A stretch of DNA of 64,000 nt, taken from contig NZ_CP035534.1 in NCBI RefSeq assembly GCF_009068765.1, positions 310,001 through 374,000 of the forward strand, written 5' to 3'. The stretch comes from Sulfurimonas hydrogeniphila (GTDB lineage Bacteria > Campylobacterota > Campylobacteria > Campylobacterales > Sulfurimonadaceae). Positions within the stretch are counted from its first letter, which is position 1; every line of letters starts with the position of its first letter. Shown in pieces: positions 1 through 64,000 of the stretch. The position numbers and the translations under genes are program-made. The notes beneath the pieces were generated by a model. That model saw nothing but the letters and a program-made list of their open reading frames with translations, was not told the origin of the DNA and made no database searches.

Positions 1-337
1 TGTCAAAAATACTCATAGGAAAAGGTGTCGGTTTTTGAAAAATCATACCGACTTTTTGGCGGAGTTCTATAAATTCATTCTCTTTTTTAATTTCAAGAAT
101 ATTTTGATATTTTCCGGTTGCTTCATTAAGTAACTCAATCTTTCCGTCATATTTATTACCGGGATACAGGTCATGTATACGGTTCATAGAGCGTAAAAGT
201 GTTGATTTTCCGCAACCGCTCGGACCGATAAGAGCAGTAATTTTATTTTTCTCTATGGATAGATTTATATTTTTTAAAGAGGGTTCGTCGGCCCCAGGAT
301 AGGTAAAAGAGAATTTTTTAATATTCATTACAGGCAT
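1..337 (-). CDS. pstB: Phosphate ABC transporter ATP-binding protein PstB (3' part beyond window)
   Basis: ATPase of the high-affinity phosphate importer PstSCAB; it hydrolyses ATP on the cytoplasmic face of PstC/PstA. Only the N-terminal ~112 residues lie in the window. Translation from the ATG at 337 gives [15 protein letters not shown], followed by the Walker A motif GPSGCGKST near residue 40 and the Q-loop region [15 protein letters not shown] at the window edge; the TPFPMSI stretch is characteristic of PstB. A second ATG at 328 (MNIKKF) is an equally possible start. It lies 17 nt downstream of pstA and is presumably cotranscribed with pstCA. Confidence 0.95.
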
Positions 338-354
338 AATTTTTGTTTCCTTAG

Positions 355-1161
355 TTATTTGTGTTTGTTTCTTGTGATAAATCGACCCAGCAGGTTGATA
401 ACTAAAACCATCATTGTCAGTATAAATGAAGCAGCCCAGGCAAGATCACGACTCGACTCTTCAGGTTCATTGGCAAGATTATAAATACTGACAGTCAAAG
501 AGGGAAAACTCTGTGTGAGATCGAGACTGAAATAGTTACTTGTTTCACTTGTAAAGAGCAGCGGTGCCGTTTCACCGGCAATTCTTGCAAATGCCAAAAG
601 AATACCTGTCATGATTCCCACTTTTGCGGCTTTTATAACGATGTCCAGGATAACACGGTATTTTGATGCACCAAGGGCAATACCTGCTTCTCGTAACTCC
701 TTGGGGACAAGAGAGAGCATAGAGTCTGTTGTGTTGATGATGATAGGAACCATCATAATGGTAAGCGCTAAAATACCGGCAAATCCGTTGGCTCCTCCAT
801 AAGGGGCAACAGCTATGGCATAGACAAAGGCTCCGATTACAATAGAAGGTGCGGACATCATGATGTCACTCAAATCCCGAATCAGTTCCGGATATTTTCC
901 TCTTCCGTATTCGCGTATATAAATACCTGCAAGCATTCCCAGCGGTATTCCTATAGCACCTGCCAAAGAGGCAAGAACAAGCTGTCCCACCAAAAGATTT
1001 CTGAGTCCCCCGTCAACAAGGTCATTGAGAAAGAGGCTTAAATGAAGCGAAGAGAGTCCTTTGATAAAAAGGACGGCAAGAATCCATCCTAAAAAACCAA
1101 TGCCTATAAGTGCAGAAGTTACCGAAAGTGCCAAAAAGATTTTGTTTAGCAGAAGTCTCAT
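355..1161 (-). CDS. pstA: Phosphate ABC transporter permease PstA
   Basis: Inner-membrane permease of the Pst phosphate transporter, 268 aa, the usual PstA size. About six membrane segments are visible. The cytoplasmic EAA loop that contacts PstB reads roughly [17 protein letters not shown] (residues ~155-170), and it is followed by [11 protein letters not shown], typical of PstA. The start ATG overlaps the pstC stop by 4 nt (ATGA), indicating translational coupling. PstB follows 17 nt downstream. The promoter is expected to be the Pho-box-type site upstream of pstC. Confidence 0.95.
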
Positions 1162-2111
1162 AATTTAGCCTTTTTCAAAAAGTAAAATTTGGCAACTGAA
1201 ATGATGATAAAACTCATTACAAAGAGAATCAGACCCAGATAAAAGAGTGCACTTTCTCCCAGTCCGCTGGCTTCGCCAAAGTTTACAGCCATAGCAACAG
1301 GAATGGAGATGGTAGGGTCAGTAATCTTTTCAGGCAGTGAATAGACTGCTCCAATCAAAAATGCAACAGCCATAGTCTCCCCCAAGGCACGTCCGAGTGC
1401 CAAGATGATAGAGCCTATAATACCAACCTTTGAGTAGGGAAATATAATATCTTTGACCACTTCAAACTTTGTGGCACCAAGCGCATAGGCAGACTCTTTG
1501 AGTACATCAGGGGTTGTATTCATACTGTCACGGGTGATGGCTGCCATAAAGGGAAGAATCATAATGCCAAGAACAAGTCCGGCGGTCAGCAAAGAGACCT
1601 GATAGCCGCCAAAGGTATCGGAGATAATGGGGGCAAAATAGTAGAGCCCCCACATACCAAAAATGATACTCGGAATTGCCGCCAAAAGTTCAATGGCCAT
1701 ACCGACAAACTTGGAGATGTTTTTTGAAGCGATTTCAGCCAGAAAAACAGCAATACCCATAGCAATAGGCAGTGCAAAAGAGAGGGCAATAAGCGTAGAA
1801 AGAATTGTTCCGACTATCGGAACAAGTCCGCCATAAAGTGTTTTTGTCTGAGACTCTTCATCTTCATCAAGAATCATATCATCTTCATCCTCGATGGCAT
1901 TTTCATCTGCGATGTTTACAGCAGTGTTTATTGTGCCGGCAGCACTCTCCACAGGAACCTCTTTGTTCCATGTCGGATCAACAAGAAAATGGAGTCCAAA
2001 CTCTTCAATGGCGGGCTTTGCAGCGCTAAAGAGAGTGATAAATATGCCAATAAGTATAACGAGCACAAGAGAAGCACTTGATAAAGAGAGCTTTTGAAAT
2101 ATTTTTTCCAT
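1158..2111 (-). CDS. pstC: Phosphate ABC transporter permease PstC
   Basis: Permease partner of PstA, 317 aa. The N-terminal membrane segment (residues ~13-35) is followed by a periplasmic loop with a very acidic stretch (DENAIEDEDDMILDEDEE, ~residues 68-85), then five further membrane segments with the EAA-like loop LKESAYALGATKFEVV (~205-220) and GRALGETMAVAFLIG (~240-255), both typical of PstC. The acidic loop is longer and more charged than I would expect for this family. It is first in the pstC-pstA-pstB unit; the Pho-box-like promoter begins about 30 nt upstream. Confidence 0.93.
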   Translation of the reverse strand: MEKIFQKLSLSSASLVLVILIGIFITLFSAAKPAIEEFGLHFLVDPTWNKEVPVESAAGTINTAVNIADENAIEDEDDMILDEDEESQTKTLYGGLVPIVGTILSTLIALSFALPIAMGIAVFLAEIASKNISKFVGMAIELLAAIPSIIFGMWGLYYFAPIISDTFGGYQVSLLTAGLVLGIMILPFMAAITRDSMNTTPDVLKESAYALGATKFEVVKDIIFPYSKVGIIGSIILALGRALGETMAVAFLIGAVYSLPEKITDPTISIPVAMAVNFGEASGLGESALFYLGLILFVMSFIIISVAKFYFLKKAKL

Positions 2112-2143
2112 ATAAGAAAACCCTAGAGTAAATTTATTTTGAT

Positions 2144-2176
2144 ATTATATTGTAATTTCATTACAAAGAGATTACA
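2144..2176 (-). promoter_or_regulatory. Pho-box-like promoter of pstCAB
   Basis: Read on the minus strand there are two TGTAAT repeats (2176-2171 and 2165-2160), 11 bp apart start to start, then 10 nt, then a consensus -10 TATAAT (2149-2144). This is the architecture of PhoB-type activators, where direct repeats replace the -35 element. The same layout recurs upstream of pstS and of the porin. The regulator (PhosR/PhoB type) is inferred and is not in the window. Confidence 0.75.
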
Positions 2177-2267
2177 TTAAGGAAAGAAATTTATGCTACA
2201 CAAAAAGTGTAACATAAAATAAGGAGAGAGTGAAATTTGAAATTTGTTTTTTTTTTGAAGAAAGAGA

Positions 2268-3272
2268 TTATCTAATCCCTTTTTCTTCCCAGTATTTTCT
2301 GATTTTGTCTGTAAGTGCGTCCGGTAATGGAACAAAACCTAAACTTTTTGCAATTTCTTGACCGTTTTTGTATGACCAGTCAAAAAATGCTGTTACTTTT
2401 TTATCCATTTCAGGTTTTTCAGCAGGCACCAGGATAAATGTAGCAGCTACGATAGGATAAGAGTTGGCACCTTTGGGATCGGCAATAATAGAGTAAAAAT
2501 CTTTTTTGGGATCCAGGTTTGCTTTTGCAGCAGCTGTCTGAAATGCTTTTAATTCAGGTTTGATATAGTGCCCTTCTCTGTTTTCAACCGAAGCCATTAC
2601 AATGCCGTTTTTCTGTGCATCCGCATAGTCGATGTATCCGACAGAGTAGGGAGTCTGTTTGATAAGACTTGCCACACCTGTATTTTTGTTTCCACCGATA
2701 TGTTGGTTGCCAGGCCAGTTCAAAGATTTTTTTGCACCGTATGTATGTCGCCACTCTTTGGATACTTTGCTTAAAAAATATGTGTAGTTGAATGTTGTTC
2801 CCGACCCGTCTGCACGGTGAACAAATGTTACTTTTTCATGTGGCAGTTTCAATCCTGCGTTTGCAGCAGTGATCAACTTGTTGTCCCAGTATTTTATTTT
2901 CCCTTCAGAGATTGCAACGATTGCACTTCTGCTGAGTTTCAACTCAGAAACACCCGGAAGATTATAGCCCATTGTGATTGCACCGACAACACCCGGAAAC
3001 TGATAAAGGTTGTTTTTCTTAAGTGTTTTAGGTGACAATGGTTTGTCTGTTCCTGCAAAATCAACCTGTCTTGCTTTCGCATCTTTGATCCCTTTTGAAG
3101 AACCTTTTGAAATATAGTCAACTTTGATACCAGTAGCTTTATAGTAGGCTTTTGTCCATTTTTGATATACCGAATATGGAAAAGAAGCACCACTTCCTTT
3201 GAGTACATCATTTGCACTGAGTCCGCCTGTAAGAACTGAAGCTACAAGAGCTAACTTGATTACTTTTGTCAT
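2268..3272 (-). CDS. pstS: Periplasmic phosphate-binding protein PstS
   Basis: Secreted substrate-binding protein that captures orthophosphate for PstCAB; 334 aa. It has a signal peptide (MTKVIKLALVASVLTGGLSA, cleavage near residue 20), then LKGSGASFPYSVYQKW, the PstS N-terminal phosphate loop. FAGTDKPLS (~residues 73-81) and HRADGSGTTFNYTYFLS (~152-168) are further phosphate-contacting segments of the family. Unusually it is not fused to the pstCAB transcript: a 156-bp gap with its own Pho-box promoter separates it from pstC, and it has a separate Pho-box promoter of its own. Confidence 0.96.
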   Translation of the reverse strand: MTKVIKLALVASVLTGGLSANDVLKGSGASFPYSVYQKWTKAYYKATGIKVDYISKGSSKGIKDAKARQVDFAGTDKPLSPKTLKKNNLYQFPGVVGAITMGYNLPGVSELKLSRSAIVAISEGKIKYWDNKLITAANAGLKLPHEKVTFVHRADGSGTTFNYTYFLSKVSKEWRHTYGAKKSLNWPGNQHIGGNKNTGVASLIKQTPYSVGYIDYADAQKNGIVMASVENREGHYIKPELKAFQTAAAKANLDPKKDFYSIIADPKGANSYPIVAATFILVPAEKPEMDKKVTAFFDWSYKNGQEIAKSLGFVPLPDALTDKIRKYWEEKGIR

Positions 3273-3302
3273 CTGTTACACCTTTTTAATTTTAGTTATG
3301 AA

Positions 3303-3335
3303 AGTATAGACTTTTTTTATTACACTAAGGTTACA
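3303..3335 (-). promoter_or_regulatory. Pho-box-like promoter of pstS
   Basis: On the minus strand TGTAAC (3335-3330) and TGTAAT (3324-3319) form a direct repeat with an 11-bp period. Ten nt later comes the -10 hexamer TATACT (3308-3303). Transcription would start near 3296, leaving a short leader before the pstS ATG at 3272. Confidence 0.78.
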
Positions 3336-3441
3336 AAACGGCAAAAACTTTGTGACAAACCTCAAGAGTATTGTCACTTGAATTGTTTTGTATCATTTAC
3401 AATTATAGTATAGGGTTGTTGCCTGTTGCCGTTTTGTAACC
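3329..3441. repeat. 16-bp inverted repeat flanking the pstS/porin divergent promoter region
   Basis: GGTTACAAAACGGCAA at 3329-3344 is the exact reverse complement of TTGCCGTTTTGTAACC at 3426-3441. Each arm includes the distal Pho-box half-site plus the AAAACGGCAA extension, so the two divergent promoters are mirror images about 100 bp apart. A second, shorter inverted pair, GTGACAA (3352-3358) and TTGTCAC (3373-3379), lies between them. Either could bind additional regulator dimers; function is inferred. Confidence 0.7.
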
Positions 3442-3467
3442 TTTATGTAACCTGGATATTTTATACT
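3435..3467 (+). promoter_or_regulatory. Pho-box-like promoter of the phosphate-type porin
   Basis: TGTAAC at 3435-3440 and TGTAAC at 3446-3451 form a direct repeat with an 11-bp period. Ten nt later comes the -10 hexamer TATACT (3462-3467). This mirrors the pstS promoter and links the porin to phosphate starvation control. Confidence 0.78.
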
Positions 3468-3497
3468 TCCGCCAACAAAACAAAAAGGAATTCAAAA

Positions 3498-4826
3498 ATG
3501 AATAAAATCGTTTTATCAGCCTTAGCTGCTTTAACCCTCAGTTCAGTTGCTGTAAATGCTAATGAAATCAAACTGTATCAAGATGCTAACGGACAAGTAT
3601 TTACACAGCCTGCACCGGACAGAACACTGTTGGATACAAACAGTCTTGGAAATACAAAACAAAATATTACTATAGTAGACAAGAAATCTCCAAACTTTTT
3701 ATTAGGCAAGCAGACGCATATTAATATGAAATTTGTTGCACAGGACAATCCTGATATGTGGCTCAAAGCAGGTGTGCGTATTCAGGGTACATTTGAAAAC
3801 AGAAGTGTGGAAGATTTGGCAACAGGTGCGACAACAAGTTATTATGATGCTTATTTGAGACGCGTTCGTTTTGAAGTGGCAGCGGGTTTTAACAAGTATG
3901 CTTCTTTTACAATGGATGTACGAAATGACAAAGCGAACTATAAAGACAAGGGAGAGCAGTCATTCAATGTCGGTGATGCCTATGTAAAAATCAAAAAACC
4001 TTTTGGTTCGTCACTGGTCAACTTTAAACTTTTCCGTGCAAAAATTGATATCTCCCGTACCGAAACGGTAAAATCAGCGCGCGTGCTACACTTTGACCGT
4101 CCTCATGTAGCGGATGAAGCGGCACAGTATATTACCCATAACCGTCGTGGTACAAATGCACAAATTTACGGTAACTGGAACAAGAAAGTACACTACCAGG
4201 TAGCTATAGGTGACGGTGTCTACTCTGGCAAACTTCATGATGCTTCGGGTGCAACTTTTGGCGGCAGTAATTTTATGCAGAAGAACTTCTTTTATGGTGG
4301 TAAAATTGTTCTTTCTCCGTTTGACGGCTGGGAAGAGAAAAAAAGAACTGAAAGTTACTTTGGGCAGGGAAAACACTTTGAAGTGGGTGCCGGTTACTGG
4401 GTAAGTCCTGATATTCAGTACACAACAACAGGTGGTGTAAATACTTCAGTGGATCACAAACTGTTAAATCTTGAAATGTCAGCACACTACAAAGGTGCTT
4501 TTGTTCAAGCAGAATATTTTGACTTTGACGGTGTAGCAAAAGACTGGGCGAGTACGACAAGAGGAAAATCCAACGGCTGGTATGCAACCGGTGAATATGT
4601 TTTTGCAGACTATGGTTTTGTTGCTCCCTTTGTCAGATATGAGTCTTGGGACAAATTTAAAGATTTGGACGGTTACGATTTGACATCCAAAATAGCCGGT
4701 GTAAACTGGTATTTAATGGGGAACTCAATCAAAGCCGGATTGACATTCCAGGAAGACAAATATGGTGCAAACATAGGAAACGAGAAAGAACGCAGAATAA
4801 AAGTTACTTCTCAGTGGTTCTTCTAA
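3498..4826 (+). CDS. Phosphate-selective porin O/P family outer membrane protein
   Basis: Predicted beta-barrel channel bringing phosphate or polyphosphate across the outer membrane; 442 aa from the ATG at 3498. That start is chosen because it follows AAGGAA and opens a clear signal peptide (MNKIVLSALAALTLSSVAVNA, cleaved before NE). An upstream in-frame ATG at 3426 would lie inside the Pho box and is rejected. The mature part has alternating aromatic strands (for example LRRVRFEVAAGF, YFDFDGVAKDW) and ends in Phe (TSQWFF), as barrel proteins do. Family resemblance is to OprP/OprO-type porins (Porin_O_P). The divergent Pho-box promoter shared with pstS supports the phosphate role. Exact selectivity cannot be read from sequence. 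Confidence 0.85.
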   Translation: MNKIVLSALAALTLSSVAVNANEIKLYQDANGQVFTQPAPDRTLLDTNSLGNTKQNITIVDKKSPNFLLGKQTHINMKFVAQDNPDMWLKAGVRIQGTFENRSVEDLATGATTSYYDAYLRRVRFEVAAGFNKYASFTMDVRNDKANYKDKGEQSFNVGDAYVKIKKPFGSSLVNFKLFRAKIDISRTETVKSARVLHFDRPHVADEAAQYITHNRRGTNAQIYGNWNKKVHYQVAIGDGVYSGKLHDASGATFGGSNFMQKNFFYGGKIVLSPFDGWEEKKRTESYFGQGKHFEVGAGYWVSPDIQYTTTGGVNTSVDHKLLNLEMSAHYKGAFVQAEYFDFDGVAKDWASTTRGKSNGWYATGEYVFADYGFVAPFVRYESWDKFKDLDGYDLTSKIAGVNWYLMGNSIKAGLTFQEDKYGANIGNEKERRIKVTSQWFF

Positions 4827-4856
4827 AAACAAATTTCAAATTTCATTTCTCCTTTT

Positions 4857-4888
4857 TTACATGTAAAGCATCACCGCTTTACATGTAA
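4857..4888 (+). terminator. Hairpin terminator of the porin gene, built from two TTACATGTAA palindromes
   Basis: A perfect 13-bp stem (TTACATGTAAAGC / GCTTTACATGTAA) closes a 6-nt loop (ATCACC) and is followed by a T-rich run (CTTCTTTCTATTTT). It starts 30 nt after the porin stop. Each arm contains the window-wide palindrome TTACATGTAA. Confidence 0.75.
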
Positions 4889-4969
4889 CTTCTTTCTATT
4901 TTCTATTTTTTTAAAATCACAAATTTCATTTTATGTTATAATAAATAAATTTTAACAAAGTGAGTAAAA

Positions 4970-5950
4970 ATGACGAAATCTTCGTATGATTTTGATGAAT
5001 TAAAATCAAAAGTCCGTGCTTTAGGTCTTTTAGAACGTGTTCCTGTGAGAGGAAGCCTTGAAATGACAGCGATACTTTTAAGTATGGGAATTGTTTATGT
5101 GATACTTTTTTATCACAAAAATCTCATTGACAATTCTTTTGCAGCAGCTGTAGGTCTTGGTCTGTTTATGTCTCTGGTTTTTACGCGTGCCGTTTTCGTG
5201 TCGCATGATATTTTGCATACACAGTATTTTAAAAACAAGCGTCTGTCTTTTAAACTGAGCTATCCGTTTTCAGCGTTTATCCTTTCGAACTCCTCTTCCT
5301 GGTGGGATTTCAAACACAATGTCAACCATCATACCTGGTGCAATATTGTCCAAAAAGATGTTGACATATTGGCATTTGATGGAGCATTTACAAACAACAA
5401 AGGCAACAAAACATGGCTTCGCAAGAGCAAATATCTTGTTTTTTGGGGTGCTATGTTCTTTATGTATCCTGCTTTTATCGTGCAGTCGTATAATTTTGTA
5501 ATAAAACGTAAAAAATGGGGTGAGCTTGGATTGATGCTTTTGCACTGGCCTGTAATCTGGGGAAGCGTTTTTTATTTTTTACCTCTGACTCAAGCATTTA
5601 CTGTTTACCTGACACTGAATCTTACACTTTCTGTCTGGCTGGCATTCGGTTTTATAACAAACCATCTTGGCTGTGAAGTATTTGACAAAGAAGTGGGCGA
5701 AAAACTTTCATGGATGGAGTTGCAGATGCGTACCTCACGCTCTTTAAAAGGCGGGAAATTTGTACACTGGTTTTACGGAGGATTAAATACCCAGATAGAG
5801 CATCATCTTTTCCCAAAAGCACCCAGGTTCAATCTGCTGAAAATCCAAAAAATGACAAAGGAATTTGCACAGAAAAAGGGTATTGCCTATTTTGAAACAA
5901 CACCGCTGCAGGCGTATGTACAGATAAACAATGTACTCAAATCCTATTAG
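4970..5950 (+). CDS. Membrane fatty acid desaturase
   Basis: Di-iron membrane desaturase that introduces a double bond into an acyl chain; 326 aa. All three histidine boxes are present: HDILH (residues 79-83), HNVNHH (116-121) and QIEHH (about 275-279). The QxxHH third box is of the type seen in front-end and related acyl-lipid desaturases, but there is no fused cytochrome b5 domain. Several hydrophobic segments lie between boxes 1 and 3. It is a single gene with its own likely -10 TATAAT at 4937-4942, flanked by the porin terminator and ilvE. Regiospecificity and electron donor are unknown. Confidence 0.85.
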   Translation: MTKSSYDFDELKSKVRALGLLERVPVRGSLEMTAILLSMGIVYVILFYHKNLIDNSFAAAVGLGLFMSLVFTRAVFVSHDILHTQYFKNKRLSFKLSYPFSAFILSNSSSWWDFKHNVNHHTWCNIVQKDVDILAFDGAFTNNKGNKTWLRKSKYLVFWGAMFFMYPAFIVQSYNFVIKRKKWGELGLMLLHWPVIWGSVFYFLPLTQAFTVYLTLNLTLSVWLAFGFITNHLGCEVFDKEVGEKLSWMELQMRTSRSLKGGKFVHWFYGGLNTQIEHHLFPKAPRFNLLKIQKMTKEFAQKKGIAYFETTPLQAYVQINNVLKSY

Positions 5951-6001
5951 GTAAATAGCAATTTAGATAAAATATCACCAATTAACAATTTGGAGATTTT
6001 A

Positions 6002-6931
6002 ATGGACGCAGCCAAATATATTTGGATGAATGGAAAATTTGTTGCATGGGAAGATGCAAAGGTACATGTACTCACACATACAATTCACTATGGAAACGGT
6101 GTAATTGAAGGAACAAAAGCTTATAAAACTGAGAGAGGGTATGCAATATTTCGTTTGAATGATCATACCAAAAGACTCAAAGAGTCGGCAAAAATGACAC
6201 TGATTAATATTCCTTATACTGTTGAAGAGTTAAACATTGCACAGATCGAACTCATCCGAAGAAATGAATTTACCGGGGACAATGTCTATCTTCGTCCTTT
6301 TTCGTTTTTAGGCTATGGTATTATGGGGCTTTACCACAAAGACGCACCGGTTGAAACAGCCGTTGCCGCCTGGGAATGGGGTGCTTACCTTGGGGAAGAG
6401 GGTATGCGTAAAGGCATTCGTCTGAAAATTGTCTCTATGACACGCCCGGCAAACACATCCAATATGGGAAAAGCCAAAGCAACTGCAAACTATTTGAACT
6501 CCCAAATGGCAAAATATGAAGCGATTGACTGCGGATATGATGAAGCCTTGCTTCTGGATGATGAAGGTTATGTTGCAGAAGCAAGCGGGGCCTCGTTTTT
6601 CATGATAAAAGACGGGGAGATTATTACACCGCCAAGTGATAACGCCTTAGCTTCCATCACACAAAAAACTGTCATTGAAATGGCTGAAGACCTTGGATAC
6701 AAAGTGACTCGACGCCGTATCACAAGAGAAGAGGTCTATGTGGCGGATGAGGCATTTTTGACAGGAACGGCTGCAGAAATCACGCCTGTTGCTTTGGTTG
6801 ACGCCAGAGAGATAGGCAGAGGTTCCCGCGGGGAGATTACGGCAATTATTCAGAGCGGGTATTTTGACATTGTATTTGGTCGCAACAAGAAATACGAACA
6901 CTACCTTACTTATGTAGATGAGATAAATTAA
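6002..6931 (+). CDS. ilvE: Branched-chain amino acid aminotransferase IlvE
   Basis: PLP-dependent fold-type IV transaminase for the last step of valine, leucine and isoleucine synthesis; 309 aa. The start at 6002 (MDAAKYIWMNGKFV) follows TTGGAG; an in-frame TTG at 5990 is part of that ribosome site and is rejected. Visible family features are VHVLTHTIHYGNGVIEG near residue 25, the PLP lysine region KAKATANYLNSQMAKYEA (~158-175), DEALLLDDEGYVAEASG (~180-197) and the C-terminal EAFLTGTAAEITPV (~250-263). Standing alone upstream of a repeat-rich gap. Confidence 0.95.
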   Translation: MDAAKYIWMNGKFVAWEDAKVHVLTHTIHYGNGVIEGTKAYKTERGYAIFRLNDHTKRLKESAKMTLINIPYTVEELNIAQIELIRRNEFTGDNVYLRPFSFLGYGIMGLYHKDAPVETAVAAWEWGAYLGEEGMRKGIRLKIVSMTRPANTSNMGKAKATANYLNSQMAKYEAIDCGYDEALLLDDEGYVAEASGASFFMIKDGEIITPPSDNALASITQKTVIEMAEDLGYKVTRRRITREEVYVADEAFLTGTAAEITPVALVDAREIGRGSRGEITAIIQSGYFDIVFGRNKKYEHYLTYVDEIN

Positions 6932-6940
6932 GAAGACTTT

Positions 6941-7010
6941 CGGAACCCAGACTTTCAATACTAAAGCATGACTTAGAAAAAAACTAAATTTTTTTCTGTA
7001 GTCCGGGCTG
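6941..7010. repeat. 70-bp hairpin repeat, copy A
   Basis: This 70-nt unit aligns without gaps to 14290-14359, with only about five or six differences. The ends can pair (CCCAGACT with AGTCCGGG), and inside lie an A-run and a T-run that can pair. Compared with the other copy, terminal-stem changes occur on both sides of the stem (G-C here, T-G there). The unit lies in the 253-bp gap between ilvE and the SPFH gene, which holds no gene. Confidence 0.8.
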
Positions 7011-7028
7011 AAAGTGCCAGAAAGTTGC

Positions 7029-7083
7029 AATAGCCGGCACTGAAGTACCGGTTCCGGGAAACAGCCTGTATTGGAACCCATTC
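7029..7083. repeat. Repeat unit with GGTTCC / GGAACC arms
   Basis: Contains the imperfect hairpin CCGGCACT-GA-AGTACCGG and then the pair GGTTCC ... GGAACC. A similar arrangement (CCGGTTCCGAG ... TTGGAACCCG) is found at 27991-28025, so this is a second part of the same dispersed family. Confidence 0.6.
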
Positions 7084-7118
7084 TTTAGGGTCAATGCCCT
7101 TCAGTTAAGCGGTTTTTT

Positions 7119-7152
7119 CGGGACCCGTACTTTAGTGCGGGCTGAGAATGAC
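7119..7152. repeat. Short hairpin repeat unit, CCCGTACT/AGTGCGGG type
   Basis: CGGGACCCGTACTTTAGTGC plus GGGCTGAGAATGACAG. It is the same short hairpin as at 28019-28043. The flank GGGCTGARARTGMCAGAAA also follows copy A at 7005-7023, so the conserved unit extends beyond the stem. Confidence 0.7.
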
Positions 7153-7184
7153 AGAAAAATTTAAAAAGTAAAAAAAGGAATACA

Positions 7185-8270
7185 ATGGCATCAGATATGA
7201 ATGACTATTTTAACAAGAAGAAAAGTGAAGGCGGAGGATTTAATAACTCTAACTCAGGCGGTGGCAGTGGTCCAAAAGGACCTCAGATGCCAAATTTGAA
7301 TTTTAATTTTGGCGGGGGGAAGGCAGCACTGACATATTTCTTGATTGCTGTTGCTGTGATGCTTGTTCTGGCAAAGCCGTTTATTATTATTCAAGAGGGT
7401 GAACGGGGTATTTTAAGTACAAACGGAAAGTATCAGGACCAGGCACTGCTTCCGGGACTGCATTTTATTATTCCTGTGATTCAAAAAGTATATACGGTGG
7501 ATACGAAGGTCCGTATTATCAACTATGCATCACGTGTAGAAACAAATTCAAATGCTTCGGGGATTATTTCAAAGCCTGCAATTACGGTACTTGACAAACG
7601 TGGTCTGCCTGTCTCGATTGAACTGACTGTTCAGTACAGACTCAATGCACAGTTTGCCGCACAGACAATCTCAAACTGGGGATTCAGCTGGGAAGACAAA
7701 ATAATCAATCCTGTTGTACGTGATGTTGTGCGAAATGTCGTAGGAAAATATGATGCCGAATCTATTCCTGTCATGCGTAATACAATTGCAACTGCAATAG
7801 AAGACGGCATACGGGAAAGTATCAAAAGCCTGAAAAACTCTCCGGTAATCCTGCAGTCAATTCAGCTTCGTGATATTATGTTGCCGGAAAAAGTAAAAGC
7901 ACAAATTGAGAGAGTACAACTGGCTAAACAACAGGTACAACAGGCAGAACAGGAAGTACAGCGTGCGAAACAAGAAGCACTCAAACGTGCAGCAGAGGCT
8001 CGCGGTATCGCGGAAAAAGCAAGAATTGAAGCACAGGGTAAAGCAGATGCTGTGACAATTGAAGCAGATGCCAATGCCAAAGCAAATATTTTAATTGCAA
8101 AATCATTGACAACGAAGCTTTTACAGCTTGAACAGATGAAAGTACAAAACAAGTTTAATGATGCACTCAGAGTCAACAAAGATGCAAAAATATTCTTGAC
8201 ACCGGGCGGTTCAACACCAAATATCTGGGTTGATACAAAAAATATTCAGCAAAGAACGACGGCACGATAA
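7185..8270 (+). CDS. SPFH/prohibitin-family membrane protein
   Basis: Membrane-anchored band-7 (SPFH) protein, 361 aa. A Gly/Asn-rich N-terminus (residues ~15-48) precedes a single membrane helix (about 49-70, ALTYFLIAVAVMLVLAKPFI). The SPFH domain follows, starting IIIQEGERGILSTNGKY and continuing through VDTKVRIINY and ISIELTVQYRL-like strands. A long Ala/Glu/Gln-rich coiled coil spans about residues 240-310. Related proteins assemble into rings at the membrane and modulate FtsH-type proteases; which role applies here is unknown. hisIE starts 2 nt after the stop, so the two are likely cotranscribed. Confidence 0.85.
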   Translation: MASDMNDYFNKKKSEGGGFNNSNSGGGSGPKGPQMPNLNFNFGGGKAALTYFLIAVAVMLVLAKPFIIIQEGERGILSTNGKYQDQALLPGLHFIIPVIQKVYTVDTKVRIINYASRVETNSNASGIISKPAITVLDKRGLPVSIELTVQYRLNAQFAAQTISNWGFSWEDKIINPVVRDVVRNVVGKYDAESIPVMRNTIATAIEDGIRESIKSLKNSPVILQSIQLRDIMLPEKVKAQIERVQLAKQQVQQAEQEVQRAKQEALKRAAEARGIAEKARIEAQGKADAVTIEADANAKANILIAKSLTTKLLQLEQMKVQNKFNDALRVNKDAKIFLTPGGSTPNIWVDTKNIQQRTTAR

Positions 8271-8272
8271 GC

Positions 8273-8953
8273 ATGCAGGAAATAGTCAATAGAGTAGATT
8301 GGGAGAAGCAGGAGCTTCTGCCTGTCATTGTCCAGGACAACACGACCAATGAAGTGCTGATGATGGCCTACATGAATAAAGAGGCGTTGGAACTTTCACT
8401 CAAAACAAAGCAGGCACACTACTTTTCAAGAAGCAAACAGCGTATATGGAAAAAAGGCGAAAGCAGCGGACATACGCAGGAAATCGTCTCTTTTTTTATT
8501 GACTGCGACAATGATACGCTCCTGATAAAAGTCAATCAAAACGGAGTAGCCTGTCATACCGGGAGAAAATCATGTTTTTTTACAGAGCTGCAAAGCGGTG
8601 AGATTACTTCTGAAGTTGAGGTAAATACCGAGGCTGCATACGGTGTTATTGATACACTCTATCATACGATTCAAGAGCGAAAGAGTGCAGACCCTGCCAC
8701 TTCATGGACGGCAAAACTCTTAAGCAAAGGGGAAAATACAATTTTGAAAAAAGTTGTTGAAGAAGCCGGTGAATACTGTTTTGCACATAAAGACAATGAT
8801 GAGAAAGAGATGGTGTATGAAGCGGCAGATTTGACCTACCATATGCTTGTGGCGCTCGCTTCTAAAAATATATCACCAGACAGAATAAAACAGGAGCTTG
8901 CCCGTAGATTTGACATGAGTGGCATCGCTGAAAAAAACGCAAGAAAAGAGTAA
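8273..8953 (+). CDS. hisI: Bifunctional phosphoribosyl-AMP cyclohydrolase / phosphoribosyl-ATP pyrophosphatase HisIE
   Basis: Carries out the second and third steps of histidine biosynthesis; 226 aa, the normal size of the fused enzyme. The N-terminal HisI domain (about 1-115) shows MMAYMNKEAL, HYFSRSKQRIWKKGE, SSGHTQ, and the metal-binding region DCDNDTLLIKVNQNGVACHTG. The C-terminal HisE domain (about 125-226) shows KKVVEEAGEYCFAHKDND and EAADLTYHMLVAL, the MazG-like acidic helices that bind Mg. It lies 2 nt after the SPFH gene and 7 nt before the DUF2393 pair. Confidence 0.96.
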   Translation: MQEIVNRVDWEKQELLPVIVQDNTTNEVLMMAYMNKEALELSLKTKQAHYFSRSKQRIWKKGESSGHTQEIVSFFIDCDNDTLLIKVNQNGVACHTGRKSCFFTELQSGEITSEVEVNTEAAYGVIDTLYHTIQERKSADPATSWTAKLLSKGENTILKKVVEEAGEYCFAHKDNDEKEMVYEAADLTYHMLVALASKNISPDRIKQELARRFDMSGIAEKNARKE

Positions 8954-8960
8954 GTAAAAT

Positions 8961-9473
8961 ATGAAAGAGAAGCTGTTGGCATTTATTCATGGATTAATAA
9001 CGTATGATTATATCCTTTTTGGTGTGTCATTTCTTCTTTTTCTTCTTTTTATTATTCTTGCACTTCTCCTTCGAAAAAAGATAATTCTTGCGATCTTTTT
9101 TGTTCTTTTTGGATTTGCAATACTTCTTCTCGGTCCTACACTTGGTTATATCGAGATGCACAAATATCTTTTTAAAAATTCTGTCCAGTTGCTTTCGCAA
9201 AAAAGACTTCATTTTGTGGAGGCTTTGGTGGTCAAAGGAAGCATCACAAATGAATCCAAATTTGATTTTTCCGAGTGTAAAATCACTGCAAAAGTCTACA
9301 GGGTTACAAAAAACAAGTACAAAAACTATCTTTTACGATTAAAACCATTTCAAAAAATGTCGATTCTGGAACCTGATATAGCACAAGGGCAAACAAGAGA
9401 GTTTAAAATTATCATAGAACCGTTTGCATATAAAAAAGACTATAATGTATCTCTGGAGGGAAATTGTAAATGA
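8961..9473 (+). CDS. DUF2393-type membrane protein (first of a pair)
   Basis: Unknown function. 170 aa with two strongly hydrophobic segments (about residues 17-36 and 40-63) and then a soluble, presumably periplasmic domain with beta-strand character (VEALVVKGSITNESKFDFSECKITAKVYRV) and one or two Cys. This resembles the Campylobacterota-specific DUF2393 family. The stop overlaps the next gene by 4 nt (ATGA), and the next product has the same plan, so they probably act together. Confidence 0.65.
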   Translation: MKEKLLAFIHGLITYDYILFGVSFLLFLLFIILALLLRKKIILAIFFVLFGFAILLLGPTLGYIEMHKYLFKNSVQLLSQKRLHFVEALVVKGSITNESKFDFSECKITAKVYRVTKNKYKNYLLRLKPFQKMSILEPDIAQGQTREFKIIIEPFAYKKDYNVSLEGNCK

Positions 9474-10018
9474 CACTCTTTAATTACTGGCACTATATAG
9501 TTTTCTTTGTAATCTTTTTACTGAGTATTGCCGGTATAGTGAGTGCAGTGAAACAAAAAAACAAAAAACTAGTCTATTCTATGATATTTTCTATTATTTT
9601 GGTGACTGTTTTTATGGCTGTTTTTTCTGTTATGATTGTTGATAAGTATACGAAAAAGGTGCAGTTGGAAAAACTGCACAACAAAAGGCTCTTGAGCACG
9701 GAAGAGATAGCCTATTACGGTATTGTTAGAAATGTCGGAAAATTTCCTATAGGAAAAGTGACTTTTGAAATAAAACTGGTCAACAAAGGGCATGCAACAG
9801 GAAATGTAAAAGGCGGAAATTTTTATAAACCCAGCGGTTTTATGGACTTTTTTTCCGGAGGTTTTGGAATGGGATCACACAAACCGCAAACCATTACGAA
9901 AAAGTTTGTTGTTGCCAGAAATCTCAAACCCGGTCAGGCAAAGGCATTTAGAGTATACTTCAGATATCCGCCCTATTTCAGAAGTACTGCGGAATTTGCA
10001 AAAGCATACGGGCATTAA
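9470..10018 (+). CDS. DUF2393-type membrane protein (second of a pair)
   Basis: Unknown function. 182 aa with two N-terminal membrane segments (about 8-24 and 37-58), then a soluble domain starting EEIAYYGIVRNVGKFPIGKVTFEIKLVNKG, parallel to the first protein's VKGSITNESKFDFSECKITAKVYRV. A Gly/Lys-rich insert (GGNFYKPSGFMDFFSGGFGMG) interrupts the domain around residues 112-132. It overlaps its partner by 4 nt. Its TAA stop (10016-10018) overlaps the TTA stop of the convergent radical SAM gene. Confidence 0.65.
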   Translation: MTLFNYWHYIVFFVIFLLSIAGIVSAVKQKNKKLVYSMIFSIILVTVFMAVFSVMIVDKYTKKVQLEKLHNKRLLSTEEIAYYGIVRNVGKFPIGKVTFEIKLVNKGHATGNVKGGNFYKPSGFMDFFSGGFGMGSHKPQTITKKFVVARNLKPGQAKAFRVYFRYPPYFRSTAEFAKAYGH

Positions 10019-10974
10019 TACTTTAGACCGACTTTTTTAAGTGCGGCGTTAATATTTTTTATCTGTTGGTTTTTATTGCGGCACCATTTTGGAGCTAAGA
10101 GGGAATCATCATCAATGCCTGCTGTCACTCTTTGGACATTGACATTTTTGGGTTTCATCAGAAGAGATTTTACAAGCACATCAAGATATTCCTGCTCACT
10201 GATTGGGGTAAACTCTCCACGGTTAAACTCATTTGCCAAGGCAGTGCGTTTTACAACATACAGAGGGTGATATTTTACAGAATCAATTCCCCATGAATAA
10301 GCGGCTTTGGAGGTCTCAAGCATCATCTCCTGCGTTTCTCCTGGAAGACCAAAGATAAGGTGCCCGCAAACATTCAGACCTGCCTCTTTTGATTTGATAA
10401 TCCACTCTTTAACATTTTCGCTGTCATGCCCACGGTTGATTTTTTCCAGTGTTTCATCATATACAGACTGAATGCCAAATTCAATCCAGATCTCTTTATC
10501 TTTGGCAAGGCCTGAGAGGTAGGCAAGTGTCTCTTCTGTGATGCTGTCAGAACGTGTGCCAATGCTTAACCCTACCACGTTCTCAAAAGAGAGCGCTTTT
10601 TCATAGAGTGCTTTGAGGGTTTCAAAAGGGGCATAGGTATTGGTAAATGATTGAAAGTATACAAGAAATTTTTTTGCGCCATACTCTCTTTTCTGGCGTT
10701 TTGATATGGCATCAAACTGCAGTTCAAGCTGTTTGAGTTGTTTTTGCAAAAAAGGATTCTCTTTTGATTCAAGATTTAAGTGAAATCCTTTGAGCTCCAC
10801 AACGGCATCAGTACTGGCTGAAAAAGAGTCATTTTCGCAAAATGTACAGCCTCCTTTGGCCACGGTTCCATCAATATTCGGGCAGGTGAAGCCGGAAATA
10901 TTGATGCCAACCTTGTGTACTTTTACGCCAAATTTGTTTTTTAAATAATTACCGTATGTATAAATTTGTTCCAT
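10015..10974 (-). CDS. TIGR01212-family (YhcC-like) radical SAM protein
   Basis: Predicted radical SAM enzyme, 319 aa. The iron-sulfur region reads TCPNIDGTVAKGGCTFCEND (about residues 30-49), with the spaced cysteines of the YhcC-like group rather than the compact CxxxCxxC. Further family segments are YFQSFTNTYAP, VGLSIGTRSDSI, EFGIQS and CGHLIFGLPGE. The substrate is unknown. Its ATG shares one base with the purF stop (TAATG), so it is translationally coupled to purF. It converges on DUF2393 gene 2 with overlapping stop codons. Confidence 0.85.
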   Translation of the reverse strand: MEQIYTYGNYLKNKFGVKVHKVGINISGFTCPNIDGTVAKGGCTFCENDSFSASTDAVVELKGFHLNLESKENPFLQKQLKQLELQFDAISKRQKREYGAKKFLVYFQSFTNTYAPFETLKALYEKALSFENVVGLSIGTRSDSITEETLAYLSGLAKDKEIWIEFGIQSVYDETLEKINRGHDSENVKEWIIKSKEAGLNVCGHLIFGLPGETQEMMLETSKAAYSWGIDSVKYHPLYVVKRTALANEFNRGEFTPISEQEYLDVLVKSLLMKPKNVNVQRVTAGIDDDSLLAPKWCRNKNQQIKNINAALKKVGLKY

Positions 10975-12317
10975 TAAACGATATATTTTCCAGTAAAACA
11001 GGCTGTACAGTAGATATCCTGTGTTGCATTCACACTTCTTAAGAGTGATGCTTCATCCAGATAGGCCAAAGAGTCGGCTTCTATAAAATCACAAATTTCC
11101 TGCACACCCATATTTGCAGCGATTAAATTCTCTTTGCTTGGTGTATCAACACCGTAGAAACACGGATCGGTAGTCGGAGGAGAAGAGACACGCATATGGA
11201 CTTCTTTTGCTCCTGCTTCTTTCAGCATTCTGATGATTCTTCTTGAAGTTGTACCTCTGACTATAGAGTCATCTATAACGACAACTCTTTTGCCTTTGAT
11301 AATGTCTGTCATAGGAGAGAGTTTCATCTTCACTTTTAAATCACGCATCTCCTGTGTCGGTTCTATAAAGGTACGCCCTATGTAGTGATTGCGCATAATT
11401 CCCATTTCATAGGGAATTCCACTCTCCTGTGCATAACCGATTGCAGCAGGTACACCACCATCAGGCACAGGGATAACCAAATCGGCTTCAACAGGTTGAA
11501 TTTTTGCCAGCTCTTTTCCCATCTCTTTTCTGCATTCATATACAGATTGTCCGAAGACAGAAGAGTCAGGACGGGCAAAATAGACATATTCAAAGATACA
11601 GTGTTTTGGTGTCGGTTCAAAGATTTTTACACTTTGAGGGGCTTTGCCTTCTTCAAAAATCAGAAGTTCTCCCGGTTCCACATCACGGACAAAAGTAGCC
11701 CCCACAAGATCAAAAGCACAGGTTTCACTTGCAACAATATAGCCGCCGTTGGCCAAACGCCCAAGACTTAAAGGTCGAAATCCGAAACGGTCACGCATAG
11801 CGAACATTTTGGTTCTGCTTAAAAAGACAAGAGAAAAAGCACCTTCTATTTTTTGAACAGCATCTATAATTCTGTCTAGAAGTTTGTCCTGTTCACTTTT
11901 GGCGATAAGATGAATAAGATTTTCAGTGTCCATAAATGTCTGAAAAATTGCACCGCGTTTGATCAGTCTGGCACGTACTTCATCAGCATTTGTAAGGTTA
12001 CCGTTGTGAACAATTGCCATCTCACCCAAATCGTATCTTGCAAATACAGGCTGTGCATCAAGAATGGAATCATTTCCCGCTGTGGAGTAGCGGGTGTGGC
12101 CTATAGCACTTGTGCCGCTTAAAGTAGCAAGTTTGTCTTCGTTAAAGACGCTCATAACAAGTCCGCGATCTTTGATAGTATGGAGTTTTTCTCCGTCAGA
12201 TGAGCTGATACCTGCTGCTTCCTGTCCGCGGTGTTGGAGAGAATGAAGAGAAAAGTAGGCTAACTTTGAAGCCTCTTTATGACCAAAAATCCCAACAACA
12301 GCACACTTTTCATTCAT
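10974..12317 (-). CDS. purF: Amidophosphoribosyltransferase PurF
   Basis: First committed step of purine synthesis: PRPP plus glutamine gives phosphoribosylamine. 447 aa from the ATG at 12317 (MNEKCAVVGIFGH). That start is preferred over an upstream in-frame one at 12368 because the Ntn-hydrolase Cys must be exposed by cleavage of a short propeptide, here MNEK|C. Visible features are SLQHRGQEAAGI, GHTRYSTAG, the PRPP-binding VVVIDDSIVRGTTSRRI (~335-350), and a C-terminal CTACFTGKY, as in PurF enzymes that carry an Fe-S cluster. A radical SAM gene is coupled downstream. Confidence 0.96.
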   Translation of the reverse strand: MNEKCAVVGIFGHKEASKLAYFSLHSLQHRGQEAAGISSSDGEKLHTIKDRGLVMSVFNEDKLATLSGTSAIGHTRYSTAGNDSILDAQPVFARYDLGEMAIVHNGNLTNADEVRARLIKRGAIFQTFMDTENLIHLIAKSEQDKLLDRIIDAVQKIEGAFSLVFLSRTKMFAMRDRFGFRPLSLGRLANGGYIVASETCAFDLVGATFVRDVEPGELLIFEEGKAPQSVKIFEPTPKHCIFEYVYFARPDSSVFGQSVYECRKEMGKELAKIQPVEADLVIPVPDGGVPAAIGYAQESGIPYEMGIMRNHYIGRTFIEPTQEMRDLKVKMKLSPMTDIIKGKRVVVIDDSIVRGTTSRRIIRMLKEAGAKEVHMRVSSPPTTDPCFYGVDTPSKENLIAANMGVQEICDFIEADSLAYLDEASLLRSVNATQDIYCTACFTGKYIV

Positions 12318-12485
12318 ATTTTCGCGCAATTTTTTTCCTTGATAAGTTGTAATTAAATTATGATGCAATTATACTCAAAATATCTATAAATATTCTCAAA
12401 GCTGTCTTAATTAATAGATATAATTTATTTTCAAAGTGGAACTGTTTTTGCTATAAATTATATATTTTCAAAAAAGGTAGGATAT

Positions 12486-13289
12486 ATGGAAATTGTTTTG
12501 CGCAATAATCTTATTCTTATCACTACAGGGTTTGATACCTTAAATACAAGTTGGATGAGAGAATTTTTAAATCATCATGCCCGTGGTATGCTCTTTTTAC
12601 CTAAAGCTGTACTTGTATTTCAAAATCAGTCATTAACGCAGGTCAGAGAGAATTTCATAAGAGAGTTAAGTGAGTTTCATGCGAAAACACATGATTTCAA
12701 TCATGAATTTTTCTTACGTTCCATGTTAAAGTTTGGCAATCAGCCGATTAAAATAGAACTCAACAGGATGGAAGAGCCTGAAACTATAAAAGTACATCTC
12801 TATGCGTATGATAAAGATACGGTGCTTATTTCACTGGACAGTCCGAATTCATGGGTGCTCAACTATATGCGCTCACAGCTTGAAGTGTATGTGGAGCGGG
12901 GAACAGATATTTCTTTGGTGGTGGATGTCAGTGATTTCAGGTCAAAAGCAAGGCTGGAACGTGCTTTAAACAAGCGTCATATCTTGCATTATCAGATTCA
13001 GTATACCTATGACAATCATTTTATGTCCAAACTCTACTCGGATTTTGCAAATTTTTCTTTCGGAGATTTATGCAAAGCCTCTTTTTATGAAGAGAAAAAA
13101 CATTTTTATACGATTTTAGAATGCCCGATCGGTGCTTCGCAGGATGCTTTGAAAAAAAGCTATAAAAAACTGACAAAAGTTTATCATCCGGACAAAATTT
13201 TTCATGAAAGTCCTTATCTGGTAGAACATTACACACAAAAATTTCAGCTGCTGCAAGAAGCGTACCAGGCACTGCGTGTTGTCAGTTAA
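12486..13289 (+). CDS. DnaJ-domain protein
   Basis: 267 aa. The C-terminal ~70 residues form a J domain: FYTILECPIGASQDALKKSY, then KKLTKVYHPDKIF with the essential HPD, then a final helix (FQLLQEAYQAL). The first ~195 residues match no domain I recognise and have mixed alpha/beta character. A J domain at the C-terminus suggests a specialised co-chaperone recruiting DnaK to a client held by the N-terminal part, comparable to Campylobacterota DjlA-like proteins. It is divergent from purF across a 168-bp gap containing AT-rich -10-like sequences (CTATAAAT near 12452). Confidence 0.75.
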   Translation: MEIVLRNNLILITTGFDTLNTSWMREFLNHHARGMLFLPKAVLVFQNQSLTQVRENFIRELSEFHAKTHDFNHEFFLRSMLKFGNQPIKIELNRMEEPETIKVHLYAYDKDTVLISLDSPNSWVLNYMRSQLEVYVERGTDISLVVDVSDFRSKARLERALNKRHILHYQIQYTYDNHFMSKLYSDFANFSFGDLCKASFYEEKKHFYTILECPIGASQDALKKSYKKLTKVYHPDKIFHESPYLVEHYTQKFQLLQEAYQALRVVS

Positions 13290-13299
13290 TTATACTTTT

Positions 13300-14217
13300 T
13301 TACTTGAGAGAGCGTTTTTTAAGCAGTGCCTGAAAGTCCTCGCTGCTGTAAAGTGCCAGACCTGCACCGCTGAGCTGGGTGAGTTCTTTTGAAAATCCCC
13401 GTTTTGAGAACAAAACGATTTGGGTCGGTTCAATCCCGAGTTTCTGGCATTTGTCCCGTATTTTATGCAGCTCTTTTTTGTTGATGATGTGGTTTGTCCA
13501 TTTGCATTCTCCGACATAGATACGGCCGTTTTGTGTGATGGTCAGAATGTCTATTTCTATTTTTGCATCCCAGTAGCTGCCGCTGCTGCGTATATGTGCG
13601 TCACGAAGATGATAGTTCAGCAGGACTTCGGAGAGTTCTTCGTATACCAGGCTGGTATAACTGTTGTGGCGCAGGGTAAAATCTTTGAAAAAGGCATCAT
13701 ATTTCTGTGCCTCAATCTCTTTGATATGGGGTATGACAAAGTAAAACCAGAACCTGACAAAAGGGTGGGTAAAAAGGACTTTGTGTGATATGCGGTGGCG
13801 TGCCTCTTCTCTTTTTAGCTTTGTGTTTGGATATTTGTCTCTAGGATGCTCTTCCCGTGAATATTCCAGTTGAATCAGGCCTTTTTCCTGCAAAAAATTG
13901 AGTGCTGCTCCGCCGTTGGCATTGTTGAGTCCGGCTTTGTTAAAGGCAGAAAAGATACGTCTGTCTCCTGTTGCAAGGGCTTTGAGAAGTTTACGGTTGA
14001 GGGTATTGTTGAGAGTGAGTTCTCTCATCTGTGCATCTATAGCTTCAAAATTGTCCAATACAAGCAGCCGGAGTAATTCTTCAATAGGCTTTGTCGTGTC
14101 AATTTCCCAGTCAAGTCCGCCAAATACTGCGAAGTAGGAGATCTGCGTCTCCATATCATCTGGGTAGTTTTTAAAATAAAAAGAGCGAAACTGCTCAAGA
14201 AGTTTTACATTTGTCAT
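13300..14217 (-). CDS. Orphan DUF234 / PD-(D/E)XK nuclease-like protein
   Basis: 305 aa, no ATPase motif. The N-terminal half is a helical, winged-helix-like region (LLKALATGDRRIFSAFNKAG ... ALNFLQEKGLIQLEY). The C-terminal part has EIDILTITQNGRIYVGECKW (about 226-245), the D...ExK signature of PD-(D/E)XK-like folds seen in DUF234, and a later IEPTQIVLFSKRGFS. DUF234 normally forms the C-terminal part of an archaeal-type P-loop ATPase; here that ATPase domain is absent and there is none next to it. Start MTNVKLLEQF at 14217. Function unknown. Confidence 0.6.
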   Translation of the reverse strand: MTNVKLLEQFRSFYFKNYPDDMETQISYFAVFGGLDWEIDTTKPIEELLRLLVLDNFEAIDAQMRELTLNNTLNRKLLKALATGDRRIFSAFNKAGLNNANGGAALNFLQEKGLIQLEYSREEHPRDKYPNTKLKREEARHRISHKVLFTHPFVRFWFYFVIPHIKEIEAQKYDAFFKDFTLRHNSYTSLVYEELSEVLLNYHLRDAHIRSSGSYWDAKIEIDILTITQNGRIYVGECKWTNHIINKKELHKIRDKCQKLGIEPTQIVLFSKRGFSKELTQLSGAGLALYSSEDFQALLKKRSLK

Positions 14218-14289
14218 ATGTTAATTGTAACATATTTTAGACTACATGTATTATTTAAGTTATAACTGTGAGGTTTGTAAACGGCTTTT

Positions 14290-14359
14290 CGGAACCCGTA
14301 CTTTCTATGCTAAAGCATGACTTAGAAAAAAACTAAATTTTTTTCTGTAGTGCGGGCTT
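14290..14359. repeat. 70-bp hairpin repeat, copy B
   Basis: Ungapped match to 6941-7010. The ends pair as CCCGTACT with AGTGCGGG; within are ATGCTAAAGCAT and paired A- and T-runs. It occupies the 195-bp gap between the DUF234 gene and the pilin gene, which otherwise holds nothing I can identify. Confidence 0.8.
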
Positions 14360-14412
14360 TGTGGTGTTGAAAACCAAAAGTTAGATTCCGAAATTATATG
14401 ATTAAAATCTAA

Positions 14413-14607
14413 TTAACGAGTTGGGGTAGCAACACCAGCACTACTTAAATTTGCATCAACTACGTTTAGTATGTTAGTTTTTGCACTTGACATGTAAGTA
14501 TTTAATCCCGCTACCAGTCCAACACCGACGATTACTAATAAAAGAGCAACTAAAACTCCGCTCATACCTTTTTGTGACTTAATACGTTTGAATAGATTTT
14601 TGATCAT
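14413..14607 (-). CDS. Flp/Tad-type pilin (putative major pilin)
   Basis: 64 aa, starting at the ATG at 14607 (MIKNLFKRIKSQKG) after AAGGAGAG; a longer reading from 14649 lacks a ribosome site. A short basic leader ends in Gly14. Then comes a single hydrophobic helix (MSGVLVALLLVIVGVGLVAGL) and a short soluble tail rich in Ser, Ala and Asn. Size and plan fit Flp pilins processed by TadV. The residue at +5 after the predicted Gly cleavage site is Leu, not the Glu normally conserved. It is the last gene of the tad locus and has its own promoter and a terminator separating it from the secretin gene. Confidence 0.75.
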   Translation of the reverse strand: MIKNLFKRIKSQKGMSGVLVALLLVIVGVGLVAGLNTYMSSAKTNILNVVDANLSSAGVATPTR

Positions 14608-14633
14608 ATTCTCTCCTTCTTTGTGATAAAGTT

Positions 14634-14668
14634 GTGATAAGTATATCACTTTTATATAAGAAAAGCAA
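14634..14668 (-). promoter_or_regulatory. Pilin promoter with overlapping GTGATA palindrome
   Basis: Minus strand: -35 TTGCTT (14668-14663), 17-nt spacer, -10 TATACT (14645-14640). The palindrome GTGATA-AGTA-TATCAC (14634-14649) covers the -10 and another GTGATAA lies at 14623-14629, suggesting an operator. The protein that binds is unknown. Confidence 0.6.
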
Positions 14669-14681
14669 ATAATATTTGCTT
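14663..14681 (-). terminator. Palindrome between secretin and pilin, probable terminator
   Basis: AAGCAAATA-A-TATTTGCTT is a perfect 9-bp-arm palindrome 20 nt after the secretin stop. On the minus strand it is followed by TTCTTATAT. Its 3' arm doubles as the pilin -35 element. Confidence 0.5.
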
Positions 14682-14701
14682 AAACCAATTATTAACCTAG
14701 C

Positions 14702-16480
14702 TTATAGTGTTTTTGTGTATTTTTGTGAAATCCATACACTTGCATTCAGATCTTTACATGTACGGTAACAGTCCTGTTTTACTTTTAACCAGCTTGCACC
14801 GTTGACTGTTTTGGAGATGTCTGATGTAAACTTATGCCCTTCTTTCCAAACATTAACACGTTTTCCATTTACAGGTTTTTCTCTGAGAAATATCTTTTTC
14901 GCATTGACAGCATAGGTTTGCAGAGAAGGTTTTGTCTCTTTTTTTACTGCTGTTTCTTTCTTCTTTGGCATTGTCATTGTAAGTTCATGTGTCTTTTGTG
15001 CTGCTTTTTGTGTTTTTTGTGCTATCTTCTGTTGTGTCTGTTGTGTCTGTTGTGTCTGTTGTGTCTGTTGTTTGGCATTCTCTTCCGGTGGAGTTTGCAG
15101 ACTTTCTTCTTCATCTATTATAATCGGAGCGGGAAATGAAATATGTGATACTTCTGATGGTGCCGTTTCTGTAGTGTTTTGCTCTGTATCGGGAATTTTT
15201 TTCGGAGTGTCAGTCACCTTTGCATGAAAAACAGTACTTTGCGCTTTAAAATTTTTGTAAAAGTCAGTGTCATCTATCTCTTCATTGGCATCCACAATCT
15301 CAGGGACAAGTAAAAAGATCAAATCAGTTGTGTTTAAATTTTCAACTTTATGCTTGAAAAGCTCGCCCAGTAAAGGAATATCTCCAAACAAAGGGATTTT
15401 TTCTTCACTTTTGGAATTTTCACTGTGCAGGCGACCACCCAGGGCTATAACCTGCTCAGATTTTACAACCACATTAGTCTGAATGTTTTTACTGATAAAA
15501 GAGGGAATGGAGATGCCGGTTCCAAGAGCAACATTATTGGCAGGGTTAGGGTCTATGGCACTGTCTTGAATATCTACATTGATGTGCATATAGCCCTCTG
15601 TCTGCATAAATTTGCTTGTGAGTGTAAGTTTGAGACCATACTCTTTTTCTGTCACCTGAATGGTGGGTGCCGTTCCTGTGTTTTGTATAATACCTGTCGG
15701 GATATAAAGCTCCCCGCCTACGCGAAAGGTTGCATTTTTGTCTTCTGTTGTAATGAGCACCGTGTCATCAAGTATATTGGCAACCCCTTTTGTCTGTAAA
15801 AAATTGAGTGTAGCAAGAACGGATTTTCCGGTTGCTGTTGTAAAATTTCCCAGGTTGTCAAGTAAAAAACCGCTGAATGTTGCAGAGTTTGCAGCACCCG
15901 CATTGGCTGTTGCATTGACATATTTGTTGAAAAATCCCAGTCCGGTAACACCACCCAAATCTTTTGCTCTTTGGTTGTCTACGGCAATGAGGTAGAGTTT
16001 TGTACGAATCATTTTGTTGACTCTGCGTGTTTTTGTCAAATCCATCAGTTTGTCTGTATCTACACCGCCTTTTTTCAAAATCTCATAAATTCTTTTTTTG
16101 TCATGCGGATCTTTAAATACACCGGTGATGACGGCAGAGTCGTTACCGACCATGCTGAGTGAAAGATTCGGTTCAATAATATTGATCATTTTTTGAATAT
16201 AGCCGAGATTCTCATTCACATAGACATGATAATTTTCTATGGAGTTGTCCCTGTAAATGATAAGAATAGAGGTGTTGCCTGTTTTTTTACCAAATATTTT
16301 AAGCAAACTTCCTTTTGCCGTACTCTCCAAAAGAGAAACGTTAATATTTTCTCTGTTACCGACAATGAGTTTTTTGATCTTTTTTTGCAAGGGTAGGACC
16401 TGGTACTCATTGTTAAAGACAAGAATGTCGTTTGCAAAAAGATGCAGACAGATTCCAAGATATAGTAGTATTTTTTTCAT
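14702..16480 (-). CDS. Tad secretin RcpA/CpaC with C-terminal extension
   Basis: Outer-membrane secretin ring of the Tad pilus; 592 aa with a signal peptide (MKKILLYLGICLHLFA). The N-terminal pilus-assembly domain (~20-110, with NTSILIIYRDNSIENYHVYV) is followed by a BON-like part (VITGVFKDP). The secretin core runs about 150-400 and ends in the diagnostic VIALGGRLHSENSKSEEKIP-type segment and PLFGDIPLLGELFKH. After it comes an unusual tail: low-complexity TQQ repeats (~470-485) and a C-terminal SH3-like domain (REKPVNGKRVNVWKEGHKF ... SWLKVKQDCYRTC) with two Cys. Such a tail is not part of the secretin core and may bind peptidoglycan or a partner. Confidence 0.9.
   Translation of the reverse strand: MKKILLYLGICLHLFANDILVFNNEYQVLPLQKKIKKLIVGNRENINVSLLESTAKGSLLKIFGKKTGNTSILIIYRDNSIENYHVYVNENLGYIQKMINIIEPNLSLSMVGNDSAVITGVFKDPHDKKRIYEILKKGGVDTDKLMDLTKTRRVNKMIRTKLYLIAVDNQRAKDLGGVTGLGFFNKYVNATANAGAANSATFSGFLLDNLGNFTTATGKSVLATLNFLQTKGVANILDDTVLITTEDKNATFRVGGELYIPTGIIQNTGTAPTIQVTEKEYGLKLTLTSKFMQTEGYMHINVDIQDSAIDPNPANNVALGTGISIPSFISKNIQTNVVVKSEQVIALGGRLHSENSKSEEKIPLFGDIPLLGELFKHKVENLNTTDLIFLLVPEIVDANEEIDDTDFYKNFKAQSTVFHAKVTDTPKKIPDTEQNTTETAPSEVSHISFPAPIIIDEEESLQTPPEENAKQQTQQTQQTQQTQQKIAQKTQKAAQKTHELTMTMPKKKETAVKKETKPSLQTYAVNAKKIFLREKPVNGKRVNVWKEGHKFTSDISKTVNGASWLKVKQDCYRTCKDLNASVWISQKYTKTL
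15029..15073. repeat. 9-bp in-frame tandem repeat inside the secretin gene
   Basis: Four perfect copies of CTGTTGTGT and one variant (CTGTTGTTT), encoding TQQ repeats on the minus strand. Copy-number change would alter the linker by three residues without a frameshift. Confidence 0.85.
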
Positions 16481-16492
16481 TTTTTCCCCTTT

Positions 16493-16918
16493 TTATTGGC
16501 AGGTGCCGGTGATTGATATGTTTTGATCATGATACGAATAGGTTTGCATCTGTGTACTTAAGGTTTTGTTTTTAAAATAGTGACCGTTATGGGTATATTT
16601 TATGGTTACAATGACCTGACCAGGCAAGGTTGCATCGGCCGGAGTAGAAAAGCTTATGGTTGTTCCTTTTGGACACAGTCTGCTTCCTACTTCTGTATCG
16701 AGTGTTGCATTGAGAGTATTGCTTCTGAGATCCTGTTCGCTGTCAAGTACGGTAGAGGTCTGATTGGCTATGAGTTTGAGTTTGTAATCCTCTTGCATTA
16801 CACTCCAGTAGTCTGTCATCAGTGTTATGATAAATGCCAAAGTCGGCAGAACAACAAGCAGCATCGCCATGATTTGACCCATACCAAAGGCATTGCGAAA
16901 ATTGTGTTTAGTTTTCAT
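16493..16918 (-). CDS. TadE-like pseudopilin
   Basis: 141 aa. A short N-terminal leader ending in Gly (MKTKHNFRNAFG) is followed by a hydrophobic helix (MAMLLVVLPTLAFIITLMTDYW) and a soluble periplasmic domain with two Cys (LCPKGTTI and the C-terminal TGTCQ) that could form a disulfide. The plan and its place between cpaB and the secretin fit the TadE/TadG class. As in the pilin, the +5 Glu is missing. The start overlaps the cpaB end by 11 nt. Confidence 0.65.
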   Translation of the reverse strand: MKTKHNFRNAFGMGQIMAMLLVVLPTLAFIITLMTDYWSVMQEDYKLKLIANQTSTVLDSEQDLRSNTLNATLDTEVGSRLCPKGTTISFSTPADATLPGQVIVTIKYTHNGHYFKNKTLSTQMQTYSYHDQNISITGTCQ

Positions 16919-17804
16919 AGGATATTTTCACTCTTTGTACATGTTTTTTTCTCTGTTTTTTAAACATTTTTTTGTCTACAAGGAGAAGTTCTTTTTGTTT
17001 TTGCAGCTTGACGTTGATCTCTTTGGGTGTTTTTATCATCCATAACTGCCCTCCGTAGTTGTGAAGATTATAGACTCGCTTACTGTTAAGCGCCTGTGTT
17101 TTATAGTAATACGCCAAAAAGTTTTTAATCTCTTTTGGTGCCATTTGGAATATGACAGTATCTGCCTTGGTAAGCATTTGCTTTTCATTGTAGCTGAGAA
17201 GTTTTGTCTGTCTGTTCCCGTTGATGACAAAGGTATCTATCTTTACATGTAAAGCGACATATTTTGTATAAAAGAGATCTGGAGTTTTTTTGTTTGCAGA
17301 AGGAATGGCACAGGCTATATCTACAAAATCTCCCGAACGCAGAGATGTGTCCTGGTTTCTAAAAAGAGAGAGTGCGACTGAGAGTGTGTCTTTGGTGACC
17401 TGCTGTGGTGCTTCTGTCTTTTGAGGCTGTACCTGTTTTTCTTTTTTCTTTTGCTTTTTCGACTCTGCTTCCTGCTCGGTTTTTGGCGGTATCGCAACAA
17501 TCTTTTCAGGACGAATAGGCTCACCTTTGTAGATATCCACATTGGCATATCGGCCTATAATCTCCGCGTCTGTCAAAGGAGTAAAACTGATATAGCTTTT
17601 GGCAAGATGTGCTTTTTTAAGTGAATCTGCATTAATAACATCCCCTTTGTGTATGTTTTTTGCCGCAACAAAAACTTCAACTTCTGCTTCTTTGTGCTCT
17701 TTTGTCTTTCCCTGTTTGAGGTATAGAAGAAGTGCTACGGAGGAGCTAAAAAGCACCAGTCCGACCATTATTCCCATGATTATTCTTGTTTTTCTGTTTT
17801 TCAT
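16908..17804 (-). CDS. cpaB: Flp pilus assembly protein CpaB/RcpC
   Basis: 298 aa. N-terminal membrane anchor (about 8-27, IIMGIMVGLVLFSSSVALLLYL), then a SAF-like domain starting VFVAAKNIHKGDVINADSL (about 44-62) and continuing ITLTDAEIIGRYANVDIYKGEPI. A Lys/Glu/Gln-rich linker (~110-135) precedes a second domain with ALSLFRNQDTSLRSGDFVDI, typical of RcpC/CpaB. It is periplasmic and thought to act with the secretin. It lies 11 nt downstream of tadC. One TTACATGTAA palindrome lies within it at 17243. Confidence 0.85.
   Translation of the reverse strand: MKNRKTRIIMGIMVGLVLFSSSVALLLYLKQGKTKEHKEAEVEVFVAAKNIHKGDVINADSLKKAHLAKSYISFTPLTDAEIIGRYANVDIYKGEPIRPEKIVAIPPKTEQEAESKKQKKKEKQVQPQKTEAPQQVTKDTLSVALSLFRNQDTSLRSGDFVDIACAIPSANKKTPDLFYTKYVALHVKIDTFVINGNRQTKLLSYNEKQMLTKADTVIFQMAPKEIKNFLAYYYKTQALNSKRVYNLHNYGGQLWMIKTPKEINVKLQKQKELLLVDKKMFKKQRKKHVQRVKISYEN
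17243..17252. repeat. TTACATGTAA palindrome
   Basis: Exact copy inside cpaB, read there as Leu-His-Val-Lys; extended context CTTTACATGTAAAG. Confidence 0.85.
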
Positions 17805-17815
17805 ATTACTCCCTT

Positions 17816-18652
17816 TTAAAATCCCGGCATTAAGGCATCTGCTGCCATTGGAAATGCTATCATTGCGATGACTGCCGGTAAGATGAATATAAACATGACC
17901 AGCGTAATGCCTATATTCATCGTTGCGGCTTTTTTCTCTATGTTTAGCATTTCCATTGATTTAAGCTCCTGCGCCTGATTCTCAAATATAGATTTGACAC
18001 CGATTCCTGTTTCCTCGGAAAGTCGCATAAATCCGACAATAGTGGCAATTGCATCACTTCCTGTACGGTTGACAAGATTTGTAAACGCTACATCGCTTGA
18101 GTATGTTATAAACTCGTTTTTAAACTTTTTAGACTCACTTAAGAGGTCTGGACCTAAAACACTTGCACCTTCTGTTGTTACTTTGTCTATGGCATTGTTG
18201 AGTCCTCCGCCCCCTTCAAGAATGATAATCAGCAAATCTATAAAGATAGGCAAATCATTTTCTATTCTTTTGATTCTTGCCTTTATCTGTTCTTCAACAT
18301 ATATATAGGGCATAAATATTGCTATGGCAACACCTGACACAACTAAAAAAAGCTCAGTTAAAAAACTAAAATCCATAATAAAAATCAGCGATATCAAAGA
18401 GATGCCTGCCAAAATACTTGCAAATACTATTTCATTAAACTGTTTGCGTGTAAGTCCCGCTCTTTGAAGCTTTAATTTAAATTCTGCTTTTTTTGCACTG
18501 AAATTGTCAGTGATAATTATGTCATCTTCTTTGGCAAAAATAGCGCTTAAAAGTCTCCTGTGCTTATAATGTACATAAGCATACAAAGAGAGGAAAAAAG
18601 CGATAATGCCAAGAGAGATGAAAAGAGTAAGGTATGAAAACAGTTCTATCAT
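17816..18652 (-). CDS. tadC: Tad pilus inner-membrane protein TadC (GspF family)
   Basis: 278 aa with an N-terminal membrane helix, a second hydrophobic pair around 80-120 and a C-terminal helix pair. The GspF-type domain shows NDLPIFIDLLIIILEGGGGLNNAI (about 138-160) and FMRLSEETGIGVKSIFENQAQELK (~210-232), typical of TadC. With TadB it forms the membrane platform on which TadA drives pilus assembly. It overlaps tadB by 4 nt. Confidence 0.88.
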   Translation of the reverse strand: MIELFSYLTLFISLGIIAFFLSLYAYVHYKHRRLLSAIFAKEDDIIITDNFSAKKAEFKLKLQRAGLTRKQFNEIVFASILAGISLISLIFIMDFSFLTELFLVVSGVAIAIFMPYIYVEEQIKARIKRIENDLPIFIDLLIIILEGGGGLNNAIDKVTTEGASVLGPDLLSESKKFKNEFITYSSDVAFTNLVNRTGSDAIATIVGFMRLSEETGIGVKSIFENQAQELKSMEMLNIEKKAATMNIGITLVMFIFILPAVIAMIAFPMAADALMPGF

Positions 18653-19602
18653 TTGTGTACCCTTGTCAATACTTTATTGATCATTATGCCGGTAAATACC
18701 CAAAGAGCAATACCCAAAAGCTGAAATCTTCCGTATTGGGATTCCATAAAGTACTGATGCAGTTTCCCGTCAAAGTTCCCATTCAGCGAAAAGTATAAAA
18801 AGATGGTAATTAAAACAACGACATATGAGCCTACACTGCTTTCTCTTGTAACAACATCTACTTTTTCCTGCATTTTTTCTCTGTAGCTGATCGTTTTTTC
18901 AACCTTTTCCAAAGTATTTGAAAACTGTCCGCCGCTCGCGCGCCCTATTTTAATCGCCAAGGCAAAGATACGGAGTTCTTTGGAATGGATAAACTGGTTT
19001 AAATTGTTAAAAGCCTCCATCTCTCCGATAGTATTTTTTTCCTGGAAAAATTTTGCAAATATGTCACGAAAAAGCTTGGACCCTGAAACTGAAACTGACT
19101 TGCTGAGTGCCTGTTCAAACCCAATACCGTTTTTCATCATTTTTACAAGCACTGAAATTGCAACGGCAAGTGCTTTGTTGAATTTCTTTTTTCTGTTGTC
19201 TATAATGGCACGTAAAATCATGTAAAAGATGAACGAACCAAAGGGGATACCTATAAGATATCCGCTCCAGTGGCGTAGAAAAAGTGCAAAGAGAGATCCT
19301 GCCAGGAGAGAAAATGCGAAAAAAACAAGAACAAAAATGTAAGGAGAAAAATGAAATCCCGCCTGAAGCATCAGAGCGTTTATTTTGTTTTTCAGCGTGT
19401 TTTTGCTTTCTAAATGTTTTTCCCGTAAAATGTCATCTTCATCTACATCCACAAGTGATATGACATGCTTGATGTAATTAATGTGTTTTGTCCGTTTATA
19501 CTCTGCCAAGAGAATATAGCCAAGTGCAGTAGCACTGCTTGTAATGACAAAGATAAGTAATATGTCTATTTGTAATTCAGTCATTATTTTAGGTTCGGCC
19601 AT
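18649..19602 (-). CDS. tadB: Tad pilus inner-membrane protein TadB (GspF family)
   Basis: 317 aa. The GspF-type region shows ALAVAISVLVKMMKNGIGFEQALS (about 145-168), IGRASGGQFSNTLEKVEKTI (~218-237) and MQEKVDVVTRES. Membrane segments lie near the N-terminus, at about 90-130 and at the C-terminus. It is the partner of TadC. It overlaps tadA by 19 nt at the 5' end and tadC by 4 nt at the 3' end, indicating tight coupling. Confidence 0.88.
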   Translation of the reverse strand: MAEPKIMTELQIDILLIFVITSSATALGYILLAEYKRTKHINYIKHVISLVDVDEDDILREKHLESKNTLKNKINALMLQAGFHFSPYIFVLVFFAFSLLAGSLFALFLRHWSGYLIGIPFGSFIFYMILRAIIDNRKKKFNKALAVAISVLVKMMKNGIGFEQALSKSVSVSGSKLFRDIFAKFFQEKNTIGEMEAFNNLNQFIHSKELRIFALAIKIGRASGGQFSNTLEKVEKTISYREKMQEKVDVVTRESSVGSYVVVLITIFLYFSLNGNFDGKLHQYFMESQYGRFQLLGIALWVFTGIMINKVLTRVHK

Positions 19603-21149
19603 CTTTCTAATATGCTTTTGCTTGAGATATAGGAGGATTGTATAATCTCAGACATATAGTTTGTTTTCCATCCGCACATTCTTTTTGGATGAAACTCCTT
19701 AAGTTCGTTTGTAAGCATCTCTTTGCTGACAACATAATCATTGTCAAAGATACGGCTCTCCATCGTGACACCGTTTTGCAGCATTTTTAATATAGCACGC
19801 GAAGAACCTGAAATTGCTTTGAAATTTCCGCTTGAATCCATCGGATTGTCACTGTTGGCATTGCGTTGAAATTCAAACAGGTCCAGCATGGAAACGACAC
19901 CGTTTTCTTCTATGCGTCTTTCAGGTTCAGATATTTTGACGATGCGTCTTGTTCCGTCGGGAAAACGGACGATTTGTATTATCAAATCAACAGCAGAGAT
20001 AATTTGTGAGCGCACAAAGGTCATATTTGCCGTAGGACGTGCTTCTAGGAACATATTTTCAATTCTTACAATTGCCTCTTTTGTATCATCCGCATGAATT
20101 GTTGTCATAGAACCCGGATGTCCCGTGTTCATGGCATTGAGCATCGTGACAATTTCTGGACCTCTGCACTCCCCGACAATGATACGTCGTGGACTTGAAC
20201 GCAAAGCCGTACGTAACAGGCTCTCAATCGTGATCGCTCCTGCACCCTCTTCGTTTGGCGGACGTGCCTCAAAGGAGCGAATCGCATGGCAGGGCATTTG
20301 CGGTTTCATCTCTTTTGTATCTTCTATGGTGAGCAGCTGGTCGCCCTCGTCTATAAAACGGGTAATGGCATTTAAAAAAGTTGTTTTTCCGCTTGATGTA
20401 CCGCCGGAGACAACAATGTTAAGTTTGCCTCGTATGGCTTTTATGAGAAAATATGCCATTTTCAAATCAATCATATTTGAGTCTATCAAGGTTTCAAAAA
20501 GCAGAGGAATCTCGCGAAATTTTCTCACAGTGACATAGGAGCCGGGATTGCCGTCGCTGTCAAGGTTTGCAGAAACAGGCGGTATTTGTATCTCTATACG
20601 TGAGCCGTCGGGCAGTTTTGCAGAGGCAATAGGGTGTGACTCGTCGATTTTTCTGTTTGAAGCCATGAGCATTCTGTTAATAAAACGGCGCAAATCTTCT
20701 TCATTCCTGAATTTAAACGGTGTTGCTATAGTCTGGCCGTTGTAAATAACATCAATATAATCTTTTGTGTTGACTAAAATATCATTGAGCCCTTGCCCTG
20801 CAAGACGCATAATCGTTGAAATCGGACCGTAGTTGAGCAGATTGTCTATAACAAAGTCGGCTATTTCCGTTTTAAGGGCAGGTTTTGGCAAAGTAAACTC
20901 AGATATATGTTTGACGACAACTTCCCGTATCATTTTTTCTGTAAGTTTTCCGTTAATATTAAGTTTTTCGACAAAAGCATCATATATAGAACAGGCAAGC
21001 TGAAAATACTCTTCATTTCTGTAAATCAGCGGGAAACAAAACTCAGAACAGAGGTTCTCTTCAATATGTACAGTTGAGGCAGTACTCTTGACCTGTACAT
21101 TCTCTTCAGTGCTATTGTGCCGTTCTTTGATTTTTTCTTTTAGAGCCAT
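19584..21149 (-). CDS. tadA: Tad pilus assembly ATPase TadA/CpaF
   Basis: 521 aa secretion-type hexameric ATPase. Visible motifs are Walker A GGTSSGKTTFLNAI (about 249-262), the Asp box/Walker B region RRIIVGECRGPEIVTMLNAM (about 304-323) and the His box GHPGSMTTIHADD. An upstream segment, GSRIEIQIPPVS and SYVTVRKF, belongs to the N-terminal domain. It powers both extension and retraction in Tad systems. The start overlaps tadZ by 10 nt. Confidence 0.95.
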   Translation of the reverse strand: MALKEKIKERHNSTEENVQVKSTASTVHIEENLCSEFCFPLIYRNEEYFQLACSIYDAFVEKLNINGKLTEKMIREVVVKHISEFTLPKPALKTEIADFVIDNLLNYGPISTIMRLAGQGLNDILVNTKDYIDVIYNGQTIATPFKFRNEEDLRRFINRMLMASNRKIDESHPIASAKLPDGSRIEIQIPPVSANLDSDGNPGSYVTVRKFREIPLLFETLIDSNMIDLKMAYFLIKAIRGKLNIVVSGGTSSGKTTFLNAITRFIDEGDQLLTIEDTKEMKPQMPCHAIRSFEARPPNEEGAGAITIESLLRTALRSSPRRIIVGECRGPEIVTMLNAMNTGHPGSMTTIHADDTKEAIVRIENMFLEARPTANMTFVRSQIISAVDLIIQIVRFPDGTRRIVKISEPERRIEENGVVSMLDLFEFQRNANSDNPMDSSGNFKAISGSSRAILKMLQNGVTMESRIFDNDYVVSKEMLTNELKEFHPKRMCGWKTNYMSEIIQSSYISSKSILERWPNLK

Positions 21150-22333
21150 CGTTTCACCTTGGACCAGAAAGAGTGTTCGCCTTTGTGGGCATTTTCATAC
21201 AAAGAAGCATCATGAATAAAAAAGTTTTCTCCAAACTCTTTGAGCTTTAGCATAAAAGGCGAATCCGGGTATTCGTCGCAGACTAGTTGCGCTTCATTCC
21301 AGCACTCTCGTAAATGAACAGCATCATTCGGCAAGGCAAAAGCAATTTCAAAGTTGTGTTTTAGGCCTTTTGAGAGTATCTTTCTTGCCTCCTCCTGGGT
21401 AACACTTCCAAAAGAGTCGGAACGGTTGGCTATGATGTGTGTTTTGGAATACCATCCGCTTTTGTCAATGATATCTATATATGTTTTTAAAATAGACATG
21501 GAAGGAATGGAAAATTCGGTAATGACAAAAATATTGTCTGCGATCTCTTGAATATCTATCTCTAAATCGACATCTTCAAAAACCCCGACATCTATAATGA
21601 TAAAGTCAAATTTTTCTTTGATAAACATGATAAAGTTTAAAAACATCTGTATGTTTTCAGGTTTTTCCAGCTCTTCTCTGTCTGTATGTTTTTGCAAACC
21701 CGGCACAAAATAGAGGTTGTCATTCAGTTTTTCCAAACCGTTTTCAAAGAGTTCCTGCATATCCAGATTTTGCACACTAGATATGTCAACTATGGTTTTT
21801 TTAGGCTGCGGATAATTAAAAAACAGGTTAGAAACAGCTTTTGTGTAGGCAAAATCAAGATATAAAACATTTTTGTCTGGATGGTCCTGTGCCAGTGTTT
21901 TTGCAAGATTCATAGAAATTGTTGTTGTACCCACTCCACCGCTAATGCCTGTAAATACAGATATGTTACTGTTTCCGCGTCTTTGTTTTATAATGCTTTG
22001 CGACTTGATGATGAGGTTTGTGATAAGTCCCGAATCGGCTTCTTCTTCACTGAGATATACATCTACACCGATTTTTCCTGCCAGCAGAGAAAATTTTGTA
22101 TCATTCTTGCCTATAACGATCATATAAATATTATTGTTAAAATGGATATCTTTAATTTTTTCGATATCTTCAAGATTTTCAACTCTGTAAAGCAGTACCA
22201 CATCACGGTTTTTGCTAACAGCATAAAAACTGATAAAATCATTGATGGAGTTAAAGTTTTTGACATCGGTAAATTCGTCTTTTAGATCATTATAGCACTC
22301 TTTGTCGACCTTTGATACATAGGCTATTATCAT
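21140..22333 (-). CDS. tadZ: Pilus localisation ATPase TadZ/CpaE
   Basis: 397 aa. The N-terminal response-regulator-like domain (~1-115, with VIGKNDTKFSLLAGKIGVDVYLSE) precedes a MinD/ParA-type ATPase domain beginning NISVFTGISGGVGTTT. The P-loop lacks the usual lysines (KGGxGKT becomes SGGVGTTT); such atypical P-loops are known in TadZ/CpaE proteins. DFIIIDVGVFEDVD (~235-248) is the Walker B region. It shares one base with the upstream 626-aa protein gene and overlaps tadA by 10 nt. Confidence 0.85.
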   Translation of the reverse strand: MIIAYVSKVDKECYNDLKDEFTDVKNFNSINDFISFYAVSKNRDVVLLYRVENLEDIEKIKDIHFNNNIYMIVIGKNDTKFSLLAGKIGVDVYLSEEEADSGLITNLIIKSQSIIKQRRGNSNISVFTGISGGVGTTTISMNLAKTLAQDHPDKNVLYLDFAYTKAVSNLFFNYPQPKKTIVDISSVQNLDMQELFENGLEKLNDNLYFVPGLQKHTDREELEKPENIQMFLNFIMFIKEKFDFIIIDVGVFEDVDLEIDIQEIADNIFVITEFSIPSMSILKTYIDIIDKSGWYSKTHIIANRSDSFGSVTQEEARKILSKGLKHNFEIAFALPNDAVHLRECWNEAQLVCDEYPDSPFMLKLKEFGENFFIHDASLYENAHKGEHSFWSKVKRWL

Positions 22334-24213
22334 TAATGCATTCCTCCGTTTTGACTGTTACTGTTTTGGTTGTTGTTTTGATCATTTCTGTTCTGACTGC
22401 CTCGTGAGACTTTAATGATTTCAAACTCTGTTGTTGTTCCTGGAGTTGTTGCGTTAATATCTTCAATGTCTATTTTTTTCAGATGGAGAATAAGTCCTTT
22501 GTGTACTTTTTCTTTGTATTCGACAACGCTATAATCATTCTTGTCCAATAGATTGTCAAGTTGCGTATCATAATCGGCTCCATTGGAAGAGTGTCCCGAT
22601 AAAATACTCACAATATTTGTAAAGGTGTCAATTATTCTTCCAAACAAACCTTTCTTTTGTCTGCCTTGATTGCGCTTACACCAGTCCAGCCAATCTTCAG
22701 TAGATACGTGAATAGTATATTCTGTTTGTGTAGAATAATTAAACGGATTGAGATATAAACAATGGTCATGATACGTTTCGGATGTTCTTGAGAGTAGGTT
22801 ATAATCAGATACAGCCGAATCATCTGCACATCTCTTGCGTGTTTTCCCACCATCCAATGTTGTGTCCGTTGGAATTCCCTGTGTAAATGTCTGATATGAT
22901 GAACGCCAGCCAAAGATTCCTTTTTCATCTTTTACTGTACAAGACTGTACTTCCGTTCCATAAACACTTTCAATGCCTAAAAGTTTAAAATATTCAAAGC
23001 CTTTAACTATGCCGTTTTGTACCTGCATAAAAGTCAAAGGCATATGATTTGTAAAATCAAAGTTTACACTGACAGTTTCTGTGAGTGTTTTTGAGTTCTC
23101 TCCAAAGAAAAAGCGAAACATGGATTTTGCCATGAATATCATCGGTTTAAAAACTTCTCCGAGAATACTTACTCTTCCTGTTTGCGGATCAATTTTAGGC
23201 TGTACATAATTGGTATTGTCGAGTTTGCTTGCCAGTGTCAGCAGGGTTGTTTCTGTATCCTCTAAAACAGAGTCTGACTGTATGCTGGATTTGTTGGAAT
23301 TTTCACCCAGCAGACTGGCACCGTTTCCAAAAAAAGGCATCCATTGCGTCATCCCGAAAAAGTTTTGGAATTTACATGTCAGACTGTCCGGATTGAAGGT
23401 AAAAAAGATGCCGTCACAGCCTGTTGTATCATTTATCATTAGGGCATTATAATCAAGCAAAGAGGGCTGTTTTGTAGAAAAAGCCTGATTGATACTGTTC
23501 GTATCGATAGCAGATTCTTTTTTTATACGGTAGTCTTGTTGCAGACCAAAAATAATGTTTGCCATATATCGGTTTCTGGATTCTATTTCATTTTGCGTTA
23601 AAGCATCTACTATTGTTGTATCGTTTTGCGGAGAAAAATAAGTTTTGATCAGTTGTACCATATAACCAAAAAAAGTTCTTGGTTTTTCATTGTTATAATC
23701 ATTTGTATTGTCATCCTGGTAATATTTGCCGTCTCGAAAAACATCCAAAGCATAAAAAGCATCATCATGGTCAGGATCATAGTTTTGTGCGGAATCAAAA
23801 GGAATTCTATATTCACCAGTAGGCAAAATTTGTCCCATGGCATCTTTTTGCAGTTGGGGATTAGTTAAAGTTCCATCATTAATCAAAAACGGTTTTTGCC
23901 CTGAACAGCCTTCTTCCGGTAGCCCGCCGTCTTTACATGTAAAGACATTTTCTATTGTAAGTTTTACATTTGCGGCAGTTGCAATATTTGTAAAATTGGA
24001 CTGGTCCTGTGCGGCATCTGAAAATTTTCCCCAAAAATTGTTGATTTTAAAATTTTGCGTATTGATTTTGACATTCTGGTACATAATCTTGTCACCATAG
24101 TCATTTTGCACGTCCTCTTCTTCATACGGTGTCTGCAACGTCACATTTGTTGTTGTCTTTGCCGAGAGTACCAGCGTCAGTACAAACAGACTTACAAGTA
24201 TGATTTTTCTCAT
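22333..24213 (-). CDS. Unknown secreted 626-aa protein in the tad locus
   Basis: I do not recognise a family. The start at 24213 (MRKIILVSLFVLTLVLSAKT) follows AAGGGGAAAA and opens a signal peptide cut near residue 18; a longer frame from 24237 overlaps the preceding gene and is less likely. The mature protein is rich in Asn, Asp, Thr and Gln, with several Cys (TCKDGGLPEEGCSG, TTGCDG, SLTCKFQN, VQSCTVKDEKG, RKRCADD, HCLYLN, LDWCKRNQG) that could form disulfides. A hydrophobic stretch (FKPMIFMAKSMFRFFFG) lies mid-protein and the C-terminus is Asn/Gln-rich. Lying between the TadF-like gene and tadZ, it is probably an exported pilus component or adhesin; inference only. Confidence 0.7.
   Translation of the reverse strand: MRKIILVSLFVLTLVLSAKTTTNVTLQTPYEEEDVQNDYGDKIMYQNVKINTQNFKINNFWGKFSDAAQDQSNFTNIATAANVKLTIENVFTCKDGGLPEEGCSGQKPFLINDGTLTNPQLQKDAMGQILPTGEYRIPFDSAQNYDPDHDDAFYALDVFRDGKYYQDDNTNDYNNEKPRTFFGYMVQLIKTYFSPQNDTTIVDALTQNEIESRNRYMANIIFGLQQDYRIKKESAIDTNSINQAFSTKQPSLLDYNALMINDTTGCDGIFFTFNPDSLTCKFQNFFGMTQWMPFFGNGASLLGENSNKSSIQSDSVLEDTETTLLTLASKLDNTNYVQPKIDPQTGRVSILGEVFKPMIFMAKSMFRFFFGENSKTLTETVSVNFDFTNHMPLTFMQVQNGIVKGFEYFKLLGIESVYGTEVQSCTVKDEKGIFGWRSSYQTFTQGIPTDTTLDGGKTRKRCADDSAVSDYNLLSRTSETYHDHCLYLNPFNYSTQTEYTIHVSTEDWLDWCKRNQGRQKKGLFGRIIDTFTNIVSILSGHSSNGADYDTQLDNLLDKNDYSVVEYKEKVHKGLILHLKKIDIEDINATTPGTTTEFEIIKVSRGSQNRNDQNNNQNSNSQNGGMH
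23933..23942. repeat. TTACATGTAA palindrome
   Basis: Exact copy, read on the minus strand as Phe-Thr-Cys-Lys in the 626-aa protein; context CTTTACATGTAAAG. Confidence 0.85.
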
Positions 24214-24226
24214 TTTTTCCCCTTTT

Positions 24227-24502
24227 TTAGTTTTCATCTATGTTGTTTAACACCATAATATTATGAATGTATTGACTCACTTTTTCATTTAACTGCGCAT
24301 CGGTGAGACTTCTGTTTGCATCATAAAGCTCCTGCTTCTTTTGGCAGGCTGCAATAATTAGACGCTCCTGCGTATGCTGCAAATTTTCCAACTGGTTGAC
24401 TTTGTGGAGGTTGTCACTCTCACCGCCCATAAACCAGATAAACCAAAACAGCAGCATAATTGCCAGGAACAATGGTACCAGTGCTGCAGAACCTCTTCTC
24501 AT
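24227..24502 (-). CDS. Small TadE/TadF-like pseudopilin
   Basis: 91 aa from the ATG at 24502 (MRRGSAALVPLFLAIMLLFWF), coupled to the prepilin peptidase gene by an ATGA overlap; upstream in-frame starts would run through that gene and are rejected. It has a very short leader (MRRG), one membrane helix and a charged periplasmic tail (QLENLQHTQERLIIAACQKK...). The +5 residue after Gly4 is Val rather than Glu. Size and position fit a TadF-like minor pilin. Confidence 0.6.
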   Translation of the reverse strand: MRRGSAALVPLFLAIMLLFWFIWFMGGESDNLHKVNQLENLQHTQERLIIAACQKKQELYDANRSLTDAQLNEKVSQYIHNIMVLNNIDEN

Positions 24503-24903
24503 AATTTTCCTATTGTATAACTCAGTATTGCGGCAATGCTCATAGCCGGAGCAAAGCCATAGCTTTTCTTTTTCAGAGCAGCTAAAATCACAAGATGTAT
24601 CAGCCCTGAAAATATGATAAAATACCCAACCTGTGACAAACCTACAAAAAGGGCACAAAAGGCACCAAATCGTAAATCACCGCCGCCAAAAGCCATATTT
24701 AAAATAACAGGGATGATAAATATGACAAGTACAATTAAGACCGCATATAAATCATACACAGACAGGTCTGCATCCCACCATTTTAAAATAACCAACACTG
24801 CAAATGCCGGAAGTATAATTCTGTCCGGAATAACTCTTTTTTTACTGTCAATATAAGAGAGAACAGAAGCAATAACTATAAAATAAACAAATATAATCAT
24901 CAC
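24499..24903 (-). CDS. tadV: Prepilin peptidase TadV/CpaA (A24 family)
   Basis: 134 aa aspartic membrane peptidase that trims pilin leaders. The two catalytic Asp motifs are visible: SYIDSKKRVIPD (first Asp, about residues 16-27) and GGGDLRFGAF (GxGD type, about 73-82). Four or five membrane segments surround them, with no N-methyltransferase domain, as in Tad peptidases. It is the first gene of the tad locus. Its 187-bp upstream gap (24904-25090) holds repeated TGATATTT and TATCACAA elements resembling those at the pilin promoter, but no gene. Confidence 0.88.
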   Translation of the reverse strand: MMIIFVYFIVIASVLSYIDSKKRVIPDRIILPAFAVLVILKWWDADLSVYDLYAVLIVLVIFIIPVILNMAFGGGDLRFGAFCALFVGLSQVGYFIIFSGLIHLVILAALKKKSYGFAPAMSIAAILSYTIGKL

Positions 24904-25090
24904 ATTCCCTACACTCTTTTTTGATATTTTTGTGATATTTGAGCTATTGTATGGAAGAGAAGCTTAAATTAATTTGAAGTATGTGAAAAACAATGAATTT
25001 TAGTACAAAATAAGAAAAAATAATGATAATTGTTACTTTTCGAAGTAGTTTTTGTTTTTTTAAATATAAGTTTAGATTATGATGTTGATT

Positions 25091-26359
25091 TTAGAGTTCA
25101 CTTGCAAATCTGAGGGCATCCATACCGTACTTTTCACGCAGTTTTTGTGTTTTACATGTAAGCGTATACATTTTTCTTTCTTCTTCAAAGCCTAAAAGTG
25201 AGAGCTCTTTTTTTGAATCCCTCGTAAAGCTTGAACAGTTGATACTCAAACGAATGACACAAAGACGCTTGTGAATGTCAGCCGCATGAAAAAGAGAAAT
25301 GCATAAGGCATCAAACTTTTTTTCGGTAAATATTTCTGCCTGAGAGATGTTTTTATGAGATTTTTGATGCATTTCATAGGCAATACCCAAATGAAAAACA
25401 GTGGGAATTACCTGAAGTTTTATAATAGCAAAGCTGAGATGTCTGGCAAGAATGTGAACCCGTCTGAGCAGTTCTGCTCTGTCATAGAGCGGATCAAAAG
25501 TTCTGGATATTCCGATGGATTTTCTTTGATGGGTCGTTTTAATCTGCGCATCACTTTCTCCGTTGACACGTTTATAGAGCTCTTTTGCATACGGTCCCCA
25601 TGACTCCAGAGTTCCCCGTCTTTTTCGCAGTTCTCCGAGTGTTTTGATTTGTGCACTGTGCAGTTTGTTTTTCATACTTTTGCCTATGCCTGCGAAATCT
25701 TCTACTTTGATGGGGTTGACAAATCCGTCAAATTCGTATTTTGTAATCGTTTTGCATCCAAAAGGTTTGGCATAGCCTGTTGCAAGTTTTGCGATGTAGC
25801 GTGTGGATGCGGCACCGATGGAGACAGGAAGCTGGAGCTCTTTTTTGATTTCATGGCGCAAGCTGTCTATAAACTGTGGTATCTCTTCATCATCTATCCA
25901 TCCGCTTACATCTCCGTAAAATTCGTCAATAGATGCCTGCTCGACAAGCGGAATTTTGCGTGCTAGAAAGTCATGGAGTCTGTGAGAAAGCTCCTGGTAC
26001 AAAGACATATTTGGTGCTTTGATGATGAGATGCGGACAGAGTTGCAGAGCCTGTCGAATACTCATGGCGGTTTTGATGCCATAGGCACGGGCTTCATAAC
26101 TTGAAGTTGTGAGAATACCGCGGATACGTCCGTCTTCGTCCTGAAAACTTTTGAGATCATCCCCGTTTTCATAGGCTTTATAAAAAGTCGGTACAAACGA
26201 ACCGGAATTTTCAAAATTGACTCTCTGGTTTTTTGCGTCTTTGGTAAATATTTTTGTATCGCTTCTTCCGCCGATGGCAACAGGTTTGTGTTCCAAAGAA
26301 GGCTCAAGTATACGAGCTGCACTGACAAAAAAGCAGTCAATGTCAATATGGATTTTCAT
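25091..26359 (-). CDS. Y-family DNA polymerase (DinB/Pol IV-like)
   Basis: Translesion polymerase, 422 aa. The catalytic palm carries HIDIDCFFVSAARILEP (first Asp, about residues 3-19) and SIDEFYGDVSGW (~142-153), the SxDE motif. The helix-hairpin-helix IGKSMKNKLHSAQIKTLGEL follows (~227-246), then the little-finger region with RKSIGISRTFDP (~283-294). The usual SIDEAYLD is replaced by SIDEFYGD, as in Campylobacterota members. No umuD or lexA is nearby. It has one TTACATGTAA copy near its 3' end. Confidence 0.88.
   Translation of the reverse strand: MKIHIDIDCFFVSAARILEPSLEHKPVAIGGRSDTKIFTKDAKNQRVNFENSGSFVPTFYKAYENGDDLKSFQDEDGRIRGILTTSSYEARAYGIKTAMSIRQALQLCPHLIIKAPNMSLYQELSHRLHDFLARKIPLVEQASIDEFYGDVSGWIDDEEIPQFIDSLRHEIKKELQLPVSIGAASTRYIAKLATGYAKPFGCKTITKYEFDGFVNPIKVEDFAGIGKSMKNKLHSAQIKTLGELRKRRGTLESWGPYAKELYKRVNGESDAQIKTTHQRKSIGISRTFDPLYDRAELLRRVHILARHLSFAIIKLQVIPTVFHLGIAYEMHQKSHKNISQAEIFTEKKFDALCISLFHAADIHKRLCVIRLSINCSSFTRDSKKELSLLGFEEERKMYTLTCKTQKLREKYGMDALRFASEL
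25152..25161. repeat. TTACATGTAA palindrome
   Basis: Exact copy near the 3' end of the polymerase gene, read as Leu-Thr-Cys-Lys on the minus strand. Confidence 0.85.
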
Positions 26360-26400
26360 AATTTAATATTAGCAGAGAAAAAAGAAATCTTTTAAAAGTA

Positions 26401-26428
26401 TTGCAAATTGACAAAAATATATTATAAT
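26401..26428 (+). promoter_or_regulatory. Probable sigma-70-type promoter
   Basis: TTGCAA (26401-26406), 16-nt spacer, TATAAT (26423-26428), ahead of the small Cys protein, the lipoprotein and nfo. Confidence 0.5.
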
Positions 26429-26460
26429 TTCATCAAATTATTTTAATAAGGAAAGCGGAT

Positions 26461-26619
26461 ATGGCACAGGTACCCGAAGATATAGGATGTGAAAATAAAG
26501 AGTGTATAGCAAAAGACGAGTGTAAAAGACAGGTGATAGCAAAAAACGGTACAGCACGAGAAATCAGAGAATTCGGCGGTACTGCGACAAAAAAATGCGG
26601 TAAGTTTTTAGAAAAATAG
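26461..26619 (+). CDS. Small four-cysteine protein
   Basis: 52 aa; ATG at 26461 follows AAGGAAA at a proper distance and a -10 TATAAT lies about 33 nt upstream. It begins MAQVPEDIGCENKECIAKDE. Cys at 10, 15, 21 and 46 (C-x4-C-x5-C ... C) suggest metal or Fe-S binding. It ends immediately before the lipoprotein ATG (TAG|ATG), so the two are coupled. I do not recognise a family; function unknown. Confidence 0.7.
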   Translation: MAQVPEDIGCENKECIAKDECKRQVIAKNGTAREIREFGGTATKKCGKFLEK

Positions 26620-27090
26620 ATGAGATATTTTTTAGCGGTTTTTATACTTCTCCTCTTTGGGGGATGCAGTATAAAAAACTATGCCCACACGGATGCGAAG
26701 ATTGTCATCATAAAATCTCCAAGACTAAAGTTTTCAGATATAGGCTATATACGGCACAGCAAAGATGCGATAGAGCTGGAACTTTTTGTCGCAGGGCATG
26801 TACTTCAGCGTATTCATATAAATCATCTGGTCTGTGTGAATGAGGGATGTATGAGCAAAAGCAGTTTTAATCAAGAGTATTTGTCTGGTGTTTATCCTCC
26901 TTCTTTGCTGCAAAACGTAATATTGGGGAAAGAGATATATGACGGTAAAAACAGCTTAAAAAAAGATAATGGGTTTATACAAAATATAAAAACTTCAGAT
27001 GTAGATATAAAATATAGGGTAAACTCCCGAGAAATTTATTTTAAAGACAAAAAAAACCATATACTCATTAAAATTAAGGAACCAAACTGA
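26620..27090 (+). CDS. Putative lipoprotein
   Basis: 156 aa. The signal peptide ends in the lipobox LFGGC (Cys at residue 16: [20 protein letters not shown]), so it is expected to be acylated and anchored to a membrane. The rest is mixed alpha/beta with two Cys close together ([13 protein letters not shown]) and lies in the periplasm. No recognised domain. It is sandwiched without gaps between the 52-aa Cys protein and nfo, with which it shares one base (TGATG). Confidence 0.75.
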
Positions 27091-27980
27091 TGACAGGCCA
27101 TAAATATGTAGGCGCACATGTAAGTGCAAGCGGCGGTGTGTACAATGCACCGCTTAATGCCAAAGCCATAGGTGCAAAAGCCTTTGCCCTTTTTACAAAA
27201 AACCAAAGACAGTGGGTTGCAAAACCTCTTGACAATGAGACGATACAAAAGTTTAAAACTGCCTTAGAAGAGAGCGGAATTTTACCAAAACATGTACTGC
27301 CGCATGACAGTTATTTGATAAATCTGGGGCATCCCGAAGCTGATAAACTTGAAAAATCACGCGTGGCTTTTATAGATGAACTGGAGCGCTGTGATGCTTT
27401 GGGACTAGACAAACTGAACTTTCACCCCGGCAGCCATTTGGCGAAACTTACCAAAAAACAAAAAGAAGACAAGGTCCTTTTAGAGGAAATCGAAAACAAA
27501 TGTCTGGACGTGATAGCCGAGTCCATCAATCTGGCACTTGATAAAACAAAAAATGTCAAAGCAGTCATAGAAAATACGGCAGGGCAGGGCAGTAACCTTG
27601 GATATAAGTTTGAACATCTGGCATATATCATAGACAAGGTAGAAGACAAATCAAGAATCGGTGTCTGTATAGATACCTGTCATATGTTTACTGCGGGTTA
27701 TGATATACGCACGCGTGAAGCTTATGAGAGAACATGGAATGCATTTGGCGAGATTGTCGGCTTTGAGTATCTGAGCGGGATGCATCTGAATGATTCAAAA
27801 CCGCCTTTGGGGAGCAGAGTGGACAGACATCACTCACTGGGCAAGGGTGAAATCGGACTGGATGCGTTTAGATTCATCATGAACGATGAACGTATGGATG
27901 ATATACCGCTTATCCTGGAAACGATAGATGAAACGATATGGGCTGAGGAGATAGCACTTTTATACTCGTTCCAGCTCTAA
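27090..27980 (+). CDS. nfo: Endonuclease IV (AP endonuclease) Nfo
   Basis: Cleaves abasic sites in base excision repair; 296 aa, a TIM barrel with three metal ions. Family signatures are [15 protein letters not shown] at the N-terminus, NFHPGSHL (~110-117), [13 protein letters not shown] (~152-164), [15 protein letters not shown] (~191-205), [26 protein letters not shown] (zinc ligands, ~231-256, quoted in parts) and LILETIDE. Overlaps the lipoprotein stop (TGATG). A repeat unit follows in the gap after it. Confidence 0.95.
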
Positions 27981-27990
27981 GACTAAACTA

Positions 27991-28043
27991 CCGGTTCCGA
28001 GAGAATTGGTATTGCATTTGGAACCCGTACTTCAGTGCGGGCT
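27991..28043. repeat. Hairpin repeat copy C
   Basis: CCGGTTCC ... GGAACC inverted arms followed by CCCGTACT-TC-AGTGCGGG. It matches the units at 7029-7083 and 7119-7143. It sits in the 136-bp gap between nfo and the FadL-like gene. Confidence 0.7.
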
Positions 28044-28116
28044 TTGTGTCTTTTATAGATATTTGAGGAAAAATAAGATAGTATTGTCCGCAGAAAATAT
28101 CAAAAAGAGAAAAAAT

Positions 28117-29400
28117 ATGAAAAAAACAGTGTTTATGTCATTGATGGCAAGTTCAATAATAATGGCGGGCGGATATAAAATTCCGGAAACTTCTACAAAC
28201 TCAGTTGCTCTTGGGGGAGCAAATATTGCCCATACAAAAAATGCCGATGCTGCATATGACAATCCGGCAAATATGGTTTTTATGGATGATGCACAACATG
28301 CAGAAGTGGATTTGATGTATGTAGGGTTAAGCTCTACAAACTTTAAGGGAACTTACGCAAAAACACTTACAGGCGCAGAAGAGCTCAATTCGGAAAAACA
28401 GACTTTTATTCTTCCTTCACTCCATTATGTCTCTCCAAAACTTGGTCAAAACGGTGTGCGTGTCGGTTTGAGTATCACTGTGCCTGCCGGACTGAGCAGA
28501 CAATGGGAAGAGGGTTCTGCCAAACTTGTTTCTCAGGAGTTTACATTAAAGATTGTAGAAGTGAGCCCAAGTGTTGCGTATAAAATTACAAACACCCTGG
28601 CATTGGCATTTGGTTTTAGAGCGGTGCATACAAGCGGGGTTGTAAAAAGCAGTGAAAGCGCAATTGTCAATGCATCTCCTTTGGCAACATCCTATATCAG
28701 CCGTGATCTTGAAGGAAGCTCTTTGGATTTCGGGTATAATCTCGCCCTGGCATACCACCCGACAAAAGCACTGGAACTGGCTGCCACATACCGTTCGAAT
28801 GTAAATTTGACGGTAGAAGGAAGCGCGAGACTCTCATCAACGGCTGCATTGGGAGGAGCCATTCCTGCAGGTTCATATAACGGTGAGGCAAGTGTGAGTA
28901 TTCCTCTCCCTGCAACATTGATGCTTGCCGGAGCTTATACATTTGAGAAGACAAAAACAACAGTAGAAGTTGTTTATGAAAAAGCATACTGGTCTGCCTA
29001 TAAATCTCTTGATTTTGAGTATGACGGATCACTTACAAACCCGGTTTTGATTGCTGCCTTTGATAATCCCAAACCTAAAAACTGGAAAGATACAAACACA
29101 TTTCGTTTGGGTATTACGCAGGAGTTGGACAAGGTAACTTTACGGGCAGGTGCGATTTATGATGAAACTCCAACGCCGGAGTCTACACTCAATTTTGAAT
29201 CACCGGGAAGCAATGCATACTCTTTTTCATTTGGCGGACGTTATCAAATAAATGATAGTATGGATATAGGCTTGTCAGCATTGTACTCCATAAAAAAAGA
29301 CAGAACAATTTCTGGAACGACGAACATAAACGGACTGGACGGTACATTCAGCAACTCTAGAGCGCTGCTTGTTTCAGCCGGTTTAGGGTATAAATTTTAA
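28117..29400 (+). CDS. OmpP1/FadL-family outer membrane protein
   Basis: 427 aa beta-barrel for uptake of hydrophobic compounds. The start at 28117 (MKKTVFMSLMASSIIMAGGY) gives a signal peptide; an upstream in-frame ATG at 28006 lies in the repeat and is rejected. FadL family signs are the N-terminal hatch segment ALGGANIAHTKNADAAYDNPANMVF (about 30-54), shown here in part, the later LATSYISRDLEGSSLDFGYN, and a C-terminal strand ending in GLGYKF with terminal Phe. Substrate unknown. The AAA+ gene begins 8 nt downstream. Confidence 0.87.
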   Translation: MKKTVFMSLMASSIIMAGGYKIPETSTNSVALGGANIAHTKNADAAYDNPANMVFMDDAQHAEVDLMYVGLSSTNFKGTYAKTLTGAEELNSEKQTFILPSLHYVSPKLGQNGVRVGLSITVPAGLSRQWEEGSAKLVSQEFTLKIVEVSPSVAYKITNTLALAFGFRAVHTSGVVKSSESAIVNASPLATSYISRDLEGSSLDFGYNLALAYHPTKALELAATYRSNVNLTVEGSARLSSTAALGGAIPAGSYNGEASVSIPLPATLMLAGAYTFEKTKTTVEVVYEKAYWSAYKSLDFEYDGSLTNPVLIAAFDNPKPKNWKDTNTFRLGITQELDKVTLRAGAIYDETPTPESTLNFESPGSNAYSFSFGGRYQINDSMDIGLSALYSIKKDRTISGTTNINGLDGTFSNSRALLVSAGLGYKF

Positions 29401-29408
29401 GGAAATAA

Positions 29409-31145
29409 TTGAAAACACTAGTTAACTTTTTAAACGAAAAAGAGATTGAAAAATCGGAGATATTTATCCATCTAAAATGCAGTATCAATGAAGCAAAGAT
29501 ACTGCAGTATATTGCGCACAGGTATATGAAAGGACAGGATGATGTACTTGTCCTAGATTTGCTGCAGGATTTGTACAAAAGTGAAAACTATGAACATTTG
29601 GTACATTTAAGAGAACTGAAAAGTCTGCTTGAACTCGGTTGGCTGCATCAGCAAAGCTTTACTCCTGTAAAAATAGCGGATGTAACACCGCTTGAACTTT
29701 TAAACACTGCAGTAGGGCTCACACCTGCTTTTTTAAAACTCTTACAGGACGGCACACTGGATTTGGATTTGCCTGAAGTAAAGCCCTACTCTGACCATCT
29801 TGAGTACCTGCAGGATCAGTTTTTTCGGATTGAACTCTATCAGAAAATGAGTGTGATTCGTCAAAATGTACATGAACATTCTCTCGGTATTGACAGACTG
29901 CAAAACAAACTCAAACTGCTTGAAAAGCGCATTGAAGAGCGGGTAAAACAGAGCTCTGAAAATCTTGTGTTGGACAAATTTTTCAAACAGAAGAAAATGA
30001 GCAACTATGAGCAGGTAATTTTTATTGCACTGCTTCGTGAAGAGTACGGATCGACTGATTCTTCTTTGCGGGAGATGAATACGTTGATAGATTTGATTTC
30101 GCTTGATGAGTATGAACGTATTAAAAACCGTTCATTGTTAGAAGAGGGCTCAAACCTTTTAAGCAATGGGATTATAGATTATGAAGAGATGCTCAATCCT
30201 TTTGGCGGAATCAGCCGTTCTTTCTATATAGTAGACGATGTCTTACAAAAAATTATTCATCCGCAAAAAACAAAAAAAGTAACACGCTTAAAACTGAATG
30301 CTTTGGTAGAAGAACAGGATATTTTTGAACTGGTAGAACCTGAGACTTCTTTGGATGATGTCGTGCTTAATTCCAAAACAAAAGAGACGCTTGAAAACCT
30401 GATGAAACAGGTAGATAAAGAAGTTGTGAGCCGCCTTGTAAAATGGGGTATAAAAGATAAAAAAAGTGGTATAGATGCCAGAATAATCTTTTACGGACCG
30501 GCAGGGACAGGAAAAACAATGACGGCATACTCTCTGGCAAAATCACTCAAACGCCAGGTTTTGGCCTTTGACTGTTCTAAGATCCTTTCTATGTATGTAG
30601 GAGAGAGTGAAAAAAATGTCCGTAAAATCTTTGATACTTTTTATGAATTGAGCGAAAAAACAAAAACAGAACCTATACTGTTACTCAATGAAGCAGACCA
30701 GTTCCTGGGTGCAAGAAGCAGCGGTAATATCACAGGCTCGGATCAGATGCACAACCAGATGCAAAATATCTTTTTGGAACAGATTGAAAATTTCAGAGGA
30801 ATGCTCATAGCAACAACCAACCTGCTTGAAAATATCGATAAAGCCTTTTCCAGAAGATTTAATTATAAAATTGAGTTTAAAAAACCGGACAAAGAACAAC
30901 GGGTACAGCTTTGGAAGAAAATGTTACCAAAAGAAGCACCTTATGAGGACAACTTCAATGTTGCAGCGCTTGCAGAATATTCTCTTACCGGTGGACAGAT
31001 TAGTCTCATAATCAAAAACACAGCCTATAAAGTCGCTGTGCGGGAGAATCCGCTCTTTACGCTTGATGACTTTATTGATGAAATCAAGCGTGAAAAAGAT
31101 GCGAACTTTGACAGTGAGAAATCTATGGGATTTTTAAACAAATAA
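29409..31145 (+). CDS. AAA+ ATPase, cell-division-protein-48-like
   Basis: 578 aa with a TTG start at 29409 (MKTLVNFLNEKEIEK) after AAGGAA, which is the best-spaced ribosome site here. The N-terminal ~315 residues are helical and not recognised, with a coiled-coil-like region LQNKLKLLEKRIEERV around 175-190. The AAA domain has Walker A FYGPAGTGKT (about 360-369), Walker B LLLNEADQFLG with Asn in place of the usual Asp, and sensor/arginine regions IATTNLLENIDKAFSRRFNYKIEF (in part). One AAA ring only, so not a classical two-ring Cdc48. It follows fadL by 8 nt and may be cotranscribed. Confidence 0.75.
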   Translation: MKTLVNFLNEKEIEKSEIFIHLKCSINEAKILQYIAHRYMKGQDDVLVLDLLQDLYKSENYEHLVHLRELKSLLELGWLHQQSFTPVKIADVTPLELLNTAVGLTPAFLKLLQDGTLDLDLPEVKPYSDHLEYLQDQFFRIELYQKMSVIRQNVHEHSLGIDRLQNKLKLLEKRIEERVKQSSENLVLDKFFKQKKMSNYEQVIFIALLREEYGSTDSSLREMNTLIDLISLDEYERIKNRSLLEEGSNLLSNGIIDYEEMLNPFGGISRSFYIVDDVLQKIIHPQKTKKVTRLKLNALVEEQDIFELVEPETSLDDVVLNSKTKETLENLMKQVDKEVVSRLVKWGIKDKKSGIDARIIFYGPAGTGKTMTAYSLAKSLKRQVLAFDCSKILSMYVGESEKNVRKIFDTFYELSEKTKTEPILLLNEADQFLGARSSGNITGSDQMHNQMQNIFLEQIENFRGMLIATTNLLENIDKAFSRRFNYKIEFKKPDKEQRVQLWKKMLPKEAPYEDNFNVAALAEYSLTGGQISLIIKNTAYKVAVRENPLFTLDDFIDEIKREKDANFDSEKSMGFLNK

Positions 31146-31346
31146 TTTTAAAGCTTCTTTTAAACTAACAAAATATTTACTCGTATCAGTGTTGCGATAA
31201 GTGACATTTGGTATGAGTTATCTTCCACAAAACTTTTTTTTAATATTCATTTTGCTATAGTGCAGTAACTGTTTTTTCTAGTAACAAATGAAAATAGGTT
31301 TGCAACAAAAACCGTTTTTCATCGTTAGAAAACAAATATAAAAATC

Positions 31347-31371
31347 AGTTATATTTTTAATAAATATAACT
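31347..31371. promoter_or_regulatory. 25-bp palindrome upstream of nuoA
   Basis: AGTTATATTT (31347-31356), loop TTAAT, AAATATAACT (31362-31371): two perfect 10-bp arms ending 22 nt before the nuoA ATG. It could be an operator or an mRNA hairpin. The 248-bp gap from 31146 to 31393 holds it and otherwise AT-rich sequence with several -10-like hexamers; no gene is visible. Confidence 0.55.
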
Positions 31372-31393
31372 TTTAAAATAAAAGGTAGGTTAT

Positions 31394-31783
31394 ATGGAGC
31401 ATATAGTGACTTCAAATCCGTATTTTGGGGTATTTGTACTTTTTGTTATAACATTTGGTGCGTTTATTACAACGACTGTCGTCGCCCGATTGGCGAGTCG
31501 TGCATTGGCACGTAAAGACAGTGAAAAAATCAAACTTTCAGTGTATGAATGTGGACCTGAAATTACTAAGCAGCCAAACAGGGTGTCACCTCAGTTTTAT
31601 CTGTTTGCATTGCTTTTTTTGCTTTTTGATGTGGAAATAGTATTTATGTTCCCTTGGGCAGTAGATTTTAAAGTGCTTGGTTGGTTCGGTTTTGCTGAAA
31701 TGATAATGTTTATATTGTTATTGGCAATAGGTTTTGTATATGCATGGAAAAAAGGAGCGCTGGAATGGCACAACATAAAGTAA
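31394..31783 (+). CDS. nuoA: NADH-quinone oxidoreductase subunit A
   Basis: Membrane subunit of complex I, 129 aa with three helices. The conserved cytoplasmic loop reads YECGPEI (residues ~50-56), followed by [23 protein letters not shown], diagnostic for NuoA. First gene of the operon, about 250 nt after the AAA+ gene, preceded by AAGGTAGG. The 3' end overlaps nuoB by 19 nt. Confidence 0.97.
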
Positions 31784-32274
31784 ATTATACACAGGACGGT
31801 GGTTTACCGATAGCACTGACAAGCGTGGATAAAATTGTAAACTGGGGACGTTCTAATTCTCTATGGGCACTAACATACGGTCTTGCATGTTGCGGTATTG
31901 AAATGATGGCATCAGGTGCTTCACGATTTGACTTTGACCGTTACGGAACAATTTTCCGTGCGAGTCCCCGTCAGGCGGATGTTATGATAGTTGCCGGTAC
32001 ACTTACCAAAAAGCATGCAGAGTTCATCAAACGTCTGTATGACCAGATGACAGAACCGAGATGGGTAATATCAATGGGTTCATGTGCAAATACAGGCGGA
32101 ATGTTCAATACCTATGCGACAGTGCAGGGATGTGACAGAATTATTCCGGTTGATCTGTATCTTCCCGGTTGCGCACCGCGTCCGGAAACACTGCAGTACG
32201 GTGTAATGTTGTTACAAAAGAAAATTCGTGCAAACAAAGCAGGCAATGCACAAAAAGCTAAAAGGTTAATGTAA
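31765..32274 (+). CDS. nuoB: NADH-quinone oxidoreductase subunit B
   Basis: Carries the N2 4Fe-4S cluster, the last in the chain before quinone; 169 aa. The start at 31765 ([13 protein letters not shown]) follows AAAGGAG; an upstream start inside nuoA is possible but weaker. Conserved segments are [15 protein letters not shown] (adjacent Cys pair), [22 protein letters not shown] and [14 protein letters not shown], which together supply the N2 ligands. Confidence 0.97.
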
Positions 32275-32275
32275 T

Positions 32276-33082
32276 ATGAGAGCGTATAAACCTAAAGACA
32301 ATGTACAGGCAAAGGCATACTATACAGACAGATTTTATGTAGCGCCGCAGGTACCGAAAACAGCGGTAGAAGAAGATGCGGTTTTTGCTGCAGATTTAGA
32401 GGCGATTCAAGCAAAATTTGAAGTGAAAGAGGCCTATATTCAAGTGGAACAAATGGTCGTATACATCAATGCGCATGATATTTACGGTGTGCTTGAATTG
32501 ATGCGCGATGAGTTGGAATATACACAGCTTTCAGAAATGTCTGCTATTGACTGGCTGGCAAAAGATGATACATTCGAAATTTTTTATCAGATGCTTTCCA
32601 TGACAAAACGCAAACGTATCCGTGTGAAATATTTCATTAAAAACGGAGAGGCTGTTGACAGTGTTGAAAAGCTTTTCAGAAGTGCTGACTGGAGTGAACG
32701 TGAAATGTTTGATATGTTTGGCATTGAAGCGAACAACCATCCGTTTATGAAAAGAATTTTAATGCCGTATGACTGGGAAGGCTACCCTCTTTTAAAAACA
32801 TATCCTCTTGAAGGGGATGAATTTGCAGCATGGTATGAAGTAGATAAAATCTACGGAAAAGAAGCACGTGACATTATAGGCCCTGAACTTCGCGATACTG
32901 CAAGAGTGGACAGATATGATTCTGAGCGTTTTTCCCGTCTTGGACATGAAGTTCCAAAGGGTACAAAAATTACCGGTGACGAGCCGGCAGTTACGCATTC
33001 GTATCAGGAAGAAGGCGGCGTTTTCCTCATCAAAAAACTTGATAAAGAGTCATCAGTAGTTATTGATGATCCGCAAAGATAA
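32276..33082 (+). CDS. nuoC: NADH-quinone oxidoreductase subunit C
   Basis: 268 aa, separate from NuoD (not fused). The first ~70 residues, including a Pro/Ala-rich segment, lie ahead of the conserved core. The core shows LSEMSAIDWLAKDD-like sequence, then the NuoC motif SADWSEREMFDMFGIEANNHP (in part, residues ~138-158) and RILMPYDWEGYPLLKTYPL. A C-terminal ~80-residue extension follows. Located 1 nt after nuoB. Confidence 0.95.
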   Translation: MRAYKPKDNVQAKAYYTDRFYVAPQVPKTAVEEDAVFAADLEAIQAKFEVKEAYIQVEQMVVYINAHDIYGVLELMRDELEYTQLSEMSAIDWLAKDDTFEIFYQMLSMTKRKRIRVKYFIKNGEAVDSVEKLFRSADWSEREMFDMFGIEANNHPFMKRILMPYDWEGYPLLKTYPLEGDEFAAWYEVDKIYGKEARDIIGPELRDTARVDRYDSERFSRLGHEVPKGTKITGDEPAVTHSYQEEGGVFLIKKLDKESSVVIDDPQR

Positions 33083-33095
33083 GGTGGTATAAAAT

Positions 33096-34337
33096 ATGGC
33101 ACAGGTAAAAAACAGATTAACACCGTTTTTTGAAAATATAACATTTGACAGAGATGACAATGAACTGATATTAAACTTTGGTCCACAGCATCCGTCTGCT
33201 CACGGGCAATTACGTTTAATGCTGCATCTGCAACAGGAACAGATTGTAAAAGCACATCCTGATATCGGGTATTTGCACCGCGGTATGGAAAAAATGGCTG
33301 AAAACATGATTTATAACGAGTTTATGCCGACGACAGACCGCATGGACTATATCGCATCATCTTCAAACAACTACGGATTTGCTCTGGCTGTTGAAAAACT
33401 TATCGGGCTTGAAGTCCCTCGCCGTGCAAAAGTTATCCGTATGCTGCTTTTGGAAATCAACCGTCTTATGTCTCACCTTTTCTGGCTGGCGACGACGGCA
33501 CTTGACATCGGCGCTATGACGGTTTTTCTTTTTGCTTTCCGTGAAAGAGAATACCTGATGGATATTATCGAAGGCTATTGTGGTGCACGTTTGACACATG
33601 CAGCAATTCGTATAGGTGGAGTCCCTCTCGATCTGCAGGATGGATTTTTACACCAGCTCAGAGTATTTTTAAACAAATTGCCGCAGAATATCAAAGATTA
33701 TGAAGACCTTTTGGACTCTAACCGTATTTGGCTGATGAGAATGGAAGAGGTGGGAGTGATTTCTACAGAGATGGCACTTTCATGGGGCTGTACGGGTCCA
33801 ATGCTCAGAGCTTCTGGTGTTGCATGGGATATTCGTAAAGAAGAGCCGTATGAACTTTATGATGAAGTGGAGTTTGATGTTCCTTTTTCAGACAAAGGTG
33901 ATAACTTTGCCCGCTACCGTATCTATATGGAAGAGATGCGTCAAAGTGCGAAGATTCTGTATCAATGTATAGAAATGTATGAAAAATGCGAAAAAGACGG
34001 TCAGACTGACTTGATGGCACATGCACCGAAGTATATTTCGGCACCGAAAATCGACATAATGACACAAAACTACTCATTAATGCAGCATTTCGTTCTTGTA
34101 ACACAGGGAATGAGACCGCCGGTCGGTGAAGTGTATGTTCCGACAGAATCACCAAAAGGTGAGCTTGGATTCTACATCAATTCCCAAGGCGGTCCGTATC
34201 CGTACAGACTGAAACTGCGTGCGCCGTCATTCTGGCATACAGGAATTTTAACCGATCTTTTACCGGGTCACTACATTCCGGATGTTGTATCAATAATCGG
34301 TACAACGAACATAGTTTTCGGGGAGGTTGACAGATAA
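33096..34337 (+). CDS. nuoD: NADH-quinone oxidoreductase subunit D
   Basis: 413 aa, related to hydrogenase large subunits and forming part of the quinone site. Shows [56 protein letters not shown] and the C-terminal [43 protein letters not shown] (in part). The Cys ligands of hydrogenases are absent as expected. The last base of its stop is the first base of the next ATG (TAATG). Confidence 0.97.
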
Positions 34338-34561
34338 TGAAACGATATGATTTAAGACATTTAAAAGATAATTTTGAACCTCGTATGAAAGAGATTTTAG
34401 AAGAAAAACACAAACCGACGGAGACGTTGATATTTCTTTTTGAAATAGGAGATTTTTCTCCGATCCAAAGAAGTGCTGATTTGGTAAAAGAGTGTGGGTA
34501 TGAACTGTATAACTCATTAAAATTTAACGAAGTCGACTGGACTATCGTAGTGAAAAAATAG
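34337..34561 (+). CDS. Small complex I protein in the NuoE position (Cj1575/HP1264-like)
   Basis: 74 aa, no Cys, so it cannot carry the NuoE 2Fe-2S cluster. It begins [20 protein letters not shown]. In H. pylori and C. jejuni complex I operons the nuoE and nuoF places are filled by unrelated-looking genes (HP1264/HP1265, Cj1575c/Cj1574c). This protein fits the first of these by position and size. Translation is coupled to nuoD by a 1-nt overlap. It probably scaffolds the input module. Confidence 0.75.
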   Translation: MKRYDLRHLKDNFEPRMKEILEEKHKPTETLIFLFEIGDFSPIQRSADLVKECGYELYNSLKFNEVDWTIVVKK

Positions 34562-34570
34562 GGATTGAAT

Positions 34571-36607
34571 GTGAGCAAAGTATATTTTTCTACTTGGAAT
34601 GGTGAGCTTGTTAACAATATCGGCAAACCACAAGAAGAGTGGGAAGAGTCAGCTTATAACTTACCGGCACAATATGATGATCACCGTGATTCAAAAGCTT
34701 TTATCGGCTGGGACGGTGTTTCGTTGTTTCATGAGGATGTGGATGTTATTCGTTTAGCGATGGAATATGCTGCACAGTATCAAGTATATTCAGAAGCATG
34801 CGGAAGATGTGCTCCTGGAAGATGGGGTGGCCGTATTTTATATGACCAGCTTGATAAAATTGCTCGTGGTGAAGGTGAATTGGCTGATTTGGACCACTTA
34901 AAAGAGATTGGTAAAAGTATGCAGATAACATCCAAGTGTGAGATTGGGAAAACAGTTCCAAATCCTATTTTGGACTTAATGACGCATTTCGAAGATACAT
35001 TTCTGGAGTGTATCAATGAAAAGAAAAAATCAAAACATTATGATGAAAAAATCGGCTATATAGCAAAAATAACAGCACCGTGTACGGATGCCTGTCCTGC
35101 GCATGTTGATATACCCGGATATATTGAAGGTGTCAGAGACTTGCGTTTTGACGATTCCCTGGAAGCAACACGCCAGACAATGCCGCTTGCACATACCTGT
35201 GGACGTGTCTGTCCGCATCCGTGTGAAGATGCCTGTCGAAGAACCAATCTTGATGAGCCTATTTCAATTATGGCACTCAAACGCCTTGGTGCAGACTGGG
35301 AAACAGACCATGAATATGAGTTTTTTCACCCGATGGAGAAGAAGCCGCCGATTGACAAAAAAGTTGCTGTTATCGGTGCAGGTCCTGCGGGACTGACGAC
35401 TGCGTATTATCTTGCTGCAGAAGGCATAAAAGTCGATGTATATGAGGATCTCCCTGTTTTAGGTGGTGAAGTTGCCGTTGGTGTCCCTGAATACCGAATG
35501 CCGGTTGACAAATACAATCAGGATATTGAATGTGTTCGCGATATGGGTGTGAACTTTATTACAAATTCGAGAATCGGTGCCGACGATATGCGCAGATTTG
35601 AAAAAGAGTATGATGCAACGATGGTGGCCGTAGGGACAAGGATCTCCAAAAAGGTCCGTTGTGAAAATGAAAGACCAGAGATAAAGGGTTACTGGGGCGC
35701 TATTGACTTTCTTGACCGTGTGAATCTGTATGAAAAATACGGCATCACCATTCCTAAAGAGGTGCAGGAAGAGAATCTGCTTACTACAGACTATGTGGAC
35801 CTGACAGGAAAAACCGTGGTCTGCGTGGGCGGCGGATTTACTTCAATGGATGTTGTGCGTTGTGCAATTAGGGCCAATGCCAAAAAAGTCTATATGATTT
35901 ACCGTCGTGATGAAAAAACGATTATTCGCAATACAACCTATGAAGAGTACCATGAAGCGGTTGAAGAGGGTGTCGAGTTTCTTTTTCACTCCGCTGTAAA
36001 CAAAATTACGACAGACGAAAATGACATTTTACGAGAACTTCTGATTGACAAGTTTGAGCTTGTTCCGGATCCAAACGGTGGACGTGCACAGCTTGTAAAA
36101 ATAGAGGGTGAATCCTATACTATTGAAGCAGACTATCTGATTCCTGCTGTTTCTCAGTCGGCTGATTTGGATTTACTGCCTGAAGAGTGGGACATTGAGA
36201 TGACTTCATGGGCGACTATTAAGACAAACGGCAAAGACTATATGACATCACGCAAAGGTATTTTTGCCGCAGGTGACTGTGAATACGGTCCTATGACGAT
36301 TGTCAATGCGGTCGGTCAAGCCAAACGTGCGGCTTCTGTTATGGCCCGATATGTACAGACCGGTGAAGTGAGCTTGACTGATGATGAGATTATGGAAGAT
36401 CATCTTGTTAAACTGAAAGTTTATGATAAAAAAGAGAAAGTTACCGGCTGGTTGCCGGGTCTTCCTCGTGAGCACTCTTCTGTTTTGGATGTTGAAGTGA
36501 GAAAGCATAATAATGCGGAAGTAAATCTTGGTTTCACACAGGAACAGGCTTTAAGTGAAGCTGAGAGATGTATGCGTTGTTATTATATAGCAATGGTACA
36601 GGCATAA
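34571..36607 (+). CDS. Chimeric complex I input subunit: NuoF Fe-S domain fused to GltD-like FAD/NAD(P) oxidoreductase
   Basis: 678 aa from the GTG at 34571, which has an AGGG ribosome site (TTG at 34565 is too close to it). Residues ~70-145 resemble the C-terminal Fe-S domain of NuoF (EACGRCAPGRWGG, then MQITSKCEIG). Three of the four N3 ligands are present, C77, C80 and C123, but the third position is Gly83. Residues ~165-235 form a GltD/dihydropyrimidine-dehydrogenase-type Fe-S domain (PCTDACPAHVDIPGYI; CGRVCPHPCEDAC). Residues ~262-620 are a two-dinucleotide flavoprotein domain with VIGAGPAGLTTAYYLA and VVCVGGGFTSMDVVRCA. The C-terminus has a CMRC pair. The FMN/NADH domain of NuoF is missing. 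The likely donor is NAD(P)H or ferredoxin; inference. Confidence 0.85.
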   Translation: MSKVYFSTWNGELVNNIGKPQEEWEESAYNLPAQYDDHRDSKAFIGWDGVSLFHEDVDVIRLAMEYAAQYQVYSEACGRCAPGRWGGRILYDQLDKIARGEGELADLDHLKEIGKSMQITSKCEIGKTVPNPILDLMTHFEDTFLECINEKKKSKHYDEKIGYIAKITAPCTDACPAHVDIPGYIEGVRDLRFDDSLEATRQTMPLAHTCGRVCPHPCEDACRRTNLDEPISIMALKRLGADWETDHEYEFFHPMEKKPPIDKKVAVIGAGPAGLTTAYYLAAEGIKVDVYEDLPVLGGEVAVGVPEYRMPVDKYNQDIECVRDMGVNFITNSRIGADDMRRFEKEYDATMVAVGTRISKKVRCENERPEIKGYWGAIDFLDRVNLYEKYGITIPKEVQEENLLTTDYVDLTGKTVVCVGGGFTSMDVVRCAIRANAKKVYMIYRRDEKTIIRNTTYEEYHEAVEEGVEFLFHSAVNKITTDENDILRELLIDKFELVPDPNGGRAQLVKIEGESYTIEADYLIPAVSQSADLDLLPEEWDIEMTSWATIKTNGKDYMTSRKGIFAAGDCEYGPMTIVNAVGQAKRAASVMARYVQTGEVSLTDDEIMEDHLVKLKVYDKKEKVTGWLPGLPREHSSVLDVEVRKHNNAEVNLGFTQEQALSEAERCMRCYYIAMVQA

Positions 36608-36619
36608 GGGGAGTCGTAA

Positions 36620-38863
36620 ATGAGTAAAATTATAAATTTTAAAATTGACGGCAAAGATGTTACAGCAGTAAAAGGGGAGACAATTCTTCAGGCTGCGAGA
36701 AAAAATGATATCTATATTCCTACTATGTGTTATATTTCAAAAACGACGCCCTGTGCATCATGCCGTATCTGTTCTGTCGAGGTAGAAGGTGTAGATGGGC
36801 TTGTTCTCTCCTGTAACACACCTCCGACAGAGGGTATTGAAGTCAGAACAAACTCTGCCGAGCTTGAGCTTGAGCGTACAAATATCATGAGACTCTATGA
36901 TGTAAATCATCCGCTGGAGTGTGGTGTTTGTGACAAATCCGGAGAATGTGATCTGCAAAATATGACTTTGGAGTTTGGCGTAGCACAACAGGAATTTTCT
37001 GCAAAAGACCAACTCAGAAAAGTGGAACACTGGGGACTGATTAATTATGACCCAGCATTATGTATTATGTGCGAAAAATGTGTACATGTATGTAATGAAG
37101 TTATAGGCGATGATGCTATTGAAGTAAAATTCGGCGGATACTCTTCTGTGATTATCCCAAAAAATGCGGATACACTGGATTGTACTTTTTGTGGTGAATG
37201 TATTGCAGTCTGTCCGGTCGGTGCTTTGGTAAGCAGTGATTTCCAGTACTCTGCAAATGCATGGGAACTCTCCCGTATTCCTTCAACATGTGCCCACTGT
37301 TCTGCCGGTTGTGCTTTGGAATATGAAACACGCCACGTCGGTATCAACGGTGAAGATTCTATTTACAGAGTGAAAAACAATTATGAATTCAATTCATTAT
37401 GTGGAGCAGGGCGTTTCGGATTTGATTTTGAAAATCGCGCCTCTAAAGACGAAGAAGCATTTAAAAAGGCAGTTGAAGCCATTCAAAATGCAAATGCTAT
37501 ACGCTTTTCTTCAATTATTACAAATGAAGAGGCACATATTTTACAGCTTTTAAAAGAGAAACTTGGGATAAAACTTTTTAATGAGGACGCAAGACTGTAT
37601 GCTGAATTTATGAAATCTTATTCTTCAGTAAGCGGTAAACTGCATCACAGTGCTTCGATGGATGCCGTCAAACAGGCCGATGCGATTATTATTATCGGCA
37701 CACGTTTGGCGACGGATAATCCGATGGTACGTTATGCTGTGCGAACAGCATCCCAGCATAATGGTGCAAAAATAGTATATGCGCATCCGCTTGAAGATGC
37801 GCTTATGAAAAATACCGCTACACAGTTTATGAAATATGAAGTGGGTACAGAAGAGGGTGTCATGGCACTTTTGGCAAATGAGCTTCTTCAAAACAGTGAT
37901 GTGGACGAACAAACCAGATCATTTTTAGATGATTTGGATTTGGGCTACCTTGAAGCTGAAAGCAATGTGGGCGATGATGAACTTAAATTAATGACGAAGT
38001 CATTCAAGCGGGCACAAAAGCATGTACTTATCATCGGAAGTGATGTATTTGCACATAAGCGTGCAAAAAATATTGCGAAACTTGCAGCTTTGATTGAAAA
38101 ATATACTGAATTTTCATTACTGATTATTCCTGCAGAAGTAAATACTGCAGGGGTTGCCCTTACATGTAAACTCGACACTGATGAAAATATAGGCAACATT
38201 GTTGCTTATAATGCAGAAGGTGACTTTATAATGTCATCTTTAAAAGATTCAGATTTAGCGATGCCGGCACTTAATCAAGTGGAAGGAACAGTTGTCAATG
38301 TTGACAATCAGGTACTTCCGTTGAATGTGGCACTTCCTTTTGAAGGATATACTTTGAATGATATAGCAAATGCTCTTGGTCTGAAAAAAGAAAATACTAT
38401 TGACTATACAAAAGAGCTCGACACATCAAAAGGTTTTAAAGCAATTGCTTTTGATGATTTGGAGAATTTTTTAACACCTTACGGTGAAGACAAAAGGGGC
38501 TATATCTTAGATGAAGTTGTCTGTGAAGCAGATTCAGAAGTAGCACCGATTGAAGAGTTGCCTGAGTTTAACGGAAGTGTAATTTATAATTGTAACCCTG
38601 TTTTGCAGTTTAATGCGTTTACAAATAAAACACATCAGTTGGAAAAAGACACAACATTAAGAGGCTCGGCTCAGTTTGCGGCAGCTGCAAAGATTGCAGA
38701 TGGTGATGTAGTTGAAATAAGCTTTGCATCAAGAACAATACAAAGAGTTTTTAAACAAGATGAAGAACTAAAAGGAACTATAGCACTCAATCCTACCTTC
38801 GATTTAGGTCAGGATTTTAGCAGATATAGATTTGAAAAATCCAAAATAGCGAGAGTAATATAA
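36620..38863 (+). CDS. nuoG: NuoG-like subunit, first copy
   Basis: 747 aa with the complete iron-sulfur set of NuoG. N-terminal 2Fe-2S cluster: C37, C48, C51, C65. His-Cys cluster: HPLECGVCDKSGEC (~93-106). Two 4Fe-4S clusters: CIMCEKCVHVC and CTFCGECIAVCPVGAL. N7-like ligands: CAHCSAGC ... CGAG. The molybdopterin-like C-terminal domain follows, with RLATDNPMVRYAVRTASQ. It ends coupled (TAATG) to a second full NuoG-like gene, so electrons could be split or passed through both. Confidence 0.93.
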   Translation: MSKIINFKIDGKDVTAVKGETILQAARKNDIYIPTMCYISKTTPCASCRICSVEVEGVDGLVLSCNTPPTEGIEVRTNSAELELERTNIMRLYDVNHPLECGVCDKSGECDLQNMTLEFGVAQQEFSAKDQLRKVEHWGLINYDPALCIMCEKCVHVCNEVIGDDAIEVKFGGYSSVIIPKNADTLDCTFCGECIAVCPVGALVSSDFQYSANAWELSRIPSTCAHCSAGCALEYETRHVGINGEDSIYRVKNNYEFNSLCGAGRFGFDFENRASKDEEAFKKAVEAIQNANAIRFSSIITNEEAHILQLLKEKLGIKLFNEDARLYAEFMKSYSSVSGKLHHSASMDAVKQADAIIIIGTRLATDNPMVRYAVRTASQHNGAKIVYAHPLEDALMKNTATQFMKYEVGTEEGVMALLANELLQNSDVDEQTRSFLDDLDLGYLEAESNVGDDELKLMTKSFKRAQKHVLIIGSDVFAHKRAKNIAKLAALIEKYTEFSLLIIPAEVNTAGVALTCKLDTDENIGNIVAYNAEGDFIMSSLKDSDLAMPALNQVEGTVVNVDNQVLPLNVALPFEGYTLNDIANALGLKKENTIDYTKELDTSKGFKAIAFDDLENFLTPYGEDKRGYILDEVVCEADSEVAPIEELPEFNGSVIYNCNPVLQFNAFTNKTHQLEKDTTLRGSAQFAAAAKIADGDVVEISFASRTIQRVFKQDEELKGTIALNPTFDLGQDFSRYRFEKSKIARVI
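38160..38169. repeat. TTACATGTAA palindrome
   Basis: Exact copy inside the first nuoG, read as Leu-Thr-Cys-Lys. Confidence 0.85.
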
Positions 38864-41349
38864 TGAGTGAAATTACCATAAACATTGACGGAAAAGATGT
38901 TCAGACAAAAGAGGGTGAGTATTTGTTAAATGCTGCCCGTGCAAATGACATATTTATTCCTGCAATATGTTATTTAACAAGATGCAGCCCGACTCTAGCC
39001 TGTCGTATATGTCTTGTTGAAGCAAATGGAAAACAGGTATATGCCTGTAATGCAAAAGCAAAAGAGGGAATGCAGGTAGTAACATCGACTGAGTCTATAG
39101 AAAAAGAGCGCAGAATCATCATGGAAGTATACGATGTGAACCATCCGCTTCAGTGTGGTGTATGTGACCAGTCAGGTGAGTGTGAACTGCAAAATTATAC
39201 ACTTGAGATGGGTGTTGATTCACAACATTATTCCATTAAAGATGTAGACAGAAGTTCTCATGACTGGGGACATTTACACTATGATCCGGGCCTTTGTATC
39301 GTGTGTGAACGTTGTGTTACTGCCTGTAAGGATATGATAGGTGACAATTCACTTAAAACAATTCCGCGCGGTTCTGATCCTATCAATGCAGATTATAAAG
39401 AGAGTATGCCAAAAGACGCATATGCAATGTGGAACAAACTCAACAAGTCTGTCATTGGTTTGACAAACGGAACTGATGTTCTTGACTGTACCTCATGCGG
39501 CGAATGTGCAGCAGTCTGTCCGGTCGGAGCACTTGTTGATACCCAGTTTATGTATAAGTCCAATGCATGGGAGTTAAAACAGGTTCCTGCAACCTGTGGA
39601 CACTGTTCTGCGGGATGTCAGATAACTTATGATCTGAAACATACAAGTATTGACAATCCTGAAGATAAAATATACCGTGTTATGAACGAATGGAACTATG
39701 TTTCACTTTGTGGTGCAGGCCGTTACGGATTTGATTATCAAAATGCCGGTGTTACAAAAGACGAGACTGCATTTGCAAATGCAGTAGAGGCCTTTAAAAA
39801 GGCAGATACAATAGCTTTTACATCTACAATTACCAATGAAGAAGCCTACCTGCTTCAAAAAATGAAAGAAAAATTCGGATACAGACTTGTCAATCCGGAA
39901 GCAAAAGCATTTCAGGATTTTTTAAACAATTATGCACAAATCAGTGGACATAAACTCTATAAAGGCGATCTGGAAAAAGTGCATAGTACAAACTTTATAG
40001 TCTCTGTCGGTTCGGCACTCAAAACTGACAATCCAAATGCACGCTATGCATTAAATAATTCGTTGACAGTAAAAAAAGGCGCAGGAATTTATTTTCATCC
40101 TGTAAAAGATCCGATTATCGAGGGTATAGGGAAGTCTATCATGACAGTTGCCCATGCTCCTCTTCAAGAAGAAGCAGCATTATATCTTCTGCTTGATCTT
40201 TTTGCAAACAAATCAAAACTGCCTTCTGATATTGTGGACTACCTTGCTTCTTTTCATTCACAAAAAACCGTTACAGTTGAAGAAGTTGTGAAAGAAAAAG
40301 TTGTGGAACTTGTCAAAGAGACAAAAGTCAATGAAGAAACAGGGGAAGAAGAAGAAATTGAAGTAGAAAAAACCAAAATGGTTTCTACAAAGATTGCAAA
40401 AGAAATAGAGGTTGATGATAACAGACTCTTGGAAATACTTGGTCTTGATGATAGTTTTATGCAAACACTTGAAAAGAACCTGAAGAAAAAAGAGACTTTT
40501 GCGCTTATGGTTGGACCAGATTTGTATATGCATCCAAATGCAAAAAACCTGGCTCGTCTGGTTGCTTTGCTGGAAAAATACTCAGCTTTTGAAGTTACCA
40601 TGATTCCAACACTTACAAACTCATTGGGTGTAGCGCTGATCTGTGACCTTGATGATGAGAAAGGCTCTTATACGGTTGCGTACAATACTGATGGCGATTT
40701 TGTACTCTCCGGGCTTGGCGACGGTGATTTGGATATGCCGGCGATCAATCAGCAGGAAGGAACATTGACATCTGTAAACAAACGTGTCAACCCTACAAAT
40801 GCTGCTATCGGATATGAGGGATATGAATTAAACGATATTGCAAAAGCGCTTGGTTTTGAAGCAGAAAATATTATAGATTACACTGTAGAACTTCCTGTTG
40901 CGAGAGGATTTAAAGCAGAAGAATTCGATAACCTGCCAAATCATTATGAAAATGACGGTACAGAAGTAAGAGGTTATGTGTTAGAAAATGTAGCAGTAGA
41001 GGCCAGTGAAGATGAAAGTGTAGAAAAATTCAGTGAAGATAAGTTAGAAGGGTGTATAATCTATTTAGCAAATCCTGTAAGACAGTTTACGGAATTTACC
41101 TACAAGACAACAAATCTTGACGAAGTAAGCGGTATTTACATGAGTGAAGAGTATTTATCCAAAACTGATTACAATGAGGGTGATACAGTCACAGTGAAAA
41201 CTAAAAAAGGTGAACTGACTGCAAAAGTTGTGTGTGACAATAAAATTGCAGGTGATATAGTGGTTTTACCTACATTTGATAAAAAATTAAACTCAGAAGC
41301 ACTCTTTGACGGCTACCGTTTTAGTACAGCTTCAATCCAAAAGGGGTAA
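38863..41349 (+). CDS. NuoG-like subunit, second copy
   Basis: 828 aa, the same domain plan as the preceding gene and also complete: CYLTRCSPTLACRIC ... YACNAK (2Fe-2S), HPLQCGVCDQSGEC (His-Cys cluster), CIVCERCVTAC and CTSCGECAAVCPVGAL (4Fe-4S), CGHCSAGC ... CGAG (N7-like). It differs by two insertions: ~25 residues between the two 4Fe-4S motifs (about 165-195) and a Glu/Lys/Val-rich stretch (about 465-525: VEEVVKEKVVELVKETK ...). Paralog of the first copy, clearly diverged, so an old duplication. Named only by homology. Confidence 0.9.
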   Translation: MSEITINIDGKDVQTKEGEYLLNAARANDIFIPAICYLTRCSPTLACRICLVEANGKQVYACNAKAKEGMQVVTSTESIEKERRIIMEVYDVNHPLQCGVCDQSGECELQNYTLEMGVDSQHYSIKDVDRSSHDWGHLHYDPGLCIVCERCVTACKDMIGDNSLKTIPRGSDPINADYKESMPKDAYAMWNKLNKSVIGLTNGTDVLDCTSCGECAAVCPVGALVDTQFMYKSNAWELKQVPATCGHCSAGCQITYDLKHTSIDNPEDKIYRVMNEWNYVSLCGAGRYGFDYQNAGVTKDETAFANAVEAFKKADTIAFTSTITNEEAYLLQKMKEKFGYRLVNPEAKAFQDFLNNYAQISGHKLYKGDLEKVHSTNFIVSVGSALKTDNPNARYALNNSLTVKKGAGIYFHPVKDPIIEGIGKSIMTVAHAPLQEEAALYLLLDLFANKSKLPSDIVDYLASFHSQKTVTVEEVVKEKVVELVKETKVNEETGEEEEIEVEKTKMVSTKIAKEIEVDDNRLLEILGLDDSFMQTLEKNLKKKETFALMVGPDLYMHPNAKNLARLVALLEKYSAFEVTMIPTLTNSLGVALICDLDDEKGSYTVAYNTDGDFVLSGLGDGDLDMPAINQQEGTLTSVNKRVNPTNAAIGYEGYELNDIAKALGFEAENIIDYTVELPVARGFKAEEFDNLPNHYENDGTEVRGYVLENVAVEASEDESVEKFSEDKLEGCIIYLANPVRQFTEFTYKTTNLDEVSGIYMSEEYLSKTDYNEGDTVTVKTKKGELTAKVVCDNKIAGDIVVLPTFDKKLNSEALFDGYRFSTASIQKG

Positions 41350-41352
41350 TAT

Positions 41353-42342
41353 ATGGATACAGCATATTTAATTGAAACGATTATAAAAGTCGTTGTAATT
41401 CTACTTATATTTTCTGCATTGGCAGGTATCGGTACATATTTTGAGCGGAAGATACTTGCATTTATGCAACGTCGTTTAGGGCCGATGTATGTCGGACCAT
41501 ACGGGTTGTTGCAGGTGGCAGCAGACGGTATAAAACTTTTTACAAAAGAAGATATTATTCCTACAAACGTAGTGGGTCCGGTATTTAAAATTGCACCTGT
41601 AATTACTGCGGCAACTGCATTTATGGCAGCAGCAGCGATTCCGTTTTTTCCACAATTCACAGTGTTCGGTTATACAGTACATCCTATTGTAGCTGATTTG
41701 AATATCGGTATTTTGTATATTCTGGGTGTAATGGCAGTCGGACTTTACGGACCTTTGCTTGGCGGTATGGCTTCGGCAAACAAATTTTCCCTGCTTTCAG
41801 CAGCGCGTACGGCAGCTGTTTTCATCTCTTATGAAGTTGTCAGCGGTTTAGCTATTCTGGCGCCGATTATGATGGTGGGTTCTTTGTCTCTGATTGATTT
41901 TAACAATTATCAGGCAGGCGGTATCAGTGACTGGATTATATGGTCTCAGCCTGTAGCCTTTGTTTTATTTTGGATCGCGGCTTTTGCTGAAACCGGACGT
42001 ACGCCGTTTCACCTGATAGCAAATGACCATGAAATTATTGACGGTTTTGGAACAGAGTACTCTGGAATGAGATGGGGTCTTTTCTTCATTGGCGAGTATG
42101 CAAATATGTTCTTTATCTCCTTTGTGATTCCTCTTATCTTTTTAGGCGGATACGGTGACGGAAGTATGCTTGGCGCATTGGGGCTGATAGGAAAAGTGGC
42201 ATTTTTCTTTTTCTTCTTTTTGTGGACAAGAGCTGCCTGGCCGGATGTAAGACCGGATCAGTTGATGTGGTTGTGTTGGAAAGTACTAATGCCATTGGCC
42301 GTGATTAATGTTGTAATCACCGGCTTTGTGATGATGTTTTAA
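41353..42342 (+). CDS. nuoH: NADH-quinone oxidoreductase subunit H
   Basis: 329 aa with about eight membrane helices, at the junction of quinone site and proton channel. Conserved segments are ERKILAFMQRRLGPMYVGPYGLLQ (in part), ADGIKLFTKEDIIP, SLLSAARTAAVFISYEV and FAETGRTPFHLIAND, then ANMFFISF and a C-terminal WTRAAWPDVRPDQLM. Starts 3 nt after the second nuoG. Confidence 0.97.
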   Translation: MDTAYLIETIIKVVVILLIFSALAGIGTYFERKILAFMQRRLGPMYVGPYGLLQVAADGIKLFTKEDIIPTNVVGPVFKIAPVITAATAFMAAAAIPFFPQFTVFGYTVHPIVADLNIGILYILGVMAVGLYGPLLGGMASANKFSLLSAARTAAVFISYEVVSGLAILAPIMMVGSLSLIDFNNYQAGGISDWIIWSQPVAFVLFWIAAFAETGRTPFHLIANDHEIIDGFGTEYSGMRWGLFFIGEYANMFFISFVIPLIFLGGYGDGSMLGALGLIGKVAFFFFFFLWTRAAWPDVRPDQLMWLCWKVLMPLAVINVVITGFVMMF

Positions 42343-42353
42343 GGGGATAATGA

Positions 42354-42971
42354 ATGAAAATGGAACAATTTAATGATAGAAATGTAGCTGACAACGGTTA
42401 CTTTTTAGTTGATATTGAAGATTATCCTACTGATGGTTGGGGTAAATTTAAACGTGTCGTAAAAAGAACTTTCAGAGCCGAACTTTTTGTAGGTTTATGG
42501 GTAGTGCTTCGTGAAATGATCAAATTTGATATTCATACGGTACAGTATCCGCAGGAGAAACTGCCTATAGGTCCTCGTTATCGTGCCGTGCATGAAATGA
42601 AAAGACTTTGGGAAAGTGATGCTGAACGTTGTATCGGATGTGGACTTTGTGAAAAAATCTGTATATCTGACTGTATTCGTATGGATACAAAGATAGATGA
42701 GAATTCACGAAAAGAAGTAACCGAATATACAATTAATTTAGGGCGTTGTATTTTTTGCGGTTACTGTGCGGAAGTTTGTCCTGAACTTGCTATTACTCAT
42801 GGCGGAGAGTATGAACAGGCATCAGAACAGCGTGAGCATTTTGTTGACTATGCGTATATGTTGACGCCACTTGACAAAATGAAAGCCGGAACTCAAATGG
42901 AGTTTGAAGGTTTTGGTGCGATTACACCACATGAAGATGAGCGTGTTAAAAAAACACCTCTAGCATATTAA
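42354..42971 (+). CDS. nuoI: NADH-quinone oxidoreductase subunit I
   Basis: 205 aa ferredoxin-like subunit carrying clusters N6a and N6b. The two motifs are CIGCGLCEKICISDC (residues ~95-109) and CIFCGYCAEVCPELAITHG (~133-151). The first lacks the usual Pro after its fourth Cys. The N-terminal amphipathic part (VVKRTFRAELFVGLWVVLREM) anchors it to the membrane arm. It links the NuoG proteins to NuoB. Confidence 0.96.
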   Translation: MKMEQFNDRNVADNGYFLVDIEDYPTDGWGKFKRVVKRTFRAELFVGLWVVLREMIKFDIHTVQYPQEKLPIGPRYRAVHEMKRLWESDAERCIGCGLCEKICISDCIRMDTKIDENSRKEVTEYTINLGRCIFCGYCAEVCPELAITHGGEYEQASEQREHFVDYAYMLTPLDKMKAGTQMEFEGFGAITPHEDERVKKTPLAY

Positions 42972-42983
42972 GGAGTTTGGATT

Positions 42984-43550
42984 ATGTTTGAAGCGGTAGC
43001 ATTTTACTTGTTTGCATTTCTGACGATAACGATGTTTTTCATCACAGTAACAACATCACAGGCGTTATATGCATTAAGTGCATTGGCAGCGGGAATGATT
43101 TTCATATCAGCATTTTTCTTTATTCTGGGTGCTGATTTTTTAGGTGCAGTGCAAATAATTGTTTACACTGGTGCAGTAATGGCTTTATATGCTTTTGGTA
43201 TGATGTTTTTTGACACGACAAGAGAAGTTAAAGAGAAACAGGGAAACAAATACATTATCGTCGGACTCTCAACACTGGCAGCAGTTCTGGTAGTTGTTAT
43301 TTTTGCAGCGCCGATGGTATCTGAAAATATTGTTGCTCTTTATCCGGCAATTGAAGGAGTAGGCAATACTCAAGAAGTAGGACTGATTTTATTTACAAAA
43401 TATCTAGTACCGTTTGAAGTGGCTGCAATTATGCTGCTTGTTGCAATGGTAGCAGGTATCGTCCTTGCAGGGAAGAAAATGGATCTTTCAATTACACTGA
43501 TGAATGATGCTGAAATTGAAGAACAAAATAACACAAAGGTACTTTCATGA
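42984..43550 (+). CDS. nuoJ: NADH-quinone oxidoreductase subunit J
   Basis: 188 aa membrane subunit with five helices. The second and third helices contain AGMIFISAFFFILGADFLGAVQIIVYTGAVMALYAFGMMFFD (in part), including the conserved GA.Q..VY.GA motif of NuoJ. It overlaps nuoK by 4 nt (ATGA). Confidence 0.96.
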   Translation: MFEAVAFYLFAFLTITMFFITVTTSQALYALSALAAGMIFISAFFFILGADFLGAVQIIVYTGAVMALYAFGMMFFDTTREVKEKQGNKYIIVGLSTLAAVLVVVIFAAPMVSENIVALYPAIEGVGNTQEVGLILFTKYLVPFEVAAIMLLVAMVAGIVLAGKKMDLSITLMNDAEIEEQNNTKVLS

Positions 43551-43855
43551 TGGAAATAGGTTTAAATCATTATCTTGTTTTATCTACTATTTTATTTGCT
43601 ATTGGTTTAGTAGGTGTTATGCGTAGAAAAAACCTTCTTTTACTGTTTTTTGCAACCGAAATACTCTTAAATGCAGTTAATGTTGCTTTTGCAGCAATTT
43701 CGCATTATTATGGCGATTTGACTGGTCAGATGTTTGCATTTTTCGTAATTGCTATTGCAGCTTCAGAAGTTGCAGTCGGTCTTGGACTTCTGATAGTATG
43801 GTATAAACGCCACAGTTCAATTGACTTAGATGCGTTAACAGCGATGAAAGGATAA
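43547..43855 (+). CDS. nuoK: NADH-quinone oxidoreductase subunit K
   Basis: 102 aa, three helices, homologous to MrpC. Shows LNHYLVLSTILFAIGLVGVM, then NLLLLFFATEILLNAVNVAF with the conserved membrane Glu (~residue 37), and AIAASEVAVGLGLLI with the second Glu (~residue 73). Two adjacent ATGs (43547 and 43550) are possible starts. Confidence 0.96.
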   Translation: MMEIGLNHYLVLSTILFAIGLVGVMRRKNLLLLFFATEILLNAVNVAFAAISHYYGDLTGQMFAFFVIAIAASEVAVGLGLLIVWYKRHSSIDLDALTAMKG

Positions 43856-43858
43856 AGA

Positions 43859-45778
43859 ATGGAAAAATATTTATACATAGCACTCTTTGCTCCGCTTGTA
43901 AGTTCTTTGTTCTCAGCGTTGTTTACAGCGACACCAAAGAAACTGTTTACGGGTATTGTTGCCAGTCTTATGATATTGACATCATTTGCAGCAAGTACAG
44001 TCCTGTTGATTTATATACTCAAAGGCGGAGAGCCTGTACATGTAGAGATGATGACATGGATGGCAACCGGAGATCTTTACATTCCTTTTGGTTTTGTTGT
44101 TGATCAGATTTCGGTAACTATGATGATGGTTGTTACCTTGGTTTCAACTATCGTACATATTTACTCTATCGGTTACATGGATCATGACAAAGGTTTTAAC
44201 CGTTTCTTCGCATGGCTGTCAGCATTTGTGTTTTCAATGATGGTTCTTGTCATGAGTGACAACTTCGCAGGACTTTTTATAGGCTGGGAAGGTGTTGGTC
44301 TCTGTTCATGGGGTCTTATCGGTTTTTGGTATCATAAACAAATTGCCACATGGGCAGCCAATGAAGCGTTTATCATGAACCGTATCGCCGACCTTGGTAT
44401 GCTTATCGGTATCTTTTTAGTCTATTGGAATACAGGTACACTGCAGTATGATGAAGCATTTGCCGTTATGCCATTGCTGGATACTGCCACATTGACATGG
44501 ATAGGTATATTTTTATTTATCGGTGCAATGGGTAAATCAGCACAGTTTCCTCTGCATACATGGCTTGCAGATGCGATGGAAGGGCCTACTCCTGTATCGG
44601 CTCTTATTCATGCAGCAACAATGGTTACAGCGGGTGTTTATCTTGTAGTGCGTTCGAATGAGCTTTACAGTTTGATTCCTCATGTCGGATTGTTTATTGC
44701 TTCACTTGGTGCATTTGTGGCATTGTTTGCAGCTTCTATGGCCCTTGTAAACCGTGATATGAAAAGAATCATTGCCTACTCTACACTTTCTCAGTTAGGG
44801 TATATGTTTGCCGCAGCAGGTCTTGGTGCTTACTGGGTTGCACTTTTTCACTTAATGGCACATGCGTTCTTTAAAGCACTGTTGTTCCTTGGTGCGGGAA
44901 ATGTAATGCATGCGATGCATGATGAACTTGATCCGTTTAAGATGGGTGGACTGAAAAAAGTAATGAAGTGGACATGGATTATGATGACAATTGCCTCATT
45001 GGCTTTGGCGGGAATCTTTCCTTTTGCAGGATTCTTTTCCAAAGATACGATTCTTGAAGCGGCATTTGCTGAGCATCACTTTGTGATTTACGGTGTACTG
45101 CTCTTTACGGCAGGTCTGACAGCATTTTATTCATTTAGACTTGTGGCACTGATCTTTCACGGTGAAGAACGTTACAAGATATTTGGTATTCATCCGCATG
45201 AAGCCTATAGATTTATGCTGATTGCAATGAGTCCGTTGCTTATTCTTGCTATGATAGCCGGAATTTTTCAAGAACCGTTCTTTGGCATGATCGAAGAAAT
45301 TTTACGTGCGCATGAGTATCATATCCATTCCCATACAACACTATGGATTATGTTGGTCGGTACGCAGCTTTTTGTAGCACTTGCTATTTTGTATGCATAT
45401 AAAAAATATGCTTCATGGAGCAGTGTTCCGGATGGCACAAGTCCGATAGAAAATTCATTTATCTATAAACTGCTGTTTAATCAGTACTATATTCCATATT
45501 TTTACGAAGAGTACCTTGTAAAACCGTACAGAGAGGCTTCTGAACTTTTCTGGACAAAAGTAGATATGAAAATTGTGGATGCTACTGTTGACGGGATTGC
45601 AGGTATTGTGTATGGTACCGGTAAGAAAACTAGGAAAATGCAAAGTGGTAACTTATCTACTATGCTTAAATGGATGGTAGCAGGTTTAGTTGGTCTGCTC
45701 TCACTCGCTGTGGTGTTTGGGCTTGCAGCAAGATATTCTGATGAGATTGTACTATTCTTATCAGCTCTAGGAGTTTAG
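43859..45778 (+). CDS. nuoL: NADH-quinone oxidoreductase subunit L
   Basis: 639 aa antiporter-like proton-pumping subunit, with about 16 helices and the long lateral helix region at its C-terminal end. Shows DNFAGLFIGWEGVGLCSWGLIGFW (in part), the Glu of the ion channel, then KSAQFPLHTWLADAMEGPTPVSALIHAATMVTAGVYL (in part), and RIIAYSTLSQLGYM. Three nt from nuoK. Confidence 0.97.
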   Translation: MEKYLYIALFAPLVSSLFSALFTATPKKLFTGIVASLMILTSFAASTVLLIYILKGGEPVHVEMMTWMATGDLYIPFGFVVDQISVTMMMVVTLVSTIVHIYSIGYMDHDKGFNRFFAWLSAFVFSMMVLVMSDNFAGLFIGWEGVGLCSWGLIGFWYHKQIATWAANEAFIMNRIADLGMLIGIFLVYWNTGTLQYDEAFAVMPLLDTATLTWIGIFLFIGAMGKSAQFPLHTWLADAMEGPTPVSALIHAATMVTAGVYLVVRSNELYSLIPHVGLFIASLGAFVALFAASMALVNRDMKRIIAYSTLSQLGYMFAAAGLGAYWVALFHLMAHAFFKALLFLGAGNVMHAMHDELDPFKMGGLKKVMKWTWIMMTIASLALAGIFPFAGFFSKDTILEAAFAEHHFVIYGVLLFTAGLTAFYSFRLVALIFHGEERYKIFGIHPHEAYRFMLIAMSPLLILAMIAGIFQEPFFGMIEEILRAHEYHIHSHTTLWIMLVGTQLFVALAILYAYKKYASWSSVPDGTSPIENSFIYKLLFNQYYIPYFYEEYLVKPYREASELFWTKVDMKIVDATVDGIAGIVYGTGKKTRKMQSGNLSTMLKWMVAGLVGLLSLAVVFGLAARYSDEIVLFLSALGV

Positions 45779-45781
45779 TAT

Positions 45782-47341
45782 ATGTTAGATCATATTTTAT
45801 CGTTATTAATTTTCTTTCCGGCACTCGCAGCCGTATTTGGTTTTATGATACAAAAAGAGAGTATGCGTGCATACGGTATCTCTGTCGCTGCTATAGAGTT
45901 TGCACTTTCACTGTGGCTGTGGTATGTATTTGATGGCAATGTGTCCGGAATGCAGTTTATGGAGAGCCTGCCGCTTGTTCCTTCTTTTGGAATCAATTAT
46001 ATACTTGGAGTGGATGGTATATCTTTGTTTATTGTTATTCTTGCAGCTTTTTTTACTATGATAGGAATAGCCAGTTTAACAGATACGCCTAATGTAAAAT
46101 ATATGATTATTACATTGTTGTTTTTACAAATGACAATGGTCGGTGTTTTTGTGGCACTTGATGCAATAGTCTTTTACATTTTTTGGGAACTTTCGCTTGT
46201 ACCTATGCTTTATATCATCGGTGCATGGGGCGGACCGTTGCGAATATATGCCTCTGTTAAATTTTTCCTGTATACTTTTACAGGTTCGCTTGTGATGCTT
46301 GTCGGTATGCTTTTTATGGCATATTTTTACTATCAGGCAACAGGTGTCTGGAGTTTCGCTATTTTAGACTGGTACAGACTGATTTTACCAGAGTCTTTCC
46401 AGCTTTGGCTTTTTGCAGCATTTTTTATCGGTTTTGCTATTAAAGTACCGATGTTTCCGTTTCACACATGGTTACCGTATGCGCACGGACAGGCACCGAC
46501 TATCGGTTCTGTTATCCTTGCAGCAATTCTGTTAAAGATGGGAACATACGCGTTCATTCGTTTCTCTTTACCAATGTTTCCGGATGCTTCGGCATTTTTT
46601 ATGGTTCCAATCGCAATCATCGCAATTATTATGATTGTGTATACTGCTATGGTTGCCTATGCGCAAAAAGACATCAAGCAGGTTGTTGCATATTCATCGA
46701 TCTCGCATATGGGTGTTATTATTCTGGGAACATTCGCACTGAATGTAGAAGGTATCTCGGGATCAATCTTTTTAATGATAGCACACGGTGTTGTTTCTGG
46801 AGCTCTGTTCCTGCTCGTAGGTGTTATTTATGACAGACGCCATACGAAGATGATGAGTGAATTTGGCGGCTTGGCACAGGTGATGCCAAGATATGCAACA
46901 ATATTTGGTCTCATGTTAATGGCTTCTGTCGGAATGCCTTTGACAATCAACTTTGTAGGTGAGTTCTTGTCGCTTCTCGGATTTTACCAACAGTCTCACA
47001 TTTTGACACTTTTAGCCGGAACAGCGATTATTGTCGGTGCCATCTATATGTTGGCAGCATACAAAAAAATGTTTTTTGGTGAGGTAACAAAAGAAGAGAA
47101 TAAAAATCTTAAAGATGTCAATAAAAGAGAATGGGTTGCCCTCCTGCCACTTGGAGTAATTACCATATGGCTGGGTATATATCCAAAACCTGTGTTGGAA
47201 CCGATTAACAACAGTGTGAAATCAATTGTACAGTTAATGCACAATAAAGCTACAACAGAATTAGGTAAAGAAAGAATTCCAAATTTAGTGAAACCTAAAG
47301 TTGTAATTATAGAAAAAACTATTATAGAGGAGGTTCACTAA
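45782..47341 (+). CDS. nuoM: NADH-quinone oxidoreductase subunit M
   Basis: 519 aa antiporter-like subunit. Shows YIFWELSLVPMLYIIGAWGG (channel Glu, about residues 130-150), VPMFPFHTWLPYAHGQAPTIGSVILAAILLKMGTYAFIRF (in part), KDIKQVVAYSSISHMGVI and GEFLSLLGFYQ. It shares one base with nuoN (TAATG). The C-terminus has a charged tail (IPNLVKPKVVIIEKTIIEEV). Confidence 0.97.
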   Translation: MLDHILSLLIFFPALAAVFGFMIQKESMRAYGISVAAIEFALSLWLWYVFDGNVSGMQFMESLPLVPSFGINYILGVDGISLFIVILAAFFTMIGIASLTDTPNVKYMIITLLFLQMTMVGVFVALDAIVFYIFWELSLVPMLYIIGAWGGPLRIYASVKFFLYTFTGSLVMLVGMLFMAYFYYQATGVWSFAILDWYRLILPESFQLWLFAAFFIGFAIKVPMFPFHTWLPYAHGQAPTIGSVILAAILLKMGTYAFIRFSLPMFPDASAFFMVPIAIIAIIMIVYTAMVAYAQKDIKQVVAYSSISHMGVIILGTFALNVEGISGSIFLMIAHGVVSGALFLLVGVIYDRRHTKMMSEFGGLAQVMPRYATIFGLMLMASVGMPLTINFVGEFLSLLGFYQQSHILTLLAGTAIIVGAIYMLAAYKKMFFGEVTKEENKNLKDVNKREWVALLPLGVITIWLGIYPKPVLEPINNSVKSIVQLMHNKATTELGKERIPNLVKPKVVIIEKTIIEEVH

Positions 47342-48849
47342 TGTTAGCGCCGATAAATATTTCAATGGAGTCGTTAAATGTAATGACTCTGGCGCCTATG
47401 CTGATACCGGTAGTAGGTGCATTGTTAATCTTAGTGATTGATGTTATCAAGGGTGGGCTTCACAAATCACTCTACGTCGTACTGAGCCTGCTCTTTTTGG
47501 CAATGGACTTTTTCTCTCTGCTTGATGCCTCAGAGATTTTTACCCAAAACGGTACAGTACTTGGTATGTTTGATGTAATGCTGATAGACGGTCTGGCTTT
47601 GTTGGCTCAGTTTATTATCGTTATAGCATCAATGCTCTTTATTCCGTTGGCTTTGACAAACAAACGCTTTCATGAGTTTTCCTATCCTGAGTTTTTTGCA
47701 CTCTTTTTGTTTATGATTGCAGGTTTCCAGTTTATGGTTGCTACAGATAATCTGATCTTGATATTTGTCGGTTTGGAAACAGCATCTTTGGCATTGTACA
47801 CGCTCATAGCTATGCATAACCGTGACAAATCTTTTGAAGCTGCTGTGAAATACTTTACAATGGGTGCCTTGGCCGCAGGTTTCTTCAGTTTCGGTGCCAT
47901 GGTCTTTTATGCATTGACGGGTTCGGTAGAAATTAATAAAATTGCCTTGGTTCTTGCTGCAAACGGGTATGCTGACATCGGATATGTCCTTGTAGGTGTT
48001 TCGTTTATGCTGGCAGCCTTTGCTTTTAAATTATCACTTATTCCATTTCATACATGGGCTCCGGATGTGTATGAAGGTTCTTCTGCACCAATGGCCGGTT
48101 ATATGTCAATCGTACCAAAAATAGCTGCTTTTGTCGTGGCTATGAGATTTTTTGAATTTTTAGTCCACAGCGGTATCGTATGGCTTGATATTGTTTTATA
48201 TGCCTTTGTCATTATTACGATGACAGTGGCAAATATGTGGGCTCTTGTACAAACTGATGTGAAGCGTATGCTGGCATACAGTTCGATTTCGCATGCAGGT
48301 TTTGTGATGGCTGCTATTTTAATAGGAACAACACAGGCAAACAGCGCACTCTTTTTATACTGGGTTCTGTTTACATTCACAAACCTCGGGTCGTTCTCAA
48401 TGCTATGGATCTCCCGTCAAAAAAGCTTACCGGATCATCAAATGTCAGACCACTCGTATGACAAATTTGCGGGGATGATTAAAACCGCACCGGTACCGGC
48501 AATGATTATGGGACTGTTTATGCTGAGCTTGGCAGGAATCCCTCCGTTTGCACTGTTTTGGGGTAAAATCTATCTGATCAGCTCTGCGGTAACAAGCGGT
48601 TATACAATCCTTGCACTTATTATGGCACTAAACTCAGCAATAGCAGGGTATTACTATTTAAAACTTATTGTATACATGTTTATGAAAGAACCGGTTGTCG
48701 GTGCGAGCGGACAGATATATGTTGCCAATGCGACATTGGCGCTCAAAACTATTATCGGTATAGCAGCAGTAGGAACCATATTTGCTTTTGTTGCTATAAA
48801 CCCGCTTCTAGAGTTTATTACAGCTTTTGTATATAACAGTGGATATTAA
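47341..48849 (+). CDS. nuoN: NADH-quinone oxidoreductase subunit N
   Basis: 502 aa, third antiporter-like subunit. Shows NLILIFVGLETASLALYTLIAMHNRDKSFEAAVKYF (in part, channel Glu near residue 150), SLIPFHTWAPDVYEGSSAP, DVKRMLAYSSISHAGFVM and LSLAGIPPFALFWGKIYL, all typical of NuoN. Last gene of the complex I operon; pflA follows 32 nt later. Confidence 0.97.
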   Translation: MLAPINISMESLNVMTLAPMLIPVVGALLILVIDVIKGGLHKSLYVVLSLLFLAMDFFSLLDASEIFTQNGTVLGMFDVMLIDGLALLAQFIIVIASMLFIPLALTNKRFHEFSYPEFFALFLFMIAGFQFMVATDNLILIFVGLETASLALYTLIAMHNRDKSFEAAVKYFTMGALAAGFFSFGAMVFYALTGSVEINKIALVLAANGYADIGYVLVGVSFMLAAFAFKLSLIPFHTWAPDVYEGSSAPMAGYMSIVPKIAAFVVAMRFFEFLVHSGIVWLDIVLYAFVIITMTVANMWALVQTDVKRMLAYSSISHAGFVMAAILIGTTQANSALFLYWVLFTFTNLGSFSMLWISRQKSLPDHQMSDHSYDKFAGMIKTAPVPAMIMGLFMLSLAGIPPFALFWGKIYLISSAVTSGYTILALIMALNSAIAGYYYLKLIVYMFMKEPVVGASGQIYVANATLALKTIIGIAAVGTIFAFVAINPLLEFITAFVYNSGY

Positions 48850-48881
48850 TAGTCTAAAATCTTAAACAAGGGGGAGAAAAT

Positions 48882-51236
48882 TTGCTAAAATGGATACTCC
48901 TGGCCTTTGTTCTTACAAATTCTTTTGCACTTGAAATTTCCATAGAGAGTGCAAAGGACAACTTCATAAAATACTCTACACTTGATATTCGAAACACTGA
49001 ACGCTTTACATGTAAAGAAATTAAAAATGATCTTGATACAGTTTTGGAAATTCGATGTATTTTTTTAAAAAGACCAGTGCGAAAACTCAAGCATATTCAA
49101 AATGATTTTTTTAAAGTAAATACAGTTTTTAAAGATGAAAAATTTATTGTTACAATCAAGCCTTTTTACAAAATAAAATTGATTCCGGAAATATTTGATC
49201 TCACAAAAGACAATGAAGTTTTTAATGCAAATGTAACATATTCAGACCATTGGAGTGTTCTAGGGTACAAAAAAACATTTCCTTTGTTTAAGCAGGAGGA
49301 AGCCTCTTCACTTGCATTGGATTTTCCTTTTTACCTTGACAAAGACAAACTGCCGTATGTAGGAAGTCTGGACCTGCAGGGAAACCCGGTATATATCAAA
49401 AATGTAGAAGATGTGAAAGAGTACTTGAAAATAAAAAAGTATTATAAACACAAAGAGTATGAAATGTGTCTTGAAAGTATAAATGACATATTGAATGATT
49501 ATCCAAATACGCTTTTTAAAGCAGAGCTGCTCTATTATAAAATTAAAGTGTATGCAAAAATAAAAGACTGGGATAATGTAGTAAGTGTAGCAAAAGAGTT
49601 TTTAAGAGAATACTCTTCTGATGAGAATGTAGCAGAGGTCCTTTCCCTGGTAGCAAAAGCATATGCCAAACTCGGTGAAAATTCAAATGCTGACTACTTT
49701 TATGACCGATTGTTTACAGAACATCCAAAAAGTAAATTTACACAACTGGGATATATATACAAGGGAGAGATGCTTGAAGAGTCAGGTGGTACAAAACAAG
49801 CGCTAAAGTATTATAAAAAAGCATTGTATGAGACGAAAGATTTAGAGGTGGCAGCAAATGCCGCATACCATTTAGCCTCTTTGTATCTTTCTTACAAGCC
49901 AAAAGAGGCTTCGCAGTATGCGATGAAAATTATTCAGGCAGATCCTGGCTTTTTTATGGAAGATTTTAAAGCATCACAAAAGATGATGGAGGAATTTGCA
50001 AATCAGGGGTATTATAAAGTTGCTGCAGCTATAGCCGATACTTTGTTGCAGGAGATCGATGCCACATATGATGAATATGAAGAGTTGCTTAAAAACAAAG
50101 CTTTATGGCTTGCTCAAACAAAAGAGAAAAAGAAGGCTCTGGCTGCTCTCAATGAATATTTGAAAAAGTTTCCTGACGGAGACTATGTGGATGCTGTTCA
50201 GGTTGCCAAAGACGCACTCTTTTTTGAAGTTTCTGATTTAAATACAACAGCAAAACTGGCAGAATTTGACAAGCTTATTCAAGAGTACCAAAACGATACT
50301 ATAGGCAAACGCGCACTGTATGAAAAAGCAAAATTACTTTTAAAAGAGGGAAAATACAAAGAGGTGCTCTCTTTAAAAAACTCCCTGGAATCTCTGGATG
50401 GGACAGAGTATAAAGATATCCAAAAAATTATACAGGATGCTGCTATCGGAGAGATGAAACAGTCTCTGCGTAAGAAAAACTGTAAACAGGTTTTAATCAT
50501 ATCAAATGAATATAATATTACGCTTTCGGATAAATGGGATGACGGTATATATGAATGTGCAATGAAAGGCGGAGATTTTCAGCTTTCAAAAAGTATAGCA
50601 CGTAAAAATTTAAAATCCAAAGATTTGGATAAGCGAAAAAAATGGCTCTTTCGCTACATAAAAGTTGATTTTGCTACGGGAAATTACAGTGATGTACTGG
50701 ATGCAGCCAAAGATTTAATTACTTTGATAGAAGATGACAAAAATTCAAAATACAAAGAGGTTTACAGATATCTGTTTGATACATATGAACGATTAGAGCA
50801 AAAAGAGAAGATGATTGATGCAATGGCAAAAATCGAAGAAATTTTTGGCCTCGACTATAAAGATATAGAACGTTATGTTGCAATGGTAACATTCGGAAAC
50901 GAACGACATGATGATAATTTGATAATAAAATATGCAAAAAAAGTAATGCAGATACAGAACAAATCAAATTCCTATGCGCAGAGTCCTTATGTGGAATTTG
51001 CACTGTACCAGGCATATATGGATAAAAAAGAGTACAACAAGGCTTTGGAAGTTATAAAATCATTGGATAAACTGGGATTAAGGCCTACATTACGTGCGCG
51101 GCAAAAATATCTTTTAGGCAGTGTACTTGATAAACTATGGAGAGATGATGCAGCGAAAAAAGCATATAAGGAAGCAATAGCCGCTGACCCAAAATCTTCC
51201 TGGGCCAAACTGGCAAAAAGTGCATTGGAACTTTAA
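48882..51236 (+). CDS. pflA: Flagellar motor TPR protein PflA
   Basis: 784 aa from a TTG start at 48882, with GGGGGAG just upstream. A signal peptide (MLKWILLAFVLTNSFA) precedes a ~150-residue beta-rich N-terminal part and then tandem tetratricopeptide-like helices across ~180-780 (for example AEVLSLVAKAYAKLGENSNADYFYDRLFTEHPKSKFTQL in part; KALAALNEYLKKFPDGDYVDA). Size and the place straight after nuoN match C. jejuni PflA, a periplasmic component of the flagellar motor disk, needed for rotation. Not a complex I subunit. Confidence 0.85.
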   Translation: MLKWILLAFVLTNSFALEISIESAKDNFIKYSTLDIRNTERFTCKEIKNDLDTVLEIRCIFLKRPVRKLKHIQNDFFKVNTVFKDEKFIVTIKPFYKIKLIPEIFDLTKDNEVFNANVTYSDHWSVLGYKKTFPLFKQEEASSLALDFPFYLDKDKLPYVGSLDLQGNPVYIKNVEDVKEYLKIKKYYKHKEYEMCLESINDILNDYPNTLFKAELLYYKIKVYAKIKDWDNVVSVAKEFLREYSSDENVAEVLSLVAKAYAKLGENSNADYFYDRLFTEHPKSKFTQLGYIYKGEMLEESGGTKQALKYYKKALYETKDLEVAANAAYHLASLYLSYKPKEASQYAMKIIQADPGFFMEDFKASQKMMEEFANQGYYKVAAAIADTLLQEIDATYDEYEELLKNKALWLAQTKEKKKALAALNEYLKKFPDGDYVDAVQVAKDALFFEVSDLNTTAKLAEFDKLIQEYQNDTIGKRALYEKAKLLLKEGKYKEVLSLKNSLESLDGTEYKDIQKIIQDAAIGEMKQSLRKKNCKQVLIISNEYNITLSDKWDDGIYECAMKGGDFQLSKSIARKNLKSKDLDKRKKWLFRYIKVDFATGNYSDVLDAAKDLITLIEDDKNSKYKEVYRYLFDTYERLEQKEKMIDAMAKIEEIFGLDYKDIERYVAMVTFGNERHDDNLIIKYAKKVMQIQNKSNSYAQSPYVEFALYQAYMDKKEYNKALEVIKSLDKLGLRPTLRARQKYLLGSVLDKLWRDDAAKKAYKEAIAADPKSSWAKLAKSALEL
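49006..49015. repeat. TTACATGTAA palindrome
   Basis: Exact copy in pflA, read as Phe-Thr-Cys-Lys; extended context CTTTACATGTAAAG. Confidence 0.85.
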
Positions 51237-51249
51237 ATTAAAGTTCCAA
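51225..51249. terminator. Bidirectional palindrome made of two convergent gene ends
   Basis: TTGGAACTTTAA (51225-51236, pflA end) and TTAAAGTTCCAA (51238-51249, dapB end) are perfect reverse complements around one base. Both genes thus end in the same twelve bases (Leu-Glu-Leu-stop). Likely acts as a shared terminator stem. Confidence 0.55.
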
Positions 51250-52005
51250 ACAATCACTGATGCTGTAGAGACCGGCTTCTTTGTCTGCAAGCCATTTTCC
51301 GGCACGAAGGGCACCTTTGGAAAAAGTATTTCTTGAAGTTGCTGTATGGTTGAGTTCTATAAATTCTCCGTCATTGTAAAAGCCGACGGTATGGCGTCCT
51401 ACGATGTCACCGCCACGCAGAGCCATAACTGCTATTTCATCTTTGCTTCTTTCGCCGATGTTCCCGTCTCTGCCGCTGATGCGTACTTTGTCAAGATCCA
51501 ATCCTCTTGCGGCTGCTGCTGACTGGCTGAGTGTCAATGCCGTACCGCTTGGCGCATCTTTTTTGTGTCTGTGATGCATTTCTACAATTTCTATATCAAA
51601 TCCCTCAAGGGCTGCTGAAGCCTGATAAACAAGTTTGTTCAAAAGTGCTACACCCAGAGACATATTTGTGGCATAAAGCACTGGCATGCGCTCACTTGCC
51701 TCTTTTAAAAGATTGAGTTGATGTGTATTGAGTCCTGTTGTTCCGATGACTAACGGTTTGGGAGTTTTCATTGCTTCTTCCAGAAGTATCTCACAGGCAT
51801 CCGGTAGTGAGAAATCTATAATAATATCAGCCGCATGCAAAAATGCCTGCATATCAGAAGTAACCAGAACTGAAGGATCTATGGAAAAATCAAGTGAATT
51901 TCTGACAAATACTGTACTCAAACTCATTTCATCTGTTGTTTTTAAATCTTCTATTAAAAGTCTGCCAACTCTACCGCTCGCACCGAATACGCCTACTTTT
52001 ATCAT
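51238..52005 (-). CDS. dapB: 4-hydroxy-tetrahydrodipicolinate reductase DapB
   Basis: Lysine and diaminopimelate synthesis; 255 aa. N-terminal nucleotide-binding [19 protein letters not shown], then [11 protein letters not shown] (~90-100), catalytic region [17 protein letters not shown]-type ([17 protein letters not shown], ~140-156) and [26 protein letters not shown] (in part). It is the last gene of a minus-strand run that begins at trxA, 38 nt after the membrane protein gene. Its own stop sits in a palindrome with the pflA stop. Confidence 0.96.
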
Positions 52006-52043
52006 AATATATCCTCATTTTTTTTTCTTATAATAGCAAAATA

Positions 52044-53297
52044 TTACTCAAATACTACTTTCTTTTTCATATACTCATTGTAATATTTTTGCGCTTTGAG
52101 TATATTGAGCAGGAGTAAAAGAGATGAAAACAAAAAGAGTGTTGCCGAGGGTATGATAAAAGCAGGTGACAATACAGTGCACAAAAAAAAGAAATATGTG
52201 AGATAGTATAGATTTATCTGGATGTTCATCTTTTTCTTTGGAATGACATCACCCATTTCTGCATCAAAAACCATATTTGAACTTAAATGAAACCAGGTCA
52301 AAAAAGGGATGATTTTATAAAGCATTGCATTGATTAAGGCATATACAGCGCCAAAGAGAGTAAAAAACCCAATAGCAAAAGAAAGGTTTACATGTAAAAT
52401 ATTTGCACCTGTAAAAAGGAGAGACGCAAGAACAGCATTGCCCATGGCAAAATACCAAAGCTGGATGCTGGCATCTTTTCTTGCCCGTTTTCTTTTTCGT
52501 AAAATTTGTATACTCAACAGAGCAAAAATGATGACTGGTACGCAAAGCAGTATCTGTGTTAAAGTGAGAAGCAGCATTTTTTCTTGAAGTTGTGCATATG
52601 CAAATAAAAGTAAAAATACAAGTTGTGCAGGATAGAGTCTTTTTTGTAAAAATATCGGAAACTCTTTTGCAACAAAAAACATAGGAATAATTTTATACGA
52701 TACGGAGACTATAAGTAAAAAGACCCAGCCAAAAAGCATAAAAGCAATATGAGTGTTTCCATAACGCAATGTGTCAACAAATCCAAAATGTCCAAGCAGT
52801 GCCAAAGCTCCAAACAGAGCTGCTGCAAAAAGAGCTATAAAAGAAGCTGCAAAGTTTTGTACCAGCGTGTTTTTTTCCTGGCTGAGCAAAACTGTTTTAA
52901 AAGAGAGTATTGCAAAATAGAAAAAGGTTCCGCTCAGCACTGCTCCTGCAAGATAGAGCAAGAGTGGCGTATTTGTGAGAAATCCAACAACAAAACTCAG
53001 AATTCCGGCATTTAAAGCAATGTGAATGATTGTTGCATTTTTTATGACATTTGTATAGGGTGTTGCCAGCATAACAGGCAACATTTGAAAGAGTGAGCCG
53101 AACATGACATGTGTGATAAAGCCCAGAGTCAGCAGATGTGTCAAAGCAATAACTTCATAATCAAACCGTGAACCTATAGAAAATCCGTAGATTGCAATGG
53201 CTACTGAAAGAAGTATAAGATAAAAGGCACCACTGAGATAAAATTTTATTGGAATTGCATAAGGGGGTGCCTGTTCAAGACTCAGACCTTGAAACAT
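52044..53297 (-). CDS. Heme-copper-oxidase/NnrS-like polytopic membrane protein
   Basis: 417 aa, about 12 membrane helices. Three similar segments are seen: THLLTLGFITHVMFGSLFQMLPV (in part, ~52-74), THIAFMLFGWVFLLIVSVSYKIIPMF (in part, ~185-210) and GFFTLFGAVYALINAMLYKIIPFLTWFHLS (in part, ~310-340). Each ends in a (M/I)(L/I)P motif, and membrane His residues in them could bind heme or metal. This resembles heme-copper oxidase subunit I-like and NnrS-like proteins, which are often linked to nitric oxide. It lacks a clear full set of oxidase ligands. It is coupled to DUF2249 and hemerythrin genes. Confidence 0.55.
   Translation of the reverse strand: MFQGLSLEQAPPYAIPIKFYLSGAFYLILLSVAIAIYGFSIGSRFDYEVIALTHLLTLGFITHVMFGSLFQMLPVMLATPYTNVIKNATIIHIALNAGILSFVVGFLTNTPLLLYLAGAVLSGTFFYFAILSFKTVLLSQEKNTLVQNFAASFIALFAAALFGALALLGHFGFVDTLRYGNTHIAFMLFGWVFLLIVSVSYKIIPMFFVAKEFPIFLQKRLYPAQLVFLLLFAYAQLQEKMLLLTLTQILLCVPVIIFALLSIQILRKRKRARKDASIQLWYFAMGNAVLASLLFTGANILHVNLSFAIGFFTLFGAVYALINAMLYKIIPFLTWFHLSSNMVFDAEMGDVIPKKKMNIQINLYYLTYFFFLCTVLSPAFIIPSATLFLFSSLLLLLNILKAQKYYNEYMKKKVVFE
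52388..52397. repeat. TTACATGTAA palindrome
   Basis: Exact copy in the membrane protein gene, read as Leu-His-Val-Asn on the minus strand. Confidence 0.85.
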
Positions 53298-53521
53298 TAT
53301 TTACAGATCCTCATTTCAAACTCATTTTCATTTTCTTTCGTAATTTCATATTGCAAACCAAGGGACAAAATGTTTTGAAAAAGCATTTGAGGGTTCATCC
53401 GATGGCGAAATATCAGCACTTCATCATCCTGTAAAATATTAAGAGCATTGATGGCTTCTACCAGAGGGTAGGGCGCTTCAAGCTCACTGACATCCAGAAT
53501 AATCTCTTTTTTAGTTTTCAT
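53297..53521 (-). CDS. DUF2249 domain protein
   Basis: 74 aa from the ATG at 53521 (MKTKKEIILDVSELEAPYPL), chosen because it gives a full small DUF2249 domain; a longer frame lies over the hemerythrin gene. TusA-like fold, with VEAINALNILQDDEVLIFRHRMNPQML (in part), typical of this family. No Cys at the TusA catalytic position. It shares one base with the membrane protein gene and overlaps the hemerythrin end by 11 nt. DUF2249 often occurs with hemerythrin and NO-related genes; role inferred. Confidence 0.8.
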   Translation of the reverse strand: MKTKKEIILDVSELEAPYPLVEAINALNILQDDEVLIFRHRMNPQMLFQNILSLGLQYEITKENENEFEMRICK

Positions 53522-53951
53522 AGTTTTGTAGTTTTTGAACGATTTCTTCTGCATTTTCTGCCAGGGCACTGTTCATCATGGTATAGAGCATCTGCTCTTC
53601 TTTGAGATTGTGCTGTTGCAGGAGAATATTCATGGACTCTCCAAGAGAAAAAGCTCTTTCTTTGTCTTTGGCATTATAGGCTTCATCCATTTTTTCAAAG
53701 AGTGATTTTGCCTGTGCATGCTCCATTCGCATAACATTTGTCGGTCCCATACTTCCTATCCCTGATTTTTCTTCAAGCATAGGAAAAAGATACTCCTCTT
53801 CCATTGTGAAATGCAGGAGAGTTTCATTTTTAAAGGCTGAATATTTGGAAAGAGCTTCGTCAAACTCTCCGCTTTCAAGAAAATCTTCTGCCTGCGTCAA
53901 AAGATGATCACACTCTCTGTGTTTACTTGTCATAAAATCTTTTATAGTCAT
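53511..53951 (-). CDS. Hemerythrin HHE domain protein
   Basis: 146 aa four-helix bundle with a predicted di-iron site for O2, NO or redox sensing. Metal ligands are in SKHRECDHLLTQA (about residues 9-21), ETLLHFTMEEEYLFPML (~42-58), MRMEHAQAKSLF (~78-89) and LLQQHNLKEEQMLY (~112-125). It lies 10 nt downstream of trxB and overlaps the DUF2249 gene, so it is part of the trxA-to-dapB run. Confidence 0.88.
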   Translation of the reverse strand: MTIKDFMTSKHRECDHLLTQAEDFLESGEFDEALSKYSAFKNETLLHFTMEEEYLFPMLEEKSGIGSMGPTNVMRMEHAQAKSLFEKMDEAYNAKDKERAFSLGESMNILLQQHNLKEEQMLYTMMNSALAENAEEIVQKLQNYEN

Positions 53952-53961
53952 ATCGGTACTC

Positions 53962-54903
53962 CTAATTTAGTAATTCATCAACATATGAAATGGCAGAAAG
54001 CGCAGCAACAGCGCCGTCTCCGGCTGCTGAAACAACCTGTTTCGGTGCTTCTATCCGTATGTCACCCGCAGCGAACAGTCCAGGAACAGAAGTTTTCATG
54101 CTTAAGGTTACAATAACCTGTCCCTGCTCATTCACATCACACAGATAAGTTCCGTCTTCTTGGATAAGTGTCTGATTATTGACATTGTTCCCCACAAACA
54201 CAAAAACACCGGGAACCTGTATATCTTTTATATTTCCATCTTTGTCTTTGACTTTCAATCCGTTTACTCCGCTTGCATCGCCATAAACTTCATCAGGAAC
54301 AGAGTTGAGTACAAGTTCTATTTTTTCATTTTCTTTGACTCTTTTTACTGTATTTGGTGCTGCACGAAAGCTGTCGCGTCTGTGAACAAGATAGACTTTT
54401 GTGCATATTTTTGCAAGGTATAAGGCTTCTTCAAGAGCAGTGTCTCCGCCTCCTATCACTGCCACTTCTTTTCCTTTGTAAAAAAATCCGTCACAGGTTG
54501 CACAGGTACTGACCCCTTTGCCAAAAAATTCGTCTTCTCCCCTGAAACCTGCACGGCGGGGAGAGGAACCGGTACAAACAATAACACTGTGTGCCTCAAT
54601 GCTTGTTCCGTCTGATTTGAGTACATGAAAGAGATCGCCATCTTTTGTTATACGGTTTACTTCTGCCATATCATGTTTGAGTCCAAATCTTTGACACTGC
54701 TCGGGCCATGGCATCATCAGATCCATTCCGGTTATCTCACCTGTTACACCCGGATAGTTTTCTATTTCGGAACTCTGTGTAATCTGCCCGCCAGGCATAC
54801 CTTTTTCAAACATTGTAACATTTTCAAGTCCGCCGCGTGTAGTGTATAGTCCTGCAGTAAGACCCGCCGGTCCCCCACCTATAATTGCACAGTCTAAAGT
54901 CAT
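53962..54903 (-). CDS. trxB: Thioredoxin-disulfide reductase TrxB
   Basis: 313 aa FAD/NADPH flavoprotein. FAD motif [19 protein letters not shown] at the N-terminus, redox-active CATCDG (~135-140), NADPH motif [15 protein letters not shown] and C-terminal GLFAAGDIR. It reduces TrxA encoded upstream. Overlaps the 160-aa protein gene by 4 nt. Confidence 0.97.
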
Positions 54904-55382
54904 GATTTTATCTCCTCTAATTGGTCTAAATTGTCAAGCTTACGTATCATACTATTTTGCTTATAAAGGGAATCTTTTATTCTCTTTATGAAAAAAATAG
55001 ATGGTGAGTTGTAGATATTGAAGCGCTGTATGAATTTTAAAGATGTGTTGGTCCCACTTCTTAAAAAAGTAGTTGTTTTTGTGTTTTCCCGGACCCTGTT
55101 ATAGTAGTCAATGGCAAGTATCGGCAGGTTTAAATCTAAATTTGCAAGTCTGTTCATTGTGTGTTTATCTCTTGAAGAATAAAAAATGACGATATACTCT
55201 TCACTTACTGGCGTGAAAACATCATTTTTTTCATAATAAACGAACTCTTTAAAATTAATAAACTTATACTCTGAAAATTTGTAGTTGAAATAGGCAAAAG
55301 CGCCTGCTATCATTGCAGCACCAAAGAAAGATGCTAGAAGAGTGGAAAGAGAAAAGAGGCTTTTGCCTCCCTTTCCGGCCAC
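54900..55382 (-). CDS. Membrane-anchored thioredoxin-fold-like protein without CXXC
   Basis: 160 aa with a likely GTG start at 55382 ([16 protein letters not shown]), with AAGGA upstream. One membrane helix (~residues 11-33) and a periplasmic domain that reads like a thioredoxin fold ([35 protein letters not shown], which resembles the cis-Pro region), but no Cys pair, so no thiol-disulfide activity is expected. It sits between trxA and trxB. Function unknown. Confidence 0.6.
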
Positions 55383-55399
55383 TTTTGAAGTCCTTGAGA

Positions 55400-55720
55400 T
55401 TACGCTAAAAGAGCGTCAAGTTTTTCTGCAAGAGCCTGTTTTGACTGTGCGCCTACGATTTGGTCTACCATTTCACCGTTTTTGAAAAACATAATAGTAG
55501 GGATTGAACGAATACCGAATTTTACAGCAATATCCTGCTCTTCATCAGTATTGACTTTACAGATTTTAGCTTTTCCGTCATAATCTTCCGCCAATTCTTC
55601 AATAACAGGAGCAATCATACGACACGGCCCACACCATGGCGCCCAAAAGTCTACCAGAGATACACCCTCTGCAAGAGTTGCTTCAAAATTTGCACCAGTT
55701 AGTTCTATATATTTACCCAT
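55400..55720 (-). CDS. trxA: Thioredoxin TrxA
   Basis: 106 aa. Active site [20 protein letters not shown] (Cys pair near 32 and 35), cis-Pro region [13 protein letters not shown] (about 73-85), and typical C-terminal helix. First gene of a seven-gene minus-strand run; a -10-like TATAAT (minus strand, near 55757) lies upstream in the 132-bp gap shared with the truncated hemoglobin gene. Confidence 0.97.
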
Positions 55721-55811
55721 TAGTAAATCCTTTTTATTTTGTTTGTTATAAAAGTATTATACAAGTGCTATCATTAATCCAAACTTTAAATTTAGTTATA
55801 GCAATAATTTG

Positions 55812-55827
55812 TATAATTCTCTATAAT
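55812..55827 (+). promoter_or_regulatory. Tandem -10 elements in the trxA / globin divergent gap
   Basis: Two TATAAT hexamers on the plus strand (55812-55817 and 55822-55827), upstream of the globin start. A CTACATGTAA sequence, one base off the window palindrome, overlaps the leader at 55831-55840. Confidence 0.4.
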
Positions 55828-55852
55828 GAACTACATGTAAAGGAAAAAAGTT

Positions 55853-56296
55853 TTGAAGTTAGAAATTACAGCTGGAAAAATTGATGTACGACCTCCTGTG
55901 GCAAAGCCTCATCCGGGTTTTTTTAATGAAGTGGGAGAAGAAAGGTTTAGAAAACTGGTGTTTGAACATTATGAATCCATCAAGAGCAGTGATATTGCTT
56001 TTTTATTTCCTGTATTTGATGATGATGATTTTGCAGAGGCACAAAAACATGCAGCTGATTTTTTGATAGAAATTTCAGGTGGTCCTGATTATTTTACACA
56101 AAGCAGGGGAGAGCATCAAATGGTTGGGCGTCATGCACCCTTCCGCATAGATGAAAATGCGCGAAGAGTCTGGCTGGAACTTTACATTCCGCTTTTGAAT
56201 GCGCTTGCAGAAGAAGGTATTTCTCCCAGGTATATAGAATCTTTTTGGAACTATTTGGATCTTTTTTCTATGTGGGTGGTGAATACGAAGAACTAA
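55853..56296 (+). CDS. Truncated hemoglobin
   Basis: 147 aa with a TTG start at 55853 after AAAGGA. Globin signs are FNEVGEERFRKLVFEHYE (A/B helices), FLFPVFDDDD, FLIEISGGPDYFTQSRG (E region), then MVGRHAPFRI with the proximal His at about 94, and ARRVWLELY with Trp at about 107 (the G8 position). This places it in the truncated globin group II/III type. Such proteins bind O2 or NO. It is divergent from the trxA run with hemerythrin and NnrS-like genes. Its TAA overlaps the stop of the convergent PHP gene. Confidence 0.85.
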   Translation: MKLEITAGKIDVRPPVAKPHPGFFNEVGEERFRKLVFEHYESIKSSDIAFLFPVFDDDDFAEAQKHAADFLIEISGGPDYFTQSRGEHQMVGRHAPFRIDENARRVWLELYIPLLNALAEEGISPRYIESFWNYLDLFSMWVVNTKN

Positions 56297-57072
56297 AACT
56301 GTAAAAACCTTCGCTCTCTGTTTATAAAGTAAGCACACTCTGAATAGCCGATATCTTTGGCAAGCTGTGTGACTTCTTTGTCAAACATAGCCACCTGTTC
56401 GGGTTTGTGGGCGTCAGAACTGAAAGTGATAGGTATATTGAGTTTATATGCCTCTTCAAGGAGTTCTTTTGAGGGATAAGCTTCACCGACAGGCTTTCTG
56501 TAGCCGGCTGCATTGATTTCCAACACCATGTCGGCATTTTTTATGGCATGCAAAGCATTTTTTGCTATCTCTTTGATGTCTTGCGTCGGCATAAATTTAA
56601 ATACTTTTATAAGGTCCAGATGTCCGACAATGTCAAATAGTCTACTGTTGGCCATAGCCTCGACAGCATTGAAATATTTCTGCCATATCAGATTGATATC
56701 TTCATTTTGGTACTCTCCTATAAACTCCGGATTGTCAAAACCCCATTCGTCTATAAAATGTACAGAACCAATGAGGTAGTCAACATCGGCAGTGAGCACT
56801 CTTTTGTCCATATGCCCCTCAAGGTAGTCAACTTCATAGCCAAGCAAAACAGTAATCGCATCAGCATACTTTTTCTTTGCATCGAGAATGTCTTTTTCAT
56901 ATTTTTGCATCTCTGAAAATGACATTCTGTATTTTGGATCAAAGTCCATAGGCGCATGGTCGGAAAAGCCAAATATTTTCGTATTGTTCCTGATGGCAGC
57001 ATTGATATACTCGTCTATTGTGCCCTGGGCATGGTTACACAATGGTGTATGGTTATGGAGGTCTACTTTCAT
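56293..57072 (-). CDS. PHP-domain histidinol-phosphatase-like protein
   Basis: 259 aa. PHP-family metal site: MKVDLHNHTPLCNHAQG (N-terminus), FGFSDHAPMDFDPKYRMSF (~35-53), GYEVDYLEGH (~98-107), then GSVHFI and FSSDAHKPEQVAMFD. This is the HisK/HisJ type that removes phosphate from histidinol-phosphate, completing histidine synthesis alongside HisIE. Role assigned by family; other PHP phosphoesterases are possible. Overlaps the globin stop. Confidence 0.85.
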   Translation of the reverse strand: MKVDLHNHTPLCNHAQGTIDEYINAAIRNNTKIFGFSDHAPMDFDPKYRMSFSEMQKYEKDILDAKKKYADAITVLLGYEVDYLEGHMDKRVLTADVDYLIGSVHFIDEWGFDNPEFIGEYQNEDINLIWQKYFNAVEAMANSRLFDIVGHLDLIKVFKFMPTQDIKEIAKNALHAIKNADMVLEINAAGYRKPVGEAYPSKELLEEAYKLNIPITFSSDAHKPEQVAMFDKEVTQLAKDIGYSECAYFINRERRFLQF

Positions 57073-57145
57073 ATTTGTTCTCGTATTATATAATTTATGC
57101 TATTATAGTGTGAATTAATAAATTATTCAATTACGGAGACTGTTT

Positions 57146-57835
57146 ATGACGCAAGAAGAACTGGACGCCTTAATGAGCGGTGGTGTGGATATGGATGATA
57201 TGTCTGAAGAGGATGAGCATACCCAAGATGATGAAAATTCGCAGGACAAGGAAGATGAATCTTCCAAAGACCCGATAACAGCAGGCATTGAAGCAGCCGA
57301 ACTTCCGCTTCCTGCGACAAATGAAAACAAAATGGTGCATCAGCTTGACGATGTTACCAAAGAGAGTGAAGAAAAAGCGAGTGAGATTTTTGATATTATT
57401 GACAATATCAGCAGCAATTTGATGGAAAAAGAAGAAAGTCTCAATATAGTAAGTGAAATTCTTCATTCAAATATAGAATTGTTTACAAAATTGTGTGAAA
57501 AATTCCCTGATGTGCAAACCTTCCAAACACAGCTGGAAAAAAATGAAACAGCTCTGAATGAAATCAACGGTGTCATAGAAGTTTTGCAAGAGAGCGGAGA
57601 TGCTATCATGAGTGTTATGGATATCATGCAGTACCAGGATATTCACAGACAGAAAATTGAGCGGGTTATCAATGTCATGCGTGCATTGTCAAAGTATATG
57701 AATACGCTCTTTGAGGGTAAAATTGATGATGACAAACGTGTCTCTTCCGCCATACACATTGCGGGAGACACGCACAACGAGCTGGCTTCTACAGATGACA
57801 TAGAAGCGCTTTTGGAACAGTTTTCAAAACAATGA
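57146..57835 (+). CDS. CheZ-like phosphatase with FliM-like N-terminus
   Basis: 229 aa, matching C. jejuni Cj0700 in neighbourhood. The N-terminal MTQEELDALMSGG resembles the CheY-binding peptide of FliM. An acidic, disordered region (~15-42) follows. The central helical domain has the CheZ catalytic pattern MQYQDIHRQKIERVINVM with Asp165 and Gln169 (D-x3-Q, equal to E. coli D143 and Q147). The C-terminal DDIEALLEQF is a second, short CheY-binding-type helix. It overlaps the next gene by 4 nt. Removes phosphate from CheY; direct evidence is the motif. Confidence 0.75.
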   Translation: MTQEELDALMSGGVDMDDMSEEDEHTQDDENSQDKEDESSKDPITAGIEAAELPLPATNENKMVHQLDDVTKESEEKASEIFDIIDNISSNLMEKEESLNIVSEILHSNIELFTKLCEKFPDVQTFQTQLEKNETALNEINGVIEVLQESGDAIMSVMDIMQYQDIHRQKIERVINVMRALSKYMNTLFEGKIDDDKRVSSAIHIAGDTHNELASTDDIEALLEQFSKQ

Positions 57836-59124
57836 ATAAAGTAGAATTGCTTTCCCCCGCAGGAACCTTGGAAAAATTAAAAATTGCACTAGATTTTGGT
57901 GCAGATGCCGTATATGGCGGAGTCAGTCATTTCTCACTGCGTATTCGCTCCGGAAAAGAGTTTAGTTTTGAAGATTTTGAAGAGGGTATCAAATATGCTC
58001 ATGAACGCGGAAAAAAAGTCTATGCAACAATAAACGGATTTCCATTTAATTCCCAGCTTGATTTACTGAAAAAACATATTGTGAAAATGGGTGAACTGGG
58101 GCCCGATGCTTTCATCGTAGCGACACCGGGTGTGTTGAAACTGTGCCATGATCTGGTGCCCGATATGCCTCTGCATCTCTCAACACAGGCAAATGTTATG
58201 AATGTGCTTGATGCACAGATTTACCATGAAATGGGTGCGACACGCATTATTACTGCACGAGAAATTTCTCTGCGTGACTTAAAAGAGATTAAAGCGGCTT
58301 TGCCTGATTTGGAACTAGAAGTTTTTGTGCACGGTTCTATGTGCTTTGCCTACAGCGGGCGCTGTCTGATCTCAACCCTGCAAAGCGGGCGTGTGCCAAA
58401 TCGCGGAAGCTGTGCCAATGACTGCAGATTTCCTTATGAAATATATGCGGCAAATCCGGAAACAGGTACGCTTTTCAAGCTTGAAGAGGACCCGGGTGTC
58501 GGTACCTACATTATGAATTCAAAAGATCTGAATTTGGCTTCACACATACAAGAGATTTTAGACAGCGGTGCTGTGGATTCCATAAAAATAGAAGGACGTA
58601 CAAAAACTGCCTATTATGCGGCTACTACAGCAAAGGCATACAGAATGGCAATAGATGACTACTATGCCGGAAAGATTGACAGCGAACGGTATCAGTATGA
58701 ACTGCAGTCTCTGCAAAACCGAGGATATACGGATGCCTATCTTGTCTCTCGTCCATTTGAAAGACATGATACCCAGAGCCTGGACTTCACCATGCAGCTT
58801 GGCACGCATCAGGTCAGCGGTGTTGTCAATGCCGAGGGCACACATTTTTTATGTAAATACAAAACATTTCCCGGTGATGAGATGGAAGTCGTTTTTCCTT
58901 TGGGCAGTGAAGTGGAAAAGGTTGATAACGATATAGGCTCGACATATGAAAGAGACGGGAAATTTTTTATGAAACTCAAACAGCTTAAAGCACAAAACGG
59001 AAAAATCTGGGAAGAAATTCACAGCGGCAATGTCAACCCTATAGAGTTGCCGACAAAATTTCCGCCCTATACATTCTTTAGAATACCGGCGAGTGCAGAT
59101 ATGAATACAGCTCCAAAAAAATAA
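57832..59124 (+). CDS. U32-family peptidase-like protein (TrhP/YegQ type)
   Basis: 430 aa. Begins VELLSPAGTLEKLKIALDFGADAVYGG, typical of U32 proteins, and has FVHGSMCFAYSGRCLISTLQSGR with RGSCANDCRFPY (about 165-200), the Cys set for a 4Fe-4S cluster. SIKIEGRTKTAYYAA (~247-261) is the family motif. Members act in 5-hydroxyuridine tRNA modification and are not proven proteases. It is cotranscribed with the CheZ-like gene and then purE, matching C. jejuni order (Cj0700-Cj0701-purE). Confidence 0.88.
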   Translation: MNKVELLSPAGTLEKLKIALDFGADAVYGGVSHFSLRIRSGKEFSFEDFEEGIKYAHERGKKVYATINGFPFNSQLDLLKKHIVKMGELGPDAFIVATPGVLKLCHDLVPDMPLHLSTQANVMNVLDAQIYHEMGATRIITAREISLRDLKEIKAALPDLELEVFVHGSMCFAYSGRCLISTLQSGRVPNRGSCANDCRFPYEIYAANPETGTLFKLEEDPGVGTYIMNSKDLNLASHIQEILDSGAVDSIKIEGRTKTAYYAATTAKAYRMAIDDYYAGKIDSERYQYELQSLQNRGYTDAYLVSRPFERHDTQSLDFTMQLGTHQVSGVVNAEGTHFLCKYKTFPGDEMEVVFPLGSEVEKVDNDIGSTYERDGKFFMKLKQLKAQNGKIWEEIHSGNVNPIELPTKFPPYTFFRIPASADMNTAPKK

Positions 59125-59160
59125 TGCAGAGTGTTAAAATTAAAAGAAAGGTAAAATAAT

Positions 59161-59658
59161 ATGAAGTTTGTATCTATAGTAATAGGCTCAAAAAGTGATT
59201 ATGAAGTAATGAGATCGTGTTCTGACACATTAGAGGCATTTGGAGTCAGTTATGAGATGGTTATCTCATCAGCGCATCGTTCCCCTGAGCGTACAAAAGA
59301 GTACATAGAAGAAGCTGAAAAGAAAGGTGCGCAGGTCTTTATAGCTGCAGCAGGCATGGCTGCCCATCTTGCAGGTGTATTAAGTTCAAAAACCATCAAA
59401 CCTATAATAGGCGTACCGATGTCAGCATCTGCACTGGCAGGCATAGATGCACTGCTCTCAACTGTGCAAATGCCTGCAGGTATGCCTGTTGCTACTGTTG
59501 CCATAGGCAAGGCAGGGGCTATTAATTCGGCATATCTGGCTATGCAGATACTGGCGCTTGACAATGAAGAACTCAGTATAAAACTCAAAGAAGACCGTAT
59601 TGCAAAAGCAAAAAAAGTAGAGATGGATTCTTTAGAGATAGAAACTATTATAAAATAG
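59161..59658 (+). CDS. purE: N5-carboxyaminoimidazole ribonucleotide mutase PurE
   Basis: Purine synthesis; 165 aa. Nucleotide site IVIGSKSDYEVM, then VISSAHRSPERTKEYI (~38-53), FIAAAGMAAHLAGV, and SALLSTVQMPAGMPVATVAIGKAGAINSA-type loop (in part, ~100-125). Located 36 nt after the U32 gene. Confidence 0.96.
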   Translation: MKFVSIVIGSKSDYEVMRSCSDTLEAFGVSYEMVISSAHRSPERTKEYIEEAEKKGAQVFIAAAGMAAHLAGVLSSKTIKPIIGVPMSASALAGIDALLSTVQMPAGMPVATVAIGKAGAINSAYLAMQILALDNEELSIKLKEDRIAKAKKVEMDSLEIETIIK

Positions 59659-59681
59659 CTACACAAAAGAGAGGTTTGGCA

Positions 59682-60161
59682 ATGAAGTGGATGAGTGATG
59701 AGGAATACAGTCAACTGACGGGATTGGATATAACTTCTATTGAAGATTTGATTGAGAGGGGCAAATTAAGTGTAAAAATTGAAGACGGCATTCGTTACAT
59801 TGATCCGTCAAAAGGTGCGACAGAAGCCGTTGTGCCTGCCAAACTTAAGGAACTTGCGAAAAAAAACACCCATGAAATGCTTGTTCAGCCTGAGTTCGTT
59901 GAAAAAACCATCGGGACTATCATCAATCTGCATGAAAAAGTTTTGGATGCAAAAGATGAAACACTCGAAGCCGTCCGGGTGGAAAATGAGTTTTTACGTG
60001 AAGCATTGGCTTCTTTGCAGGAACTGTATGATGAAGACAGAAAAACCATACATACTCTGCAAGAACAGCTCAAACTCTCACAGCAGGAAGTTGAATTTAT
60101 GCGCCGCAAATATAAACTTATGTGGAACAAGGCTATTGATGAACATACTGGAAAAGCATGA
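59682..60161 (+). CDS. DUF3972-type protein
   Basis: 159 aa from the ATG at 59682 (MKWMSDEEYSQLTG) with GAGAGG upstream; a TTG at 59676 is rejected. The N-terminal ~50 residues look like a small helix-turn-helix-like domain (DEEYSQLTGLDITSIEDLIERG), and the rest is a long coiled coil (VENEFLREALASLQELYDEDRKTIHTLQEQLK in part). Corresponds by place to C. jejuni Cj0703. Function unknown. Overlaps the DUF89 gene by 4 nt. Confidence 0.7.
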   Translation: MKWMSDEEYSQLTGLDITSIEDLIERGKLSVKIEDGIRYIDPSKGATEAVVPAKLKELAKKNTHEMLVQPEFVEKTIGTIINLHEKVLDAKDETLEAVRVENEFLREALASLQELYDEDRKTIHTLQEQLKLSQQEVEFMRRKYKLMWNKAIDEHTGKA

Positions 60162-61015
60162 CCATAGATAATGAATGTGTCGGATGTATCATCAACCAAA
60201 GTGTGAAAGTCGCTGATGCAATTGGTGCAGATGAAACTTTAAAAAACAGACTCAGAACAACTGTGGAAAGCATGAGCAAAGATTTTTCTTTTTCAAAAAC
60301 TCCTCCGGAAATTGCTGCAGATGTGTATGAAAAAATGTCAGAGATTGCAGATAAAAAAGACCTGTATGATGAGGTCAAAGAACTCTCAACAAAAAAAGCC
60401 CTGTCCTTTATTCCGTTTTTAAAAGAAAAACTCTTTACATGTAATGACAAACTTTTGACAGCCACAAAAATTGCTGTAGCAGGCAATGTTATAGATTTGG
60501 CTGCTCAGGTAGAATTTGATTTGCAGGAAGAACTTGAGAAAATCTTTCATACAGAATTTTCTCATAATGATTTTGAAGCGTTTGCAAAAGTATTGCAAAC
60601 TGCAAAAAACATTGTAATTCTTGGTGATAATGTCGGCGAACATATTTTTGACTATTTGTTTATAGAGACTTTACAGGAACTCTATCCAAAACTTACATGT
60701 ACTTATATGGTACGGGGTAATCCTATAATCAATGACGTTACATGTAAAGAGGCAAAAGAAGCCGGCTTTGAGAAACTCTGCAATCTGGTTGACAGCGGTG
60801 TCAATACTCCGGGATTTGTTTACGAACGTGCTGCAAAAGAGGCACAAAAGCTTTTTGATGAAGCGGACTTGGTGATAAGCAAGGGCATGGGAAATTATGA
60901 ATGTCTCAGTCCAAGCCACAGAGATAATATCTGTTTTTTGCTCAAAGTAAAATGCAATGTTGTTGCCAACTCATTAGGCAAAGAAGTCGGTGATATAGTT
61001 TGTAAACTTGTATAA
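60158..61015 (+). CDS. DUF89 (ARMT1-like) metal-dependent phosphatase
   Basis: 285 aa. N-terminal ECVGCIINQ (CxxC) region, then AVAGNVIDL (~105-113), FVILGDNVGEHIFDYL-type segment IVILGDNVGEHIFDYLFIE (~150-168), NPIINDVT, and DLVISKGMGNYECL (~242-255), the metal-binding DUF89 core. Damage-control phosphatases of this family act on sugar phosphates or damaged metabolites. The substrate here is unknown. It contains two exact TTACATGTAA copies. Confidence 0.8.
   Translation: MTIDNECVGCIINQSVKVADAIGADETLKNRLRTTVESMSKDFSFSKTPPEIAADVYEKMSEIADKKDLYDEVKELSTKKALSFIPFLKEKLFTCNDKLLTATKIAVAGNVIDLAAQVEFDLQEELEKIFHTEFSHNDFEAFAKVLQTAKNIVILGDNVGEHIFDYLFIETLQELYPKLTCTYMVRGNPIINDVTCKEAKEAGFEKLCNLVDSGVNTPGFVYERAAKEAQKLFDEADLVISKGMGNYECLSPSHRDNICFLLKVKCNVVANSLGKEVGDIVCKLV
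60435..60444. repeat. TTACATGTAA palindrome
   Basis: Exact copy in the DUF89 gene, read as Phe-Thr-Cys-Asn. Confidence 0.85.
60738..60747. repeat. TTACATGTAA palindrome
   Basis: Exact copy in the DUF89 gene, read as Val-Thr-Cys-Lys. Confidence 0.85.
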
Positions 61016-61024
61016 GGAATCAAA

Positions 61025-61822
61025 ATGTTAAAAAAACTGACGATAGGTATGCTGTTAGTTAGTTCAACGGTATTTGCAAAAGTAAGTTATGAATATGCCA
61101 TAAATATTGTTGGTATGAGTATGGATTATAAAGAGTCCGAAAATGGAGTTTTTTTGGATAGTGAAGAATCAGATTTTGCAGATTTAAATGGTCTAGAAAT
61201 TCAATATAAATATATAAAGCAAACAGAAACTTCACAAGATTTTGATACGGTATCAATAAATATCATGGCTGTAGGTGGCAATACAGAATACAAGGGTGCA
61301 TACATTGGTTCTAACCTTGGATATGGAAGTTTAGTAAGTATAACTTCAAATCAAATTTATGATATGGAAATAGATTTTGCACACACTTATGAAGATAGAT
61401 CTTCCTTTACAACTACTATCTCTCTAGGTGTTGGGTACAGATTTTGGCGCAGGAAGCTGTCAGCTCAACAAATAGAAGACTATACATGGTTTTCTCTTCG
61501 ACCAAGTGTTTCATTTTCTTATATGTATTATGATTTGAAAATTGCCCCGAAATTTGAGTTTCAATATGGGTTAGGACCTAGAATGAGTGCTACAGGTATT
61601 AGTGATGACTTTAAGCTAGGTTCTGCAAATATTATGGAGTTTACACTGCCTATAAAATATGCAATTACACAAAAATTTTCTTTATATGCTGCATATACAT
61701 ATCAGTATCAAAAAATAGAGGAATCTAATGTTGTATATGATAATACAGGCACAGGGTATTTGGAACCGGAAAGTAAAGCATATAACGAATACATTAAATT
61801 TGGAATTGTTTTTAAATACTAA
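61025..61822 (+). CDS. Outer membrane beta-barrel protein, unknown
   Basis: 265 aa. The signal peptide MLKKLTIGMLLVSSTVFA is followed by alternating hydrophobic/aromatic strands (YEYAINIVGMSMDY; SLGVGYRFWRRK; PSVSFSYMYYDLKI; EYIKFGIVFKY), ending in Tyr. The base composition looks more AT-rich than neighbours. It sits between the DUF89 gene and glyQ, an interval that is shorter in C. jejuni. Function unknown; not a recognised porin. Confidence 0.65.
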   Translation: MLKKLTIGMLLVSSTVFAKVSYEYAINIVGMSMDYKESENGVFLDSEESDFADLNGLEIQYKYIKQTETSQDFDTVSINIMAVGGNTEYKGAYIGSNLGYGSLVSITSNQIYDMEIDFAHTYEDRSSFTTTISLGVGYRFWRRKLSAQQIEDYTWFSLRPSVSFSYMYYDLKIAPKFEFQYGLGPRMSATGISDDFKLGSANIMEFTLPIKYAITQKFSLYAAYTYQYQKIEESNVVYDNTGTGYLEPESKAYNEYIKFGIVFKY

Positions 61823-61837
61823 AAAAGTCTCTTTGGC

Positions 61838-61843
61838 TATAAT
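61838..61843 (+). promoter_or_regulatory. -10 element of glyQ
   Basis: GGCTATAATAGC 26 nt upstream of the glyQ ATG; no clear -35. Confidence 0.4.
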
Positions 61844-61868
61844 AGCAAAAACAAATTGAAGGCAAAAA

Positions 61869-62753
61869 ATGATTACTTTTAGCGAAATGTTACTCAAATT
61901 ACAAGAATTCTGGATGAAACAGGGGTGCAATATTGTACAGCCTTACGATATTCCTGCCGGAGCAGGAACTTTTCACCCTGCTACATTTTTGCGCTCACTC
62001 GATTCTACGCCCTGGGCAACGGCGTATGTCGCTCCCTCTCGCCGTCCGACAGACGGAAGATACGGAGAAAATCCCAACCGTCTAGGTTCCTATTACCAGT
62101 TTCAGGCACTTATAAAACCTTCGCCGGATAATATCCAAGAGTTGTATCTGCAGTCTTTGGAGTATTTGGGACTTGATGTTGCAAAACATGATATTCGTTT
62201 TATAGAAGACAACTGGGAGTCTCCGACACTCGGTGCATGGGGACTTGGCTGGGAAGTATGGCTTAACGGTATGGAAGTGACGCAGTTTACCTATTTTCAA
62301 CAGGTCGGAGGCATTGAATGCGATCCGGTTGCGGTTGAAATTACATACGGAACGGAGCGTCTGGCAATGTATTTGCAAGGCGTTGATACGGTCTTTGACA
62401 TCGTGTGGAATATTGCTCCTGATGGAAGTCAAACGCTCTATAAAGATGTGCACAAAGAGAGTGAAATCGAGTTTTCAAAATACAACTTTGAAGTAGCCGA
62501 TACAGAAATGCTCTTTGCTGACTTTAATGCAAAAAGCAAAGAGTGTTTACGCACACTTGAGGCCGGTTTGCCTTTACCTGCCTATGATTTATGTATGATG
62601 GCATCAAATACGTTTAATGTTTTAGACGCAAGAAAAGCAATTTCACAAACAGAAAGACAAAACTATATTTTAAAAATTCGAGAACTTTCAAAAGGGTGTG
62701 CAGAACTCTATAAAGAACAGGAAGATGAACGTACTAAAAGAGTAAATACTTAA
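61869..62753 (+). CDS. glyQ: Glycyl-tRNA synthetase alpha subunit GlyQ
   Basis: 294 aa catalytic subunit of the heterotetrameric enzyme. Shows [38 protein letters not shown] (in part), [25 protein letters not shown] (in part), [36 protein letters not shown] (in part), all diagnostic. The C-terminal part has [20 protein letters not shown]. glyS is not next to it here. Confidence 0.97.
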
Positions 62754-62800
62754 TTTTATTTCAATTTGTCATATTTTATAAAAGTTTTTTTCTTTTTCTT

Positions 62801-62806
62801 TATAAT
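62801..62806 (+). promoter_or_regulatory. -10 element of recG
   Basis: TATAAT 20 nt upstream of the recG ATG, in a T-rich 73-bp gap. Confidence 0.4.
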
Positions 62807-62826
62807 TTAGTTTGAAAAGGGAAATT

Positions 62827-64000
62827 ATGAATTTATCAAAGGATGAAGAGGCAAAGTTTCGCAAGCTTGGAATTAATTCTGTTTTGGAACTTGCCTTGCT
62901 GGTACCTCATACCTATGAAGATTACAGACTTCATGAAAAATTACTTCCACAAAAAGCACAGCTCATAGATGCGACGGTTGAGTCTGTCTATAAAGCCCCA
63001 AATTCTATTCAAATTACTTTTTTTGCACACAATCTCGGGCATACTGTTCAGGGAGTGCTTTTTCGCCCCAAACCTTACATGTTACATCAGTTTAAAGTAG
63101 GAAAGAGGGATTGTTATTACGGTGTTATAGACTGCAAGCAGGGGCACTGCAGTATGAGTATGCCAAAAAAAGTCTCTAAAGTGGGGATGATTACTCCAAA
63201 ATATAAAACGGCACTCAGAAGCGATGTTATGCAACGGCTTGTACAGAATTGTCTTACAAAAGAAAACCTGTTACATGTAAAGCTGCGTGAAGATATTGCC
63301 GAGGAGCTGTTAGCACTTCATTTTCCAACAGATGAATTTTTACAAAATAAAGAGTACAGTGAAAAAACACGCAAGGCATTAAAATACACGGAACTTTTTT
63401 CCTATATGCAGATGTTAGCTGGAAAAAGGCGTTATTTTGAATCACTCTCTTCACAGGCAAAAGAGTATACGCCATGGAGTAAAACGCTCCCTTTTGTGCT
63501 GACAGAAGAGCAGTTGAGAGCTATAGAAGATATTTATCAGGATTTGAAAAAAGATGTAGCGGCAAAACGGATGGTTGTCGGGGATGTGGGGAGCGGTAAA
63601 ACAATGGTGATTCTGGCAGCTGCCTATATGAATATGCCAAACCGATCTGTCTTAATGGCTCCGACAACGATTTTGGCAAATCAGCTCTTTGAAGAGGCAC
63701 AAAAATATCTTCCTCAACTCAAAGCTGCACTTGTAACAAATAAAACAAAAAAAACAGACTTGAGTCCTTATGACTTTATCATAGGAACGCATGCGCTTCT
63801 GTATCGAGAATTGCCGCAGGCTTCACTGATTATGGTGGATGAACAGCATCGTTTTGGAACTCTACAAAGAAATATGCTTGAAAAATTGGTGACAGAACAG
63901 GCATTAAAACCGCATTTTATACAGTTTTCAGCCACTCCGATTCCAAGAACACAGGCGATGATTGAGAGTGCACATATAGATGTCAGCCTCATTACTACTA
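62827..64000 (+). CDS. recG: ATP-dependent DNA helicase RecG (cut by window end)
   Basis: Fork-regression helicase. 391 codons are visible from ATG 62827 (MNLSKDEEAKFRKLGINSVL) and the frame stays open to the end. N-terminal wedge domain segment LELALLVPHTYEDYR, then TEEQLRAIEDI, Walker A VVGDVGSGKTMV (about residues 254-265), APTTILANQLFEEA, then DEQHRFGTLQR (motif II, DExH type) and FSATPIPRTQAM. These are RecG signatures. One TTACATGTAA copy lies at 63272. Confidence 0.95.
   Translation, partial: MNLSKDEEAKFRKLGINSVLELALLVPHTYEDYRLHEKLLPQKAQLIDATVESVYKAPNSIQITFFAHNLGHTVQGVLFRPKPYMLHQFKVGKRDCYYGVIDCKQGHCSMSMPKKVSKVGMITPKYKTALRSDVMQRLVQNCLTKENLLHVKLREDIAEELLALHFPTDEFLQNKEYSEKTRKALKYTELFSYMQMLAGKRRYFESLSSQAKEYTPWSKTLPFVLTEEQLRAIEDIYQDLKKDVAAKRMVVGDVGSGKTMVILAAAYMNMPNRSVLMAPTTILANQLFEEAQKYLPQLKAALVTNKTKKTDLSPYDFIIGTHALLYRELPQASLIMVDEQHRFGTLQRNMLEKLVTEQALKPHFIQFSATPIPRTQAMIESAHIDVSLITT
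63272..63281. repeat. TTACATGTAA palindrome
   Basis: Exact copy in recG, read as Leu-Leu-His-Val-Lys. Confidence 0.85.

Follow-up and report, generated by a model that had tools for sequence, protein, structure and literature searches.

Two diverged NuoG proteins encoded in tandem in the complex I operon of Sulfurimonas hydrogeniphila, and a derivation of the HP1265/Cj1574-type subunit from one of them

The nuo operon of the sulfur-oxidising bacterium Sulfurimonas hydrogeniphila was found to encode two full-length, diverged NuoG proteins, G1 and G2, next to each other and behind a chimeric input subunit, F*. Descriptions of complex I normally include a single NuoG. The data presented here suggest that a single complex of the epsilon-Nuo type probably holds both, in which G2 would be the true NuoG and G1 an adapter between F* and G2.

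The nuo operon and its gene set

The window, that is, the whole stretch of DNA analysed, comprises 64,000 nucleotides of contig NZ_CP035534.1 (positions 310,001 to 374,000). The genome is a single contig of 2.34 Mb, and its relatives by sequence are Sulfurimonas. The operon reads nuoA-B-C-D-E-F*-G1-G2-H-I-J-K-L-M-N, with overlaps or gaps of a few bases between the genes, as follows.

31394-31783, + strand: nuoA, by Pfam/NCBIfam match
31744-32274, + strand: nuoB, by Pfam/NCBIfam match
32276-33082, + strand: nuoC, by Pfam/NCBIfam match; separate from nuoD
33096-34337, + strand: nuoD, by Pfam/NCBIfam match; the sole NuoD of the genome (single PF00346 match genome-wide)
34337-34561, + strand: E, 74-aa HP1264/Cj1575-type subunit (FMN-binding NuoE replacement), by phmmer and PF16514
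34565-36607, + strand: F*, chimeric input subunit, by PF10589, PF14691 and PF07992
36620-38863, + strand: G1, extra NuoG, 747 aa, by ORF, PRK08493, ligands, AF2 and Foldseek
38863-41349, + strand: G2, NuoG, 828 aa, by ORF, PRK08493, tree, AF2 and Foldseek
41353-42342, + strand: nuoH, by Pfam/NCBIfam
42354-42971, + strand: nuoI, by Pfam/NCBIfam
42984-43550, + strand: nuoJ, by position and size; the order recurs in relatives
43547-43855, + strand: nuoK, on the same grounds
43859-45778, + strand: nuoL, on the same grounds
45782-47341, + strand: nuoM, on the same grounds
47341-48849, + strand: nuoN, on the same grounds

The junction from nuoD to E shows TAATG coupling. A DUF7494/TPR-repeat protein (48882-51236) lies directly 3' of nuoN. 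Genome-wide, one NuoD, one NuoF N3 domain and two NuoG-type genes were counted, and no NuoG besides G1 and G2 was found in this genome. The canonical NuoF flavin fold (PF01512) had no match anywhere in the genome. Since a PF00258 flavodoxin was also absent from the genome and four POR_N proteins (2-oxoacid:ferredoxin-oxidoreductase type) were above the family cut-off, ferredoxin, not a PF00258-type flavodoxin, would be the likely one-electron carrier.

The E and F* input subunits

E matched HP1264 (PDB 2lxr) over residues 1-74 in phmmer (E-value 1.9e-22; 53% identity) and PF16514 with 136.7 bits. HP1264 is known to bind FMN (PMC6269979). F* combines the NuoF N3 domain (PF10589, NADH_4Fe-4S, 69 bits) with Fer4_20 (PF14691, 82 bits) and a GltD-like FAD/NAD(P)H domain (PF07992, 95 bits), and is devoid of the NuoF FMN fold. 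It scored below the cut-offs of the GltD-type models (TIGR01316, 275 bits against 472; PRK12771, 379 bits against 516). Its start is probably the GTG at 34571, behind AGGGA. The genome also encodes a separate 466-aa protein with Fer4_20.

Among 105 relatives, the six Fer4_20 cysteines of F* and its N3 ligands C79, C82 and C125 were invariant, and the third N3 position was occupied by Gly (Gly85), not Cys, in every one of the 105. The N3-type centre of F*, if present, would thus be no standard four-Cys cluster, and it may be a 3Fe4S cluster or one with a non-Cys ligand. Since the third N3 Cys is missing, the link from F* to a NuoG is itself uncertain.

G1 and G2 as NuoG proteins

The earlier note had described two full-length, diverged NuoG proteins in tandem with TAATG coupling between them, and the two ORFs were recovered as such; the TAA of G1 and the ATG of G2 have one base in common. 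The two proteins are 44.8% identical across 741 aligned residues. The Campylobacterota-type NCBIfam model PRK08493 ('NuoG', cut-off 591 bits) gave 930 bits for G1 and 1169 bits for G2, and the general NuoG equivalog TIGR01973 (cut-off 470) was not reached (243 and 185 bits, respectively). These scores indicate that G1 and G2 form a divergent, phylum-specific branch of NuoG. The Fdh-alpha equivalog TIGR01591 (cut-off 666) was not reached either (41.6 bits for G1 and 25.3 bits for G2), and the molybdopterin-type Pfam matches were weak (30 and 23 bits, respectively). In the AF2 models (G1, pLDDT 83.1 and pTM 0.86; G2, pLDDT 79.1 and pTM 0.79), both proteins had the NuoG fold, with Foldseek E-values down to 3e-39 (G1) and 9e-31 (G2) against complex I NuoG chains; the alpha chains of formate dehydrogenases, which are related, were matched by both models too.

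The Fe-S domain spans residues ~1-278 of G1 (36620-37453) and ~1-300 of G2 (38863-39762). The ligand sets in G1 are C37/48/51/65 for N1b, H97/C101/C104/C110 for N5, C148/151/154/198 for N4, C158/188/191/194 for an extra 4Fe4S cluster, and C224/227/231/261 for N7. Those in G2 are C36/47/50/62, H94/C98/C101/C107, C145/148/151/219, C155/209/212/215, and C245/248/252/283, in the same order. The statement in the earlier note that no ligands had been lost therefore held for both proteins of this genome, but not across the relatives. N1b, N5 and N4 were invariant there (107/107 G1 and 117/117 G2 sequences), whereas the extra 4Fe4S site, present in 117/117 G2, was kept in 77/107 G1 and lost in 30/107, mostly Sulfurovum-like ones, and N7 was kept in 100/107 G1 and 89/117 G2. 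N7 is the site that G2 dispenses with most readily. The dN/dS values against four relatives were 0.05-0.09 for G1 as well as for G2, with dS near saturation, and point to strong purifying selection on both.

Several local features of G2 were observed. An extra cysteine within the N1b loop, Cys41 (38983-38985), was kept in 116/117 G2. A long, charged, two-stranded beta-hairpin arm was predicted by AlphaFold at residues ~463-521 (40249-40425) with low-to-moderate confidence, and is absent from G1 and some relatives. The hairpin was considered as a clamp for G1 and rejected, being lost in some two-NuoG genomes and found in some single-NuoG ones. In one 2.11-Mb genome, a stretch of nine C (L123:10528-10536) interrupts G2, leaving two ORFs (309 and 537 aa); this may reflect a frameshift, phase variation or a sequencing error. 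In genus g42, from the family of the Helicobacter-type genomes (L157, L158 and L159), the subunits are oversized (F* 732-962, G1 813-1046 and G2 933-1012 aa) and carry uncharacterised insertions.

Distribution across Campylobacterota

A total of 298 Campylobacterota genomes with a completeness of at least 90% were surveyed, and the counts were taken by hand from the match lists. An ORF was scored as F* when it had the size of F* and carried the N3 domain, and a PF10588 match was scored as NuoG-type. F* was present in 80/298 genomes, 78 of which had at least two PF10588 matches; the two exceptions (L155 and L156) were cut by contig ends. The order E-F*-G1-G2-H-I was common to the complete F* operons read, that is, those with enough flanking sequence. 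All 38 operons read with a single NuoG lacked F*; they were of the Campylobacter, Helicobacter and Sulfurospirillum types (putative family names). Furthermore, F* and the Fe-S half of G1 were kept or lost together. A canonical complex I with a C-D fusion and a NuoF of ~400-450 aa occurs separately (L126, L131, L136-L138 and L190), in some Arcobacteraceae-like, Sulfurospirillum-like and other genomes.

In the scan for close relatives, the best 80 matches bore Campylobacterota names or generic MAG titles. The distribution indicates that the G1-G2 tandem is an old and conserved Campylobacterota trait and no local oddity. No report of two NuoG proteins in Campylobacterota was found in the open-access literature.

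The remnant of G1 in single-NuoG operons

An ORF of ~220-350 aa without Fe-S ligands was located between E and G2 in 35/38 single-NuoG operons; L141, in which a full G1 is cut off at the contig edge, was left out of this count. The ORF matched only residues ~376-506 (37745-38137) and ~636-744 (38525-38851) of G1, so that the entire Fe-S half and residues ~507-635 are missing from it. In hmmsearch, it gave 80-204 bits with the G1 C-terminal profile and 9-59 bits with the G2 profile, and it belonged to no Pfam family and to no NCBIfam model above the cut-off. In the tree it fell with G1, and the Helicobacter sequences stood beside the full-length Helicobacteraceae-type G1 (99, starred). Judged by these matches, the ORF is a remnant derived from the C-terminal half of G1.

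In one operon, E was identical to HP1264 (74/74) and the remnant lay directly behind it; the adjoining remnant is therefore HP1265, which has been annotated as 'NADH-ubiquinone oxidoreductase chain F' (PMC3561388). The Campylobacter counterpart, by position, is Cj1574. The HP1265-type subunit upstream of NuoG is absent from the operon of the window, where the full-length G1 takes that place.

A single 351-aa ORF (L127:4211-5266) fuses an HP1264-type E domain with the C-terminal remnant of G1 in an operon that has G2. This fusion hints that E and the remnant touch in the complex.

In three Helicobacter-type genomes (L171, L172 and L173), the remnant was wholly lost and E overlapped the start of the single NuoG; the idea that the remnant is indispensable was therefore rejected. 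A single origin of the remnant was rejected as well, moderately only (p-AU 0.028), which indicates that at least two reductions of G1 were independent. The operon tree required five state changes, four of which were forced by starred branches. Transfer of operon parts between lineages may account for part of the repeated reductions. The remnant boundaries were similar in all lineages, as would be expected from domain borders, but also from a smaller number of events.

Origin of the duplication

The G2 sequences formed one clade (100, starred) containing every single NuoG, which identifies the one NuoG that Campylobacter and Helicobacter have as G2. G1 and G2 grouped together against Aquifex NuoG, FdsA, HydA and the canonical Campylobacterota NuoG (96, starred), so that the duplication predates the Campylobacterales crown. 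For the same reason, a lateral import of G1 was unsupported. The place of the root within the G1-G2 group was blurred because of long branches. The concern that either copy might be a formate dehydrogenase or hydrogenase subunit was settled by the family scores, the gene order and the tree, by which both are NuoG. The form with two NuoG proteins and F* seems to represent the ancestral, more complete type of epsilon-Nuo, with nuoY as its relic.

A probable complex with both NuoG proteins

The remodelled peripheral arm that had been suggested is well supported, since no complete operon read had F* but not G1, and F* and the Fe-S half of G1 were lost jointly. As to whether two complexes form or one contains both, which the earlier note had left undecided, the single NuoD, the fixed gene order and the retention of the remnant beside G2 favour one complex with both. 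In such a complex, G2 would occupy the normal NuoG place and pass electrons on to NuoI, and G1, close to E and G2, would be docked on the same arm via its C-terminal half. The N1b-N4-N5 clusters of G1 would connect the cofactors of F* (FAD and Fe-S clusters) with the G2 clusters for electron transfer, giving the putative route F* <-> G1 <-> G2 <-> NuoI <-> NuoB <-> menaquinone. NAD(P)H would be the electron-exchange partner of F*, as its FAD domain suggests. In this autotroph with four 2-oxoacid:ferredoxin-oxidoreductase-type genes, the complex would probably often run in reverse, with the proton-motive force driving menaquinol electrons to NAD(P)+ and possibly to ferredoxin. In the lineages without F*, flavodoxin or ferredoxin would donate directly to G2, and what is left of G1 would in most cases be just its cluster-free docking part.

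In C. jejuni, Cj1574, probably with Cj1575, is reported to pass flavodoxin electrons to complex I (Weerakoon and Olson 2008, as cited in PMC4178425 and PMC6682613), which fits the region of E and the G1 tail as an electron-entry site. In an excerpt on blue-native gels of C. jejuni, NuoG, C and D are reported in the complex and Cj1574 is not among the proteins reported there (PMC7717971). Since the extra 4Fe4S and N7 of G1 are missing in some relatives and the N7 of G2 in others, there is no obvious universal cluster contact between G1 and G2. N7 of G2 was rejected as such a contact, being missing in many single-NuoG taxa and also in several two-NuoG Sulfurovaceae, yet kept in Helicobacter-type operons.

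A doubtful but conceivable extension is a complex I with two inputs, in which F* (FAD, NAD(P)H, via G1) and E (FMN, ferredoxin) would both feed G2. Such an enzyme would be able to divide or combine electron flow among NAD(P)H, ferredoxin and the quinone pool, driven by the proton-motive force and possibly bifurcating. Both reductants of the reductive TCA cycle would then come from menaquinol.

It is unlikely that F* and G1 make up a soluble enzyme of their own, of NAD(P)H-ferredoxin or dehydrogenase type, which shares no more than transcription with complex I or docks to it transiently. F* does resemble GltD/NfnB-type flavoproteins, and the best PDB matches of G1 in Foldseek were formate dehydrogenase alpha subunits, including soluble ones, together with complex I NuoG, with a HydABCSL hydrogenase subunit among the top. 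However, in the operons read F* and G1 always had nuoD/E on one side and G2 on the other, inside the nuo operon, and the G1 remnant stayed in operons without F*. Moreover, Cj1574 is reported to act with complex I, and the formate dehydrogenase score of G1, 42 bits, was far below the cut-off of 666.

Two alternative complexes are quite unlikely as well: F*-G1, using NAD(P)H, and E-G2, using ferredoxin or flavodoxin, would fill the same NuoG position in different complexes that have the membrane arm in common. That both proteins are complete NuoG folds with full core ligands, at 45% identity, would suit this arrangement, but the genes are coupled within a single operon that has just one each of NuoD, H and I. 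The cluster-free C-terminal half of G1 usually stays by G2 after F* is lost, which is unexplained for a competitor for the site, and the fusion of E with the remnant ties the G1 C-terminus to E in an operon with G2.

It is very improbable that G1 is a superfluous duplicate heading for loss, retained through drift or dosage and without a role of its own. It has been reduced to a fragment in several lineages and is gone in three genomes, but its dN/dS is similar to that of G2, its N1b/N5/N4 ligands do not vary among 107 sequences, and its loss goes with that of F* and is not random decay.

Comparison with known systems

Epsilon-Nuo (nuoXY; Cj1575/Cj1574 in C. jejuni and HP1264/HP1265 in H. pylori) is the closest known system. 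It shares with the Sulfurimonas operon the gene order, the HP1264-type E, the lack of a canonical NuoE/NuoF flavin fold and an orthologous G2. However, Sulfurimonas has F* and a full-length G1 with five Fe-S sites, whereas C. jejuni and H. pylori have no F* and just the ligand-free C-terminal remnant of G1. With canonical complex I of Escherichia coli and Thermus thermophilus, the NuoG fold with N1b, N4, N5 and N7 and the ABCDHIJKLMN core are shared; in contrast, Sulfurimonas lacks NuoE and the NuoF FMN domain, has two NuoG proteins that both bear an extra 4Fe4S site, and has a GltD-like flavin domain in F*.

NUO-2 of Nitrospina gracilis/Kuenenia has been proposed as a low-potential complex I by which autotrophs would reduce ferredoxin through reverse electron flow, with a NuoF2 that lacks the FMN site and has added clusters, and a NuoG2 with N1b, N4, N5, N7 and one extra 4Fe4S (PMC3578206). 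It is analogous in purpose, with a modified input and extra clusters, but a tandem NuoG in one operon is not described there. The NuoG of Aquifex aeolicus (7q5y) was the best PDB sequence match for both G1 and G2, and likewise has eight ferredoxin-type Cys (N4 and the extra cluster). The solved structure has a single NuoG, and an excerpt on this complex I describes a canonical NuoEF-type electron input (PMC6560083). NAD-dependent formate dehydrogenase alpha and HydABCSL subunit A share the NuoG-like N-terminal Fe-S module and a related C-terminal fold. G1 and G2 differ from formate dehydrogenases in scoring far under the Fdh-alpha cut-off, in being shorter and in their complex I operon context.

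Implications

If both copies are in one complex, the ligand sets predict an Fe-S inventory of ~15-16 sites and a wire that is longer or branched. HP1265/Cj1574, a 'NuoF replacement' of no Pfam family, is given an origin as the cluster-free tail of a second NuoG, which makes the flavodoxin electron uptake by a Campylobacter/Helicobacter complex I without NuoE/NuoF testable. For autotrophic vent Campylobacterota, the arrangement suggests a route by which NAD(P)H, and perhaps ferredoxin, would be reduced with electrons from quinol.
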